A DNA stretch of 64,000 nucleotides, from the NCBI GenBank assembly GCA_964017195.1, contig OZ024890.1, positions 51,329,593-51,393,592 on the forward strand. Direction: 5' to 3'. Each line of letters begins with the position of its first letter. Positions within the stretch are counted from its first letter, which is position 1. This DNA comes from Siderastrea radians. Its lineage: Eukaryota > Cnidaria > Anthozoa > Scleractinia > Rhizangiidae. The notes below the pieces were generated by a model. That model ran no database searches and had not been told where the DNA came from. It saw only the letters and a list, made by a program, of their open reading frames with translations. A program made the position numbers and the translations under genes. Positions 1 through 64,000 of this stretch are shown here, piece by piece.

Positions 1-1152
1 TGAGGTATTGCACCAAAACAGATCTGGCCCAACTCTAAAAAAAAGGTATTCAGGAATAAATCTGGGACAGTAAACTTGTAAGTCTGTTGTGAGATTTTTA
101 AGTCACACGCCTGTGGTAGGTACGATCAGTATGACAGAGATTGTAATGTCAAAGTTCATAAAAGATCGTTTTCGTTGAGTCTTTTTATTCCGTTTCTTAT
201 CTCCAGTTTTCTACAAAATTTGTAGGTCACCTTTTGCATCCATTTTGCTTAAGGGGGGATTACACATGGATACCTTTTTCCCCAAACGTTTTTCTTAATT
301 ATCTCCAGGAAATTTCACTCAATCCAAAAATGCTATCACAGGATCATAGTGCGAGTTCCCATAAATCTGAGCGAATTTTTTCACGATTTTTAAATAAAAC
401 CTAAAGAAGGAGAAGGGGGAGGAAAATTGATGAATTTTAAGAAAATAGAAAATTGTTAAGAATTAAAGGTGAGTTAAAATTAAATTTTAAAGTTAATAAT
501 AAACATACGGATACCAATGGTGTGTTGTTAACAGAAGGTTTCGGATCAACTCATTTTGTTATGAAACACCAACACGCGTGGCCTCCGTGCCATTGTCATT
601 TGAATCTCTAGGGATTGTTTGCAAACACTCCACGGTGTGATGATCTTTCTTTCGGTAAAGCACAGGCAGCCCAAGCTCAAGATAAGAGACAAACGCCACC
701 GACGTGATTTTAGGGTATCGGCGTATAAGGTGGTGTTGTGTTACAACGGTTTGAATTATAAACAACGGATTTGTTTTAAATAGTAGAAGTTATTGTTGTT
801 TGACAATAAAGTTAACTAACCCTGTTGCCTTGTAATATTCTTGGCCTGAGAAGCTGGCGAATTACAAAGAATATAACAAGGGAAGGAGGTTAGTTAACTC
901 TATTGTCAAACAACAATAATCACGTTCAATCGTCACGTTCGTCTCTGATCTTGAGCTTGGGTATCCTGTGGTCATACTAAACAAATCCAGACGGAAGGCT
1001 AACTAAAGCTTATACCAAGTTTGAACCAAATCGATGATTTGAGTATTACCACCTTCTGCCTGATCTTCTCATAGACACCTGATCTAAAAATAGTTGTTTA
1101 GCGATAAGACAATCGGCTTTAACTAGCTGAGATAATAAGTTGTTAGAAGTAC
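1..1152. other. Non-coding flank with nested inverted repeats
   Basis: AT-rich sequence with no convincing coding region. The short open frame at 559-765 has no recognisable domain. The stretch holds the palindromic element at 790-919 and a wider inverted pair (about 661-695 against 936-971). It lies 3' of an exon of the ACSM-like gene, so it is probably intron. Confidence 0.5.
790..919. repeat. Foldback (MITE-like) repeat
   Basis: The arms 790-808 and 901-919 are exact reverse complements (ttattgttgtttgacaata), and pairing continues inward with mismatches. The size and structure fit a small non-autonomous foldback element. A clear target duplication is not visible. Confidence 0.65.
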
Positions 1153-4100
1153 CTCGGCATTCCTACAGAGGCTAGACACATACTGCGTTGGGAGTGCTCA
1201 ATCATTTTTGACTTTCCTGTTGTTCCACTTGTGAAGAAAAAAGCAACCGGTGAAGAACTCAGGGACTTAACCGACTACAAAAGGAACAAGAACGAGTTGG
1301 TTAAAGTGTCCTCTAACGGAATGTGTTGTTTTTGCAGGAATTTAACTCTTGGCTTTGAAAGTTGTCTTTAAACTCACATAAAAATGTTAATGCATCAGTT
1401 TTATAAAGCTGCATGATTTACACGGCATTCATTTTGGGAGCGGCACTCCCATATTTTGGTACGCGAACCCATAATTTAAAGCCGAAGGCACTCCACATTT
1501 ACACGACCAAAAAGGAACAAATTTTTATTGTTCGTTTCTTGCCTTTGATGTGTGCATAGGGCACTCTCGAATTTGAGCCCTCTAGAGTCTGTTTTCTCTT
1601 AAACGTTTACAGTTTCCTAAGGAGACCTGAATACTTTCTTACGACCAAACGTTTTGGTTCACGGACCGATGCAATTTGCATTTACGCGGCCTCAAACTAA
1701 AGGGTCTGCGTGCTTATGTTTAGGAGTGTCGTGCCCAAAATAAATGTTGCGTAAACGCCTTAAAATTTTTGCTGCTGGTAGCCGTTTTGGGTGATAAAAA
1801 TAACGCGAATATCCACAATGCTATGAGAGAAGTCAACTTTGCTTGTCTACGTCTGTTTTGAATTGTAAAGGACTACCTTTTTGCGGCAAAGTCACTGCAC
1901 ATCTAAAGTTGATCTAAGCTTATTTAAGTTTCGGTTTCGTTACAAAAAGCGAAAGAGACATACACAAAAACTAACAATTGAATTTGAACCTAACCTCGTG
2001 TTCATTAGATGCCTCTTGAAATAGTTCCTCATAGGACAGCCACCCCTCTCTGAAAAAAAAACGCAAAAATATTAGTAAATTAAAGCAAGAGAAAAGCTAT
2101 TACCTACATGCATCAGGTGTTATCTTCTAAAATTTTGTTACTAATTTTCGGGGGATTTTAATTCGCAAAAATCGGAGAGAAGTTTCGCGAGATTAAATTG
2201 TCGCGATTTGGCAGAAATATTGTGTTAAAAGAACTAAATTCGCGAATTTTTCAAAAATGCTGATCGGCATTAACGATTGGCAGTCTCAGAATCGGGGCTA
2301 CTGATGGTCATTTTACATAGCAATATTATGCAATGATAATATATAGATTTAGCCAAGCCTAAAAGCGGAGCCGCGAAGGAATAAACTGGTGTTCGTTTCT
2401 CAAAAATAGTCCTGAAACCTTTCGGTCTGAAATATATTTCGGGGCTTTTTTTGTCTCGTTCGCTTTCGAAAAGTGTTTCTCAAAAAGCCTGAAAGTGTTC
2501 CGAATTTTCCTCCAATATTTTGGGGATCTGTTCTGTAAAACCAAGCTCGAAAGGTCATTCTAGAGGTTGAGCACAGCTTGATTATTTTACTCACGAGCCG
2601 TCTTGCTCGGTGTTTGCAATGTTTCCAGTGTTTCCTGTCAATATATAGATTTAGCTAAGCCTAAAAGCAGAACTCCATATCTACCTGGTTACCATCGGCC
2701 GCCTATAAATTCTTCAGGATTTCTTGTTTACTGTTATTAACCTGGTACTTGACCTCGTTAATTACTTTATAGTTTTATTAAGCGTATCATTTTAGTATAA
2801 ACTTAGAGTTATAATTCTGTTTCGTGATCAAGCAAATCTAGTTTATCTATTTGTGCTTTCACTTTAAGTTCACTAGGCAAATTCATTCAATCGTTTATCG
2901 ACATTTTTCGTTTCTTTTGATTGCTGTTATTTTACTTGTCGCTTTGTATTTTGTAATTGGAGACGCGTGTTCGGTTCGAGACTACTAGAAATTCTCTTTT
3001 GGTTTTTTTACAGATTATTGCACAGTGTTGCACACATTTGACACACTTTGTCGTAAATTCAATCTGTTTATTGTGAATAACTTTGATTCTGTTTTACAAC
3101 TGTCAATTGAAAAGCTATGTTCTTCTAATTCTGTTTGGTAAACGGATACGCTTCATTCGTTGTAAAATACAAAGCTGATGCTTTAGGACAGAATTATTTG
3201 TTCGCAAATTAGTACTTTTCTGCTCGACTTATAAGCTTTGATTTGCTTTAACCTTACATCTTTGAATGAAGAATCCTGTTTTTCACCATGTTATGGCCGT
3301 TGGAAACCATTTTACTGTAAAGTTATCCACTGTTTTCAAGAGTTATTTTACCGCTACGCGAGTAGCTTGTGCAACACGCGTCAAAAGACTTACGCGATTC
3401 CTCGCACGCCATTGGCTAGAAGCTCGGCGAAAATTGCCTCATGTAGGAATATCATGAAATGCGACGGTCGTACGGCGCACGCGCCCGCGAGCCATTCCGC
3501 TCGCCATGACCATAAAAAAAAACCAGCATGCCTTATAGTATGAGTATGGGGCTCCACCCTTGCGGCCTTCGGCCGTAAAGGAGTTCCGCTATTAACTGTC
3601 AAGGCTTGTCAAATCTCCTTGGATTATTGGCTGTTCGCTTGAATGAACTTGAAACGGCGCTCATTTACAAAAACAAAACAAAAATTATTCGACTATTTAT
3701 ATGGGTTATCTTCATCGCGTTCGGATGTTAACAAATAACGTGAACTGCACTAAATAAAAATATTAGTCTGGTCAAAAATTTATACTGACATTTCACCGGC
3801 ATTTTACTGGGATTACCCGAAAGAAAGGATCTGGGGAGCTTCGAAGCACTTGTAATAAACTTATCGAAGAAATGTCGCGTAGGTTTTAGCAGCCGCGAAA
3901 AAATTCAAGCACTTTGAGGAACACTCATTACTTACCGGATAAAATAGCTTTAAACTCAAAACTGTTTCGCTTATAGTTACTTAAGTAACCCTTATATTTC
4001 GTTCTCTAACTAGAGACCATGGAGATTGAAAACAAACAAACAAACACCGTCCAAACATTCTTAACTCTGTGGCATAAGTTTTGCGGCTGCAAATTGTCTG

Positions 4101-7100
4101 AAATTCGAGCGCTTTTAAAAATGCACAGAACTGTTTTTGGAAGCTTTTCGGATATAATAGGTTTAAACCGACAACTGCTTCGCTTATAGTTTTTCAAATA
4201 ACTTTTATATTTCGTTCTCTAACTAGAGACCATCAAGATTCAAAACAAAGAAACGCCAAACACGCTTTAATTAAATTATACCGGCATGCGGATGGGAAGT
4301 AAGCCTATATAAAGTTAGGCGCTTTGAGGAACGCACAAAACTGTTTTCGGAAGCTTTTGGGATAAAATAGCTTTAAACCGACAACTGCTTCGCTTAAAAG
4401 ATTATTACTATTGAAAACTTCTACGACAAGAAAATCGACAGTTGCGCAAAGAGATGGACCGGACAGTCAAAATTGAAAGCAAAGCTGGTGCAGTTGTCTT
4501 TTAGCTGTGCTTAGACCTACTGTTATGAATAAACAAACACAAAATAATGGACAGAGAAATCATTTTTGAAAAAAGTTTATTCGAAAACCTGTGAGCTTAT
4601 ACTTAAATGCAATTCGCGTTACATTTCCAAAATCGTAGGTCGGTCCAAGCGAGTGAAATCGGCTGAGCATGGCAAAATATTCAAGAATCTGTCACAAATC
4701 TGAGCGCGTTTTCTAATAATTTTTTAAAGTCAAAAGTAAATGACACATTTCTAATGGCATAAATCAAATTTCCATTTCAAAACGTAATTTCTTTCATCGT
4801 AATACTCGAAATCATGTACCTTAGACCCTTTAAAAACTTCACTTACTCGGTTGTGTTTCAGAACAGGGCAAACTCTCCGCTGCGAAGAAAACAAAGCGAT
4901 GAAGTCCTTTGAATGCAGCTTTCGTAACTTGAACTTTTTTTTCCATTTATAGATATTACATGTTTTTTTTGTCAAGTATAAAACTTCAGTACTTTCGAGC
5001 AATCGTTAAATGCTAAAGAAGCTTGAGCTTTTAAAGAAACCTCTTTTTCAAAAGCGACGATGGTCATGCGATTTCCCGCCAAGAAAAACGCCGGTTTCCC
5101 AAAAGCATAGCGCGATTTCCCGCCAAGAAAAGATGGCCTTCTCTAACCCCGTTGGGTTGTCTTGGGACTCTCCTTCCCCTCCCACAGAGTCTGTGCGGAC
5201 GAACGGACGTACGGATGTACGGACGTACGGACGGACGGTCACGTGACTATTACGTCACAACCAAAATTTCTCGGATTGATAGGTTACCAAATTTCCTTAG
5301 CAATGGAGCTCCGCTGGCGGGCTTTGCCCGCAGGCTCCGCTATTAAACAACACTGTAGCAAAAAGGAGGAGGGGCTGTAACCTATTCAGTTTGGGATAAC
5401 TTTGAAAAGCTAAAACACATATTGTGTAGGGCCGTTGTGATGACAGTTCGACATCTCTCCATCAGGTCAAGAATCCGACAGAGAGTAAATCCAAATTGTT
5501 CAACCAAACAAAAAATGGTTAATTACACAGCTTATTTCATTGGCGATAGATGTCGCCGTATGATTTCCAATAAGCAGCCGTAAAATAAGATTTCAGGTCT
5601 CTACAGCGGTGATTCTTCAGGACCCGGGGAATCCCCAGCGGGATGGTGAGCAGGTTGATTTGTACTTTTTTTGTGTGTGCGTCTTTTCGACCACTTCCTC
5701 TAAATAAGTCCGTAAAGTTAAAGCTCATAAGCCTAGTCCTCTACATATTGATCATAATGGTTTCTCGCTTTAGGTGCGTTTTCTTTTGTAAAATCACCTG
5801 TTTGTTGGTTTCATTCTGTTAACCATCAATCTAACTTTGACAGTGCTATCTGCGGAACTGGAAAACTAAATGTAGAAAGAAAAGGATGATTGTTATCGCT
5901 ATCACAACGAGAGTTTGGGGCAGGAGGAAAGAGTTGGGACTTCAAACGTACTTTTAATGTCCCGATCTACATTTGAGTTAATTATCCCGCCAGACGCTAC
6001 GGGTAATTCATGAAGATATCCAAAGACGGATAATAAGTCTAAATGGGACTAATGACCGCCATTCCTAGTATAAATTGGGCCTATTGAGTTGACTTTACTT
6101 CTTTTCGATCGTTCGAAAGAATGACGACGGATTCAAATCTACAAATCTCACGGGCCCGGATGGTCCTTCAAGTCCCTAAATTTCCACAGGAAAGAAGCAC
6201 TAGTGTAACCCAGTGTGAATGTAATTTAAGGCAACTTTTTCGTACGTTCTAAGCAAACTGAGGAAATTAACCTGATCAATAACATCCAGCAAGTCTTCGT
6301 CAATGGCACCACCGCCGGCCACAACACACGAGGGTTTACAAGCTGAAATTCTCCTCTGTAGCTCTTGAGGTCCAATATCTGGGGGAACTGGGACGAACAC
6401 TCCACCTGAAATGAAACGAATCAAAGAAAGTTTAGAGCTAAGTGCAAACAAACCTGTTAACTCTAAAAATCTCTTTCTTCACAAAATAAACCGTAAACGA
6501 CTAACGCCAGGCAGGAAGTACACCTTATGTCACCTCCTCCTTCCAAACCTCTCCTAAACTGAGAGCCCCAAGCAACATATGATATAAAGCCGTGAATGCA
6601 GGAGACCATGCGACAAGCTAATAGTGCTTCACTAAAATGCAATGACCTGACAAAGAGGTTTCAGAATCACAAGTGCCATGCAACACTGCAAAATTAAGGT
6701 TTCGGATCCCTAGAACTCTATTCCCCTCCAGAGTTGGTATCCAGAGCTGTTATACCCTTCAGAGATGTTTATAGCCGGGTCGGGAATAAATGATCGCTGT
6801 CAACCAAAATGTGAATCATTTGTCAACGTGTAGGAGACTATGAAGACGCGATGGGATGGTGACCGTGAGGTATCATTATCTGTAGGTTGATGGTAAAAGC
6901 CTGGCCTAAGTAGAGCCCTTCCCCTTTTGAAGTGGTGTGAAGTGTTCTCAGAAAGGGAGGACACGACGCACCACATTGTCAGGCTATACCCAATTGTTCG
7001 AAAACCGCAACAAAACTCTGGAAGTGACAGGTTTCATTGAACGAAGATGAGTTCAAAATACCCCTTTTTACTTACGGTAGACGATCGCCACAACGTTTAT

Positions 7101-9083
7101 AAAAATGCATTACCTTTACCCAGCGTTGGGAAAGAGTGAACAACACTGAACGACACTCTGAACTTCACCTGTTCTCAAACATGCCAATTGCATCAACCAG
7201 TACTCGGGAACTCTATACACTAATACTATCACACGGTCTGATGGCTTGATGCTGGCTGATCTGCACAGGACATTCGCGACCCTGGAAAGTGGAAAATGAG
7301 TGCCATTTATGGTCACTTTACGGGCAAACGCTCAGGTCTCGTTACCGTGCTAAAGAGTTAAACTGTAACTGACAACTGCTCAGAAAAGTAAAGACAAGGA
7401 ACGTAACATAAAGAATTACGTGAATGTATCCCGAATGTACATAGCTCTCGTTTGCCAGCAAATTCACGGCTAACACTAGTGAGACTTTCAAGAAAAGACT
7501 TACCGCTTCGAATTTAAAGCCAAGTCTTGAAAACTCCATTTTTCTTCCTGTCCTTCACCACTTACCCACCACAGGGCAGGAATATCGCTTTCTCTCTCAC
7601 CTTTCTATAACATAAACCGGGATTAACAAACATTATCAACGTTCCAAAAAGTGCAAAGTCGCTGTTGTTAGAAGTTAAAGGCAACATTAAATAATTTTTG
7701 TCCATTTATCAGGTCTTTTTGCAGCCCTCATTTGACTTGCTAACTCGTCAACATTTGGACAACGGTTGCCCTTCATGCTCTGTTTTGTCTATTTTTTTCC
7801 CGAACTGTATGTAAATTTTGTCGAAAAAGAAGAAAGTGAATAGATTTGCTTTGGAGTGGGTTTCATAAGCTTAACTACTTTTCACGTTTCCTCCACGATT
7901 TGTTTCTGGCGTATAAAAATGACAATTCTCGGATACAAGATAAATGTCTACTTTGATTTTCAAAAATTAAGGCAAATCAAATTCATTCTATCAATCAATC
8001 AATGCAAAGCATAACTGTTTGACGGTTTCTTCTTTAACAAACATGTATATTTTTGCCCGTGGCCTGAAAAAACGATGAAAATTGACCAATCCACGGTTGT
8101 CGATATTATTAGTTCATTGATATCGACTGACATCGGCATATCGATTACCAATCGGACCAATCGAAAATCACAGATAATATTCTTCTGTGTAACCATTAAC
8201 ATCGCGTATTTCCATACTGTTCGTCATGCACTGATTTGTTGTTGGTCGATAGTTGTTTGTTTCCACAACAGTAACCTGCGACCAGTTGATCAGAACAATG
8301 AGTTTAGATGGGCGACCACGGTTGAGGGACCACGCAACACACAGTAAATTTTTGTTAGAGAATGGTCAGCTGCCAAATCGCTTGATCATGGAATACCCCA
8401 ACCTCGTTCCCAGGGCTTTCTCCTCGTTCAAAATGGCGGTCGGAGAAACCCCTGGCCAAGGCTGCTGAAATACTCCACAAATCGTGGAGTATTATGTCAC
8501 GTGACACATGATAAAATGGCTTTTTCGGACGTTGTTTCCAGTATCTGGCGGCCCTGTTTGTTTTCTGCAATCGGAAACCGTTGTTCAAACAAAACAAAGA
8601 CATTCCATCGTGTTTGCGTGACGAAATTCTAACGAACTTTTGGAGCCACTTCGGCAGCCTTGGCCAGGGGTTTCTCCGACCGCCATTTTGAACGAGGAGA
8701 AGGCCCTGGGGACGAGGTTGGGAACACCCCATTTACAGTTGTGTGCTTAGTGCCCTGGCCTTTGAGTGGAAGTTTGGCTGGAGTTGACTTTCTGTTACAA
8801 ACGTGCTTGCTTTCTACAAGTGCAGCATGTGAATGATCATGAATTGAAACTTGTTAGAAGTAACGTTTGTATCACAACAAAAGTCAACTGTAGCCTCACT
8901 TCCACTCAAAGGCCAAATCGCTAAGCACGCAACTGCAAAATGGGCGCTATTGTCAGATAGGATTGTCAGGATTGTCACCTTTTCCTTTTGTGCCCACTCG
9001 TCTATGACGTCTGCAAAGTTAAAGTATTCCGGAACTTGAAAATCTTTTGTTCCCCAGATTACCTCCACAGCCATCAGATCCAA
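1153..9083 (-). CDS. Acyl-CoA synthetase, medium-chain (ACSM-like), N-terminal exons
   Basis: This is an intron-split AMP-binding enzyme gene read leftwards and continuing past the left edge. It would activate a fatty acid with ATP and CoA, probably in mitochondria by analogy with ACSM enzymes. Exons, 5' to 3': about 8979-9083 (contains FADVIDEWAQKE), 7504-7604 (ALWWV...KWSFQDLA), 7169-7281 (DRVIVLVYRVPEYW), 6272-6405 (acceptor-substrate region, ending LLDVIDQV), 1995-2049 (WLSYEELF) and 1153-1274. The last carries the AMP-binding P-loop FFTSGTTGKSKMIEHS. All internal junctions have AG acceptors and GT donors. Exon lengths 101, 113, 134, 55 and 122 match the paralogue at 50-64 kb (101, 113, 137, 55, 122). 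No stop or frameshift is seen in these exons. The first exon and its start are the least certain. Confidence 0.8.
2337..2680. repeat. Two copies of a dispersed 'atatatagatttagc' repeat end
   Basis: A motif close to aatatatagatttagc followed by aagcctaaaagc occurs at about 2338 and 2640. It recurs at 43418, and in reverse orientation at 41332-41371. Four copies in one window indicate a dispersed family, probably the termini of a small non-autonomous element. Confidence 0.55.
2681..6271. other. Intronic/repeat-rich stretch without genes
   Basis: No supported coding region. Visible contents are diverged copies of a dispersed repeat at 3958-4400 (phrases such as 'actgcttcgctta' and 'tctctaactagagacca' recur two or three times) and a segment at about 4600-4830 that is a direct diverged copy of 49750-49980. 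There is also a GGAC/GTAC-type microsatellite at 5195-5239 and doubled 'gcgatttcccgccaagaaaa' units near 5070 and 5110. It sits inside the large intron of the ACSM-like gene. Confidence 0.5.
5195..5239. repeat. ggacgtac-type microsatellite
   Basis: Degenerate tandem units of ggacgtac/ggacgaac run for about 45 bp. The open frames across it, rich in RTDVRTYGRT, are repeat translations and not genes. Confidence 0.8.
8396..8722. repeat. Foldback element with about 70-bp inverted ends
   Basis: The left arm, about 8396-8465 (contains gttcaaaatggcggtcggag), and the right arm, about 8654-8722 (contains ctccgaccgccattttgaac), are near-perfect reverse complements. About 190 bp of unrelated sequence separates them. 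It is MITE-like, without coding capacity, and lies in an intron of the ACSM-like gene. Confidence 0.75.
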
Positions 9084-11321
9084 CTAGAGTAACGGCAAGC
9101 TTAACTATGGCTGAAATTAACAACATTATTTTGAAAAAATAAGGTTTCATCGTTTTCTCTTACTTACTTACTATCTGGAATTAGGCTTAGAGCCAGAACA
9201 AACGTCCCTCTAAATAGGTTTGTGCTCTCGATTCATAATTCGCGAGATCGCACACGTACACTTTTACTGGCACGTTTCGGCTCGCAAACAATATAATTCA
9301 GGCACGGTAAAGAAGCACAAATAGTCACGTTTGGTGTTAAAATGTTGCAACCAATCGCTTCTCAGCTAAACAAGAAATCAGAGATAAGAACAATTGCTTT
9401 TCATCCCCCCTTTAACAAATTTGGACCTCTTTGCGCTGCCCCTATAATACTTGCCTTGTAAAGGATTAGTGACATCAAAACACATTGGTTAAAATTAGGA
9501 TATTTAACAGCCGAGCGTAAAACTTTAAATTTTTAACAGAAACCGCATTTGATTTTAATAACGCGTCCAAGCGCTCGAGTGAGGCCGTGGACGGATTTTT
9601 GCATCTTGCCTCTCCCGAGTCTCCCCTTATAAGCCTTACAGAACAATTTGCAAATGGCTTATGAAAGAAGCCTTTCTGATTCAGTAACAGGGAAACTTGC
9701 AAACTTTACGAGAACGTCATTGATATTTTAAGCTGAAAATTACGTGCACAGTGTGCGTGACATCAAATGATGTTGCGTTACAGGGGTGCTATGATCCGTG
9801 TCAAGTGATCGTGTTGACATGCATTTCAAGTAAACTCTTCGTATTATAATATTCCCTCCAAATATCAGTCTGAATCGATATTTACTGGTCGTAATTATCT
9901 ATGATGAAAATGAAGATCATCTTTTCCGCATTACAAAATTAGTGTATTTGTCAAATCGATCCTTAGTGATTTCTGTGGCATTCTCTTTGGATATTGTAAC
10001 TTGTAAAACATGTTCCTAGTACTTGAGTAAACAGGTTCTGAAATTCATCTACTCCAAACAAGTTGTGCCTAATGTCTCACGTAAGGACGAAGAACAAGTT
10101 AATAAGTCCCTTCAACAAAATTCAGAGGTTATATAAAATTAAAAGATTGGGTGAGAGAATTGAAATTAGTCGCGCTACCGTGAGTGTATGGGCTGGATAA
10201 GTATGTAATGATATTGAAATGGTTCTTGTACAAGTGATACTCTGACACGTTTGCTTAACCCTTTCACTCCCAAGAGTGCCTAAAACCAAAATTCAAGACG
10301 AATCCCAAATTTCATTTTGTAAAATGATTTAATATAAATAGTACCATGTAAAAGTACTGCTGACAAGGTTTGATTTGAATAGTCACACAATAGGATTTCG
10401 TCCACAGAGTAAAAAGTAAGAACCACCTAAATGTCTCCATAACTGACACTGGGAGTGCTTTAAGCCTCAATATCATCATGTATGTAAGAAGTATGTTCCT
10501 TTCCTGGTATTAATTGGGACAGTTTGCTTTTAAGCAACAAGGTATTGAATCGTTGGTGGTCATTTCGTCTTTATACTTATGACCCGTACGTTTGACAAGT
10601 AGTGATATATATATATCGATATTTCAACAAGCAAAGGTGTCATTTGCTAGTTAAAAAATCAACGTGAAATTTGAAAGACAAATTTACACTCACTTTGACA
10701 AAACAAAGATACTTGGCAATACCTTGTGTGCTTATCTTGATTAAACGTCTTGTACGGGAGCAAGTCTACCTGTTGCTTCAACAAAAGCTTCAACGTTTGT
10801 CTGTTTATTTCTATCCTTGTTTCGCTTGTTTCGTTGCAGCATGCATCACTGCATGTGCCTAAAAATTCCGCTGCTTAGTGATCAATGTCAAGCACTTCAA
10901 GGCGAAGCCCGCGGGAAACTCCCTTATATGGCCTATACGGAGACGTGCCGCTGGACAAAGTAGGGCTTTTGGCCTCTCTTTCCTAAACAGGGTATATAAT
11001 TTTATCCGAGTATGTCCTTAACAGGGTCTGAACTTGTCCTAAACAGGCTATGATCAGTACAGTAGAACAATATAAGCGAAGGACCGCAAACGAAAATGCT
11101 GCACGTGTACGTAGGATCTAGTAAACCAGACCTAATCAGCCAAAGAAATACTCAAATGACAAACAAAGCAGCAAGGCTGATCTGACTACGTAGAAAGATT
11201 TGACTCTGCAAGACATCAACACGACACTAAAAGAACTTTAACAGAGCAGGGTTGCAGCCGTAGACAGCTGTTTCGCTCTACTTAGAGCTCATCAGTACGG
11301 CATAGCAAGATGGCGAAAATG

Positions 11322-11372
11322 CCGTAAAAATACCCGTGCACTCTTTAACAGAGTGCACGGGTATTTTTACGG
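11322..11372. repeat. Perfect 23-bp-arm hairpin
   Basis: The arms 11322-11344 and 11350-11372 are exact reverse complements with a 5-nt loop (ttaac). The arm contains aaaatacccgtgcactct. It may be the core of a small foldback element. No role is implied. Confidence 0.85.
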
Positions 11373-12102
11373 TTAAGGTTTTTCAGCTCGTCTTTTTAAA
11401 AATTGCATACGTTTTTTTTTAAAGATTTGTTCAGGAAGCCGAGCTGAAATCTCAGCCCGGCTAACCAGGCTGAAATTTGCCATGTAATCGGCCCCTAACC
11501 TGTACAAAGAGGATATTTTTGAGCCACGACATCTCACAGTGGATACCTATCTGTCCCACAATAATTCCCACGCACTGATTAGCTGAGTGGGTGTGACCGT
11601 ATTCTATATCTGGTTACCTAAGCAAAATAATTACTGTTATAGAGTCCAAAGGGGAAAATGTTCCATTAACTAACATTTACGTTTAGTAGAGTATATTGTT
11701 TGTAAAACCAAAAGGGATTAAAATTACAATTCGGAAATCATTTGAAAAAACAGAATACATGAGAAAAAATGCGGTATTCTTCTACTGTCTAGAAATTACA
11801 ACAGGTGATCGCACTTGTGCCTCTATGCGTTGGTCACTGGATATTCCATTCTCTGTTTCTCAGTTCACGTCTGCTGACCTTGCCAGTTATAGTTTTAGGA
11901 AGATCGTCAACGAATTCCACCTATAAAACAAATGAAACATTCCTAAATTGCCAAGTAGTAGACCAGCTGTCCAATCCAGAAATATCCAGCCTATCTTGCA
12001 GTGGATTGTCGCCTACGCTTCCATTAGCCTATCGGAGAGTCTTCCTCGCGCTGTGTGCAACTCAAGATAGACAAATTTATATAATACGCAGTGGAATTTT
12101 TT

Positions 12103-12300
12103 TTAAATGAGCGGCAGTTGATCGAGCGCCTCGGTAGCAGATGAATGCTTTGGCATATCGAGTACGATTTTGGCAGCTAAATTTTGTAGCACTTGGACTT
12201 TCTTGATCAGAGTCACATTAGATTTGTCTCCCCACGTGCTGTCCGCATAGTCTAACAAAGGTATCCGTTCTCTCATATCTCTTGGTAGAAAGAGAGTCAT
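12103..12300 (-). pseudogene. LINE reverse transcriptase C-terminal fragment
   Basis: The minus-strand frame reads LLDYADSTWG and then VQVLQNLAAKIVLD. This is the layout found after the reverse transcriptase domain in CR1/jockey-type non-LTR elements (LDY...W...LQN.A.R). Only about 60 residues remain, with no catalytic core nearby, so this is a dead fragment. Confidence 0.6.
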
Positions 12301-13199
12301 ACATTTTGGTATGTATGTGTCCTATTACTGACAATACTGTTTGTACTATTTCACACTATTTGTTAAGGCTATTGGCTCGCAAATCCACTGTATCATAAAC
12401 AAATGTATCTCCAACACTTTTGTCCATGGCTGTAAGCTTAGAAAAAGGACTGAGAAATAATAAATAACCTTTTCTGGACGCATCCAGCCTGAAGCGTTGT
12501 ATGACACGTGATCCTGTAGTTCTTTTATCATTTCTTCCTGGTTTTTGTCCTTGAAGCCATTTGACAACACAACAAATGCTTTGATTGTCTACGCAAATGA
12601 AAACATCGACGTTATCCACACGTAACACATACCACTTAAAAATGATTACGCTGAAGTTATGCTTACTGCAAAAGAAAGCTTTATATGGTAAAAAAGTATG
12701 CAAACTCGTCCTGGAAAACTTGGCGAACCTCCACAGACATTAAATTTTTACTTAAGTCACTGTTGTTGAAATTTTAAGAAGCAACGTTCTAGCTTTCTTG
12801 TTCTGCGTACACTTTTGAAGAAATAGTTTGTCTGAACTTCTTATAATATAAGAACATTATTCTAGTTGGCACGACAAAAACGTGATTATGTCCAAACGTT
12901 TGACACTGATTAAATGAGAGCTTGCCAAAACAAAAAAGCTCCTGCAAAGAAACATCTGGAGAGAATTGCCAACTGTTTTTACTTTTTTTTCGCAGGCCGA
13001 CTTTGCCCAAGAGAGCTTAAAAACTTTAGATGGGCTTTTATAGATTTGAATTTGATCCACGATACCCTCTCCACGTTTACCTTTCACCTCTACCCACGAC
13101 ATGCTATCACGTCCTAACCCCTAAATTCCTTCGTAACAGATTAATCTGATTGACATTCCGTGCACCACGGCTGAAAATGCTGATATGTGCTTCCAATTG

Positions 13200-13440
13200 T
13201 TAGGGAAGATTTCTTGCTGTATCACATACCGGTATCATTAGGTGAGGACCGCTGACCACAGCACATTCCAGTACTGCAGGATGCTCTTTCAGGACAATTG
13301 TTCGCCTCAAGAGGATTAATATTAGAGTGGATTTCTAGTTATATCACATACCTGTTGCATTAGGTGAGGGCTGCTAACCACAGCACATTCCAGTACTGCA
13401 GGGTGCTCTTTCAGACAATTCTCCACCTCACAAGGGTTAA
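13200..13440. repeat. 122-bp tandem duplication
   Basis: Two diverged copies are offset by 122 bp; both contain atcacatacc (13221 and 13343) and cacagcacattccagtactg. No coding function is seen. Confidence 0.75.
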
Positions 13441-14997
13441 TTAGAAGTCTACAAAAAAAACGAGATTGGCAAGTAATGCTAATGGCAGAAACATGGCAAT
13501 AATATTGTCTGGAACTTTACAATGCACGAAATTGCATAGTTTCATAACTTTGTTTTCGGCCGAAAAGTTTCGTAAAGCTGTCTTACGACATGTTTTAATA
13601 TGTATCTGCACCGGCAAATTTTCAAGACTTTTGTTCACCCTAAAATCTGTTTGAAGAAAGTTTAGATGGTCCAACATTCATTTCTGGTTTTCGTTTTCAA
13701 AATTACGATCACAGTAAGGTATAATTCACCTTGAATTATAGTTGCTCGTGTTACGGGAAGTCGAGGTTGAAATTTCATTTCCATTTCCAAGCAAAATAGC
13801 GAGGTGGCGGCCCTGTGCCCACTGCAGACTAAATTGTTTTCCCTTGGCTGACATATTGCACTCTTTCCTCCAGTTCACTATCAGTGCAAACTTTCTCCCA
13901 CTTTCCAGTTCCTAAATCTCTCTACTCCAATTCTTTCTTCGATTTCTCCCTCAACTGCTTCTTTTTGTCACGTTTTGACAGCTTTCGTTTCTTGTCTTTC
14001 TTCTTAGGCGACGCCATCTTGTAATGCTCGAATTGCTGAACAGGCTATTGGATATGATGCACGCGGGCATGACTTTAGCAACCGACAATTAGGTCTAGCA
14101 GGTAGGAGCAGGAGCAAAGCAAGTGTAATAGGCATCTGCAGAACATTTGACCAGCGGAAAATGCCTCCCTAGAGATCTGCAGGTGGAAAATCTCGTGTTT
14201 TAGAGAATTGAAAGGCCCTTTCGCTAGGAATTTCGGCACGCTGTGTTTGGAGGAGATAAGGAACCATGAGGCAAGTGGCACACACAAACACCAACCAGCG
14301 GTGTGGCCTGTACCTTACGCATGCTCAGAGCCATATCCCCGGGCAGCGGCAGCCATGGACAGCTGTTTCATCCTTGTTAGGACTCATCAGCATGACATAG
14401 CCCCAGGAAGAGAGCTGAACTAAAAGTCCAGCCTATCTCATGTCCTTTACTGACGAGGCGAGTGCAGTAAGAATGCTTAAAACGTTAATGTCTTTAATTT
14501 CCAATTTTCTGCACGGTTTAAGGGGGAAAAAACCTGCACCTTTCTCCCAATGTTGGTTAATATTTAACCCGACATTCCCTCTAGGTTATCCGATACAAGC
14601 AAAACAGGTAGATTTTCGGGTTTAACATGTATCGTTAATTAACAATTATCCTACGAAATCGCGCGGAATATCACCTGATACTTAGCCGACGAGGTCATAG
14701 GCTGAGTTGGCTAAATCAGGGGATATGCCGCAAGATTGAGCAGGATAATTGTTTTATTGTTCAACCAATCCTCACCGACTGTCATTTTCAGAACGAGAAA
14801 AACTATGGGTCTATGGTACTTAGTAAAAACGTCAAAAGCTAGCAAAACATAACTAACACTGAAGCAAAATTTTAAGAAATCGAAGTTTACTACTTTTCAC
14901 TTAAAAAGACTCATTGACAAACTCATGTATGGTACTGACAAGGTAAAGTGAAAAAAATATATTGCTACCTTACCAAAAATAAGTCCTCTTCCTGTGA

Positions 14998-15405
14998 ATT
15001 AAGAGCAATTCTCTGTAAGAATCAAACAAAGTGGGAAATGAAAAATTTTGACCCCCCAACTTAAATTTGCATGCAAGTAGACATCCACGGGAGATGTTCG
15101 AAAATGGCCATTATTGAGGTCATAACTTAATTGTTGCCATGGTAACAGCGAATGATTGTTGGCGCCCGAGAACCCAATTTTGAACTCAAAAACTGATGTG
15201 GAAACTGCAAAATTTAAAATGTTATTTCTCAAGTTTCTTGAAACACTACAACTCGAGACTTGGGACAAATGTAAAACCATTATTCTAGTTTCTTTCCATA
15301 TATACGGCTTTTCATTACATTTACCGTAAACAAAATAAACGGCGAATTAACTACACCGTGTCTCGGCCATTTTATTTCGTGAGTAAAACAAGCAGTACAT
15401 TTCTT
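14998..15405. repeat. Dispersed repeat, copy 1 of 2
   Basis: About 380 bp, starting near gagcaattctctgtaagaat and ending near cgtgtctcggccatttta, recurs in the same orientation at about 45716-46090 with modest divergence. Its family is not recognised and it has no coding capacity. Confidence 0.8.
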
Positions 15406-15407
15406 TT

Positions 15408-17210
15408 AATATCTCCAAAAGTACATCAGCTCTAGAATTGAAACTACATGGATAGCTTACAACAGACATTGCAGTTACTAAATCTGTAAAATTCTTAGCG
15501 GGGCGGGCTTATTTTGTTTTCATAGCAATCAACAAAGAAACCATAAAAATGAGATTTCTTAAATTTTGTCAAAATTAACATTCCGTAAATTTGCTGGAAA
15601 AATCGGAAGAAAGCTGAAACGACCTTGAGATTTAAAGAAAATTGTCTGTTAAGTAATTTTCTGATAAAAACAACCGTTCATAAACCTTATTTTTGGAAAC
15701 AATTTGAATCGAAGTACAGCTTACTTGACGGCTTTGTTCATTTCTCCACTTTTCGACTCACGTTGAGCGAGCTGGTTCTTTCTGTACAGCACTCGCATTG
15801 TTTGAAAATCCACTGTTCTGAACCTTTTCTTTCAGTGGGTAGTGTTATTTATCCCCGGCAGTAGTCCATCCCCTTATTTAAGCCCACTGAAGTCAAGTTT
15901 TGTGGCACTGTCGGCAGAAATATGCCAACATGGAGATCAGTCAGTACAATTTATACATTTCCACCGTAGCCTTTCGCTCTACTTCTCGATCAGACGTCAC
16001 CATTCGCTCCAAAAGATAGAAAGATGCATCCTTTCAACTACGATTCCATTTCGACAAGCATTTCACTCCAACTTACGGTGTAAAAACTGCGGACAACAAC
16101 TTTCTTCGAAGTGGAAGAGACAATAACATACGCCGTGGGACGTTACCGGTCAGCGGTGTTTACTACAACAACTTTCCATTCATAATTTGTCTAACACCGG
16201 GTCCTTTATATGCTGTTGATATGACATTCAAAGCATTTCAGAAAGCCAGCAATTTCCTTTTATTAGATTCTTTTTTTCCACTTGCTCTTTAGTCCTGGTC
16301 CATTCACAGTAGAATTAACAGTTTCTGATAGAACAAACGAACAGTGCATTTTCCAGCGCTCACACCATTTTCCCTGCGAAAATAAAGCACCCTTAACACG
16401 TCAAACTAATGTTGGCCAACATTAGTTTGATGTTTGAAGGCCGCTTAACACTGCTAAGACAAGTGGACAATTAACAATACATCGGTAAACTGAATAAGGA
16501 TTGGCTATTTTTATTTTCCATTCTATTCAGCTCGTGTGCCTTTGTGCTTGTAATTCAATGAAGACCTCAATCCTGATTATTTAGACCTTTCGTACTTTGG
16601 AGTACAATTTTTTCCATCCACATTTTTACAACTTTGTAAAAAAACAAAAAACACCAACAACAGCAAAAACAAAAACAAAACAAAAATAAAACAAGAACAA
16701 ATAAAAAAAACGGTTTAATGTTCTTATCATTAAAATTCCTTTTTTGCGCCAGCATGTCGAACCGCTATGTTTAATAGTGAGCCGGTGTACGCTTATAAAC
16801 TACATTGTCCAAAGCTTTGCAGCTGCAGAGCTCGATAAGAGAAACAACATTCTTTCTTTTTCCTGAGATTCTTATATCGTACTTTTTGGAGACTGCTTTC
16901 AGCGTTGTCATTCTTGGCGATGACAATTCTTCTTTTCTTCTTTTTCGTTTCACACAGTTGATGGAACTCTTCGTTTTCGAATGGATGACTGTGGGACTCC
17001 TCTGAAGATCTCATGATATCATTTTTACCTCTAGGAATATTTTCGTTTTTGGCAGCCGGATATTTGGACGCACTGAGCTGCTTTCTTTTCGTCGCAATGC
17101 AAGAAACGTAAGACGAAATTTGCGACAGCATGAGGAACAACTCATGATTATTGGAGCCTGTAGTCGAGTTTACGCAATTTTTGGCGAATTCTGTACCATC
17201 GGTCTTGTGA
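15408..17210 (-). repeat. Host repeat, intact inverted copy of the Polinton target
   Basis: The segment is a diverged reverse complement of two pieces that now flank the provirus: 15408-16165 matches 40745-39967, and 16160-16560 matches 18138-17800. Around 16150 it reads straight through the position where the provirus sits in the other copy, so it acts as an empty-site reference. A minus-strand open frame at 16793-17140 contains KKRRIVIAKNDNA, shared with 17466-17642, so the duplicated unit may include a coding exon. Its family is not recognised. Confidence 0.75.
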
Positions 17211-17465
17211 CTTGATTTCTCCCCTTCTCTCTGATTTCTCTTACTTTATATTGTTGTTTTGGGTTTCGACTTTAAAGCCCAGTCCACTTGTATACTGCGC
17301 TAACGCAGGAAAGCTCTTGAGTTTGGCGTTGTTCGAAATGTTGTGCATGACTCGACTTTGCTCTTTGACGCTTCCCACCCCTCCCCCCCCCCCCTCTCCT
17401 AGGAGGATGACTTGAACAAAGCCTTACTTGATGAACACCGTACTCACAGTATTTTTCTGGTGCAG

Positions 17466-18138
17466 AATATCGCACAAAAGACTTTGTATCGTTTTTCGAA
17501 GATGCGCCACTTGAAGTAAGAAACGACATTAAGAGATCTTTAGAGGACGAGTCTCACACTCAGGTATCCACACGTATGCAAAAATCTCCAGCTGTGCGAA
17601 ATGACAAAAGAAGAATTGTCATTGCGAAGAATGACAACGCTTAATCCATCTGCTAAAAGCACGTACGATTGGCACTTCTCAGGAAAAAGAAATCAGCCCC
17701 ACGTTAAGTGTTAGTTCTCTCTTGCTTGTTTGTTTGTTTGTTTTACAAAGTTGTAAATGGCTGGAAGGAGTTGTCCTCGAAAGTGCAAAAGGTCAATAAT
17801 AATCAGGATTGAATTCTCCATTGAAGGCACGCTAGCTAAAAGAATGGAAAATAAGAAAAGCCGCGGTTCTTTCACCAGCCCACCGATCTATTGTTAATTG
17901 TTGAGGTAGCGGTCTCATTTTTGCGGCGAAAATGGTGTGAGCGCTGGAAAACGCACTGTAGGTTTGCTCTATCAGAGACTGTTAATCCTACTGTGAATGT
18001 ACCAGGACTAAAGAGCAAGTGGAAAAACAGAATCTAATAAAAGGAAATTGCTGGCTTTCTGAAATGCTTTGAATGTCATATCAACAGTATATAAAGGACC
18101 CAGGTTGGGCAAATTATGAAGGGAAAGTTGTTCAAGTA
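17466..18138 (+). repeat. Host repeat, left part of the interrupted copy
   Basis: The plus-strand frame 17466-17642 ends KRRIVIAKNDNA-stop, matching the internal KRRIVIAKNDNA of the minus-strand frame at 16793-17140. The following sequence to 18138 mirrors 16160-16560. The unit resumes beyond the provirus at 39967-40745. The two copies are head to head. Whether the encoded peptide is a real exon is unknown. Confidence 0.7.
18133..18138. repeat. Target-site duplication, left
   Basis: The hexamer caagta lies directly before the first base of the left terminal repeat and is repeated exactly at 39967-39972. A 6-bp duplication is the Polinton/Maverick signature of retroviral-type integrase insertion. 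Confidence 0.93.
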
Positions 18139-18505
18139 AGTAGTAGAGTGCGCCCGTATGGAGAAAATGGAGGCTCCTGATTGGTCGAGAGCGATCACGT
18201 GACCAGAGGATGACGTCATGTCATTTCCGGTGAGGGAAACCGCTGACCAGTTGGAAAAAAGGATCGCGGGCTCATGGGAACCGGAAGTCATGTGGTTTGA
18301 GATGGGAAACCGCTGACGAGTATGAAAAAAGGATCGTGGGCTCAAGGTGGGTAAAAACCGCGGAGAAAACGCGGGCTCAAAAGTCCAAAGTCCAATTTGG
18401 GGAAGAGGGGTGGTCCTTTGAAGTGAAAACCACACAAAATAAAAGAAATCACGTTTATTGATTTTGTTTTACAAGAACTTTTCCTTTGAGTTCCTATTTG
18501 ATAAG
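18139..18505 (+). repeat. Left terminal inverted repeat
   Basis: It starts agtagtagagtgcg and matches the reverse complement of the right end, nearly without mismatch for about the first 110 bp and then with substitutions and small indels to about 18505. It carries an inverted CCAAT (attgg, 18180), an E-box CACGTG (18196-18201) and a perfect CRE TGACGTCA (18211-18218), so the ends may serve as promoters as well as integrase and replication termini. Confidence 0.92.
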
Positions 18506-18880
18506 GGTAGGTCTTGAAGGTGCGGTGGCTTCTGATCGGTCGAGTGCGATCAAGTGACCAGAGGAACTTCCGGTGGAGGAAACCGCCGAGAGGGAAAGAG
18601 TCATTTACTTTGACACCAACTCCGTAGCAAACCAAGGGAAATACAAGTAACTAAAAAAGTCACCACATTGTTCCTTTTTTTTTTTGATAATATGAGTTCC
18701 GTTTTGATAATAGGAGTGTTCCTTTTGATAATACGAGTGTTCCTTTTTGATGAGTTCCTTTTTGATAATATGAGTGTTCCTTTTTGATGTATGGGAAGGA
18801 GGAGGAGATAGTCAGCAAAAGTCACCACATTGTCCGGAACCCGAAAAACTATACCTTGCTGACTCAAGCCCAACACCCGT
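18505..18880. other. Mosaic left subterminal region with polymerase scraps
   Basis: 18505-18525 is an exact 21-bp reverse complement of polymerase gene bases 39394-39414. 18527-18598 is a diverged extra copy of the terminal-repeat unit. 18817-18876 is a same-strand, diverged copy of polymerase gene bases near 39293-39352, still readable as HHIVRNPKNYTLLTQ. 18660-18790 has tandem units like gttcctttttgataatatgag. The left end therefore looks assembled from copies of the right end. Confidence 0.75.
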
Positions 18881-19159
18881 CGAATTGGAGGAGGAGGAGG
18901 AGGAGATCCAAGCCAGGAAGCAGCCAAGCAAGCAAGAATGTTAGATCAACCAGGCCCATTAGACCAAAGGAATAATCAGATCATCGATGAGTGTGAAAAC
19001 ATGAAATGGGCCGGTGGTTTTTATAAGGAAATCAAAGGGTCACGTGGGAGGGAAGGGACCAATGAGAGAAAGACCCCATCATGCTTTGGGAGGGGAAGAG
19101 GTGGGGGTACCCCCCTCCCCCCTCCTTAGATAGACCATCAGGCATTGCGCGGATCGGGG

Positions 19160-19167
19160 TATATAAG
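19160..19167 (+). promoter_or_regulatory. TATA-like box for the first gene
   Basis: tatataag lies 83 nt before the likely ATG at 19243, after the G- and C-run segment at 19096-19130. A box with a longer leader is plausible but not proven. Confidence 0.5.
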
Positions 19168-19242
19168 TCAAGGGAGGCCACAGGACGCCATTCCTAGCTT
19201 TGAGCCGGTCTCTGTGACTTATGCCAGTTGAGGAAAGCAGAA

Positions 19243-19767
19243 ATGTCGGAAACGAGAAGGCCCTTGGGTTCCCTATGCTGTGAAATGAATGTGGGAGGAG
19301 AGGAGGTGTTGAGGAGACGTGTTGGCCCTGAGCGAACGCCAGTGGAACGCCATACGATGCGTATGCATGAAATGCGACAAGAAGCGTGGCGGGGTCTGAC
19401 CCGGGAGCGCGTGGCCGCCTTTCTTCGTTTGTTTGTGCTCTGTTTCGTGGAACTGGAAAATGGCCTCCCACTCCACCCTATCACCTATAGGATGTTAAAG
19501 AAAAAGTTGGTGAGAAGGGTCATCCCATGGATCCATTTTCGTTTGGTTTACACCATGGAGGAGAGGTGGTGGCCGATCACCCTGGCCCAGTTCCGTGAAG
19601 TGAATGGCTACTTGGCGGACCACCTGCCGCGGATCCACAAGGACGACGCATGGGATGCCATTCGTTATTTTTACGAGGAAGTGCTCAAACAGCGGGAGGA
19701 GTACAAACGGATGGAACAGATGGAGAAGGAGGCCAGGGAGAGTGTACGACGTGTGTTGGAGTTGTAA
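19243..19767 (+). CDS. Hypothetical basic protein, 174 aa
   Basis: Leftmost intact gene of the element; I do not recognise its family. The first ATG in frame is at 19243 (MSETRRP). The upstream in-frame start codon at 19228 is TTG and is less likely. The protein is rich in Arg and Glu, has an aromatic middle (RWWPITLAQF) and ends in a charged, probably coiled-coil helix (YKRMEQMEKEARESVRR). There is no signal peptide and no clear membrane segment. It is followed by about 260 bp of AT-rich sequence before the end of the convergent SLOG gene. Confidence 0.7.
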   Translation: MSETRRPLGSLCCEMNVGGEEVLRRRVGPERTPVERHTMRMHEMRQEAWRGLTRERVAAFLRLFVLCFVELENGLPLHPITYRMLKKKLVRRVIPWIHFRLVYTMEERWWPITLAQFREVNGYLADHLPRIHKDDAWDAIRYFYEEVLKQREEYKRMEQMEKEARESVRRVLEL

Positions 19768-20030
19768 ATAGACTTTGAACATTCCTGTTGAGTTTTTTAT
19801 TGTGAGTCAAGACGCATGTGAGTCAAGAGCAACTATTTATGATGAACGTGCAAAACCAGTGTTGTCAGTTTTTTATTTTAATTAAAAAGAAGAGTTCATG
19901 TTTTTTACAAAGGGTTGTCTGTCTTGTTGCCACGCAGGGGCGCACCTATTTACAATTGGAAAAAACTACAATTGGAAAAAATAAAAACTAAAAAGGACTA
20001 TGTACAATTCCAAAAGTAAAAACTAAGAAA

Positions 20031-20723
20031 TTACAAATGAAAGTCTTCCAGTTCCATACGTAATTGATCAATGTTCTCGGGGAGACAGAAGGTGCGGTTG
20101 AACAAGGCTTGAATTTCAGCTCGGGTTTTCTCGTCCACCTCCCGGGATCCTACCACAGCACTGCTTTGATGAAGGGTGGGCTTTTTGGGTCCCCAAGGGA
20201 CAAATTGACTGCCAGTGACCAGGGTGGCGGCATTCTCGTTGACTTGGTAGTAATGGTCCGAGCGGTACCACGTTTGACTGGGAATGTCAAAGAGATAGAC
20301 GGGTTTGCCTTGATCCATGGCCAATTGCACAGTCCAACCGGTTCCCCCTTTCACGCGTTTATGATCCGGTTCCAAGATGCCAAAGGCATAGATGGTATGG
20401 GCTTTCTTGGCCAATTGATAATTGCGTTGCAGCAATTGCAGGGTGTAAAAATGACTGGGCATTCGTTTCCCTAGTTTCTCCGCTGCCTGGTGAAGATGGG
20501 GATTGGCCAACATCAGCACTTCCACGGTGGACGGGGTGATGAACGTGGCTCGAGGATGGTTTGGGGGGACGAGCACTTCGACTTGCATCCCAAACTGTTT
20601 GCCCAGTTGTTCGGCGAGTTCATCCGTGCCTTTGGCGCCCCCAGTGTAGACCACATGACCATGACCAATCTGCAGTTCCAAGGCATCCACATCGTGTTCT
20701 CCGATCATGATGTCTGGGGGCAT
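20031..20723 (-). CDS. SLOG-domain (DprA/YspA-like Rossmann) nucleotide-binding protein
   Basis: 230 aa, one of the few leftward genes. The start was set at the ATG 20723 because a TATTTAA box lies 40 nt upstream; the longer frame to 20753 begins with TTG. Residues 26-34 read YTGGAKGTD, the glycine-rich nucleotide-binding loop of SLOG proteins. Residues 110-116 (TIYAFGI) and 126-141 (GGTGWTVQLAMDQGKP) match the second conserved strand and loop of the family. The element VVGSR, usually N-terminal, sits near residues 190-194, which suggests a circularly permuted domain. SLOG proteins bind nucleotides or nucleotide-derived signals and act as sensors or enzymes in prokaryotic conflict systems. 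The ligand is unknown. It shares a promoter region with the GRF zinc-finger gene. Confidence 0.75.
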   Translation of the reverse strand: MPPDIMIGEHDVDALELQIGHGHVVYTGGAKGTDELAEQLGKQFGMQVEVLVPPNHPRATFITPSTVEVLMLANPHLHQAAEKLGKRMPSHFYTLQLLQRNYQLAKKAHTIYAFGILEPDHKRVKGGTGWTVQLAMDQGKPVYLFDIPSQTWYRSDHYYQVNENAATLVTGSQFVPWGPKKPTLHQSSAVVGSREVDEKTRAEIQALFNRTFCLPENIDQLRMELEDFHL

Positions 20724-20762
20724 GGCTTTGGAGAATGACGATTCAGGGAGCAAGGGACCCTC

Positions 20763-20769
20763 TTAAATA
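20763..20769 (-). promoter_or_regulatory. TATTTAA box of the SLOG gene
   Basis: On the minus strand tatttaa lies 40 nt upstream of the ATG at 20723, the same spacing as the TATA box of the divergent gene. Confidence 0.55.
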
Positions 20770-20776
20770 GGAACAC

Positions 20777-20899
20777 CTGACCAATGGGAAGACAAGAGGT
20801 CCTTATAAGGTCATAACAAGCTGACCAATGGGAAGACAAGAGGTCCTTATAAGGTCATAACAAGCTGACCAATGAGAGCCAAGGGTCCAAGGTATAAAA
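20777..20899. promoter_or_regulatory. Divergent promoter with 44-bp tandem repeats and CCAAT boxes
   Basis: Units start with ctgaccaatg at 20777, 20821 and 20865 (two full copies and one partial), each containing a CCAAT box; the full copies also contain ccttataagg. A TATAAAA box at 20893-20899 lies 40 nt before the rightward ATG at 20933. The region separates the SLOG gene (minus) from the GRF gene (plus) and probably drives both. Confidence 0.75.
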
Positions 20900-20932
20900 A
20901 GGCAGGGGCGGGTGAAAAAAATCGTGAGCACG

Positions 20933-21823
20933 ATGTCAGTCGATCGGAAGAGAAAGCCAAGCGACCTTCCTTCGGGGAAGAAGAAGAAGAAGACTATTCA
21001 AACGATGACGCCCGTGGACTGTGATCCGGTGGTAGGGGAGGTGGTGGAAGATACCCGAGCGGCGGTGGAAGATATGATGAAAGAATTGAATGACATGGCG
21101 GAGCAATCTACACCCCAATTCACTCTGATGACTGTGTTTGACAATGAGGTGGGTCATCATCCAATCAAAGACAACAACAAGGAAAAGGTGGACTATATGG
21201 TATGCCCTTACCATGACGTGCGTTTGGAGGCCCGAGAATCTCAAAAGGGGTGGAAGTATGTGAAATGTCCCATCCAACCCTGTTTGCTGTTTTGTGGTCA
21301 AGATCAAGCTCTGGAGTATATGAAAGCCGTGTATAGTCAACCTCATACAGAAGTGTTGGACATGTGGACTTGTTTGCAGTGTTTTTGCCGGGAACCCGCC
21401 ACGCTGCAACAGAGCCATTCGACCCAGAACCCCGATCGTTTGTTTCTGAATTGTTCCAAGAAAACGTGTGGCTTCTTCCGATGGGCCGATCAACCCTTGG
21501 GTCCCAAGTACTGGAGTTGGTTTCATGACAACCCGCCCAAGAAAGCCGATCAACAAGCTGAATCTCCTTTGTCTACCCGGGATGCGCAAGGATATCCCAA
21601 GCGGGGCTATGACATCCCAGGGCCACCTCCTCGAGCCCCCAGGAAAGAGGATCGCCCCCTGACAGATTATGAGAAACAATTGTTGCGAGAAATTCAAGAG
21701 CTCAAGAACCGTCAAGAAATGATGGTGGCCCCAGCGCCACCACCCCCCAAGTACAGTGACAGTGTGGAGAACTGGCAGAAAGATCTCGAGACCGTCACTT
21801 ATGGGCGTCTAGGTCTCTTTTAA
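20933..21823 (+). CDS. GRF-type zinc-finger protein
   Basis: 296 aa; ATG 20933 lies 40 nt after a TATA box. The N-terminus is basic (KKKKK near residues 16-20) and may be a nuclear signal. Residues 91-121 hold a Cys/His cluster (C91, H94, C112, C117, C121). Residues 147-186 form a GRF zinc finger: C147 and C150, NPDRLFLNC with C174, C179, and then FFRWAD. GRF fingers bind single-stranded nucleic acid in topoisomerase III, APE2 and related repair proteins. A proline-rich linker and a short coiled coil (about 255-280) follow. The likely role is DNA replication, repair or late transcription of the element. It precedes a small gene and the integrase. Confidence 0.8.
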   Translation: MSVDRKRKPSDLPSGKKKKKTIQTMTPVDCDPVVGEVVEDTRAAVEDMMKELNDMAEQSTPQFTLMTVFDNEVGHHPIKDNNKEKVDYMVCPYHDVRLEARESQKGWKYVKCPIQPCLLFCGQDQALEYMKAVYSQPHTEVLDMWTCLQCFCREPATLQQSHSTQNPDRLFLNCSKKTCGFFRWADQPLGPKYWSWFHDNPPKKADQQAESPLSTRDAQGYPKRGYDIPGPPPRAPRKEDRPLTDYEKQLLREIQELKNRQEMMVAPAPPPPKYSDSVENWQKDLETVTYGRLGLF

Positions 21824-21866
21824 TGGTTTAAAAAAGGAGTAGGAATAAATTTTTTTTATTTAGTCC

Positions 21867-22229
21867 ATGGAGTCTGTTGTGTGTGATGCGTGGGAGTCTG
21901 TCTTGTCCCTGGTGGATTGGCAATGCCATCAAACCCTGTGCCAAGTGTTATATGATCACCAACCAGGGGCCAAGATCCCGATTCCTCCCTGTCCCGAGGA
22001 CACGCACCCTCTTCACATCTTTGAAGAAACCCACGTCGACCGCAACCTGTATCGATGGGTGGTGTTTGTCTTATGGTTAAAAGCCCACCCAGAGGCGTGG
22101 CGATGGTATCGAATCATTCAAAAGGCGCATCCCCACACCATCCCCACCATATCGACGTTATGGGATGAATGCCAGAACGTATGGCCCCTCGAAAGAAAAC
22201 TCAACGCTGGTCAACAACAACAAAGTTGA
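21867..22229 (+). CDS. Hypothetical Trp/His-rich protein, 120 aa
   Basis: ATG 21867 sits in a good context (ccatgg). The protein is rich in Trp, His and Cys, with an HP-rich centre (DTHPLHIFEETHVD) and YRWVVFVLWLKAHPEAWRWY, which looks like an amphipathic helix. No family is recognised. Its last 61 bases overlap the start of the integrase gene in another frame, so the two are probably translated from linked transcripts. Confidence 0.6.
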   Translation: MESVVCDAWESVLSLVDWQCHQTLCQVLYDHQPGAKIPIPPCPEDTHPLHIFEETHVDRNLYRWVVFVLWLKAHPEAWRWYRIIQKAHPHTIPTISTLWDECQNVWPLERKLNAGQQQQS

Positions 22230-23341
22230 AGAGAACCAAACGCCCTGTCTCGTCGTCAACGAAGAAAAGCAAGGTCTCGCAACAATGGTTAAACCGTTAC
22301 CACGATCCTAGCGCCCCGGGGAGTTTAGGTGGGGTGCAACGATTTGCCAAAGCCCAGGGCCTCCCGTTGAAAAAAGCCCAACGACTCTTGGAACAGGATG
22401 TGGGCTACACCTTGCATAAACCACGACGTCGTCGTTTTGCTACCTTACCCGTGGTCGTAGGGGGGTTGGACGATCAATGGGCCGCGGATTTAGTGGAAGT
22501 GCAACGGTTGGCCAAACATAATCGGGGTATACGCTACTTATTGACCGTCGTGGATGTCTTGTCCAAGTACGCATGGGTGCAACCGTTGAAAACCAAAACC
22601 GGCGTGGCCCTCGTGAAAGCCTTTGAGAAGATTGTGAGACAAGGAGGGCGGCACCCCAACCGATTGCAAACGGATCGAGGGAAAGAATTTTACAATCGGA
22701 CCTTTCAACGATGGGTCGACGAGCAAGACATTCACCATTTTTCCACCGAAGGGGATGCCAAAGCCAGTGTGGTGGAACGATTTAACCGCACCTTGAAAGA
22801 ACGGTTGTACCGTTATTTGACCACGGCCAACACCTTACGCTTTGACAATGTCTTACCCCAGTTGGTGCAAGGGTATAATGCCACCCGTCATCGAAGTATT
22901 GGCATGCCCCCCGAAAACGTGACGTGGGACAACGAAGAAGCCGTGTGGAAACGATTGTACAGCAAGCGATTGAAAGGCTACAAAAAACCCCAATTCAAAG
23001 TCGGGGATCGGGTCCGTCTGAACACGATTCATCGGACCTTTGAAAAAGGCTATCTCCCCGGTTGGACCGAAGAAGTGTTTGTGGTGCATCGTGTGATCCC
23101 GGGCCCCGTGCCCACCTATAAGATTCACGAATGGGATGAGACCCCCATCCAAGGCACGTTTTATGAAGAGGATTTACAAAAAGTCCAGGTGTCCGACGTG
23201 TTTCGCATCGAAAAGGTACTTAAGCGTCAAAAAGATCGTTGGTTGGTCAAGTGGAAAGGGTGGCCCGACAAGTACAATAGTTGGATTGCTCGAGGTGACG
23301 TGACATCCCTTCGACCGCGCAAACGACGCCGACGCCGCTAA
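22169..23341 (+). CDS. Retroviral-type (rve/DDE) integrase with chromodomain
   Basis: 390 aa. The catalytic triad is visible: D107 (WAADLVE), D169 (LQTDRGKEF) and E203 (VVERFNRTLKE), a D,D(33)E spacing. A basic N-terminal region (residues 1-90) precedes the core. An SH3-like segment (FKVGDRVRL, about 276-284) follows it, and a C-terminal chromodomain (about 345-374, RWLVKWKGWPDKYNSW) leads to an Arg-rich tail. Polinton integrases join the terminal repeats to target DNA and leave 6-bp duplications, as seen here. The chromodomain could bias insertion towards methylated histones. All key residues are present, so the enzyme may be active. Confidence 0.95.
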   Translation: MPERMAPRKKTQRWSTTTKLKRTKRPVSSSTKKSKVSQQWLNRYHDPSAPGSLGGVQRFAKAQGLPLKKAQRLLEQDVGYTLHKPRRRRFATLPVVVGGLDDQWAADLVEVQRLAKHNRGIRYLLTVVDVLSKYAWVQPLKTKTGVALVKAFEKIVRQGGRHPNRLQTDRGKEFYNRTFQRWVDEQDIHHFSTEGDAKASVVERFNRTLKERLYRYLTTANTLRFDNVLPQLVQGYNATRHRSIGMPPENVTWDNEEAVWKRLYSKRLKGYKKPQFKVGDRVRLNTIHRTFEKGYLPGWTEEVFVVHRVIPGPVPTYKIHEWDETPIQGTFYEEDLQKVQVSDVFRIEKVLKRQKDRWLVKWKGWPDKYNSWIARGDVTSLRPRKRRRRR

Positions 23342-23345
23342 AACA

Positions 23346-24386
23346 ATGACGTTCGTCCCCAATTCGTCGTTTTACGTGACGTTGATGAGTCATGCGAGTA
23401 CCAAAGAGTTTCCGGGCAACAAAGCCCATCTGTTCCGAAACCGGTTGCCGAAACCCATTCGATTTATGGGACGCGGATGGATGGTGGGCATGGCGAGTTT
23501 ATCCTTACCCACCATTCCGGTGGTGGCGGAAGAAGGAGGCGTGGGCGAATCCCACCCTCTGTTGTATGTACGATGGCACGAACGCGTGCATGACAAAGAC
23601 GATTTGGGGAACGATGTCTGGTGGCATCAACGTCGCGAACTCTTTACCTACGGTCGAGATATGAAAGAGGAATTGGCCTCGTCGACGGGATCGCACTTGT
23701 TTCATCAACTGGTGTACCGGTACGAGCAAAGCCGTGCCAAACAAACCCAACCCCTCAAGAAATGGGCAGAGAACAATGGCGTCAAATTGTACCCGACCTT
23801 TGAATGGACCTCCGACGGGGATTTGGTGTTGAATACCGTCAATGTGGATTACAAACGACAAGTGGCCCGCGTGGAATGGGGTAGAACCTTGGCCTTGAGA
23901 ATGGGATGGATTGAACAAGTGTCGACGGGAGTCTATCGATTGGGGCCCAATATCCTACAAGAATTTCATTCGGACTCGATTCCTACCCCGTCGGATGTCG
24001 TGGATGGCAGCAATAAACCCGCCTTTTGGAAAGTGGATGGGGATTATATGAACTTGAGTATGACCTGTAATTGGCGGTTTGTGAATTTGAACGCGACCTT
24101 TCGGCCCTCGTTGGAATTTCCCTCGGTGCGTCCTTTGCACGTGTATTGTGATGTCGGGACCAGTAGTATGGTAGGGGGTCGCATCACGGATCTCTTACGA
24201 GAAATCAAGTACCAACCCAAAGAAACCACGCACTTTGAACCGCGTCATATTCAATATGTCCCGGTACGCAATGAAGTGGTGGAAATCGTGGAAACGCAAA
24301 TGGCCGAAATCAATGGGGATCTCGCCCAATTTGGCGAAGGGCATACCCTCCTGACCCTCCACTTTAAAAGGGAGGTGGTGGTGTGA
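23346..24386 (+). CDS. Minor capsid (penton-like) protein A
   Basis: 346 aa; ATG 23346 follows the integrase stop by 4 nt. The N-terminus NSSFYVTLMSHASTKEFPGN followed by RLPKPI and GRGWMVGM has the layout of the Polinton protein taken to be the single jelly-roll minor capsid or penton protein (FYVTL-S...FP-N...L-P...W-VG). Near residues 255-310 are TDLLRE and HFEPRHIQYVPVRNEVVE, also shared with the next gene. It would form the fivefold vertices of the particle. The penton label rests on family pattern, not on a structure. Confidence 0.75.
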   Translation: MTFVPNSSFYVTLMSHASTKEFPGNKAHLFRNRLPKPIRFMGRGWMVGMASLSLPTIPVVAEEGGVGESHPLLYVRWHERVHDKDDLGNDVWWHQRRELFTYGRDMKEELASSTGSHLFHQLVYRYEQSRAKQTQPLKKWAENNGVKLYPTFEWTSDGDLVLNTVNVDYKRQVARVEWGRTLALRMGWIEQVSTGVYRLGPNILQEFHSDSIPTPSDVVDGSNKPAFWKVDGDYMNLSMTCNWRFVNLNATFRPSLEFPSVRPLHVYCDVGTSSMVGGRITDLLREIKYQPKETTHFEPRHIQYVPVRNEVVEIVETQMAEINGDLAQFGEGHTLLTLHFKREVVV

Positions 24387-24397
24387 AGCAGACAAAG

Positions 24398-25450
24398 ATG
24401 TCGTTCTACGTGACGTTACCCAGTCATTCCAACCGACGTGAATTTCCCAACAACCAAGCCAATAACTTCAAGATTCGTCTACCGAAACCGTTACAACTCA
24501 CAGGGGGTGGATGGCAAGTGGGGTTGAGCGCCATTTCCTTACCGGATGCGCGCGTCAATTTGTACGAGTTGGTGAAGAAAAATGGGTACGTCATGGGGAC
24601 GTCCTGGGATCAAACCTATCCCAAACCGAATGGAAAAGATGGGGAAATGACCTCGCGAGTAGACATCGCGCGAACCATCATCGATGACGTGAAAGATTTG
24701 GATTGGGTGGTGGATGGGGTGAGTTTCATGAAAGCCATCATTGCTCACTTGGAACAACAACGTATGGAATTGGCCATTCAAGGTGGCCGGTTTACCAATG
24801 ATCAAGGCAAACACACCTACATCAAGTTTCGTTGGGAAGGCGAGGATCTGCTCATCGACAACACGAATGTCTGTCATTGCGGCAACAAAACACCTTCCCT
24901 AACTATCTATACCAAGTTAGCACTCAAGATGGGATGGTTACGTCAAATTGACACTGTATTGACGTTGGGGCCAAACTTACAACAAGAATTCATCGGGGAT
25001 CAAATCCCCAACATGACAAAACCAGCCGTTGACAACGATTGGAACGATGTGAACGACGATCAGAGCAAGGCGGTCTTTTGGACGGTGCGTTCGTTTTTAC
25101 CGGATTATTTACAATTGAGTATGAGTTGTCATTGGCGTTTCACGAACTTGAATGTGGCGTTTCGGGCGGTGGTGGGGGAACCCACACGATCATTGCACGT
25201 GTACTCGGACGTGGCAGGCAGCACTATGGTGGGCAATCGCGTGACCGATTTGTTGCGTGAAATCCAGTACAAGCGACAAGCACGAGGCACCCTGTACTTT
25301 GAACCGTTGCACATTCAATACATGGCTCTTCGTAACGAGGTGGTGGAAATGATTCATGTTCAAGTCGCCGAAACGATTGGTAGAGGAGGAGACTTGGTCA
25401 AGTTTGGTGAAGGTCATACCATTGTCACGTTACACTTCAAAAAGGCATAA
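24398..25450 (+). CDS. Minor capsid (penton-like) protein B, paralogue of A
   Basis: 350 aa. The open frame begins with GTG at 24383, overlapping the previous stop, but the first ATG is 24398 (MSFYVTLPSHSN), which aligns with the start of protein A. Shared blocks include FYVTL.SH, EFP.N, GW.VG, ALKMGW/ALRMGW, LGPN.QQEF/LGPNILQEF, TDLLREI and FGEGHT. This is an ancient tandem duplication, since identity is limited to conserved blocks. Two vertex or spike proteins could assemble as a mixed penton or serve different roles. Confidence 0.75.
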   Translation: MSFYVTLPSHSNRREFPNNQANNFKIRLPKPLQLTGGGWQVGLSAISLPDARVNLYELVKKNGYVMGTSWDQTYPKPNGKDGEMTSRVDIARTIIDDVKDLDWVVDGVSFMKAIIAHLEQQRMELAIQGGRFTNDQGKHTYIKFRWEGEDLLIDNTNVCHCGNKTPSLTIYTKLALKMGWLRQIDTVLTLGPNLQQEFIGDQIPNMTKPAVDNDWNDVNDDQSKAVFWTVRSFLPDYLQLSMSCHWRFTNLNVAFRAVVGEPTRSLHVYSDVAGSTMVGNRVTDLLREIQYKRQARGTLYFEPLHIQYMALRNEVVEMIHVQVAETIGRGGDLVKFGEGHTIVTLHFKKA

Positions 25451-25483
25451 AAAAGAGAGTCGAGAAGGAACCCCCAGTCAATC

Positions 25484-25720
25484 ATGCCACCGAAACGACG
25501 ACGACGACGACAACGACGCCGAAAACAAGCTCCCCAAGCGGGGGAAGGGATCAACGCAGTGATTGCGGGAATTCCTAAAACGGCCTGGTCCATCACCAAA
25601 GGGCTAGAAAAGTTGGCGAAAAAGAATGCCAGAAAATCGCATTTGAAACGCATGGAGGAAATCCGACAAGGAAAACGAAAACGCTATGCGGGGGAATCGT
25701 TTACGTGCAGCCTCATGTGA
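25484..25720 (+). CDS. Small Arg-rich core protein (GEG site), 78 aa
   Basis: It starts MPPKRRRRRQRRRKQAP, followed by QAGEGINAVIAGIPKTAW and a basic C-terminal half. The basic segment, then Gly-x-Gly, then a hydrophobic helix is shared with several other small genes here and resembles the layout of adenovirus core precursors processed by adenain. It probably packages DNA and may be matured near residue 21. It lies 33 nt after penton B and before a TATAAAA box. Confidence 0.7.
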   Translation: MPPKRRRRRQRRRKQAPQAGEGINAVIAGIPKTAWSITKGLEKLAKKNARKSHLKRMEEIRQGKRKRYAGESFTCSLM

Positions 25721-25721
25721 G

Positions 25722-25728
25722 TATAAAA
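25722..25728 (+). promoter_or_regulatory. TATAAAA box before the 108-aa core protein
   Basis: TATAAAA starts just after the previous stop codon and lies 77 nt before the ATG at 25799. Confidence 0.6.
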
Positions 25729-25798
25729 AGAGACGAGCCCCCTGTGAAAAACAACCAAAGGCATCCCTGGTGAAGAAGAAGAAGAAGAAGAAGACACC

Positions 25799-26125
25799 AT
25801 GCGTGGGGGAAGTTTGACACGATTTCGAACCGACGAGTGGTATGATCAACAAGGCAAAGGGTTGGCGACGGATCTGATGCGTGGGGGGTTGCAAGGTCTT
25901 ATAAGGACGCGAAATCCTTTAAAACTGCCTAGTAATATCAAGAGAGGCTTGACAACGGGTTTGACACGCGGGATCAAACGCAAAGCCGAAGACGCCCTTA
26001 AAAAGGAAATCACCAAACAAGCCAAGAAAGCGTTGAGTAATAAGAGCGTGAAAGACGCCGTGCGGGTCGCCAGTGCCTTATTTCCCAAACAAACCAAACG
26101 GGCGCGTGATATTTTGGGCGTGTGA
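25799..26125 (+). CDS. Small basic virion/core protein, 108 aa
   Basis: It starts MRGGSLTRFRTDEW and contains a second basic/RGG-like motif (LMRGGLQGL) near residue 28. The middle and C-terminus are Lys-rich and helical, ending RARDILGV. The two RGG sites are candidate cleavage points for the element's protease. By position (before the major capsid gene) and composition it is a core or cement protein; no specific homologue is claimed. Its stop overlaps the start region of the next gene. Confidence 0.65.
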   Translation: MRGGSLTRFRTDEWYDQQGKGLATDLMRGGLQGLIRTRNPLKLPSNIKRGLTTGLTRGIKRKAEDALKKEITKQAKKALSNKSVKDAVRVASALFPKQTKRARDILGV

Positions 26126-26127
26126 AC

Positions 26128-26355
26128 ATGGAGCCCGTGCATTCACGACCTCGACGGATTCGTAGTAATCGAGGGTTGACTCAATGGGGTGGACTGTATC
26201 CGTTTTGGAAACTGATGCGACGACAACGTGGCGGTTGGTTGAGTCCCGAGGTGATGAGACTGCCCGGGTTTGATTTGAGACAACATTTAGCACGACGACG
26301 GTATAAAAACCCCTCACGGCGACGACGTACCACCACTCGACGACGACGACGTTAA
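26128..26355 (+). CDS. Small Arg-rich protein (QRGGW site), 75 aa
   Basis: The ATG at 26128 (MEPVHSRPRR) is preferred over an in-frame GTG at 26122. Residues about 30-38 read LMRRQRGGWL, the recurrent basic/RGG junction. The C-terminus is a run of Arg and Thr codons (RRRRTTTRRRRR), suggesting DNA binding. It ends 2 nt before the major capsid ATG, and a TATAAAA box for the capsid gene is embedded in it at 26302-26308. Confidence 0.65.
   Translation: MEPVHSRPRRIRSNRGLTQWGGLYPFWKLMRRQRGGWLSPEVMRLPGFDLRQHLARRRYKNPSRRRRTTTRRRRR
26302..26308 (+). promoter_or_regulatory. TATAAAA box of the major capsid gene
   Basis: TATAAAA lies 56 nt before the ATG at 26358, inside the preceding coding region. 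Confidence 0.65.
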
Positions 26356-26357
26356 AC

Positions 26358-27758
26358 ATGCCTGACGTGAGTACACAAACCGCCCCGGCTCACGAGCGTT
26401 CCGAAGGGACCGTCAACCCAGCGTTACGGATTTTCAAGGTGCCCCCGACCGACATTAGCATCAATGCCTATCGCATGGTCACCATCCAACCCACCACCAC
26501 GGGCATCAATCCCATGGAATTCATCATTCCGGGATTAGACGATTTTGTGGATTTGGGACGCAGTTACTTTACCATGGAATTGAGATTGAAGAAAAGTACC
26601 AATGGCAACTTGGTGGCCGATGAAAACTTGTGGCCCGTCAACAATTTAGCCCATTCCATCATCAAACAAATTGACTTGCAGTTGAATGGCACGTTGATCA
26701 GTCCTCAATCCGACACCTATCATTACAAAGCGTACCTGGAAAGCTTGCTGAATTTTGACCGAGAAGATGGCAAGACCGTGTTGGGACCCCAAGGATGGTT
26801 CAATCAAGTGGATTTCCCACCCCAATGGACTGCTGCCAACGTAGACTTTGGTACCCCTAATGCAGCCTGGACCAATCTCCCTGCCAATCACAAAGGAGCC
26901 TTGGCCGCCATGGTAGCCGAAACCGCCAAGTATGCAGGAGGTGTCACCCACAGTCTGGTGTTTACCCCCCACCTGGAAGTGTTTCACACCGGCAAATTGT
27001 TAGTGCCTGGCATTGAAATCAAGATGAAATTTCATTTCAATAGCCCGGCCCTGTTTTTCAATGGAGTGGCTCTGGCAGGTCGATTGATGGAAGGCGATGT
27101 GAAACTACGGTTTCATCTCTGCCAACTGCGTTTGAATGACGCCATCTACCAGAGTTTGTCTGAAAAAAGACACAATGAAGGCCAAGTGGCGGCTTACCCG
27201 ACCGTCCGCAGTGAAATCCGAACCTTCACTATGCAAGACAACCTGGTCCGCTTTGATATCCCTAACCTGTTTCAAAACAGAATACCGGACCGATTGATTG
27301 TGGGGTTGTTGGACAGCCGCGCCTTCAATGGAGATGTGACCCGAGATCCGTTCTGTTTCCAGAAATTTGGGCTGACGTCCATTAAACAGATTGTCAAAGG
27401 CGAAGAATACCCTTATGAAACCCTGCAGTTAGTGCACAACAATGGCAGCCGAGATAACTTGGGGTACTTCCGTTTTCTGCAAGCCAGTGGCGCTTGGTGT
27501 AAAAAGAAAGGCAATATGGTAGAACTAGGAGATTGGGGCCAAGCTAAAAATTGTACCTTGTACATGTTTGACAATGTGGCCAATGGATGTGCCGACAGTC
27601 AAAACCTCAACCCCAAGCAAAGTGGAGATTTACAATTGGTCTTGGAATTTGGAGCCGCCCCCGGTGTCAATATAACCGTGCTCGTCTATGGAGAATTTGA
27701 GAACTTGCTGGAGATTGACCGCAACGGAGCCGTGTTGTACAACATTTACCAACACTGA
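26358..27758 (+). CDS. Major capsid protein (double jelly-roll)
   Basis: 466 aa. The N-terminal region IFKVPPTDISINAY, then INPMEFIIPGLDDFVDL and YFTMELRLKK, follows the layout of Polinton double jelly-roll capsid proteins (long ago noted as F54H12.2-like proteins in animal genomes). Further typical blocks are IIKQIDLQLNGTLISPQS with YHYKAYLESLLNF, and GIEIKMKFHFNSP. It forms the hexon-like trimers of an icosahedral shell. The length fits the family and there are no breaks. It is followed after 4 nt by the protease gene, as in many Polintons where shell and maturation genes are linked. Confidence 0.93.
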   Translation: MPDVSTQTAPAHERSEGTVNPALRIFKVPPTDISINAYRMVTIQPTTTGINPMEFIIPGLDDFVDLGRSYFTMELRLKKSTNGNLVADENLWPVNNLAHSIIKQIDLQLNGTLISPQSDTYHYKAYLESLLNFDREDGKTVLGPQGWFNQVDFPPQWTAANVDFGTPNAAWTNLPANHKGALAAMVAETAKYAGGVTHSLVFTPHLEVFHTGKLLVPGIEIKMKFHFNSPALFFNGVALAGRLMEGDVKLRFHLCQLRLNDAIYQSLSEKRHNEGQVAAYPTVRSEIRTFTMQDNLVRFDIPNLFQNRIPDRLIVGLLDSRAFNGDVTRDPFCFQKFGLTSIKQIVKGEEYPYETLQLVHNNGSRDNLGYFRFLQASGAWCKKKGNMVELGDWGQAKNCTLYMFDNVANGCADSQNLNPKQSGDLQLVLEFGAAPGVNITVLVYGEFENLLEIDRNGAVLYNIYQH

Positions 27759-27762
27759 AGAA

Positions 27763-28302
27763 ATGGAACACGTGGCCTTGAATAATGTGCAATTGGATTA
27801 TTTAGCCCGAGACGACCCCCACTTGAAACCTGTCTTTTACGGGACGGTGGCCTGTGATCGTTTACCCAAGAAGCCTGTCAAGACCCCACCCCAAGGGTAC
27901 ATTGTGAACACCGACCCACACGATCAACCCGGACAACATTGGTTAGGGGTGTGGACCGAGGGAAACGTGTGTGAAATCCTCGACAGTTATGCTTTGCCCC
28001 TGGACACGTACGTGCAAGCCGCCCCGTTCCAAGATTGGATGGTGAAACATTGGAAGTATGTGGTGACCAATGGCAAGTCCCTCCAAGCCATTTCAAGCAA
28101 GAGTTGTGGGGATTACGCCTTGTTGTACTTGAAAGCCAAAGCCCGTGGACGGACCTTGCAAGACTTTTTAAATGAGTTTTCCGATCATGATTATGTAAGC
28201 AATGACCATCAAGCCGGTCAACGCGTTCAACAATGGATTGTAGGCCAAGAAGCCAGATGGTATCAACTTTGTTGTCATCCGTATCATCAACGGAATGATT
28301 AA
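27763..28302 (+). CDS. Adenain-like maturation cysteine protease
   Basis: 179 aa from the ATG at 27763; a longer frame open to 27688 overlaps the capsid gene and is unlikely to be used. The catalytic layout of adenain/Ulp1-type proteases is visible: H59 (PGQHWLGVW), D74 (EILDSY), Q108 and C115 (SCGDYALLYL). It would cleave capsid and core precursors during particle maturation, often next to Gly-Gly or Gly-x-Gly, which fits the RGG/GEG sites of the small proteins here. An AATAAA poly(A) signal begins at 28304, right after the stop. Confidence 0.92.
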   Translation: MEHVALNNVQLDYLARDDPHLKPVFYGTVACDRLPKKPVKTPPQGYIVNTDPHDQPGQHWLGVWTEGNVCEILDSYALPLDTYVQAAPFQDWMVKHWKYVVTNGKSLQAISSKSCGDYALLYLKAKARGRTLQDFLNEFSDHDYVSNDHQAGQRVQQWIVGQEARWYQLCCHPYHQRND

Positions 28303-28303
28303 A

Positions 28304-28309
28304 TAAAAT
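28304..28309 (+). terminator. Poly(A) signal after the protease gene
   Basis: AATAAA immediately follows the protease stop codon and precedes the tRNA-like gene. Confidence 0.6.
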
Positions 28310-28330
28310 TCGTTGGAAAAAAAGTGTGTC

Positions 28331-28415
28331 GGAGTCGTAGCTCAGTCGGTAGAGCCTTTGGATCCCCCCGGATACAGGGGAGGATCGCGCGTGGGTTCGA
28401 GTCCCACCGATTCCA
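28331..28415 (+). tRNA. tRNA-like gene with an atypical anticodon arm
   Basis: A seven-base-pair acceptor stem (ggagtcg 28331-28337 with cgattcc 28408-28414, one G-T pair) is followed by a canonical D arm (gctc-agtcggta-gagc). The T arm gtggg-ttcgagt-cccac (28391-28407) is also canonical. The A box (tagctcagtcgg) and B box (ggttcgagtcc) match the polymerase III consensus, and a run of T at about 28430-28436 can terminate it. The middle, 28356-28390, does not fold as a normal anticodon arm. It forms gatcc/ggatc plus cccc/gggg around the loop ggataca, with an unpaired A, and no U33-anticodon-purine loop. It is therefore probably a structured tRNA-like RNA rather than a decoding tRNA. An unusual intron cannot be excluded. 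Confidence 0.75.
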
Positions 28416-28458
28416 ATAAAAAGGTGCCTTTTTTTTCTAAAGGGGTAGTATCGTCATC

Positions 28459-29112
28459 ATGCAAACGGGGAAACCGTTTCGTTTTCATACTCCCTCCTCT
28501 ATCTTGGTGGTAGGACCGTCGGGATGTGGCAAAACCGTGTTTACGGAAAAACTCTTGGTAGACAACCCCGAGTTGTTTGAAAGTCCCCCGACGCAAGTGC
28601 ATTATTGTTATGGCGCGTGGCAAGATCGATTTCAAGGCATGCAAGATCATGGGGTGGTGTTTCACGAAGGGATTCCCGATCATGACGCGTTGGTCCAATG
28701 GTTTCCTCAAGGACAGGGGGTCCTGGTCTTGGATGATTTAATGGATGAAGGGAGTCACGATAAACGCGTGTTGGATTTATTCACCAAACATTCACATCAT
28801 CAAGGGGTGACGGTGCTCTACTTGTGCCAAGACATGTTTCCCGTGGGGCGCTATGCCAAAAGTATATCCCGCAATGCGCATTACATTGTGGCGTTCAAGA
28901 ATCCCCGGGATCAATTAGGGGTACGCAATGTCATGCTGCAATCGTTTCCGACCACCTGGAAAGACACCTTGGAGACGTTTCATCAAGCCACCACGCGCCC
29001 GTATGGCTATTTGATGTTGGATTTACATCCCGCCTCCTCCGATCAACAACGTGTGTTGAGTCACCTGTTAAAAGACGAAGGATGGACACGCACCTATCAA
29101 AAGCGAGTATAA
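28459..29112 (+). CDS. FtsK/HerA-type genome-packaging ATPase
   Basis: 217 aa. The Walker A motif GPSGCGKT is at residues 19-26 and Walker B (GVLVLDDLMDE) at about 87-97. A sensor-like stretch (GVTVLYLCQDMFPVG) and SRNAHYIVAFKNPRD follow, as in the A32-like packaging ATPases of Polintons, adenovirus-like elements and large DNA viruses. It would pump the genome into the empty shell. The length fits the compact Polinton form. It sits between the tRNA-like gene and the glycine-rich protein gene, downstream of the capsid-protease block. Confidence 0.93.
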   Translation: MQTGKPFRFHTPSSILVVGPSGCGKTVFTEKLLVDNPELFESPPTQVHYCYGAWQDRFQGMQDHGVVFHEGIPDHDALVQWFPQGQGVLVLDDLMDEGSHDKRVLDLFTKHSHHQGVTVLYLCQDMFPVGRYAKSISRNAHYIVAFKNPRDQLGVRNVMLQSFPTTWKDTLETFHQATTRPYGYLMLDLHPASSDQQRVLSHLLKDEGWTRTYQKRV

Positions 29113-29114
29113 AG
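29108..29114 (+). promoter_or_regulatory. TATAAAG box before the Gly-rich protein
   Basis: TATAAAG overlaps the ATPase stop codon and lies 45 nt before the ATG at 29153. Confidence 0.55.
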
Positions 29115-29152
29115 GCACGACACCCCCTTTGGAACCGGAAAAAAGAGCAACC

Positions 29153-30046
29153 ATGGCGGATGAGGAGGACCGTCAACCTCCGCAATCGTACGATACCGTG
29201 TCCCCAGCGGGGGTTGGGGCGTCCAGCGGCAATGTCATGTCCCCAAGGGCTTGGCAAGATTTGTATATCTCGGGAGACCAAGGCCTTCTCGACGTGGCCA
29301 TGGAGGAAATGCCCCCTGATCCCCTCTATGAGTTTATGCAATCCATCCCCCCTGCCGACGTCATCGCGAGTTGGCCCGATGTGACTGATGTACCCCCTGC
29401 ACAGGCCTCTTCCCCCGCGGGGGTAGGAAGTCGAGCATCCCATTCACCCTCATTCCATAGCCCCCAGACCACCCCGGAGTCTTCTGGGGCTCGAACGCCT
29501 GCGACGCCTCCTAGCGTACCCCGGGCGGCGGGTGCTCGAACAGCCGCGGGTGCTGGGGGTAATGGGGGTGGACGTGGTGGAGGTGATGGTAGGGGACGCC
29601 GTGGACCTAGGACTAGAGGTGGACGTGGCGGTGGACGTGGCGGTGGTGGTGGTGGTGGTGGTGGTGCTGGTGGTGGTGCTGGCGGTGGAGGAGGAGGAGG
29701 AGGTGCTGGTGGTGCTGGTGGCGGTGGAGGAGGTGGAGGTGGTGGTGGTGGTGGTGGTGGTGGCGGTGGCCGTCGTGGTGGACGACGGGGGCGACGACGC
29801 CGACGCCTTTTCCCCACTTCACCTGCCTCCAGTACTCCTGGATCGTCTGGGGGGTCTGGTAGACAACCTCGTACCTTGCGTCAAGCCGATTTACAACGAC
29901 GTTTACGCATGCTATTACAAGATCAAGAACAATTGGCCCAAGGACGGGAAATTGCTAATGTGACCATGACCAATAGCATTGTGACCAGTTATAAACAAGG
30001 AGGAGCCCCGAGCGTACAAACCTCGTCGTCCCGGGTCTCGCCGTGA
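29153..30046 (+). CDS. Acidic / polyglycine-RGG disordered protein, 297 aa
   Basis: The ATG at 29153 has an ideal context (accatgg) and is preferred to an in-frame TTG at 29129. The N-terminal third is acidic and Pro/Ser-rich, followed by a spacer rich in Pro, Ser and Thr. A long low-complexity block (codons about 29560-29790) of Gly with RGG and RGRG motifs leads to an Arg-rich patch (RRGRRRRRLFP). The last 60 residues form a helical, Gln-rich segment. The repeat is built from ggt/gga triplets and is likely length-variable. RGG domains bind RNA and drive condensation, so a nucleic-acid or assembly role is a guess. It may be a fibre- or scaffold-like protein. Confidence 0.65.
   Translation: MADEEDRQPPQSYDTVSPAGVGASSGNVMSPRAWQDLYISGDQGLLDVAMEEMPPDPLYEFMQSIPPADVIASWPDVTDVPPAQASSPAGVGSRASHSPSFHSPQTTPESSGARTPATPPSVPRAAGARTAAGAGGNGGGRGGGDGRGRRGPRTRGGRGGGRGGGGGGGGGAGGGAGGGGGGGGAGGAGGGGGGGGGGGGGGGGGGRRGGRRGRRRRRLFPTSPASSTPGSSGGSGRQPRTLRQADLQRRLRMLLQDQEQLAQGREIANVTMTNSIVTSYKQGGAPSVQTSSSRVSP
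29630..29770 (+). repeat. GGT/GGA triplet repeat (polyglycine tract)
   Basis: Near-pure ggt, gga and gct codons form an in-frame simple repeat. Open frames on the opposite strand (polyproline) and in the +1 frame (polyvaline) are by-products of it. Confidence 0.9.
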
Positions 30047-30048
30047 GG

Positions 30049-30735
30049 ATGAAAACCCCCGTGTCGTTATTGAATGGATCTCGACGTCCTGGCATCCCCT
30101 TCCCGCCGGAATTGTTACAACGGATGGATTCCTTGTATGCCTTTTACCATCAACAATGGTGGTGTTATCGAAAAATGTTGAATCATTACAAGTGTATCAA
30201 TGCCTTGTTCAATGGTCTGGCGTTACTCCTGATGGCCGCCGGCATGATTGCCGGACCCCTGTTGGACAACAGTACGTTGGTAGCCTGTTTGGCGGCGGTG
30301 GGCACCGTGGTCAAAGGATGGAATGATTTTAAACAATATCGATTTAAAGTGACCATGAGCCGGTTTGCGTTTACTACCTATGCCAAAGCCTTGACCGAAT
30401 TGAAAACCTATGTGAGGGGTGTCCCCTTGGAGGACCTGGAAGGATTTTTAATCAAGATGCAAACGTTGGATGACACCATTGTGGATTTCACCCCTCCGTT
30501 ACCCAAACGATGTGTGCAAGATTACCATGGTCATTTTGTGTACCACCCCGTGGAAGCCCTATGCTATGTAGACGGATGTCCTCGTCCCTTGAAACCCAAA
30601 GACTATTGGAGCCATAAAAAGCCGCTCCCTCCCAGCCCCACACTCTTAGAACCATGGCCCCCCGAAGAAGAAGACGGACAAAAAGAAAAAGAAGAACCCA
30701 GCAAGGAGAAGGCATACCTTGGCTCGTCGACGTGA
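30049..30735 (+). CDS. Two-transmembrane SLATT-like membrane protein
   Basis: 228 aa from the ATG at 30049, just after the previous stop; an upstream in-frame GTG at 30043 is unlikely. An aromatic helix (FYHQQWWCYRKML, about residues 33-45) leads into TM1 (FNGLALLLMAAGMIAG), a short turn, and TM2 (STLVACLAAVGTVVKGW). A long amphipathic basic helix follows (FKQYRFKVTMSRFAFTTY) and then TELKTYVRG. Two tight TM helices followed by a long cytosolic helix is the layout of SLATT domains, the membrane effectors that partner SLOG or cyclase sensors in bacterial conflict systems. The assignment rests on layout, not a database match. The acidic C-terminus overlaps the next gene. Alternatives are a virion membrane protein or a holin-like pore. 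Confidence 0.65.
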   Translation: MKTPVSLLNGSRRPGIPFPPELLQRMDSLYAFYHQQWWCYRKMLNHYKCINALFNGLALLLMAAGMIAGPLLDNSTLVACLAAVGTVVKGWNDFKQYRFKVTMSRFAFTTYAKALTELKTYVRGVPLEDLEGFLIKMQTLDDTIVDFTPPLPKRCVQDYHGHFVYHPVEALCYVDGCPRPLKPKDYWSHKKPLPPSPTLLEPWPPEEEDGQKEKEEPSKEKAYLGSST

Positions 30736-30935
30736 AAAAGGGGTATGAAGTCACAAGTGATTTGGTCAAAGCCTTGAAAAAACCGCAAATGAGTGCTGCC
30801 CAAGGGAGAAAGATGGTATCGGGGTACAAACAACAATATCAAGCGTATAAAAGACGAGGAGGTACCAAAGGGTACAACAGTTGGTTGATCGACAAAGGCT
30901 ATGCCAAAAAACCTAACAAGTGTTGTATCCAATGA
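30654..30935 (+). CDS. Small Arg/Lys-rich core protein (GEG site), 93 aa
   Basis: It starts MAPRRRRRTKRKRRTQQGEG followed by IPWLVDVKKGYE. The basic run and GEG junction repeat the pattern of the 25484 gene. The C-terminal half is Lys/Tyr-rich (YKQQYQAYKRRGGTKGYNSW) with another RGG, ending in CCIQ. The ATG (accatgg context) lies inside the end of the SLATT-like gene, in another frame. It is probably a DNA-condensing core protein cleaved by the protease. Confidence 0.7.
   Translation: MAPRRRRRTKRKRRTQQGEGIPWLVDVKKGYEVTSDLVKALKKPQMSAAQGRKMVSGYKQQYQAYKRRGGTKGYNSWLIDKGYAKKPNKCCIQ
30846..30852 (+). promoter_or_regulatory. TATAAAA box inside the 93-aa core gene
   Basis: TATAAAA lies 86 nt upstream of the next ATG at 30932. 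Confidence 0.45.
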
Positions 30936-31264
30936 AACGTCTTCGACGTCAACGCAGAAAAAGGAAACAACGAGGAGGAGCTTTAATGCGTCGCAAACCC
31001 CGTTTGGTGGATAAAATTGCCCACGGCATGAGTATGTTTCTCTCAGGCCCCGCGCCTGGGTTTGGACTGGCTTTAGGCAAATTAGGAGGGCAAGCCTTAA
31101 AAGGCATTACTGATAATGTACAACATTACCGCCGACGACAACGAGGTGGGGGTTGGTGGTCCGATTTGAAACGCAATACCCGTCAAGGCTATAAAGAGAC
31201 GCAAGACCTCATCAAACAAAACAAAGCCCTTCAACGTGTCTTGTCGCACTCATGGTATCCTTGA
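30932..31264 (+). CDS. Core protein with two RGG junctions, 110 aa
   Basis: The ATG at 30932 (MKRLRRQRRKRKQRGGALM) overlaps the previous stop by 4 nt, in another frame; an in-frame TTG at 30920 is unlikely. There are two basic/RGG junctions, KRKQRGGALM near residue 15 and YRRRQRGGGWW near residue 70. A hydrophobic Gly/Ala-rich segment between them (SGPAPGFGLALGKLGGQAL) could interact with membranes. Two sites suggest cutting into three peptides, as with adenoviral core and cement precursors. The C-terminus is charged and helical. Confidence 0.7.
   Translation: MKRLRRQRRKRKQRGGALMRRKPRLVDKIAHGMSMFLSGPAPGFGLALGKLGGQALKGITDNVQHYRRRQRGGGWWSDLKRNTRQGYKETQDLIKQNKALQRVLSHSWYP
31190..31196 (+). promoter_or_regulatory. 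TATAAAG box before the 58-aa gene
   Basis: TATAAAG lies 62 nt before the ATG at 31252. Confidence 0.45.
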
Positions 31265-31428
31265 AGAGAAGACGCCGACGACGACGACGACGTCAACGCG
31301 GTGGTTTTTTAAATCTATTGGTCCCTGCCCTGACGGGATTGGGGAAAGCCGTGGCCTTGGAAACGGATAAACGTATAAAACGCACGATTCAAAAAGCCAA
31401 TCAACGCTATCGTCGCCGTCACCGATAA
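31252..31428 (+). CDS. Tiny Mu/pX-like core peptide precursor, 58 aa
   Basis: A 58-codon gene: MVSLKRRRRRRRRRQRGG, then a short hydrophobic stretch (FLNLLVPALTGLGKAVAL) and a basic tail ending RRRHR. Basic run, RGG, hydrophobic segment and basic tail is the same layout as the precursor of the adenovirus Mu (pX) core peptide; that is a layout resemblance, not proven homology. It overlaps the previous gene by 13 nt in another frame and is followed after 3 nt by the next ATG. Nine consecutive Arg codons favour DNA condensation. Confidence 0.7.
   Translation: MVSLKRRRRRRRRRQRGGFLNLLVPALTGLGKAVALETDKRIKRTIQKANQRYRRRHR
31374..31380 (+). promoter_or_regulatory. TATAAAA box before the 108-aa conserved gene
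   Basis: TATAAAA lies 58 nt before the ATG at 31432, inside the 58-aa gene. Confidence 0.5.
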
Positions 31429-31431
31429 ACG

Positions 31432-31758
31432 ATGCAACGTCTTCGACGTCAATTGCCGTTTTTACGCTCCATGTTACAAGAAGCCAATGGTTCCAAACGT
31501 CAAGAGTTGTTACAACATGCCAATGCCGATCAAATCAATGCCGTGAGTGAACTGGTCTTGAACTTTTTAAAAAACAAGATTCCCGTCACACCCCCCATGC
31601 TGGCTAAACTTCAACCCTATAAAAGGGTGCTACGCGATTTGGGACGTCGTCGACATTCCGTCAAAAAACGTCGGGCGTGGTTGGTTCAACAAAAAGGACG
31701 CGGCTTGTTTCAAGGACTTCACGAGGTGTTATGTCAATGTGCTCGACCGACCCGTTAA
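31432..31758 (+). CDS. Conserved Polinton small basic protein, 108 aa
   Basis: The core reads QINAVSELVLNFLKNKIPV, then KLQPYKRVLRDLGRRRHSV and KKRRAWLVQQKGRGLFQGL. This arrangement (I-S-E-x-x-x-N-x-L-K-x-x-x-P, a basic helix, KRK/KRR, and a Gly-rich site before a hydrophobic tail) recurs in animal Polintons and adintoviruses, where the function is unknown. The G-R-G near residue 93 may be another protease site. It is likely a virion core protein. The end overlaps the next start in a different frame. Confidence 0.7.
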   Translation: MQRLRRQLPFLRSMLQEANGSKRQELLQHANADQINAVSELVLNFLKNKIPVTPPMLAKLQPYKRVLRDLGRRRHSVKKRRAWLVQQKGRGLFQGLHEVLCQCARPTR

Positions 31759-31970
31759 CCCTGGCCACATGGATCACCCTGTTACAAGAGGCCAATCGGG
31801 CCACCGACCAGTGGAAAGACGAGTGTCATTATTGGAAGCATAAATATCACCTGTTGTATCGAGAGTACAGGCACATCTTAAAGGCCCGTCTTTGTGAGAG
31901 CTGTCGTCAAATAGAAGACGGGGAACTTTGCTCCGAGTGTAGTCAACCCCCATGGATGCAGTCTACATGA
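31731..31970 (+). CDS. Small zinc-ribbon protein, 79 aa
   Basis: The ATG at 31731 (MSMCSTDPLT) overlaps the end of the previous gene; longer upstream reading is a shadow frame. The N-terminal two thirds form a Trp/Tyr-rich helix (DECHYWKHKYHLLYREY). The C-terminus has CESC...CSEC (CxxC-x8-CxxC), a compact zinc ribbon. A TATAAAA box lies 113 nt upstream (31618-31624). The last 19 nt overlap the next gene. Its function is unknown; late-gene regulators in related viruses often carry such ribbons. Confidence 0.6.
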   Translation: MSMCSTDPLTLATWITLLQEANRATDQWKDECHYWKHKYHLLYREYRHILKARLCESCRQIEDGELCSECSQPPWMQST

Positions 31971-32608
31971 TTCCCCACAAGGATTTGGAACAACTCGTTC
32001 AATATTACAAAGGAGAACTCACCGAAAATGCCTTGTTGAACAAAGCCGCCAAGCTCGCCGCTCAAAAACATGTCTTGTTAGCCAATCCCGAATTGCCCCC
32101 GGCCGTGGTCAATGCTCAAACCAAACCGTTGAGCCAAGAATTAATCAAGTTAACCAAACGCATTCGTCAATTTCCCGGAGGCGTGGGAGTGGGTGCACCG
32201 GGTGCACCTCCTGGCGAAGACGAAGAAGAAGAGGCCGGGGATTTGGTCACGGGACCCGTGGAACAATGGTTGAAGCGCATGATAAAAGGAGGACCGTCGG
32301 CTCCCAAACCCACCATTACCCCTGCTACCAGGGAAGGCGCGAGAGAACAGAGACCTTCTACCAGTCGAGGAGAAGAGAGACCTTCTACCAGTCGAGGGGA
32401 TACCCGATCGCGTTTACAAGCCATTCGAGAACAGCGCAAGGCCTTGGAAAAAAAGTTAGCCGAGAGTGGTAAAGGCAAAGGCAAAGGCAAAGGCAAAGGC
32501 AAAGGCATCTCCCGTGAAGTGCAAGCATTAAAACCCTTACCCGGTTGGGAAGATTGGGCCAAAGGCAAACCACCCCGACGACGACGTTTGCAGTACGACA
32601 GTGAGTAA
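31952..32608 (+). CDS. Polinton 'IPHKDLEQLVQYY' structural protein with low-complexity tail
   Basis: 218 aa. The N-terminal 75 residues (VYMIPHKDLEQLVQYYKG, ENALLNKAAKLAAQKH, LSQELIKLTKRIRQF) resemble a small helical protein widespread in Polintons and adintoviruses whose function is not established. Then come an FPGGVGVG junction (possible cleavage site), an acidic patch (GEDEEEEAGD), a duplicated RPSTSRGEE-type unit, a (GK)n tract from tandem ggcaaa codons (32470-32505), and a basic end (PPRRRRLQYDSE). It may be a scaffold or core protein; the repeats are probably length-variable. Confidence 0.7.
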   Translation: MDAVYMIPHKDLEQLVQYYKGELTENALLNKAAKLAAQKHVLLANPELPPAVVNAQTKPLSQELIKLTKRIRQFPGGVGVGAPGAPPGEDEEEEAGDLVTGPVEQWLKRMIKGGPSAPKPTITPATREGAREQRPSTSRGEERPSTSRGDTRSRLQAIREQRKALEKKLAESGKGKGKGKGKGKGISREVQALKPLPGWEDWAKGKPPRRRRLQYDSE

Positions 32609-32611
32609 ACG

Positions 32612-32971
32612 ATGCCCGCCCACAGGAGGAGAAGGGGTATCAAAAGGAAACGCCGTCAACGAGGAGGGGCCTTGGATGTCCAAAAATGGATTGCTAAAAC
32701 CGGCAAAGAATTTCATTGGCCTGGTTATCAATACATGGGCCCTGGGACGCATTTAGCCAAACGCCTGAAACGTGGGGATCCCGGTAAAAATCGCTTGGAC
32801 CGGATTGCGAAACAACACGACATTGATTACAGCCGTGCCAAGAATTTGCAAGACAAATGGAAAGCCGATACCAAGATGATCCAAGCCATTGATAAATTAC
32901 CCGGCAAGAAAACCAAGACGGAACGGGTGGTTAAGAAAATTATGCAAGCCAAGAAACGTTTAAAATTGTAA
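32612..32971 (+). CDS. Phospholipase A2-like (parvovirus VP1-type) capsid protein
   Basis: 119 aa. The N-terminus is Arg-rich with RRQRGGALDV at about residues 14-23, the shared maturation junction. Downstream, YMGPGT (41-46) is the calcium-binding loop and QHDIDY (H69, D70, Y73) the catalytic motif of the PLA2-like domain found in parvovirus VP1 and several adintoviruses. In such viruses the enzyme breaches endosomal membranes during entry. Catalytic residues look complete. Release from the basic leader by the element's protease is an inference. It is the last gene of the rightward late cluster. Confidence 0.88.
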   Translation: MPAHRRRRGIKRKRRQRGGALDVQKWIAKTGKEFHWPGYQYMGPGTHLAKRLKRGDPGKNRLDRIAKQHDIDYSRAKNLQDKWKADTKMIQAIDKLPGKKTKTERVVKKIMQAKKRLKL

Positions 32972-33464
32972 AAACACTTTAATGACAACCCCATACCATG
33001 TTGTGTAATAAAAAATGAAAATGTCTGATTGGTTCGTTGTACTGTCTCAAAAACAGGATTCTCAAACAGGATTCTGGAGAACTCCTTGTGGTATAGCCCC
33101 TAGATACTTTGTTGAAAAATAAATAAATGACAATGTCTGATTGATATTGTTATTCTGCAGTTCGGTAGTCTTCTATAGTTCGGCAGTTCGGTAGTCTTCT
33201 ATAGTTCGAGTCTCAAACAGGATTCTGGAGAACCCCTTGTGACCAAGTTCATTGTACTGTCTCAAAACAGGATTCTCAAACAGGATTCTGGAGAACTCCT
33301 TGTGATGTAAACAAAAATGATCCACCTTGATAAAAAAACAAATGTCACTGTCTCTTTGATCGTTCTACCACAATGTCACGATGGCATGTTCTGTCAAATA
33401 CGGAAACGAATGTTCTGCCAAATACGGAAACGAATGTTCTGCCAAATACGGAAACGAAAATGTT
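32972..33464. repeat. Intergenic region with short direct and tandem repeats
   Basis: No gene. Phrases around caggattctggagaactcc recur at about 33042-33091, 33210-33237 and 33257-33304. 'gttcggtagtcttctatagttcg' is doubled at 33160-33208. A 24-bp unit (atgttctgycaaatacggaaacga) is repeated three times at 33386-33457. The region lies between the ends of two convergent genes and contains AATAAA signals (33006 and 33120). The repeats may be replication or recombination sites, or just expanded spacer. Confidence 0.75.
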
Positions 33465-34760
33465 TTATGTTACTAAATCATACATTAAATCCACCCCCTC
33501 GTCGGGTGACATGTCATGAACGAAGTCTTCGGGGGGCACCAATGCCTCCAGATCAAAGGAAGAAGAGTCCTCCACATCCCTCAGTAACTCGGTCCACTCG
33601 TCAGGCGATACGTCCTGCAACAAAGAGGAAACGTCCTCCAAGTCAGAGGGGTCCATGACTTGCACATCCCCCGAATCCATATCCGTGAGAGTATAATCCT
33701 CCAGAAATGATTCACAAAAAGACAAGTTCTCAAACGTTTTCGGTATGGATTTTATAAAGTCCTCCAAGGGAATGGTCAATTTCAAGGGTCCCAATGCTTT
33801 GATTTTCTCTTCCGTTTTCTGTCTCTCTACAGAAGGCTCTACAGAAGGTAAGGAGGCACAAAAGTCATTCAAATACGTTTCCAGAGAAGGTTGCGTCCTA
33901 CAATTAGTCAATACCACCCGCAGTGGTTTGGGACGAGGCACCTCCTTCTTCCTTTTGTTGAAGTAGTACCTTTTTGATTTCTCCAGCACCTTCTCGCGGT
34001 TATCCCAGTAGTACTCTCTTCCTTGCGCCAGCAGCTTCTCTCGGTTCGCAGTATAATAAGTCCGACGAGCCGCCCATCCTTTTTCACTTCTGTTGTACAT
34101 CCTTCTGTACGCCAATATTCGTCCACGATTCTTTTGACGATACTCTCGATCTCGGAGTCTGATACGTTCCCGATGTTTCTCTTTATACTTCCGATCGCTT
34201 ACGGCACGACGTGCTCGGTTCTTTTGGGCCCATTGATTTTTGGCGGCACGCCGTTCCTCCTTATGCATCTCCTCATAACGCCTTTTGGACTCCTGCACTC
34301 GATCCGGATATTGTTCTACGTATCGTTTTTTGGCAGCACGCACTTTCTCAGGGTTCTTGTGTCGGTAGTTGGCTTTTTTGCGAATATTCCTCGCTCGGGC
34401 TTTCTCTGGGTAGCGGGCATTGTACCTAGCTTTTTTGATGGCGTTCCGTCTCCGTCGTCGTTCGTCTTTCGTCAGTAACTCTGTCGTTTCGTCGTCGTCA
34501 GGGTCGGGAACATAGTCTATGTCGTTCAAGTCCTCGTCTGGGTCAGAGTCGTTAAGGTCGTCGTCGTCGTCGTCGTCGTCAGGGTCATAGTCCTCGTCCT
34601 TCTTGTCGTCAACGTCGTCTGGGTCAGAGTCATCGTCGTCGTTGTTGTTTGGTCGGTACGTCGTGCGTTGTCGGTTGCTGCGGCGGAGGCCCTCGCTTAC
34701 GGGAGACCTCGGGCGAGGGGGGCGGTGCTGGCGGAGGGGTGGCTGGGCGCTTAAACTCAT
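33465..34760 (-). CDS. Acidic/basic protein with Y-x-x-N/K-x-E-K repeats
   Basis: About 431 aa from the first ATG (34760); an in-frame GTG at 34808 extends the frame. An acidic tract encoded by a gac/gat repeat (about 34485-34640) is followed by some ten degenerate 15-17-residue repeats of the form K-x-x-x-Y-x-x-N/K-x-E-K-x-R (for example RRTYYTANREKLLAQGREYY and REYYWDNREKVLEKSKRYY). These are rich in Lys and Arg and probably bind DNA. The C-terminal 150 residues are acidic with several short hydrophobic repeats (SPDEWTELL, PPEDFVHDM), like an activation domain. It may be an early regulator. It overlaps an upstream minus-strand frame (34630-35034), and the two may be one gene. Confidence 0.65.
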   Translation of the reverse strand: MSLSAQPPLRQHRPPRPRSPVSEGLRRSNRQRTTYRPNNNDDDDSDPDDVDDKKDEDYDPDDDDDDDDLNDSDPDEDLNDIDYVPDPDDDETTELLTKDERRRRRNAIKKARYNARYPEKARARNIRKKANYRHKNPEKVRAAKKRYVEQYPDRVQESKRRYEEMHKEERRAAKNQWAQKNRARRAVSDRKYKEKHRERIRLRDREYRQKNRGRILAYRRMYNRSEKGWAARRTYYTANREKLLAQGREYYWDNREKVLEKSKRYYFNKRKKEVPRPKPLRVVLTNCRTQPSLETYLNDFCASLPSVEPSVERQKTEEKIKALGPLKLTIPLEDFIKSIPKTFENLSFCESFLEDYTLTDMDSGDVQVMDPSDLEDVSSLLQDVSPDEWTELLRDVEDSSSFDLEALVPPEDFVHDMSPDEGVDLMYDLVT

Positions 34761-35034
34761 ACCGCCAGTAGTCACAACAGAAGTCGAGGCCCTCAATGAA
34801 CCAGCCACAGGTGTATTGAGGGTAGCACAGCTGGTGGAAGTAAGTGGCTCGTGCTGCCCGGGTTGCCTGAGCTGCCTCTTTGAGCTGCTCCCTCTCTTTC
34901 AGCTTCTCCCCAAACTCAGTGACACTTGAGTCCAGTACCAACTCCTCCTTGACTTTCCTCAAGATGTCTTCAACTTCCAAATCTGCTTCAAATTCTTCAA
35001 AGGCTTCTAACAACTCATTATGAGCAACCTCCAT
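34630..35034 (-). CDS. N-terminal acidic coiled-coil protein, 134 aa
   Basis: ATG 35034 lies 32 nt after a TATAAAA box on the same strand. The N-terminal half is an acidic coiled coil (LLEAFEEFEADLEVEDILRK). It is followed by an aromatic/Cys segment (CYPQYTCGWF, FCCDYWRYEF) and a Pro-rich, basic end (TKQQRRR). The frame overlaps the next gene by about 130 nt and stops near its acidic tract. Either the two are separate overlapping genes, or splicing or a +1 frameshift joins them. The sequence alone does not decide, and an assembly error in the repeats is possible. Confidence 0.55.
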   Translation of the reverse strand: MEVAHNELLEAFEEFEADLEVEDILRKVKEELVLDSSVTEFGEKLKEREQLKEAAQATRAARATYFHQLCYPQYTCGWFIEGLDFCCDYWRYEFKRPATPPPAPPPSPEVSRKRGPPPQQPTTHDVPTKQQRRR

Positions 35035-35272
35035 TTTGAGATGACTCCGCCGGCGATTCGATTTCTTTTATAGGGGCTTATTCCTTCCCGTGATGCCCCA
35101 TGGACCCTAATTAGAGAGGGGGGAGGGGGGTCCCCCCACCCCGTCCCACCCCTCCCTAGGGCACCCCCTCTCTAGGGGGCACCCTGTTTTAGTGATTGGC
35201 TCCTTCCCCTCCCACGTGACATTTTGGTTTCTATAAAAAACAAACCCCGATCTCCAGTCAGTTTATCTGATC
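35035..35272. promoter_or_regulatory. Divergent promoter between the basic-repeat gene and the polymerase
   Basis: TATAAAA on the minus strand (35066-35072) and TATAAAA on the plus strand (35232-35238, 41 nt before the polymerase ATG) flank a G/C-run block (35115-35190) with repeated gggcacccc phrases. The arrangement mirrors the other divergent promoter at 20.8 kb. The paired TATA boxes suggest early-gene control. Confidence 0.7.
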
Positions 35273-38200
35273 ATGTCCTCTGACAAAGACGACAATGTGG
35301 CGGGGCCAAGTGGCCTCGCCAGACGTGAGATCATGTCCATGCTCGGATTGGACTTAAGTGATTCGGAAGACGACACCCATTCCTGTGTGGGACCTTTGAT
35401 TTGCACCGACAGTGATGAGATTTGTCAAGAGGCCTTGGACCAATGGGAACAAAGCGGGGGTGGATTGGATCCCTCTGAACACGTTACCTTCCAATTTGAC
35501 TTCGAACCTTTTGTGAATCGGAAGAGTGATCGCATGGGGGTACAAGAACGTCATTTCAAGACCCAGTTACGTCAAAGGGGGAACTTGCTTCCAGGCCAAA
35601 ATATAACCCAAGCTCTCCAAGATGGATTACGTCGAGCCGTCGATCAAGTGTTAACCACCACCCCCGACCTCCACGATCAAGATCGCCTCTACTTTACCAT
35701 CGCCTCCGATCGCCTGCACAATAATTTTCAGGGGTGGGGATTACGTGCAGGTGAATGGCGTCGAGACACAGAACGGGTGGAAGCTCTGTTCCAACGTTTA
35801 GCCCAAGCCCTCAACAGCAACGAACAATTTGAAATGGATGACTCCTTTCAAGTCTCCATCACTCAAGTCCATCATGCTCCTCAAGGTACCGGCAAACCCC
35901 GTCGTGGCAAACCCGGCCATCCCACCATGACCCTGTTGACAACCAACAAACGGTCGGTCATCCGCATCCAAAATGATGATGAGCTCTGTTGTGCCAGAGC
36001 CCTCGTGGTCGCCAAAGCTCGCGTGGACCAGCACCCGAAATGGCATTCGATTCGAAAAGGAAGTCAAATCCAGCGAACCCTAGCTCTGGACCTCCAGAAT
36101 GAAGCCCAGGTACCCCTCGGTCCTTGCAGCTATGACGCCTTAACGGCTTTCAGCAAGGCCCCATCCCTCACCGGTTACCAGATCCTGTTGGTCGATGCAC
36201 AGCGATCGTTTCACATCACGACGTTTGGTCCCTTTTCTGACAAACAACTGATCCTGTTGCACAACCAAGACCATTATGATGTCATCACCAAATTGCCGGG
36301 ATTTTTCGGGTCCAGTTATGTCTGTGCGCATTGTTGGAAACCCTATGACCATGAGGGACTGCATCGATGTACCAAGACCAAGTTGTGTGGAGCCTGTCGA
36401 CAGAAAGATTGTCCCGACTTTCAATATGCATACCCCCGGCACCTGAAAGCCACTCAACGTTGCGAGTCGTGTCATCGGGACTTTTTTGGACCCGCGTGTT
36501 TCGAAGCCCATGCCAGCAAGACCCATGCGGGCAAACCCACCACGGGCCTCCAGACCTCCGTGTGCTCTCAACGATACCGATGCCCTGACTGTTATCAACA
36601 AAATGTGGGCTTGTCCCGCATTCAACGTCACCGTTGTTTCCACATAGACTGCCCGTCTTGTCATCAGTACGTCGACGCCGACCACCACCGTTGTTTTATA
36701 CAAAGAGCCCCCAAACCTCAAGACCAAAAGAAGAGAAAGAGAACCCGTCAAAAAGGTCCTCGCGCCAAACGAGGTGCCGCCGCCGCCGCGGAACCCCCTG
36801 CCTCCTCCTCCGAGGACGAGGACGACCTGCCTCCCTTACACGTCTTCTTTGATATCGAAGCCATGCAACCCCAGGAAAAACACCTTGCCAATCTCGTCGT
36901 GGCCGAAACCGAAGACAACGATGAACCCAAGCCTTTCCCAGGTCCCACTTGTATCCGTGACTTTCTGGAATGGCTGGATACCTTGACTCTCCACGATACC
37001 CGTCAAGTCAATGTCATCGCCCATAACTTCCAGGGGTACGACGGGTACTTCATCATCCAAGAATACTATGGGGACAACCGCCTCGTCCAACAACTCCGCA
37101 ACGGGTGTAAACTCTTAGAGATCAAACATGACCACATCCGGTTCATCGATTCAATGAGTTTCTTCCAGATGCCCCTCTCCGCGTTTCCCAAAACCTTTGG
37201 CTTGACCGAACTCTGCAAAGGGTACTTCCCCCACAAGTTCAACATACCTAACCATCAACAGTACGTGGGCATCCTCCCCTCACGCGATTACTACATGCCT
37301 GAGACCATGTCACTCGAAGGAAGACAAGCCTTCGAAACCTGGCATCAAGAGCAGCGTGCCAAGAACGTCGTGTTTGACTTTCAGAAAGAATTGCTCGCCT
37401 ATTGTGAATCGGATGTACGACTCCTCAAACAAGGATGTCTGACTTTCAAACGCCTGTTTGAAGACTTGACCGGCTTCAATCCCTTCGATCACGTCACCAT
37501 TGCCTCGGCTTGTAATCGAGATTTACGTATGAACCGGATGATCCCCAACAGTATTGCCAGTGAACCCGCCGGTCATAACGGGTGGAGAAGCAACCACATC
37601 AACCACTCCCTCCCAGCCATTCAATGGTTAACCTGGTGCGATCACCAACTACGTCAACGCGCCCTCCAAGATCTCACCCCCGCTGATCTACTGACCAATG
37701 CCAATCCAAACCCACAGTACATCCAACATGCCCGAAATCAAGGCGAGTATAAGATCCCCGGGACCAACATCCATGTGGATGGTTATTGCCCCGACACCCA
37801 CACCGTCTACGAATTTCAAGGCTGTTTCACCCACGGATGCCCGACCTGTTTTCCCCATCGCTACGAAAAACATCCCCGCAACCATAATCGGACCATGCTG
37901 GACGTCTATGACGCCACCCAAGACAAAGTCCAAAAGCTTACCAACCAAGGGTACAACGTCATTCAAATGTGGGGATGTGAATGGGAGCACCTCCTAAAAA
38001 CCCAACCAGAGATCGAGGCCTTTGTCCGGGAACTCAACTTCATCCAACCCCTTGAACCTCGGGAGGCTTTCTGTGGAGGTCGTACCAATGCCATCAAACT
38101 CTACCATCATATCACCCCCGGCCAAAAAATTCACTACATCGATGTCACCTCCTTGTACCCGTGGGTCAACAAGAAGTCTGTGTACCCCAAAGGACATCCG

Positions 38201-39430
38201 AAAATCATCTTCACCCCGGGTCACACAGACATCCACCAGTACTTTGGCCTCATCCAATGCAAAATCCTACCTCCCCGTGAATTGTACCATCCCGTGCTGC
38301 CTTACCGTCATGACGACAAACTGCTCTTTCCACTCTGTGCCCGTTGTGTGCAAGAAGAAATGGACAAACCTCTTTTGGACAGATCCTATCATTGCCCTCA
38401 CCCCGACGAACAACGCGCCCTCACCAGTACCTGGTGCAGCCCCGAATTAGTCAAAGCCGTCGAGCTCGGGTACCAAGTTCAATACATCTATGAAGCCTGG
38501 CATTTTCAAGAAACCTGTGAGGGCCTCTTTGCCGATTATGTCAACACCTGGTTGAAAATCAAACAAGAAGCTAGTGGGTGGCCTAAGGATGACATGACAG
38601 AAGAAGAAAAGCAACGTTACATCGAACAGTATTTCCTGCATGAAGGCATCCAGTTAGAGTACGACAAGATCAACTACAACCCGGGGCTGCGTACCCTAGC
38701 AAAACTCATGCTCAACTCCATGTGGGGCAAGTTTGGACAACGCCTTAACAAGACCCAAATTCAAGCCTTTCATGATCCACAGGCCTTTCACCATTTCTTG
38801 GATAGTGATGCCTTGGACGTCCGTCACGTTGCTGTTATAAATCATGATATGGTGGAGGTGCACTACCAAAACCAAAAAGAGGACATCCGCGTTTCACCCA
38901 ACCTCAACATTTTTGTGGCCTGCTTCACCACCTGCCACGCCCGGCTCAAACTCTATGCCGCCCTGGAAGCCTTAGGGGAAACAGTTGTCTACTTGGACAC
39001 GGACTCTGTTATCTACCTGGAGGAAACACCCACTCAATTCCAACCTACCTTGGGTTCCTATCTAGGGGACTTCACCTCCGAATTAGATGATGATGAATAC
39101 ATCGAAGAATTCGTCAGCGGAGGACCCAAGAATTATGGCTATGCTACGAATAAGAAAAAGGTGGAATGCAAGGTCAGAGGCTTCCGACTCAACAGTGAAG
39201 GACACACCCAGCTGAATTACGACGTCATGCGTCAGAATGTCCAAGATGAAATCCAGAACCCCCTTCCCAAACCACGGGAAATGCAGGTGATAAACTCCCA
39301 CCACATTGTACGCAACCCAACCAACTACACCTTATTGACACAACCCCAACACAAATGGTATCGCTTGGTCTATGACAAACGAGTCCTGGATCCCCGCACC
39401 TTCAAGACCTACCCCTATGGATACCAGTGA
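35273..39430 (+). CDS. Protein-primed family B DNA polymerase
   Basis: 1385 aa. The N-terminal extension contains the Polinton block SVIRIQNDDELCCARALVV (about 224-242). Next is a long Cys/His-rich region (about 350-490) with many CxxC pairs, likely several zinc ribbons, and a basic linker with a poly-Ala stretch. The 3'-5' exonuclease motifs are present: D527-I-E529, N585...D590 (HNFQGYDGYF) and Y710...D714. A nuclease-like insertion (about 835-925; VDGYCPDT, VYEFQGCFTHGC, MWGCEWEH) resembles the Vsr-like domain of Polinton polymerases. The polymerase motifs are A, D957-VTSLYP; B, K1144...N1148-SMWGKFG; and C, YLDTDS with D1242 and D1244. It would replicate the element using a terminal protein primer. 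No break is seen. Confidence 0.95.
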   Translation: MSSDKDDNVAGPSGLARREIMSMLGLDLSDSEDDTHSCVGPLICTDSDEICQEALDQWEQSGGGLDPSEHVTFQFDFEPFVNRKSDRMGVQERHFKTQLRQRGNLLPGQNITQALQDGLRRAVDQVLTTTPDLHDQDRLYFTIASDRLHNNFQGWGLRAGEWRRDTERVEALFQRLAQALNSNEQFEMDDSFQVSITQVHHAPQGTGKPRRGKPGHPTMTLLTTNKRSVIRIQNDDELCCARALVVAKARVDQHPKWHSIRKGSQIQRTLALDLQNEAQVPLGPCSYDALTAFSKAPSLTGYQILLVDAQRSFHITTFGPFSDKQLILLHNQDHYDVITKLPGFFGSSYVCAHCWKPYDHEGLHRCTKTKLCGACRQKDCPDFQYAYPRHLKATQRCESCHRDFFGPACFEAHASKTHAGKPTTGLQTSVCSQRYRCPDCYQQNVGLSRIQRHRCFHIDCPSCHQYVDADHHRCFIQRAPKPQDQKKRKRTRQKGPRAKRGAAAAAEPPASSSEDEDDLPPLHVFFDIEAMQPQEKHLANLVVAETEDNDEPKPFPGPTCIRDFLEWLDTLTLHDTRQVNVIAHNFQGYDGYFIIQEYYGDNRLVQQLRNGCKLLEIKHDHIRFIDSMSFFQMPLSAFPKTFGLTELCKGYFPHKFNIPNHQQYVGILPSRDYYMPETMSLEGRQAFETWHQEQRAKNVVFDFQKELLAYCESDVRLLKQGCLTFKRLFEDLTGFNPFDHVTIASACNRDLRMNRMIPNSIASEPAGHNGWRSNHINHSLPAIQWLTWCDHQLRQRALQDLTPADLLTNANPNPQYIQHARNQGEYKIPGTNIHVDGYCPDTHTVYEFQGCFTHGCPTCFPHRYEKHPRNHNRTMLDVYDATQDKVQKLTNQGYNVIQMWGCEWEHLLKTQPEIEAFVRELNFIQPLEPREAFCGGRTNAIKLYHHITPGQKIHYIDVTSLYPWVNKKSVYPKGHPKIIFTPGHTDIHQYFGLIQCKILPPRELYHPVLPYRHDDKLLFPLCARCVQEEMDKPLLDRSYHCPHPDEQRALTSTWCSPELVKAVELGYQVQYIYEAWHFQETCEGLFADYVNTWLKIKQEASGWPKDDMTEEEKQRYIEQYFLHEGIQLEYDKINYNPGLRTLAKLMLNSMWGKFGQRLNKTQIQAFHDPQAFHHFLDSDALDVRHVAVINHDMVEVHYQNQKEDIRVSPNLNIFVACFTTCHARLKLYAALEALGETVVYLDTDSVIYLEETPTQFQPTLGSYLGDFTSELDDDEYIEEFVSGGPKNYGYATNKKKVECKVRGFRLNSEGHTQLNYDVMRQNVQDEIQNPLPKPREMQVINSHHIVRNPTNYTLLTQPQHKWYRLVYDKRVLDPRTFKTYPYGYQ

Positions 39431-39473
39431 AAACCCCAACAAGATCGTCGATTGTAATGAACATTAAGGAACA

Positions 39474-39966
39474 CTTGTCAAAGAGGAACTCAAAGGAAAA
39501 AAAAACCACCGTTATTGTAAAACAAATCAATAAAAAATATGATTTATTCATTTTTGTCTTGTTTTCCGGTCACCCCCGTTCCACCGGTCACCCCTCTTCC
39601 CCAAATTGGACTTTGGACTTTGAGCCCGCGTTTTCTCCGCGGGTTTCCTTCCCCTTGAGCCCACGATCCATTTTTCAGACTAGTCAGCGGTTTCTCCTTC
39701 TAAACCACGTGACTTCCGGTTCCCATGAGCCCGCGATCCTTTTTTCCAACTGGTCAGCGGTTTCCCCCACCGGAAATGACATGACGTCATCCTCTGGTCA
39801 CGTGATCGCTCTCGACCAATCAGGAGCCAGGAAATCTGCGATCCTTTTTTCATACTGGTCAGCGGTTTCCCCCACCGGAAATGACATGACGTCATCCTCT
39901 GGTCACGTGATCGCTCTCGACCAATCAGGAGCCTCCATTTTCTCCATACGGGCGCACTCTACTACT
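39474..39966 (-). repeat. Right terminal inverted repeat with a 105-bp tandem duplication
   Basis: It is the reverse complement of the left end but longer, because a 105-bp unit is doubled (caggagcc at 39821 and 39926). Each copy carries a CRE TGACGTCA (39782-39789 and 39888-39895) and an E-box CACGTG (39799-39804 and 39904-39909). It begins 44 nt after the polymerase stop, and ends actact directly before the target duplication. Confidence 0.92.
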
Positions 39967-39972
39967 CAAGTA
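39967..39972. repeat. Target-site duplication, right
   Basis: caagta is identical to 18133-18138. The following aacaccgctgaccgg continues the host repeat, as seen in inverted form at 16146-16170. Confidence 0.93.
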
Positions 39973-40745
39973 AACACCGCTGACCGGTAACGTCCCACAG
40001 CGTACGGACCGGCGTGAGGACCGGCGTATGTTATTGTCTCTTTCACTTCCAGGAAAGTTGTTGTCCGCAGTTTTTACACCGTTAGTTGGAGTGAAATGCT
40101 TGGCGAAATGGAATCGTAGATGAAAGGATGCATCTTTCTATCTTTTGACGCGAGTGGTGACGTCTGATCGAGAAGTAGAGCGAAAGGCTACAGTGGAAAT
40201 GTAACTGTACTAACTGAACTCCATGTTGGCTTATTTCTGCCGACAGTGCCACAAAACTTGACTTCAGTGGGCTTAAATAAGGGGATGGACTACTGCGGGG
40301 ATAAATAACACTACCAGCTGAAAGAAAAGGTTCAGAACAGTGGATTTTCAAACAATGCGAGTGCTGTACAGAAAGAACCAGCTCGCTCAACGTGAGTCGA
40401 AAAGTGGAGAAATGAACAAAGCCGTCAAGTAAGCTGTACTTCGATTCAAATTGTTTCCAAAAATAAGGTTTATGAACGGTTGTTTTTATCAGAGAATTAC
40501 TTAACAGACAATTTCCTTTAAATATCAAGGTCGTTTCAGCTTTCTTCCGATTTTCCAGCAAATTTACGGAATGTTAATTTTGACAAAATTTAAGAAATCT
40601 CATTTTTATGGTTTCTTTGTTGATTGCTATAAAAACAATATAAGCCCGCCCCGCTGAGATTTTACAGATTTAGTAACTGCAATGTCTGTTGTAAGCTATC
40701 CATGTAGTTTCAATTCTAGAACTGATGTGCTTTTGGAGATATTAA
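39967..40745 (-). repeat. Host repeat, right part of the interrupted copy
   Basis: This is a reverse-complement match to 15408-16165, including an open frame on its minus strand (40082-40561) that matches the plus-strand frames at 15625-16126 with several substitutions. Conservation of this frame in both copies suggests either recent duplication or a once-coding segment. The protein family is not recognised. Confidence 0.75.
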
Positions 40746-42106
40746 AATAGATGCAGACAACGTTGATGCAAGCTACCTGTTTAGTTTTAGATTTAGCCAA
40801 GGTCTCACCTTACGTGAAAACCGACAGTTTCAGTCCCACAGTCGGGAGCAGTATTGTATTCTGATCTTTTGCAGTAAAATAAAGTAATCACTGCTATTTT
40901 TAACTTAATGTTGTCCTTTTTACATGTGACATTTTCTTTTATAGGGAAGGGAAACTGATGAAAAACCTTTCCCTTTCCTGGCCTTTGTAATTATTTTGTC
41001 CTTCAGCCTGGTGGAAGAAAAACAAAAATGGCACCTAATAACCCCGCCGATGGTCTATATTATCTTAAAAGAGCCTATTTCAACACGGCCTTGAAAATTG
41101 TCAGTAGCTGTTATAAACTGCAGCAACTGATGGATTAAAATCTGGGTCGACCAAACTGGGACTGAGGCAGACAAGTAGCCGATTTTGACATAAACAGCCA
41201 AGTGGCAATCTAGCCGAACGAAAAGTTGAAAAAGCTGGATTCCCCATGGAATCTTGTCTTTAGGAGTAGCGTATGCCATATTTAACAACCTCAGTAAGAG
41301 TATTTTCACAAAACTACTAGCGAAAAAAATGTGGAGCTCCGTATTTAGGTTTGGCTAAATCTATATATTGTATTGTCATAAAAACGGCGACGGGCATTTG
41401 AAAACACGTGCTGTACGAGCTTTCTTGTACTGGAGTGTTCTCAAATGATTTGCCTTCTTGATATAATTTACAATGCAGAATTTGAACTAAAGCAAAACAC
41501 TCAGTGTATTATACATTTCGTTTTTTGTTTTATTTCCACAACACTTGTCGTTTTTTTCTTGAGGGAAATTTCTGAAGAGAATTAGCAATCTTGCCATTAA
41601 CTTTTTATTTTTGTCTCTCGAAACGTATCTCGAAAACAACAAAACACGCCTTTCTATATGCATGATACTTTGTGATAAAGCATGTTCTGTGCAGCTTTCA
41701 ATCTATATTATAAAGATGGATAAAGGTCACGACACACCAATTTGGAGGCAGGTGCACGTGTTAAGGCAAAACGCGAGAAATGAAGGTTTGAAATACTTCA
41801 CTCACCTAATATCCATAGCGCATAAAATTAAGGACGTTTTGATTTGTTTGGTTCTTTGTTTGTTTGTTTTCTTTTGTGGGTGGGGGGTGGGAATCGCCTT
41901 TGACTTCTGGTTATTATGCTTGCCACTGACAAATCGCGTTAGTTTTTTTATAAAAATCGTCCCGTGATAATTATCAGATATTCAATTCTCGTTCATAGTT
42001 CAAGGACGTTGCGTTGCGTTGCGTTGCGTTGCTGATGTCGCTCTCTCAACCACTCAATGAAAGCATTTACTTAATAAAATCATGTCACATTTCCTTCTCT
42101 TTGTAG
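40746..42106. other. Non-coding stretch with dispersed repeat end and pentamer repeat
   Basis: No supported gene. It contains a reverse copy of the 'atatatagatttagc' repeat end (41332-41371) and a gcgtt pentamer tandem (42008-42032). The plus-strand open frame at 41611-41967 has no recognisable domain. Confidence 0.5.
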
Positions 42107-44810
42107 GGTGCTTTAACGCTGTTAAGGAATTCAGAGGATGAGACACAACTAGAATCCACTGGCAAAGCTCTTCCTGGATTCGACATACTTGTAAGTATTG
42201 ATTTCTGCAGCCGGTACCGCTTTTAATTTGATGATTCTTATTCTCTTCACTTACTAACCTGAATGAAAGGTGATAGAATTTTACAATAATTTATTCTTTT
42301 TGGCTTCCTCTTTTTTTCTCGTGTTTTTCTATATTTCAAACCATTATTTCAAAATGGCGTTCACTTTAATAACCAGTAACGTAAAATATAACCCTTTTAT
42401 AGGCCTAACGAAGTTATCTCAAGATGGCTAACGCTAAACAACGTTTAATTAAAATATTCTGGGCTGAGTTGCATAAAACCTAACGCCAGGCGTAACTGCT
42501 AACGTCAGACGTTTCAGTAGTGACTTTCACTGAACTGAACGTATGACGTTAGAAGTTACGCCAGACGTTAAGTTTTATCAAACTTGCCCCCGGCAGTTCG
42601 GCGTAAACTCGGCTTAGACAACGACTTTCTAACGTCTAAACGAGGTTTAAATAATCGGCCCTTAAGGTCTCAGTTTTATCGCATAATTTTTTATGACTTA
42701 CCTGTAAATTATCAAAAACACTTTTCTTACGAAACGTAAGCGTTTGCCGTTTACATACATGCAATTGAATGTGTTATAACGCAATCGCTCTGCGCAATGC
42801 GGTCGTTTGAAAGAGGTCAAATGCGCCTGAAATCGATCGTCAGAAGAGTTAAGCTAGGAGGGATGGTTCAAAGGAATTTTTCATGTCAAGTACTCAAGGG
42901 TTTGGATTATGGCGGAAAAAGTTGTCTTCTTTCACTTAAGTGGCGCCGTCTCCGTAGCCATCGTAGAAGCCGTGTAGAGTCTCGATCCATCACAGCACAG
43001 ATCGAGACTGTCACTTAATGAGCATTCTGAAATAACAAAAACTGTAAACTGGTGTGGCTGAGTTCCCACCAGGAGAGACTCGTTTGAGAAGACTGCGACA
43101 CTACACTTGCGTGCCCTACTAGATGCTAAAATACGCCATGGAAACCCGAGGCCTGATGAGCCATCTCCCATTATTAACGCCGGTGGTCTAAAAAAGGAAG
43201 CCTAGTTTACTTTATCTTTATCTCTTTTCCCTTTTGCATTTCAGATAGTTGACGATAATGACCAAGTGGGGCCTCATGGGACACTTGGAAGGGTTGTGAT
43301 TCGTGTAAAACCTTACTGCCCAGTTGGATTGTTTACATGTTATGTGGGAAGATAGAGTAACAACAACTAAACAATTACCTATACTTGTGCGTAGCTTTAG
43401 GGCAAGGAATTTTTTTAATATATAGATTTAGCTAAGCCTAAAAGTGGAGCTCCACATTTTTTTGCTGGTACTTATTCTCATTCAAGTCGTTAAATTAAAA
43501 AAAAAAATTCATGTCCCCGCTGAGTTATATTCATGTCCCCGCCAATAATCCTAAAACACTGAAAGAACCACCGTTATTTACCGATCAGGGCGCCTGTTTC
43601 TACTGGGAACTCAAGGGAGCGTGCTCATTAAGGAAGGGTGCGTATTTCGTTTTATTCGAAAAAGGGGTGCTTATTAACAAATACTCGTTCAAAGGGGAGT
43701 GCTTATTAGAAAGCGGCTGCTTATTGGAAGGAGGGTACTAAATTGAATCATTTCGGTATTTGCAAATTACGCAATTGCCCGTTCTGAACTCAAGTACCAG
43801 GGAAGCTTCATAAAGGCCTTGTAAGATATCCGGATCAATGTTGTCCGGTTAACGTTTAGAACCATGTTTCTCAAATATATTCTTTGACGACGTTTATCTT
43901 TCAATAATAGACTTTCGGTTAGTCAATAGTGAGGAGGCCGTGCTGTGATCGGTTCGGTTTTGATAAGTCAGGATAAGGCCTGCGCAATCAAACCTTCCCG
44001 CACTCGACGCCGAGGCAGCTCCAATCAATTTATGAGCCCAAAGGGGTGGGTATGGGGACCGTACCGCCACAGCGTGAGAGCCAGGATTAACACTTGGGAA
44101 CTTTGCTAATGCCATATATATTTTCACCCTGATTTTCTACTGGTGGCGAAAAGTGAGCGTGTAAACCTTGCATCATGGATGTATATAAGGACACTTAAAA
44201 TGATCGAAAAACTTTATTTTGTAGGATGAACCTCAAAAAACTGCACCTTGTTTCTCTGGCGATTTCTACGTGACAGGTTTGCAAAGTTTATGCCTTATCC
44301 TGTCATTATATGAAGAACTTTGAATACCCCTCACTTTGCCACAAAAGTGTTGAGACGCTTTCTTTTCAAAAGGTATTCTCGTGTATGTTAGATAATTGTC
44401 CATCTTCTTCCCTAGCTAATGTTAGATTTCCTGTCCTATAGAATATAATTTTGTCAGACGATAACCTTGGCAGTGTTGCAATGCTAAATGCATTTGAAGC
44501 AAAAATAATTCATTCAGTCGTTTTTTTTTTGACGAATGCCTCTCAACTTCTTTTGGTGATTGCATGGTGATCTGGTGGGTTTGCTAACACATTCGTTGCA
44601 CGCGTTTACAGTTAGTTTGATCCTCAGTTAAAGTTCGTTCAGTCATATATTTGTCTGCTATGTTGGAAGTATATAGCAGTCGTTTTATCCAAATTTATTG
44701 TCACCGTATCTGTAATGTATGACATGTCTTACAGGTGATTTGGGACGAAAAGATGAGGATGGCCATTTTTGGATAATAGGACGAACTGATGACCTCCTCT
44801 TCTGTAACAC
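42107..44810 (+). pseudogene. ACSM-like acyl-CoA synthetase, C-terminal exons on the opposite strand
   Basis: Four plus-strand exons of the AMP-binding family: 42107-42190 (ends TGKALPGFDIL), about 43245-43343 (GPHGTLGRVVIRVKPYCPVG), 44225-44276 (DEPQKTAPCFSGDFYVTG) and 44735-44810 ([20 protein letters not shown], the core after the YGQTE motif). The junctions have AG acceptors and GT donors; the second exon's donor is uncertain. They would follow the YGQTE exon, yet the only such exon here (50155-50509) is on the minus strand, and I find no upstream plus-strand exons or the final exons. It could be an inverted part of the right-hand gene or a displaced fragment. Confidence 0.65.
43418..43465 (+). 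repeat. Dispersed 'atatatagatttagc' repeat end
   Basis: This is the same sequence family as at 2338, 2640 and 41371 (reverse), here followed by aaaagtggagctccac. Confidence 0.55.
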
Positions 44811-45715
44811 GTAAGGGATGATTTCATATTTGGGTTATTTTTAAACAGCAGGGTTATCCCATAACCCATAATTTCATACCATTTCTCATTTTTTGTTGTA
44901 ACATTAATGCCACTCAATGCAATTTTCCCTCATTACCTTTAACTCGCTGTAGTTACAACAAGGCAGGAACATATGCTCCATTGCCATGGCATTTTTTTTC
45001 TATTTTGCATACGACTTTTTAAGGTGCTTTTAAGGGACATTTACTTTAAAGATGGACTCTATTTTGGCTTCACCGGTTGATTAAAAACTGTCACAAGAAG
45101 TGCTTATATGTTATCTGCACCAGCAAAAAATAGCTAGTTTTAAACAAAAATATTCCTTCCAAATGTCTCAAAATTACGAAGATTTCCTACATAATGAGTT
45201 ATTAACTTTTGTAATGAGTAACTTTTGTAATTACCTTTTGCATTACCTTTTTGTAATGAGTTATTAACTTTTGTTCTTAGCTAATTTTAATTAAAGTATT
45301 CCTTCCAAATGCCTCAAAATTACGAAGATTCCCTATATAAGGCCATCGTAGTTATTATTCAACAAATTGTCACTATGCCCATATATGGTCAGGAATCCAT
45401 CCGTTCACGACAGATATCCTGCGATATACGTGGATGACCATAGTTAGAAGTGCACTGCAGATCTTCTTTCACGGCTTTGAAAAGCGAGGACGTTTTAGCA
45501 GTGTTTTCCGGAAAATAGTTTCAACACCCTGAAAGAGTTTTTCCAAGATTTAATGCCCTCAAGAAGTCAACAAGTATTGCTTCAGCTTACAAGGACATCA
45601 GAGGTTGCTTTGGAATCTTCATAGCGAGAAATCAACCAAAAAAATGCTTTTGCCAGCGTAGAAGAAACTTCAAATTCACTTGCTCACGGAAAGTTGTAGA
45701 GTTAAAAAGACTTTA

Positions 45716-46090
45716 AGAGCAATTCTCTGTAAGAATCAAACAAAGTGGGAAATGAAAAATTTTGACCCCCCACTCAAATTTGCATGCAGTTAGATATCCA
45801 TGGGGGATGTTGGAAAATGGCCATTATTGAGGTCATAACTAAATTGTTGCCATGGTAACAGCGAATGTTTGTTGACGCCCGAGATCCCAATTTTGAACTC
45901 AAAAACTGTTGTGGAAACTGCAAAATTTAAAACATTATTTCTCAAGTTTATTAAAACACAACAACTCGAGACTTGGGACAAATGTAAAACCACTATTTTA
46001 GTTTCTTTCCATGTATATGACGTTTCATTAAATTTACGGCGAATTAACTACACCGTGTCTCGGCCATTTTAATTCGTGAGAAAGACAAGC
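45716..46090. repeat. Dispersed repeat, copy 2 of 2
   Basis: Direct diverged copy of the element at 14998-15405, sharing the start gagcaattctctgtaagaat and the end cgtgtctcggccatttta. Confidence 0.8.
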
Positions 46091-46300
46091 AGGGCAGCGT
46101 GACAAAGGCAAGCTCTATACAGTGTCTTTATATGTATTAAAAATCTAAAAACACTTGAATGACTATCATTTTAAAAGTATTCTAAAAGAGAGAGAAAGGT
46201 CGTGCTATCATAAAACTTATTTGTTTACTCGTGAATTGTTCTGCGTTTTTATCCTGGTCCTCCTCACGCTCTTAAATTTGAAGATATTGGAGTGCATTTG

Positions 46301-47147
46301 TGGATTGTAATGGCAAAATTCAAACCTCTCTTTCATACTTACTGGCCCGTAAAATACATTACATTTTAGTTGGGCGGCTATTCGCTTAAAAGGTGAAAAA
46401 GGACAAGGGAAAACGTGCGGATCGCTAAGAAAATAGTGAGTTGACTTATTTTTCTTCAAAGAGAATACTTCAGCACGACTTCACCGAAGCTCTACTTGTA
46501 GCATCTTTTGAAGTATTTCTCATTTATTCCTACGCATCCCTCAGACTGTTTAGTTCTGTCAACCATGGAATATTTTTGCCAAAATAAATAATATAGCACC
46601 AGCATCAACCAGTTTACTGACAAAAATTACCAAAAAAATGTTTTGCGAAACTTTCAAGCACACGTAAAATAATAGAGAGAAAATGGCACAAGTTTTTCGC
46701 CCGCGAAGTATTATTCGTGGATTGTTTTTGTGGATTGTAATGGCAAAATTCAAACCTCTCTTTCATACTTACTGGCCCGTAAAATACTTTACATTTTAGT
46801 TGGGCGGCTATTCGCCTAAAAGGTGAAAAAGAACAAGGGAAAACGTGCGGATCGCTAAGGAAATATTGAGTTGACTTATTTTTCTTCAAAGAGAAGACTT
46901 CAGCACGACTTCACCAAAGCTCTACTTGTAGCATCTTTTGAAGTATTTCTCATTTATTCCTACGCATCCCTCAGACTGTTTAGTTCTGTCAACCATGGAA
47001 TATTTTTGCCAAAATAAATAATATAGCACCAGCATCAACCAGTTTACTGACAAAAATTACCAAAAAATTGTTTTGCGAAACTTTCAACCACACGTAAAAT
47101 AATAGAGAGAAAATGGCATAAGTTTTTCGCCCGCGAAGTATTATTCG
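46301..47147. repeat. 430-bp tandem duplication
   Basis: tggattgtaatggcaaaatt occurs at 46301 and 46731, and both copies run to a shared ...cgaagtattattcg end. Divergence is only a few percent by eye, so the duplication is recent. Confidence 0.88.
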
Positions 47148-47835
47148 GGCCCTTTCAAGAACACACTGAACTAATTTTAGGAAGCTTTTAGAGTCACTTT
47201 TTAGGCAAAATAGATTTAAACCGAAAAATGTTTCGCATATAGTTACTTTTCTAAGTTTAGTCGCTAAATTAGGACAGAAATGTCATTCACTTCAAATGAA
47301 CAAACTAAAATATGTAACAATATAAGGAAGATAAAATATTCCACAACTGAAATAAAATACACCAGATGAGAAAAAAAGAATTGCTCACAGAAAAATATTG
47401 ACAATTACGCGTTAAACTTCAAAAGGCGTACATATCAAAACGTAACTTTTTTTCTTATCAGGTTGTTCATTAATGAAAATTCCTTGAATGGATAAACACA
47501 GAAGAAGGGACTAGAAACTTTCACAAACGTGAATTTTCATTCAGATAAGCACTTTTTTTACCTGGGAAGGCATTCAACTAATTTTCCCCTAAATCAAGTG
47601 AAGTTACTCGCAAGCAATTCCTTTCGAAGAGGGAACTACAGCGGAATTTCAATGTTATTTTGAACACGTTCTTCAAACATTTCAAGAAAATTACCGTAAA
47701 CGACGTAAACATGTAAAGTCGCTCAATTAAAGACAACTGCTTTGCTTAAAAGATTATTACTATTGAAAAATTTTAGGATAATAAAGCCGAAATCACTGTA
47801 GTGATGCTTGTGCAAATTAGATCAGTGCTGTTGTC
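47148..47835. other. Non-coding, repeat remnants
   Basis: No gene is seen. The phrase near 47722-47765 (actgctttgcttaaaagatt) is shared with 4384-4405, marking another dispersed repeat. Confidence 0.45.
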
Positions 47836-49648
47836 TTATGTCAGTCCCTCACTGTGCTCTGACGAAATGCTTTGAGTAAATAAATCAATCATTTTAAATC
47901 TAAATAGGCCACCATTTTCAATATCGTTGATAAGGGCAGATCGTTTTATCTTGTCGTTTCCTCTCCAAATAAAACCATAGAGCAGTTTATTTTCATCTTT
48001 TATAAGATCCTCTGAGACCGAGATTAGTGAGGCTTTATACATAAATTTGGGAATAGCAAACAATGACCACACCGCATTCAGCTTCTGTATTCAAACTCTC
48101 GAGCTCATTTTGAATGTCCTGGAAGAAGGTACACTGCTCACTGGTTTTATTTGGAGCGTAAATATTGACAAAGACAAAAGGTTGCTCTTGTACATTGGCC
48201 TTTAAAATAATAAAACGGCCTTCATTGTCATGCATACACGATTTCAATTCAAAATTTAGCCTTTCTTTAATGAGAATCAAAACTCCTCTACTATGTTCAG
48301 AACCATGTGTTTCAACGTCTACCGTACTATAAGTTTCTTGTAAGAAAATTATGTCCGCCTTATCTTTGCTCAGCCACTGAAAGAGCGCCTTTCGTTTCTC
48401 AAAGGTTCTAATCCCTCGAGCATTAAGCGACAACAGTCCAAAATTTATATTGTGCTTCATGAATAAAATAGTGAAAACAAAAAATACAAAATTTTCCCTG
48501 CCTTTTAGTATTCAAAAGTACTGTGAAAGAGGTATGTGAAACTAAATTTAAAATATGGTAATATAGCCTTTCCAAAAGAAAAAATGGATACGAACAATTA
48601 CAATAATTAATGGTGTTAACGACACACAATAACATCAGATGACACACTAAAACAGTAGCCGGCGTGAGCTGTTAATTAAGCTACCAACAAACAAGGTCTT
48701 GCAGATGAAGGGCAAGGAAGAACGTATAAATTATTCTGGAGGCTCCATTTAAATTACAAAAGGAGGAAGCAAAAAATACAAAGTTTGAGCGGCAACCTAA
48801 GAAAAAATTAATCTACCGTCAATAAATAATTTGTCCGGCTCGGCTCGGCTAAAATAGGCTGCCTTACCCGCCTTCTTTGCCGCAAAAAATTTAGGCAGCA
48901 ACTTCTTTCTTCGATCTACAATTTCTTTAGGAAGATCAGCAGAGATTCCAAAAACTTTACCTTTCAAGTTTCTGGCCTTGTTTAGGACCCTTTCACGATC
49001 CGGATAGCGGAGAAAGCGCGCGATGATCTGTCGTGGCTTAGCTGCTTCTGGGTTAAAAGTTCCAATTCTATGGACCCTCTGAAATTTGATGTCGGAGGCG
49101 TCATCGATTCCAAGCTCTGACTTCATAAACTCGACTAAAACGTGTTGTGTGTCTTCTGCACCTTCAGGGTCTTCTTCTATACCATGGAACCTAAGGTTCT
49201 CTCTTCTCTGGTAAACTCCCATGTATAGAACTTCTTGTCTGAGCGCAGCGCAATCCTTCTCTAACTTCTTAAGTTGTTCGATCTCACTGTTGAGGAATGT
49301 CATTCCTTTCTCCAATTCTTCGATCGACTGCATGGCCTTTCTTGTTGTTGACTCGGGAGTTTCCACTTTCATACTTAACTCGTTTACTTTAGCGTCTACG
49401 TTATTAACATAGCTATCGAGACTGTCCAGTTTCGTTTCCAGCGTTTCTAGCTTTTGAAGTACCATTTCCAGTTTAGGCAACACTCCTTCGGCCATTTCCA
49501 ACACCGAATGTACTTCGTCGTGGTCGCTGTTCTCGTCCGGTGGGTCGAATTTAGATTTTTTATCTCGTAATGATCTGTTATCCTCTTCACTTGATGTAGA
49601 ACTACTTTTTCTGCTTTTTCTTTTAAATCTTTGAAGTAAATCTGCCAT
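47836..49648 (-). mobile_element. L1-like non-LTR retrotransposon, internally deleted
   Basis: The first open frame (48797-49648, minus, 283 aa) is an ORF1-type protein. It has a basic/acidic N-terminus, a long coiled coil (about 60-140) and then an RNA-binding core (RENLRFHGIEED, RVHRIG, ARFLRYPDRERVL). The second (48035-48460) begins an APE-type endonuclease (LLSLNARGIR, IIFLQETYS, VFVNIYAPN). It stops about where the catalytic GDFN motif is expected. Directly after it, 47836-48072 encodes the far C-terminal part of the reverse transcriptase protein (LLYGFIWRGNDKIKRSAL). The catalytic reverse transcriptase is missing, so the copy is dead. Confidence 0.82.
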
Positions 49649-50154
49649 TAAAAACTTAAAGGCCTTCCATAAAAATATTATTTAGCTGGAGCTCACAGAA
49701 ACACGTCTACACCCGCTCCATGCCCGACCCAGTCTCATAATAATTATTTATTAAAATGAAATTCGCGTCACACTTTCTTCATCGTGGGTCGGTCCTCGAA
49801 AGTAAAATCGGCTAAGCAAGAAATATTTAAGACTACATCTGTCTCAAATATGAGCGCGTCTTTTAACAGTTTTTTCAACGTCAACATAAATAAAAAGTAA
49901 ATGACACACAAAGTCCCATCTCAAATCGTAATTTCTTTGAACTTAATGCTCAAAATCATGTCAAAATGACGGCTATGATTTTTATCAGACTACAAAGCTT
50001 GAGAAGCTGAAGTTTTATTCCTTAAATAAATAACGAATGCAGGATTCACATAAAGCTCTCCTAAGTTCGAATAAATTCTAAGTATCGTTTCTTAACAGTA
50101 GGAGGAATTCATAAATCCGGCCCCAGGTCTCGCCAAAGATTTGCAGCCACATAC
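49649..50154. other. Non-coding with dispersed repeat
   Basis: About 49750-49980 is a direct, diverged copy of about 4600-4830. No gene is seen. Confidence 0.55.
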
Positions 50155-53100
50155 CGTCTCAGTTTGTCCATAGTAATCCCAGAGTTCCACTCCCGTTTCT
50201 TCTTTCCATCGACTCAACATTTGTTTGTTCGATGGTTCTCCTGCGACGAAACACAATTTTAAGCTGGGAAATCGAAAACTTTTCAGATCGCTTTCATCAA
50301 TTGCTCTCATGTAAACGGAAGGTCTAAATTGAGCTTTTGTTATGGGATACTCCTGAAGAGTCTCCAGTGTTTCTCTGGCAGTCACTTTCTTGTAATGAAC
50401 AAAAGCTCCTGCACCAACGGACCAATTGTTGAAGAAAGTCATTACCAGAAGAACAGTCCATCCAGTAGGGGTGGTCACCCAGACTAAATCTTTTTCTCCA
50501 AAAAAAGATCTAAAAAAGGAAGAAACAGACATTTTTATCAGTTCTTCACCGAAACACCGCAATCCTAATAAAGACCACGGTCGATCTTACGTCCGGTTCG
50601 GAATGGTTGGCGATGGATTCTGTTTCGGTAGATAGTGGTCATGAGTCTCCGTTCGTCAAAACTGAGATAATAGAACCAAAATATATCTAAACGATTAGCA
50701 TTTTTTTATAACTCGCTTGTTAATCTCTGGTTTTTACTGAATGGCTTTTATTAATCTCGTGGAACAGAGTTTTCAGAACATATTCCTACGCGTTTTACGA
50801 GACTTTTAAATATCTGTGCATCAGTCTGTGACAAAACGACCGGACTTTTTTCTATTACATTTGTCATCCTGCATTATTTAAGTTCAAATGAAAAATTTAA
50901 AGGCTCCAAATTGCACAGGGGACGTAAAACTAAAAGCCTAAACAAACACAGGATCAACGAACCATGAAGATGACGATTTTAAACGGCAGGGACTGCTATT
51001 CCGCAAAAGCGCACAAAATATGGCTTTTAACATGACACGTATTTTCATTAGAGTTTTTTGCACCCAAAATGCGCCAGAAGGGTGCTATATCAATGAATAT
51101 CGATCTGTGAGATGTGAAAAACAACTTTGTCGCTTACTTTCGCATCCCTGCACCGCCCAGGCCCATACTGGCCTGTGAATGTTCAACCATCTTCCCATTG
51201 CCGGTTGTGCCGCTGGAGAAGAAAATATCAGCGGGAGCTGAGCTTAACGACTTCACAGTCTTTAAAAAAGTGAGGCTCCCTCGAGGTCTAAATTGCTGCG
51301 GGACGCACGACCGGAAGTGAGTGCGTGCAGCTTTTTTTTAGACCTCAAAAACCCATTATTTTCTTGTAGGACTGGAAAACCATCATTTTCGGCCGTGCAT
51401 CTATAGCATGCAAATATTGGTAAAGATGATTCTATAGATAGATATGGCTGGTTGGGTTCAAAAACTAATCAGCAGAAAATTTCGAGAACCCATGCCACCA
51501 AACACGAGTTAAATCCATAAACATAAGTCTTGGCCTACAATCAGGGTTAGCATAAATGAATAGGTCTACTATCGTTTATACAATAACTGAAGATAATGCG
51601 CGCGCTGTGACTGGTCAACTCCTATTGATTATTATACCAGTAAACCACATGGAAAATGCAGTTATTACATAGAAGGGATACATGGGATGTTGCATTACAA
51701 GGAAAGGATACATGGGATGTTGAATAACACTCGAATTAACAAATAAAGAAGCCTCGACTGTGCTCTGTTCTGTTGTAATGCACGCAGGAAGCGGTGAGAG
51801 CACGAAAGAAGTGTAGGGGGAAACACGAGACGTAGTCTCGAGTACTTCTTGAGTGCTCTAGCCGCAGTCGAGGCTTCTTTATTTGTTTTATAATAAAGAA
51901 GCCATAATTTCCCCACGCATTCGCGTAAATTTTCAAAACAAACTTCATTTTCCAAACGAACAGCGTGCATCTGTACTCTCACAAAGCACGCTAAAATACG
52001 CCAATCACAATCCTTGTTAGAATGGTTCAAATAGTTTGATTGGTTGAATAAGACGAAAGCTGTCAAAATGTCAAACCATCAAAGTTCGCAAACCATCAAA
52101 GTTCAAACCCTGAAATAGTTCAGCGGGTTCGAGTAGTTTTTCGGTCCAAAAACAGGATCGAAAAGTAAATTGTTCAGTGAAATCCGGCCGAATTGTGGCT
52201 CATGAAAACCTGCACATTATTAACATGACAATTAGAAAACAAACTGCTTAAGGCTTGTGGCTGGTACTTAACAAACTGCTGGGCTGTGTTTCGTGAATGA
52301 ACAACAGTCGAATTCATGGGAACAAGGAGATTGCTTGAGGTGACAGCGTCAGGAAAACGCGGCTGCTGTGACTGCTGTGGCCTTCCACTCAACACACTGG
52401 AAAGGATATCGGAACAAGCTCTTAGTTGTTCACTCGAAGGGCGGGCGTTGTAGTTTCTGAGGCTTGCTTCACTGCGATGGCCGGAGATCGCCATGATGTG
52501 CCGCGATGGAACTTGCCTGTCGGACCACAGCGTGATCGCATCGCTCTGACACTATGATTGGTGTAAATTTTGGACAGAGACGCCAGTTTGGAAATCTCTT
52601 TCATCATTCCTGCAAGTTTGTTGACCCCCAGAGGTTTGTTGTCGTACCAGACTTGATCTTCCTTTGTTACAGCTCGTTTTGGGTACTGGAAAAGTGCTTC
52701 ACACCGGGGATTTAGTTTCTGAAGATACATCTTTAGGCAGTTGAGGCCGTCAAAAAGGTGGTCATCTGATGTTGAATACATCCTAGCCTCCTTCTCCACA
52801 CTGCTAACGTCGTCAATTCCTCCAGGGTGATTTTTCGTGGCCTCGTCGTGGGTCATTGAGACGTACTCGCGTCCTCTCTCGTCCATCAAGAGCTGGAAGC
52901 TTTGTTTTGTTAGTTCTCTTAGACCTTCGCGTCCTCGACGGCACCAGTACAGATTGATGTGAAACCAGACATTCCGTAGAAGGCCTCAAGGATTGTCTCC
53001 TCGAATTGCACCGGAGGATTTTAACTTCTGAAGGTCTGCTTCTGGCATGGGAGGTTTGTGTTTGGTGTTTTCTTTGTTTTCTCGCTTGTTTAATTTTATC

Positions 53101-56100
53101 TGACTCTGTAGCAGCTTGTTCGAGGCTTGAAAGTCGATTCCTTTTGTAATAGAAATTCCTCGGTTGAGCGGAGGATTGTTGAGGTATCTCTCTATAGCGT
53201 TTCGAATGGCAAGGAGGGATGACCTTGAGTAAGGTTCACCATCTTTTGTGCGAGCTTCAGCGTAGAAATGACGAAGGTAGTTATCTAGCTCTTTGTTGGT
53301 CATTTCGTGAAGGCTTCTCGCAATTTTTCTTTCACGGCACCAAGCTGTTTTGAAAACGTCAGAAAAAAACATTTGTTATATGAGATAGGTCTGTGATGTA
53401 TATTGTTGAGGAAAATTTAAAGTTATTGTTTATATGTGTGTATTCGCTAGATAATTAATTTTCAAGTTTTCTTACTTGTTTTTTTTTGTTTGTTTTTTTT
53501 TAACATGAAAATGTACCATACGAGCGTAAGCCGTGTTTGAGTTTCAATTCCGTACTTTAGCTTATGACATTTTTACAGCATAAAAGGTCATAAAACTTAC
53601 CTTCAAAAACTCGGACAGCCCATTTTGTGTTCTCTTTGGTGTTTTTCGTCTCTGCTTTCTTTATTATTTCGTCAATTTCGGCGCTTGACATGTTTACAAA
53701 CCTTTGGTTGACTTTTCTGTTGCTACTTGCCGGCTCGCCTTCGGCTCGTGACTTACAAGCTCGTGAAGCTTATTCTAAATCACATCATATTCCGGACCTT
53801 GTCTCCATGGCAACTGCCCCAGAAACTACCGCTGACCAACCGCGTAATCCACCGAGAGACAGTGCTGATTCTCCTGCAGGAATAGCTGACCTGTTCAATC
53901 GTTTTTTTGCCTCCGTATTTACTTTTGGCAGTCCAGTGGAGGAGATAACGTGCGAGCCATCGGACACCGTTATGGTCGATCTAACTCTCGCTGTGACTAC
54001 GGTCCAAGCTGCACCTGAAGCACTGGAAGTCGGTAAAACCACAGGGCCGGACGAAATTGCAGCTAAGTTGCTCAAAGAGACTGCCTCGGCAATCGCTCCA
54101 TCCCTCTGTAAGATCTTCAACAAATCACTCCAACTAGGGTCTCTTCCGAGCGAATGGAAACTGGCCAACGGTGTACCTGTTACAACCTGTTACAACAACA
54201 ACCTGTTACAACCTGTTACAACCTGTTACAACAACTGGCCAATGTTGTACCCTAAAGGGTGCAAAAGAACACAAGGAAAATTACCGTCCCATCTCTTTAT
54301 TGCCAATAGTGTCCAAGGTCTTGGAGCGCTGTGTGTTGAAGGGCATCAAGGGCCATCTGTATCAAGTAATTTCACCTCTTCAGCATGGTTTTTGCACTGG
54401 AAGATCGTGCGTCACCAACCTCCTTGAGGCTTTTGACCACATTGGCCCACTTTCAGACAGCAGCAGTCAGGTTGATACCATCTACCTCGATATGTCGAAG
54501 GCCTTCGACAAAGTCAGCCACAGACGCCTCATCCATAAGCTAAGCCTAGACGGCTTCGGTGGCAAGCTGCTCAACTGGTTCCAGTCCTACCTATCGGGTC
54601 GCCGTCAACGCGTCACGGTACTCGGTGCCAATTCGAAGGATCTTCTTATTACCTCTGGAGTACCTCAGGGCTCTATACTTGGACCGGAGGGGGCACCAAT
54701 CTGAATAAACTTTAAAGTTTCGCTGTGTTTTTGTGCGGGAAGTTGCTTTGCAATGCCGTCATTTGGGCGGTGAAACACCGTGGAAATTCAAGCAGCATTT
54801 ATGGAAGGTCATTGCCGAGGCCGTTCGAATCTGGCTGAAACTGTTAGCATCCTCAAAGGAATACGGCATTGATGTTTTTATACAGGTTTAACCAGGAAGT
54901 CCCTCGCAAACAGCAGTTTCCCCTTTAGTTTTCTAGCCTGCCTTAGAACGGAGGAAAACGGAAAACGCGCACAAAGCAAAAACGAGAGTCTCTCTGTTCT
55001 TAACCAATCTTCCGAAGCCCCTGGAAAGTGCCTGCAGACATGAAAGATATTACAAAGATATTTTTATCAATTTTATTGCAAAAGAAAAGTTTGAAATTTT
55101 TCTTAACTTAAACTACTTTTCCCAGTTTAATATGTCCAATATTGTCAAGATTTAAATGTGTTATAATTAAATGGCGTCTGTTATTTGATGCAAAAGGACA
55201 GTGACAGTATGCAACCAAGTCCTAGAGAGACCTGAGTAGCATTAACTGAACTTCACATGGGTCAGCATAGAACATACAATTGAGGAGATGAAGAAGAGAG
55301 CTCCTGCAGTCCTTGATTTCCTTGCCACAGTAGTGTTACAGTTGTCAAAGCGAAGAAAGATCAAATCACCCCAATGTGAGTGGCATATGGAGATGTGGAA
55401 GGGAGCTCATCCCTATCCAATATGTCATGGCCTTTCCAATATGTCATGGCCTTTATCCTTGGAGATGGACACCTTAATAGTGAGGTTAATGTATCTCGCA
55501 TATTGATGACAATCATGAACCCCAAAACTGATCTTTTCCATTTCATACAAAGTTATGTTGTTTATCATTAAGATGTGAAAATAATATGTGACCAGGACTA
55601 TCAATTTGAAGTGAGAATGTTTACGAACCTATTAACTGAAAGTAGAGCTTCACAATTATGATTAAAAAAATGTCCCTATCACTCCTCAGCTATAGCCTTA
55701 AATTTGCAACCACTGCAAAAGAAATTTGAATGTAAATGTTTTTTTTTTTTTGGAAATAATATTTTTGTAATGATATGGCAATCCCCTATTTTTCTGTGGT
55801 TCTGATTATTTTCCCTAGAATTTCCTTTGAATTAAAACTATTACTACAAAACTTTTTTACATCTACATTATAGAAAATAATTGTGTGGATCCAGAAAATA
55901 TCCATACCCCTCCCAAGGAAGGTTTCTGGTTGGACTCCCCCACCCCTTTGGAAATACCAGTTTAGTTTCAAAGTCTAAAGGTATGGGAGGTTAATGGACA
56001 TTTCCTGGAAACCACACAATTTTACTAAAATTCGTACCGTAAACATGTTTCAGACCTTTGACCAGTGCAGTTCTCTTGGTTTGGTTCAGTCCCATGACGT

Positions 56101-58564
56101 GCTAAAATATGCTAAATGATCTAGGTGACAGCTTAGAGGATCATGTCAGAAAGAAAGTTTGACAACGTTGTCTCCAGAATCCTAACAAAAATCATTATCA
56201 ATGGCTACAAACATTCTGACATGCACTGGATCACTCAATTTCACTACTTTTGACAAGGTTTTAAGTCAAAATTTGAAATTAATATGACACAAGGCCAGTA
56301 TTTCAAGGAAATAGATTACACCAATTATTTGTTGTCAGAGGGTTACGATCAGGGAAAGAGTTACATTGTGTTGGTGTTGTTTAGTAGAGTGCTGTTGGAG
56401 TCTACTTCCCCTACCTTCAAACTTATGTAATCATTCACTGAAAAATAATTATGGTGCCAGTGAGCAATTATTGTTACACCAGTACTCAAAAGACATATTG
56501 ACCAAGCATCCTCTCTCAGTCAAAACAAAGTTGAAGTCATATGTTGGCTACCTGAAGCAGTTTCTAATTCTGACAAAAGTGATTGATCCCCCACTGCCAC
56601 CTAGCTAATGCCTACACAGCCCAGGTGGCTCTACATGAATCACAGGTACTGAAGGGTAATCAGCTACCTTTGATTAAAGACCTGCGAGGAAGAGAGCGAG
56701 TCACAGGAGCAAAGATAGCCTGTTCCAGACTCCAAGATAGAAGGAAAACCGAATAAAGAAAGGATCAACTGTGCACGGATCGCATGGCTGCCATTTTACG
56801 ACATTTGACTTCCGTTTTGAACTTAAGTATGCGTACTAAAACCGGAATCCCACGATTTGGCAATCTCGTTCCCAGAGGTTGCATTCCTTTTGGTCAGCAC
56901 CAAGGAGGCAAGACCTCTGGGATAATCAATGTCAAAATGCTGACGAATCGAAATCTGATTGGCTACTAAAAGTTACCGGAAGTCTACGAGTAAGAAGTTT
57001 CAAAACAGGAAACGAAAATGTCTTGCGATGATTTTGCTGGACGTTTTCGATCACGTCAGAGACTAAGTCAGAGACGGACAGTGGGAAAGAAATCAGAAAA
57101 TGTGCTATACAAATTCCCAAAGAATCGATAAATGCAGTCAAATTCACATTCATGTTAGACAAGACGTAAAAAGGGAACAAGTGTCGGTCGCATGATTAAA
57201 ACGAAAAAGGCGCCAAAACCTTGTGATATGTTGCAGCGGTTCTTGCCAAAAGCTGAATGAATATCCGCTTCGAGATAAACGACGGTCGAAGGAGCACAGT
57301 TTTGGAATAATTCCTCTAATTTCCATCTCTAAAGTATGGCTCATGGACAATGGTGGCTTGAAATTTATTCTCAACATTGTCTAAGGCGGATGGAAGCTGA
57401 CAGTCTTTCCAGTGCAGTCGTAGAAGTTAAAATAAGCGGCTTTGTGTTAAAAATCCGTTCACTCTGCGGAGCCATGTGCGAGTTCAGAAGACAGGATTTA
57501 AGCTTATTTTGTTGAACTGGAGCAGATAATCTCACTGTAGCTGAAAAGTGAATGGTGGATTGGCTTCTTGAATTACGTGGTGCAGAAGGACAGAATCTTA
57601 TGACAGAATGACAAAAACAACAAGAACAGCGATCCTGCTTATTTTTGCAAGACATCGTATCTGCCGTGTTTGTAAGCTTTGAAAGTTTGCAGCTGGCAGG
57701 ACTAGTAAACCTCTTCGAGTGTAGGCAAAAGGTCTTTCTTTAGTATTAAATTGTTTTCACTATCAACTTTCACTGTCTTTGTAAGAAATCGTCCATCCTT
57801 GATTGTGATAGGTTTTCAATGTTTCTAGCTGTACTAAAAAGTGGCTGTTTAGTTTGCCTTGATTCACTGAGTTGAATTATTTACAGACCTGTGATACTCG
57901 TTAATAAATTGTACCTAAGTCATTTTGTTGTGTTTATTCTATGTAGTGTTTTAGTATTTCGGCAAACGAGCTTTCCATACAAAACCTATACCGTTGTAAA
58001 ATATTTACCGACGTGGTGGTAGAGAAAACACAACACCAGCACAGTTGAAAAGCAGAACACAACACAACGCCGGCTCAGGTACGTTTCATAAATAAATGAC
58101 CTCTCTACTTTGTCCAAGACCGTTTAATAGCAACAGTACAGTTGATTTGCTTTGTGTCTTCCTTAATAATTTAGCAGTCAGACTCTGTATATAAGTTTAC
58201 CACGCGCTAAAACCAAGGTCATGTTTTTTTAAAGGTTGATTTCTTGCTCAGTTAGACTTTTCAAATTAGTAAGCTTACAAAACACAAAAAGGATCTACAC
58301 ACTATTTGACTGCTAAATGAACCTCGTTCATGACTATCGTTTTTTTTTCTTTCATGATGTCGCTGAAAATTTGTTAATTAATTTTGTGAAGGGCCGTAAG
58401 ATGTGAAATAAAATTTGGGACGGCACTTCAAACTCTTCGACAATGGCTACGTTTTCAGTACCCTTGAAAACTTTCATATTTGATATTTGTTCGTCTATCA
58501 AAAAGTTTAATGAGGATACGACTAGAATAAAAGAGTTGATTTTCTCTTCACCACTTTTGCTAAA

Positions 58565-58597
<33 letters not shown>

Positions 58598-61500
58598 GTC
58601 ACAAACGCATGGAGGTAGCCAGTCACTGAGAGATCTTTCATATTCAGCTGGCAGTACACAAATGGTATCTTTACCCTCAACAACAACAGTCTTCAGCGCC
58701 TCATATTGGCGTTCTTTTCATTAGAGGTCCGGTCTCTTTTCTGAATTGAATTTTCTAACGTGAAGTGAACAAATTTAAACAAATTTATAGAAAACGGTGC
58801 GGCCATCTTCGCGAGTTTGCGAGCGAGGATTATTGTCATTTTAACGCGAGTCTCGCGTGAATGTCAAAGGCACCAAAAACAAGGGGACATCCTAATATTT
58901 CGCGCCTTTTTTGTCTTTACACGACCCATAACGCATACTCAGTTCAAAATCTGCCGCACATGCGCTTTAAAAAACCGGAAGCCGCAAAAGTGGCATCCCG
59001 TTTTTGATTATCCCAGAGTCCGTGGCATTTCGATCCCACTGACCGTAAATGCGCGCGGGCTCTGGGGACGAGATTGACGATTTGGGGGATAAAAAAATTC
59101 CATTATCCCAGAGTCTCTACTGGCGACCACCCGCTGACCAAAAAGCCAGTGGACTCTGGGTACGAGATTGATAAACCATAGAAATGTGCGGTATGTTGCT
59201 TAAATAAAGTTCAAATAAAGCACAGATTCTTTAGTAGCTTTAGTTTACTCTGTTTCTCTATTTAATTGGATAACGGAACTGATGAAGACTGCATTCGTAT
59301 ATGTGAGAATTCATTCTCGTCTCCAGAGCTGCGATCCTTTTGGCCAGCACCACAGATCGAAAGTTCTGGCAGGGGCCAGGATAACGCGCAAGCCCAGTAG
59401 CTGCCCATTTTTGTGACCGATAGTACCCGTTATTGTTTCAAATCTCTGAGGCTGCGCAGAAAGCCGGAAGTCTGTGATTCGCGGACTTCCTGCTTCGGAC
59501 CCTGACAGAGCTCTCGATCCGAGAATGGTGAGAATTTTGAAGGCAAAATTTCTGATGGAAATTCTCTACAAAAAGTGTTTTCTTGACAGAACTGTTGAAA
59601 TGTTTGATTTGCATCACACGTAACAGTATTTAACTAACCTGAAAATCACCACTTGCTGTTTTAAAGAGATTCTCAAAGGACAGCCAGCCTTCCCTACAAA
59701 GACAAGACAAATTTATAATAACACATTTATCATAACTTAGCAATCCATGAAACATTAAACCGAATTGAACTCATTCAGAATAATGAGTGAAAAAAAGGTT
59801 TCACCGATAACTCGAACCTTCAAGGGAATCAAAAAGGGTTTGTGTTGTCGGGAGTTCGAGATGTCGATGGTAAAATTATAAAGAAAATGACCTGAAGGGA
59901 AAAAACATTCACTTTGAGTTGCTGGGGGGTTACGGGTTACCGGGAGTCAACTATATACGTTTAAAGTGCAAATGAGATTGGATGCTGCAAAAATTGTCCA
60001 TCATGCACAAAATGGAGTGATTTACAACACATGACGATTCGCGCCTGTGCGTGAAGGCGCTACTTCTGTAGAAGATTAGCCAGGGATTTGAAAGTTTTGA
60101 AGATTTTATTTTGCACTAGACTTTACGGCTTTGTTCCTTCATCGATTAGCTCAGGAAGCGTCCGAAGTTACAATCGTAGTCAATTGAAAATTTGTTTTCC
60201 ATAAATCCTTCAAGTTCCCTGATCGAACTTGTACATCAACGACTGAACTACGAAATGTGTCCGTTACAAGTGAAAATTGTTCTTTTTTTTCTTGTCGCCT
60301 AATGTCACCTGACCTTATTTTTCCCACCTCGCTAAGTCAAGACGATAACTGACAATATGCACGAAATGCAAATCACATGAAGTGACTTACATTTTCAAAT
60401 CCAACAAAACCAACTGCAGACTTACACCACCAACCTCCGCGATGTACGAAAAAAACCGAACTTTTGTTTGTTTGGTTTAGGCTCTTGGTTCAGGTTGGGC
60501 CATCCAGGGAGACCCAGGGGCAGACAATCGGGGCGAGAGGCAGATAAAACGGGCGAAATTTATGCGAGCAGGAGCCTGGTGCAAGCGAAAGTTTTAAACT
60601 TTTGCTCGCACCAGGCTCCTTCTGCCATAAGTTTCGCCAGGAGCCCATTACCCAGAGCGCGCAACTTCCATACTGCGTCTGTGAAACGACGTCGTTTTCA
60701 CAAGTTAATTTATTTTTAGATAAGCCTTTCCCGCGAATTGAATTGAAATAGCCAATCAAAAAGCGATTACGTAATTAATAATAGACTGCAGTTAATACGT
60801 AACTACGACAACTCGTCCACGTGGGTTTACCTCGGTGTAAGAACTTGACAAGATTTTCTTTGTTTGTTAGCCTTTGTTTTGCTGTATGGTATTGTTTAAA
60901 ATGTTTTTCTTTCCTTTGTTTTACGTCATCTGTGAGTTTCACAGGTTCTTACACCGAGGTACAGCCGTCCACGTTGGAAATAAACATGGCGGACACAAGT
61001 GAGGAATCTTCTTCGGAGAGTTCTGACAGTATTTCAAGCGTGAATTTCAGTATTTACACGGAAAGTAGGAGCTCAGATGAAGATCTGCAGAACGAAGAAC
61101 CCGTTTTTCCCGCGGGAAAGGCTTATCTAAAAATAAACCTACTTGTAAAAACGCCGTTGCATGAATTTATGGCAGTTGCATGCTCCGGGTAATGGGCTCC
61201 TGATTTCACCCGTTTTATCTGCCTCCCGCCCCGACTAACTGCCCCTGGGTCTCCGAGGATGAGGATGGGCCAGCCAGCTCTGTTTGTAACACGATATAAC
61301 GTTACCTTTGTTTATCCTTGATTCTGTTGACAATAATTCTGCTTTTTATATTGACTTGACTGGAGTTGGCAACCTTTTCAGAAATCGAAAAACAACGAAT
61401 GAGATGACGAAAAGCAACAGGTAACACGCAAAATACCGTAAAATTCCGACAACAAGGCCTGGGATTATATTTGTCCAAAATTGTAAAAATTTGCGGTAAT

Positions 61501-63886
61501 TTAAGTCGCGTTAATTTTTGCGAGCGTTAATTTCTGTGTTGTTAATAAAGTGGAGCGTTAAATCAGCGACCTTTAGTTCTATCCTTTTAATCCCACATTT
61601 CTGGATCCATTCCAGACATTATTGAAACCTAGAATACAATAGTTTCCCACATTTAAGCAGAATTTAACGCACATTGTCTGTAAAGACACTCCCTTAAACA
61701 CCTGTAGATCTGTTTTATTCGGATTTTTAAATTCAGTGATATCATAAAATAGATTTGTTCCAGTTGTGACCACAAACTGTTTCTCTGTGTCAATCGCGTT
61801 AAAATCCCTTATTTTGGAATTTTGCCCCCTCTTTCGCGTTAATTTCCTTTATTGGGGAGTAATTTTTCCTTCACTTTGTGCTAATTTAAGTCGCGTTAAT
61901 TTCAAATACCTTAGTTAACACATGCGCTAATTTCCTATAATAAGGTATCTCGTTTCATAATTATTTGCTTCTTTCTTTTTGTAGTTCACCCTGTTGTGGT
62001 AAATAATCCCGTTGTCGTTGCTCATTCAGTACTCAGAATGCTATTTACGTAGACAGAATAACACGGTAATTTGTGTGGGGACTTATAATCGGAGGATGGG
62101 AAGCCCATTCGTGGGGGGGGGGTTGGGGGTTATTATCGGAGGCCTTACTGAGAATTAGCTTAGGGGGGAGCTTATATTCGGAAGGGCTTATTTTCGAAGG
62201 GGGCCTAATATCGGAATTTGACGGTATAACCTATGTGCAAAGCAACCACGCGCTCTACAGCTCATATAGTGTGTCAAAGAGAAATCGATTGAGCTGAGCT
62301 TTGGTGTCATTCCGAGTTGGTTGGAAGGAATTTGCATTAGCCTGAGAAAACAGCCGACGTTTTGCGAGGTCGCCACTGACTTGAGCCCTCGCAAAACGAC
62401 GTCTGAGTAACAAGCGCGGAAATTCCATACTGATGATGTGTTACTACCCAGATCTAGGTAGTGCTTCTGATTGGTTGAAACGAAATTCCCTCGCGTTTCA
62501 ACCAATCAGAAGCACTCAGCCTAGATCTGGGTAGTGACACGTCATCAGTATGGAATTTTGCGCTCGTTACTCAGACGTCGTTTTGCGAGGGCTCAAGTGG
62601 TGACCTCGAGAAACGTTGGCTGTTTTCTCAGGCTAAATTGCATCAGCACGAAGCCTGTGGGTGCCCTGTGACTTGTCCAGTAATGATGGATGCGTGGATT
62701 GCTGGGGCGAGTTTTGCTGACTTAAAACAGTCTTATAATTCGCGACGGCAACATAATGGCTGAGAAAATGTTGTGTTGAAACAACACAACAAAACGATAC
62801 AATACTTCACTCACACGGTATACCATCATTACGAGACAAAGCAAAGCAACATATATACTGGCAGCGGCGTTTTTTCAGTAACATTATTAGACTCTTATTA
62901 GAGTACACAAATGAATTAATGTCCACCTGGTCGATAACATCGAGCAGTTCCGTGGTAATCTGGTCAGAATTGGCCGACACCAAACACACTGGTTTGGACT
63001 TTAAAATTCTGTGATGAAGTTCCTTGGGACCAATAACGTCTGCTATTAACACCATTACTCCACCTGCGTATAAAAGAACATATTATAAAGAAGTTATGAG
63101 TATAAATGAAAAAATGCTACGTAAGGGTAGATTTCAAGAAATTGATAAAATTATAAAGAAATCTGACTTAAACATTTGCCACAAAATCAATTTGGTGCCA
63201 AAGGTGGTTTGTGGCATTGTGTAAAGTGTCTGTACTGCAATCGGGCGAAACCTGATTAGGAAAAGTTTGTCAAGATTTCTTGCGCCAGGACAGAGCAAAC
63301 ATTAAAACATGAACAAACGCGTAATGGTCATTATCCAAAAGATAAGAAGGGGGTTTTAGGGTGATAACTTGTGTTTGATAAACCAGTTAATATCAAAAGC
63401 TGGAAATGTCGACAATAACCGCGGCTGAATCACCAATCGCTTCTCAAAGAAAGAAATGTTAACGACTGTTAACCGACCTGCTCTTAAACACGCAGCTTGT
63501 ATCAGCCAGTATTCGGGAATTGCGGGTAAAATCACCATCACTCGGTCTCCTGGTTTAATATCAGCTGCTGTGTACAACACGTTAGCAGTCCTGAAAAGAA
63601 AAGACTATAAATGAATTGATGGAGATCGGATGAAGTTCATCCGCTAGTCCGCCGTTGCAAATATTAAAGCACATTAGCTCTCCTTTCAGGGAGCTCCACG
63701 CAAGTTGATTGCTTTGTTTCTTTTTTTCTTTTTGTTTTTTTTTCGTTAGAGTATTTCGAAAAATAGGGTCAGTATCTTGTCTTACTTTTTAGAGTTAAAA
63801 GCAAGATCTTGAAAGCTCCACTTGACCTCGTCACCGTCACCATCAATCCACCACAGAGCTGGAGTGTCGCTTTGCTTTTTGCCTTC
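50155..63886 (-). CDS. Acyl-CoA synthetase, medium-chain (ACSM-like), right-hand paralogue
   Basis: Intron-split leftward gene whose first exons lie beyond the right edge. Exons, 5' to 3': 63786-63886 (TPALWWIDGDGDEVKWSFQD), 63478-63590 (GDRVMVILPAIPEYWLIQ), 62927-63063 (IGPKELHHRIL, LLDVIDQV), 59639-59693 (WLSFENLF), 51138-51259 (AMP-binding loop FFSSGTTGNGKMVEHS) and 50155-50509. The last has W-tract and aromatic motifs ending VELWDYYGQTET, the conserved adenylation motif. Every junction has AG/GT. Exons match the left paralogue in length. Exons after YGQTET are not found further left on this strand, while C-terminal exons occur inverted at 42-45 kb, so the gene may be broken. It would activate medium-chain acids. 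Confidence 0.8.
51741..51884. repeat. Foldback (MITE-like) repeat
   Basis: aaataaagaagcctcgactg at 51741-51760 is the reverse complement of 51865-51884. The internal sequence is partly palindromic. It is non-coding and lies in an intron region. Confidence 0.75.
52174..53688 (-). pseudogene. Crypton-type tyrosine recombinase (DUF3504-like), broken
   Basis: Exon 1 (about 53600-53688) starts MSSAEIDEI and ends near WAVRVFE before a gtaag donor. Exon 2 (from about 53372) continues AWCRERKIARSLHEMTNKEL. The C-terminal part carries tyrosine-recombinase motifs: NHSVRA and then MAISGHRSEASLRNY with the candidate catalytic Tyr. Such Crypton-derived proteins are common in animals, including the ancestors of the ZMYM2/QRICH1 domain. 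Two lesions are visible: an in-frame TGA at about 52985 and a frameshift between about 52560 and 52490. It lies in an intron of the ACSM-like gene. The copy is dead unless the sequence is in error. Confidence 0.78.
53986..54704 (+). pseudogene. CR1/jockey-like reverse transcriptase fragment
   Basis: The first frame contains ALEVGKTTGPDEIAAKLLK and SLPSEWKLANGVPV. It is then interrupted by a gttacaacct microsatellite (54176-54235) that shifts the frame. The second frame resumes with NYRPISLLPIVSKVLE, LQHGFCTGRSCVTNLLEAF, IYLDMSKAFDKVSHRRL and TSGVPQGSILGP, motifs of the finger and palm region of non-LTR reverse transcriptases. It breaks off after the GVPQGS motif, before the catalytic YADD. 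Confidence 0.85.
54176..54235. repeat. gttacaacct microsatellite inside the LINE fragment
   Basis: Tandem ttacaacctg units; their expansion splits the reverse-transcriptase frame. Confidence 0.85.
54705..59638. other. Intron-scale, gene-poor stretch
   Basis: No intact gene is recognised. Short open frames at 55288-55506 (MKKRAPAVLDFLATVVLQLS) and 56366-56608 have no assigned family and may be transposon scraps. An (AC)n run lies at 58564-58591, and inverted 'gagattgac...tctgggtac' phrases occur around 59040-59180. The region lies between exons of the right ACSM-like gene. Confidence 0.45.
58564..58591. repeat. (AC)n microsatellite
   Basis: An uninterrupted ac dinucleotide run of about 28 bp. 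Confidence 0.95.
60497..61271. repeat. Large foldback element with nested inverted repeats
   Basis: The outer arms gggccatccagg...cagataaaacggg (60497-60555) and cccgttttatctg...gggcc (61209-61271) are reverse complements with some gaps. Inner pairs include ttacctcggtgtaagaac (60829) against gttcttacaccgaggta (60946), and ataagcctttcccgcg (60720) against cgcgggaaaggcttat (61111). An acidic Ser/Glu-rich open frame (about 60990-61192, MADTSEESSSESSDSISS) lies within and may be a first exon carried by the element. Confidence 0.65.
61480..61930. repeat. Repeat with recurrent 'gcgttaattt' phrases
   Basis: taagtcgcgttaattt and variants appear several times at 61501-61525, 61836-61850 and 61890-61905, suggesting internally repeated non-autonomous sequence. 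Confidence 0.4.
62339..62635. repeat. 297-bp near-perfect foldback (MITE) element
   Basis: It starts tagcctgagaaaacagc and ends with its complement gctgttttctcaggcta. Pairing extends through most of the element (for example tgcttctgattggttgaaac opposite gtttcaaccaatcagaagca). It is a compact non-autonomous palindromic element in an intron region. Confidence 0.85.
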
Positions 63887-64000
63887 CTGCAACAAATTAG
63901 GCCATGAAAAAAGTGACGACGGAAATCGATCAAGACATGGAGACGATTCATCTTTGGTGATCATTTCCTTATTCCTCACCACCCTAATGTTTTATAATGC

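What the first reader, a model, noticed from the sequence alone, without database searches (positions are those of the whole stretch)
20031..30735. Possible SLOG sensor plus SLATT-like membrane effector carried by one Polinton
The leftward gene at 20031-20723 shows SLOG nucleotide-binding motifs (YTGGAKGTD and GGTGWTVQLAMDQGKP). The rightward gene at 30049-30735 has two adjacent TM helices followed by a long basic helix, the layout of SLATT effectors. In bacteria SLOG and SLATT domains are known to work as sensor and membrane effector in conflict systems. Finding both in an animal-integrated virus suggests a nucleotide-signal module used for superinfection exclusion, timed lysis or interference with host cyclic-nucleotide immunity. 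The pairing is an inference; the genes are not adjacent.
Basis: partly seen in the sequence, partly recalled or inferred. Interest (0 to 1): 0.9.

Follow-up and report, generated by a model that had tools for sequence, protein, structure and literature searches.

The report
Polinton SLOG and SLATT-like genes
A virus-like mobile element in a large eukaryotic genome really carries two genes related to parts of bacterial immune systems, but they look like two separate virus tools, one of phage type and one a membrane protein, more than like a matched sensor and effector pair.

The parts
18133..18138 (.). target-site duplication CAAGTA, left
   Evidence: read directly
18139..39966 (.). Polinton/Maverick element, 21,828 bp, ends AGTAGT...ACTACT, terminal inverted repeats
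   Evidence: inverted arms 18129-18508 with 39471-39976 in several pieces; ends read; end motif (AGT)2//(ACT)2 as in PMC8097293 section 7
19243..19767 (+). 174-aa ORF of unknown function between the repeat and SLOG; no Pfam match
20031..20723 (-). circularly permuted SLOG protein, 230 aa, phage DprA-like/cpYpsA type
20933..21823 (+). GRF zinc-finger protein, 296 aa, divergently oriented neighbour of SLOG (25.6 bits, cut-off 25.9)
21867..22229 (+). 120-aa ORF; the first gene inward of the exchanged cassette
22169..23341 (+). rve integrase with chromodomain-like C-terminus (chromodomain 23.0 of 25.1 bits)
23346..25450 (+). two tandem related 346/350-aa ORFs, presumed minor capsid proteins (name recalled/inferred; the first has no Pfam match, the second was not scanned)
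26358..27758 (+). 466-aa ORF, presumed major capsid protein (name inferred from position and recall; no Pfam match)
27688..28302 (+). adenovirus-type protease, weak match
   Evidence: E 0.02, below cut-off
28459..29112 (+). P-loop ATPase, presumed packaging ATPase (Pox_A32 19.6 of 22.8 bits)
30049..30735 (+). SLATT_1-like two-transmembrane protein, 228 aa
32612..32971 (+). phospholipase A2-like protein, 119 aa
   Evidence: E 3.4e-11
35273..39430 (+). family B DNA polymerase, 1385 aa
   Evidence: E 2.1e-44
39967..39972 (.). target-site duplication CAAGTA, right

Best explanation
The element carries two separately acting virus proteins. The SLOG is a circularly permuted nucleotide-binding protein of the kind found in tailed phages; it is part of an exchangeable end cassette with a divergently oriented GRF zinc-finger gene, and most likely binds (perhaps cleaves) a small nucleotide or nucleic-acid ligand early in infection, either to blunt a host nucleotide-based alarm or to serve viral DNA/nucleotide metabolism. 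The SLATT-like protein is a two-helix membrane hairpin encoded among the virion genes, which most likely oligomerises to permeabilise a membrane at entry or exit, upstream of a phospholipase A2 gene. Shown: folds or families, gene order, co-retention, selection, cassette exchange. Inferred: timing, ligand, pore activity, any immune role.
For: SLOG aligns end to end with three phage proteins, including the C-terminal G[ST]R strand. Of three phage records opened, one has it stand-alone directly before thymidylate synthase (L012) and two have it inside very large CDSs, one of them annotated as virion RNA polymerase (L011, L013). Of the eight BFVD matches at E 0.001 or better, the four that carry a name are phage proteins, E 2.5e-11 to 5.1e-10. 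SLATT keeps its place ATPase - SLATT - small basic ORFs - PLA2 in divergent copies (L045 and L048 in full, L046 and L047 in part). Cassette exchange in one copy read in pieces: presumed capsid gene 94%, protease 89%, SLATT 86%, 120-aa ORF 87% identical, but GRF gene 40% and SLOG 40%. Omega medians: SLATT 0.111, ATPase 0.073, PLA2 0.080, SLOG 0.096.
Against: No biochemistry, expression or ligand data. Co-retention is so regular that a functional link cannot be excluded, and the exchanged gene is again a SLOG, as if some SLOG were required. The SLATT fold prediction is poor (pLDDT 62, no PDB match at E 0.001).
Confidence: 0.55

Rival explanations
1. SLOG and SLATT form a sensor and membrane-effector pair: SLOG senses a nucleotide and gates the SLATT pore for superinfection exclusion or timed lysis.
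For: The two domain families are coupled in bacteria (Pfam's names; PMC9503650 passages). Co-retention: 62 pairs between two lists of 150, rotation control mean 3.0, maximum 13; 20 of 20; 20 of 20; 4 of 4 divergent copies; 10 of 11 further pieces that reached the place; 41 of 45 in a diverged SLOG lineage; 17 shared contig lengths in database hits against 0.02 by shifted control.
Against: Genes of one 22-kb element tend to co-occur whatever their function, so co-retention alone is weak. Genes 9.3 kb apart on opposite strands. A SLATT 84-94% identical to the window's goes with a SLOG about 40% identical to the window's. L042 keeps two intact SLOG ORFs and no SLATT, though it is a deletion derivative.
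Confidence: 0.15
2. The SLOG protein is a DprA-like helper of DNA metabolism (single-strand binding, recombination or end processing) that works with the neighbouring GRF zinc-finger protein, not an immune-signal protein.
Against: DprA Pfam and TIGR00732 cut-offs not met; the better fold match is 3imk, not DprA; the GRF match is just under its cut-off; being inside the repeat may be hitchhiking.
Confidence: 0.25
3. The 228-aa protein is an ordinary viral two-helix membrane or virion protein whose SLATT likeness is superficial.
For: Below cut-off for the window protein; a similar-strength match to Exosortase_EpsH; poor model; second helix weak in most relatives.
Against: 28 of 34 aligned proteins match SLATT_1 and 4 of 7 rescanned relatives pass its cut-off, with Exosortase_EpsH below its own in all 7.
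Confidence: 0.2

Closest known systems
SLATT proteins of polinton-like viruses of cryptophytes (PMC12220804, which also cites an earlier report in PLVs)
   Same: SLATT protein in a Polinton-related virus; proposed membrane pore
   Different: Protist viruses, SLATT_4 named for two transcripts, the cryptophyte group described as lacking lipases; here SLATT_1-like, in a Polinton that also has PLA2, together with a SLOG
Phage DprA-like proteins, PHROG 768 (Klebsiella phage Pylas, crAss-like cr109_1, Escherichia phage PBECO4)
   Same: Same permuted SLOG, GGTxW loop, RN motif and C-terminal G[ST]R
   Different: At most 35% identity in the listing; stand-alone or inside giant phage proteins, not in a Polinton
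cpYpsA SLOG family, 3imk (putative molybdenum carrier; its place in cpYpsA is recalled)
   Different: Pfam cpYpsA cut-off not met; 17% identity; longer protein
Bacterial SLOG/SMODS-SLATT conflict systems
   Same: Both domain families present
   Different: Not adjacent or fused, opposite strands, no specific co-variation
Vertebrate Mavericks (PMC8097293, section 7 read)
   Same: Core genes, end motif (AGT)2//(ACT)2, accessory regions at the ends; an unassigned ORF pm between ATPase and pz genes
   Different: No SLOG or SLATT named (the searches did not return this paper); whether pm is SLATT-like was not tested

Membership tests
Polinton/Maverick | PolB, rve integrase, inverted repeats, 6-bp target duplication | tested here: met
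PHROG 768 phage DprA-like | profile match over the domain | tested here: met
   E 2.4e-10, residues 20-148; exchanged SLOG E 3e-12
SLOG superfamily | Rossmannoid domain with GG-x-G loop; here permuted with the GSR strand last | tested here: met
Pfam cpYpsA PF12694 | gathering score | tested here: not met
   17.3 of 26.2 bits
DprA proper (PF02481, TIGR00732) | gathering score | tested here: not met
   17.6 of 29.6; best of 36 relatives E 7.5e-6, 25.7 bits; note that two relatives, P0159 and P0206, carry a precomputed PF02481 label
LOG phosphoribohydrolase | PGGxGTxxE catalytic motif (recalled) | tested here: not met
   KGGTGWTVQ, no Glu at that place
SLATT_1 PF18181 | gathering score | tested here: inconclusive
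   window protein 20.4 of 26.3; relatives P0254, P0255, P0256, P0258 pass, P0015, P0021, P0251 do not
SLATT | two TM helices then a long helix | tested here: met
   window protein, (TM2 weak, low-confidence model; both helices called in only 5 of 34 relatives)
SLOG-SLATT sensor-effector system | genes fused or adjacent (recalled) | tested here: not met
   9.3 kb apart, opposite strands
SLOG-SLATT sensor-effector system | partners co-vary | tested here: not met
   SLATT 84-94% with SLOG about 40%, three SLATTs read
SLOG-SLATT sensor-effector system | ligand-gated membrane effect | not testable with these tools
   needs an assay

The most novel reading that the evidence does not exclude
Polintons require some SLOG of phage type for defence against host nucleotide alarms, and any such SLOG can still gate the conserved SLATT pore through a shared ligand, so that a bacterial-style nucleotide and membrane switch runs inside a eukaryotic virus.
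Probability: 0.12. Interest if true: 0.85.

Novelty: new variant of a known kind. Interest (0 to 1): 0.5.

Why it matters
A 2022 survey of 21,191 viral proteomes stated that SLOG domains were found only in Caudoviruses and NCLDVs (PMC9503650, passages); this element puts one in a Polinton. Phage proteins are the only kin outside the Polinton-type homologues that sequence searches found here; giant-virus proteins matched by fold only and weakly. It gives a concrete candidate for a viral counter-signal or DNA-processing protein in capsid-encoding elements with at least 150 scored gene copies in one genome, and natural recombination has separated that gene from the SLATT lineage, which makes the pairing idea testable.

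Tried and rejected
Sensor-effector pairing: rejected as the best reading because of the cassette exchange and the SLOG-only derivative. LOG-type enzyme: the catalytic Glu (motif recalled) is absent. Solved-structure searches by sequence gave nothing useful. Foldseek for the SLATT model gave no match at E 0.001, and for the SLOG model none at E 0.001 either (3imk first at 0.019). IMG/VR scans with SLATT, the presumed capsid protein and the ATPase found no relatives; the SLOG scan found two contigs, which read like phages by eye. PADLOC gave only a weak ShosA hit for SLOG and none for SLATT. An ATPase-anchored search of the genome, meant as an unbiased survey for Polintons lacking either gene, did not complete, so independence in full-length elements remains untested. 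Pieces L049 and L050 did not reach the SLATT place. Of the 14 pieces, 10 hold a SLOG, L082, L083 and L086 did not reach its place, and L073 had no SLOG at the expected place, with a short polymerase match instead. 4 of 45 L057-type copies and 8 of 17 mid-divergent SLOG copies had no listed SLATT partner and were not followed up; of the other 9 mid-divergent copies 8 show the expected geometry.

Note on bias: genome lists are the best-scored candidates only (150 scored of 1326 first-look candidates for SLOG, 150 of 2171 for SLATT), so counts are lower bounds and favour intact copies. No stop in 150 of 150 SLOG rows and in 145 of 150 SLATT rows. Contig lengths were typed from the 120 best rows of 325 and of 199; some rows with short contigs were left out.
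Full report
Observation. Both ORFs exist as described. They lie in one integrated Polinton whose ends I read directly: 18139-39966, AGTAGT...ACTACT, flanked by the 6-bp duplication CAAGTA. The element has an rve integrase with a chromodomain-like end, a family B polymerase, a P-loop ATPase, a weak adenovirus-type protease match and a PLA2-like protein; the capsid names used here are inferred or recalled.

SLATT. P0002 is a two-helix hairpin with a long following helix (low confidence). SLATT_1 scores 20.4 bits for the window protein, below the cut-off of 26.3, but 28 of 34 aligned proteins match and 4 of 7 rescanned relatives pass. I call it SLATT_1-like. The same protein matches Exosortase_EpsH about as weakly, which I take for hydrophobic helix likeness. 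In the window a Gly-rich ORF (29153-30046) lies between the ATPase and SLATT. In divergent copies SLATT stands between the ATPase and small basic ORFs, upstream of PLA2 (L045, L048; partly L046, L047).

Co-occurrence. In the same genome, 62 SLOG-SLATT pairs fall out of two lists of 150; all have opposite strands and the window's order, 61 of them at 9.8-11.0 kb and one at 4.9 kb; random rotation gives a mean of 3.0 and a maximum of 13. Of 88 SLOG copies without a listed partner, 20 drawn at random all have SLATT in place. Of 88 SLATT copies without a listed partner, 20 drawn at random all have a SLOG in place, one cut by the piece's edge, one with an apparent frameshift and one (L057) only 41% identical. 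SLATT was found in 4 of 4 divergent copies whose fetched piece reached that place; two more did not reach it. Of 14 further pieces at the expected SLOG place of diverged SLATT copies, 10 hold a SLOG, 3 did not reach the place and 1 (L073) has none. In database hits, 17 contig lengths are shared between 103 SLATT and 95 SLOG contig lengths, against 0.02 by shifted lengths.

Selection. Pairwise Nei-Gojobori estimates: SLATT in 20 copies chosen by SLOG plus the window, 210 pairs, median omega 0.111, no stops in 21; ATPase 0.073 (207 usable of 210 pairs, 1 of 21 with a stop); PLA2 0.080 (190 pairs). SLOG in 20 copies chosen by SLATT plus the window, 190 usable of 210 pairs, median omega 0.096, no stops in the stretches matched, two of which are partial. 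Both genes are kept like core genes. Copies were drawn from best-match lists, which lowers these values.

Decoupling. The L057-type SLOG forms its own lineage: 45 rows at 94-100% identity to that query, 41 of them with a SLATT at 10.0-11.2 kb in the same geometry. Three of those SLATTs were read: 94, 86 and 84% identical to the window's, while the SLOG of these three copies is 40-42% identical over the part read. In one copy read in pieces, the presumed capsid gene (94%), protease (89%), SLATT (86%) and 120-aa ORF (87%) are close to the window's, but the GRF gene (40%) and SLOG (40%) are not, and a short ORF like the N-terminal part of PolB (28%) stands before SLOG. The first 58 residues of the integrase, next to the 120-aa ORF, are 59% identical, so the boundary is not perfectly sharp by protein. 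So the outer cassette with GRF and SLOG was replaced, apparently as a unit, beside a conserved core that holds SLATT. A dedicated pair should not tolerate this easily; but the replacement is again a SLOG, so a SLOG of some kind appears to be wanted.

SLOG alone. In the listing I count by eye ten pairs of SLOG copies pointing outward, 3.7-16.6 kb apart. One, L042, was read: inverted arms of 1343 nt at 100% each hold a SLOG ORF of 226 aa; between them is one ORF of 100 aa or more, of 235 aa; of 20 window ORFs used as queries only SLOG and the 174-aa ORF match (the polymerase was not among the queries). It is an internally deleted derivative, so it shows that SLOG can be carried without SLATT, not that an autonomous virus does so.

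Function. SLATT proteins were reported in cryptophyte polinton-like viruses (n = 868) with an endosomal-escape pore hypothesis based partly on the lack of lipases (PMC12220804, section 13 part 1). Here PLA2 is present too, so that argument does not carry over directly, but a membrane role at entry or exit remains the simplest. SLATT is required in the bacterial DRT10 defence, mechanism open (PMC12632851, passages). Viral SLOGs were proposed to process or sense ADP-ribose type alarms, and were stated to be known only from Caudoviruses and NCLDVs (PMC9503650, passages). Full-text searches for 'SLOG' with 'polinton' and 'DprA' with 'polinton' returned 0 papers each, and 'SLATT' with 'Maverick' 10, of which only the cryptophyte paper is on topic by title. 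A preprint on horizontal transfer among animal viruses that treats adintoviruses has no 'SLOG' in its text (PMC11071296, passages). The adintovirus description was not held; its text is unseen.

Verdict. Two true domains in one element, well conserved, with an unexpected phage-type SLOG; the joint signalling module is not supported by gene order or by natural recombination, and is not excluded. Ordinary part: SLATT in a Polinton relative. Unusual part: the permuted SLOG in an exchangeable end cassette.

Noticed in passing
L042 (G000:C1:72543500-72552000): Internally deleted Polinton derivative of roughly 7.5 kb with an intact SLOG ORF in each terminal repeat and a 235-aa ORF with a zinc-finger-like start and acidic tail (by eye) between.
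   Followed up: partly
L057, L074-L080: A second end cassette: a diverged SLOG beside a short ORF similar to the N-terminal part of the Polinton polymerase.
   Followed up: partly
window 31432-31758: 108-aa ORF in the virion block has a weak match to Effector-associated domain 8 (E 0.015, below cut-off).
   Followed up: no
L011 (NC_055892) and L013 (MH899585): SLOG domains embedded in giant phage proteins, one annotated virion RNA polymerase; the crAss-like frame shows internal stop codons under the standard code, as expected of a recoded phage (recalled).
   Followed up: partly
G000: Very high copy number: 1326 SLOG and 2171 SLATT first-look candidates in one 805-Mb genome, many scored copies near-identical, which suggests recent spread.
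   Followed up: no
window 20933-21823: GRF zinc-finger protein as the divergent neighbour of SLOG; diverged together with it in the one exchanged cassette that was read.
   Followed up: partly
window 29153-30046: 297-aa ORF before SLATT with a long glycine-rich tract, low complexity.
   Followed up: no
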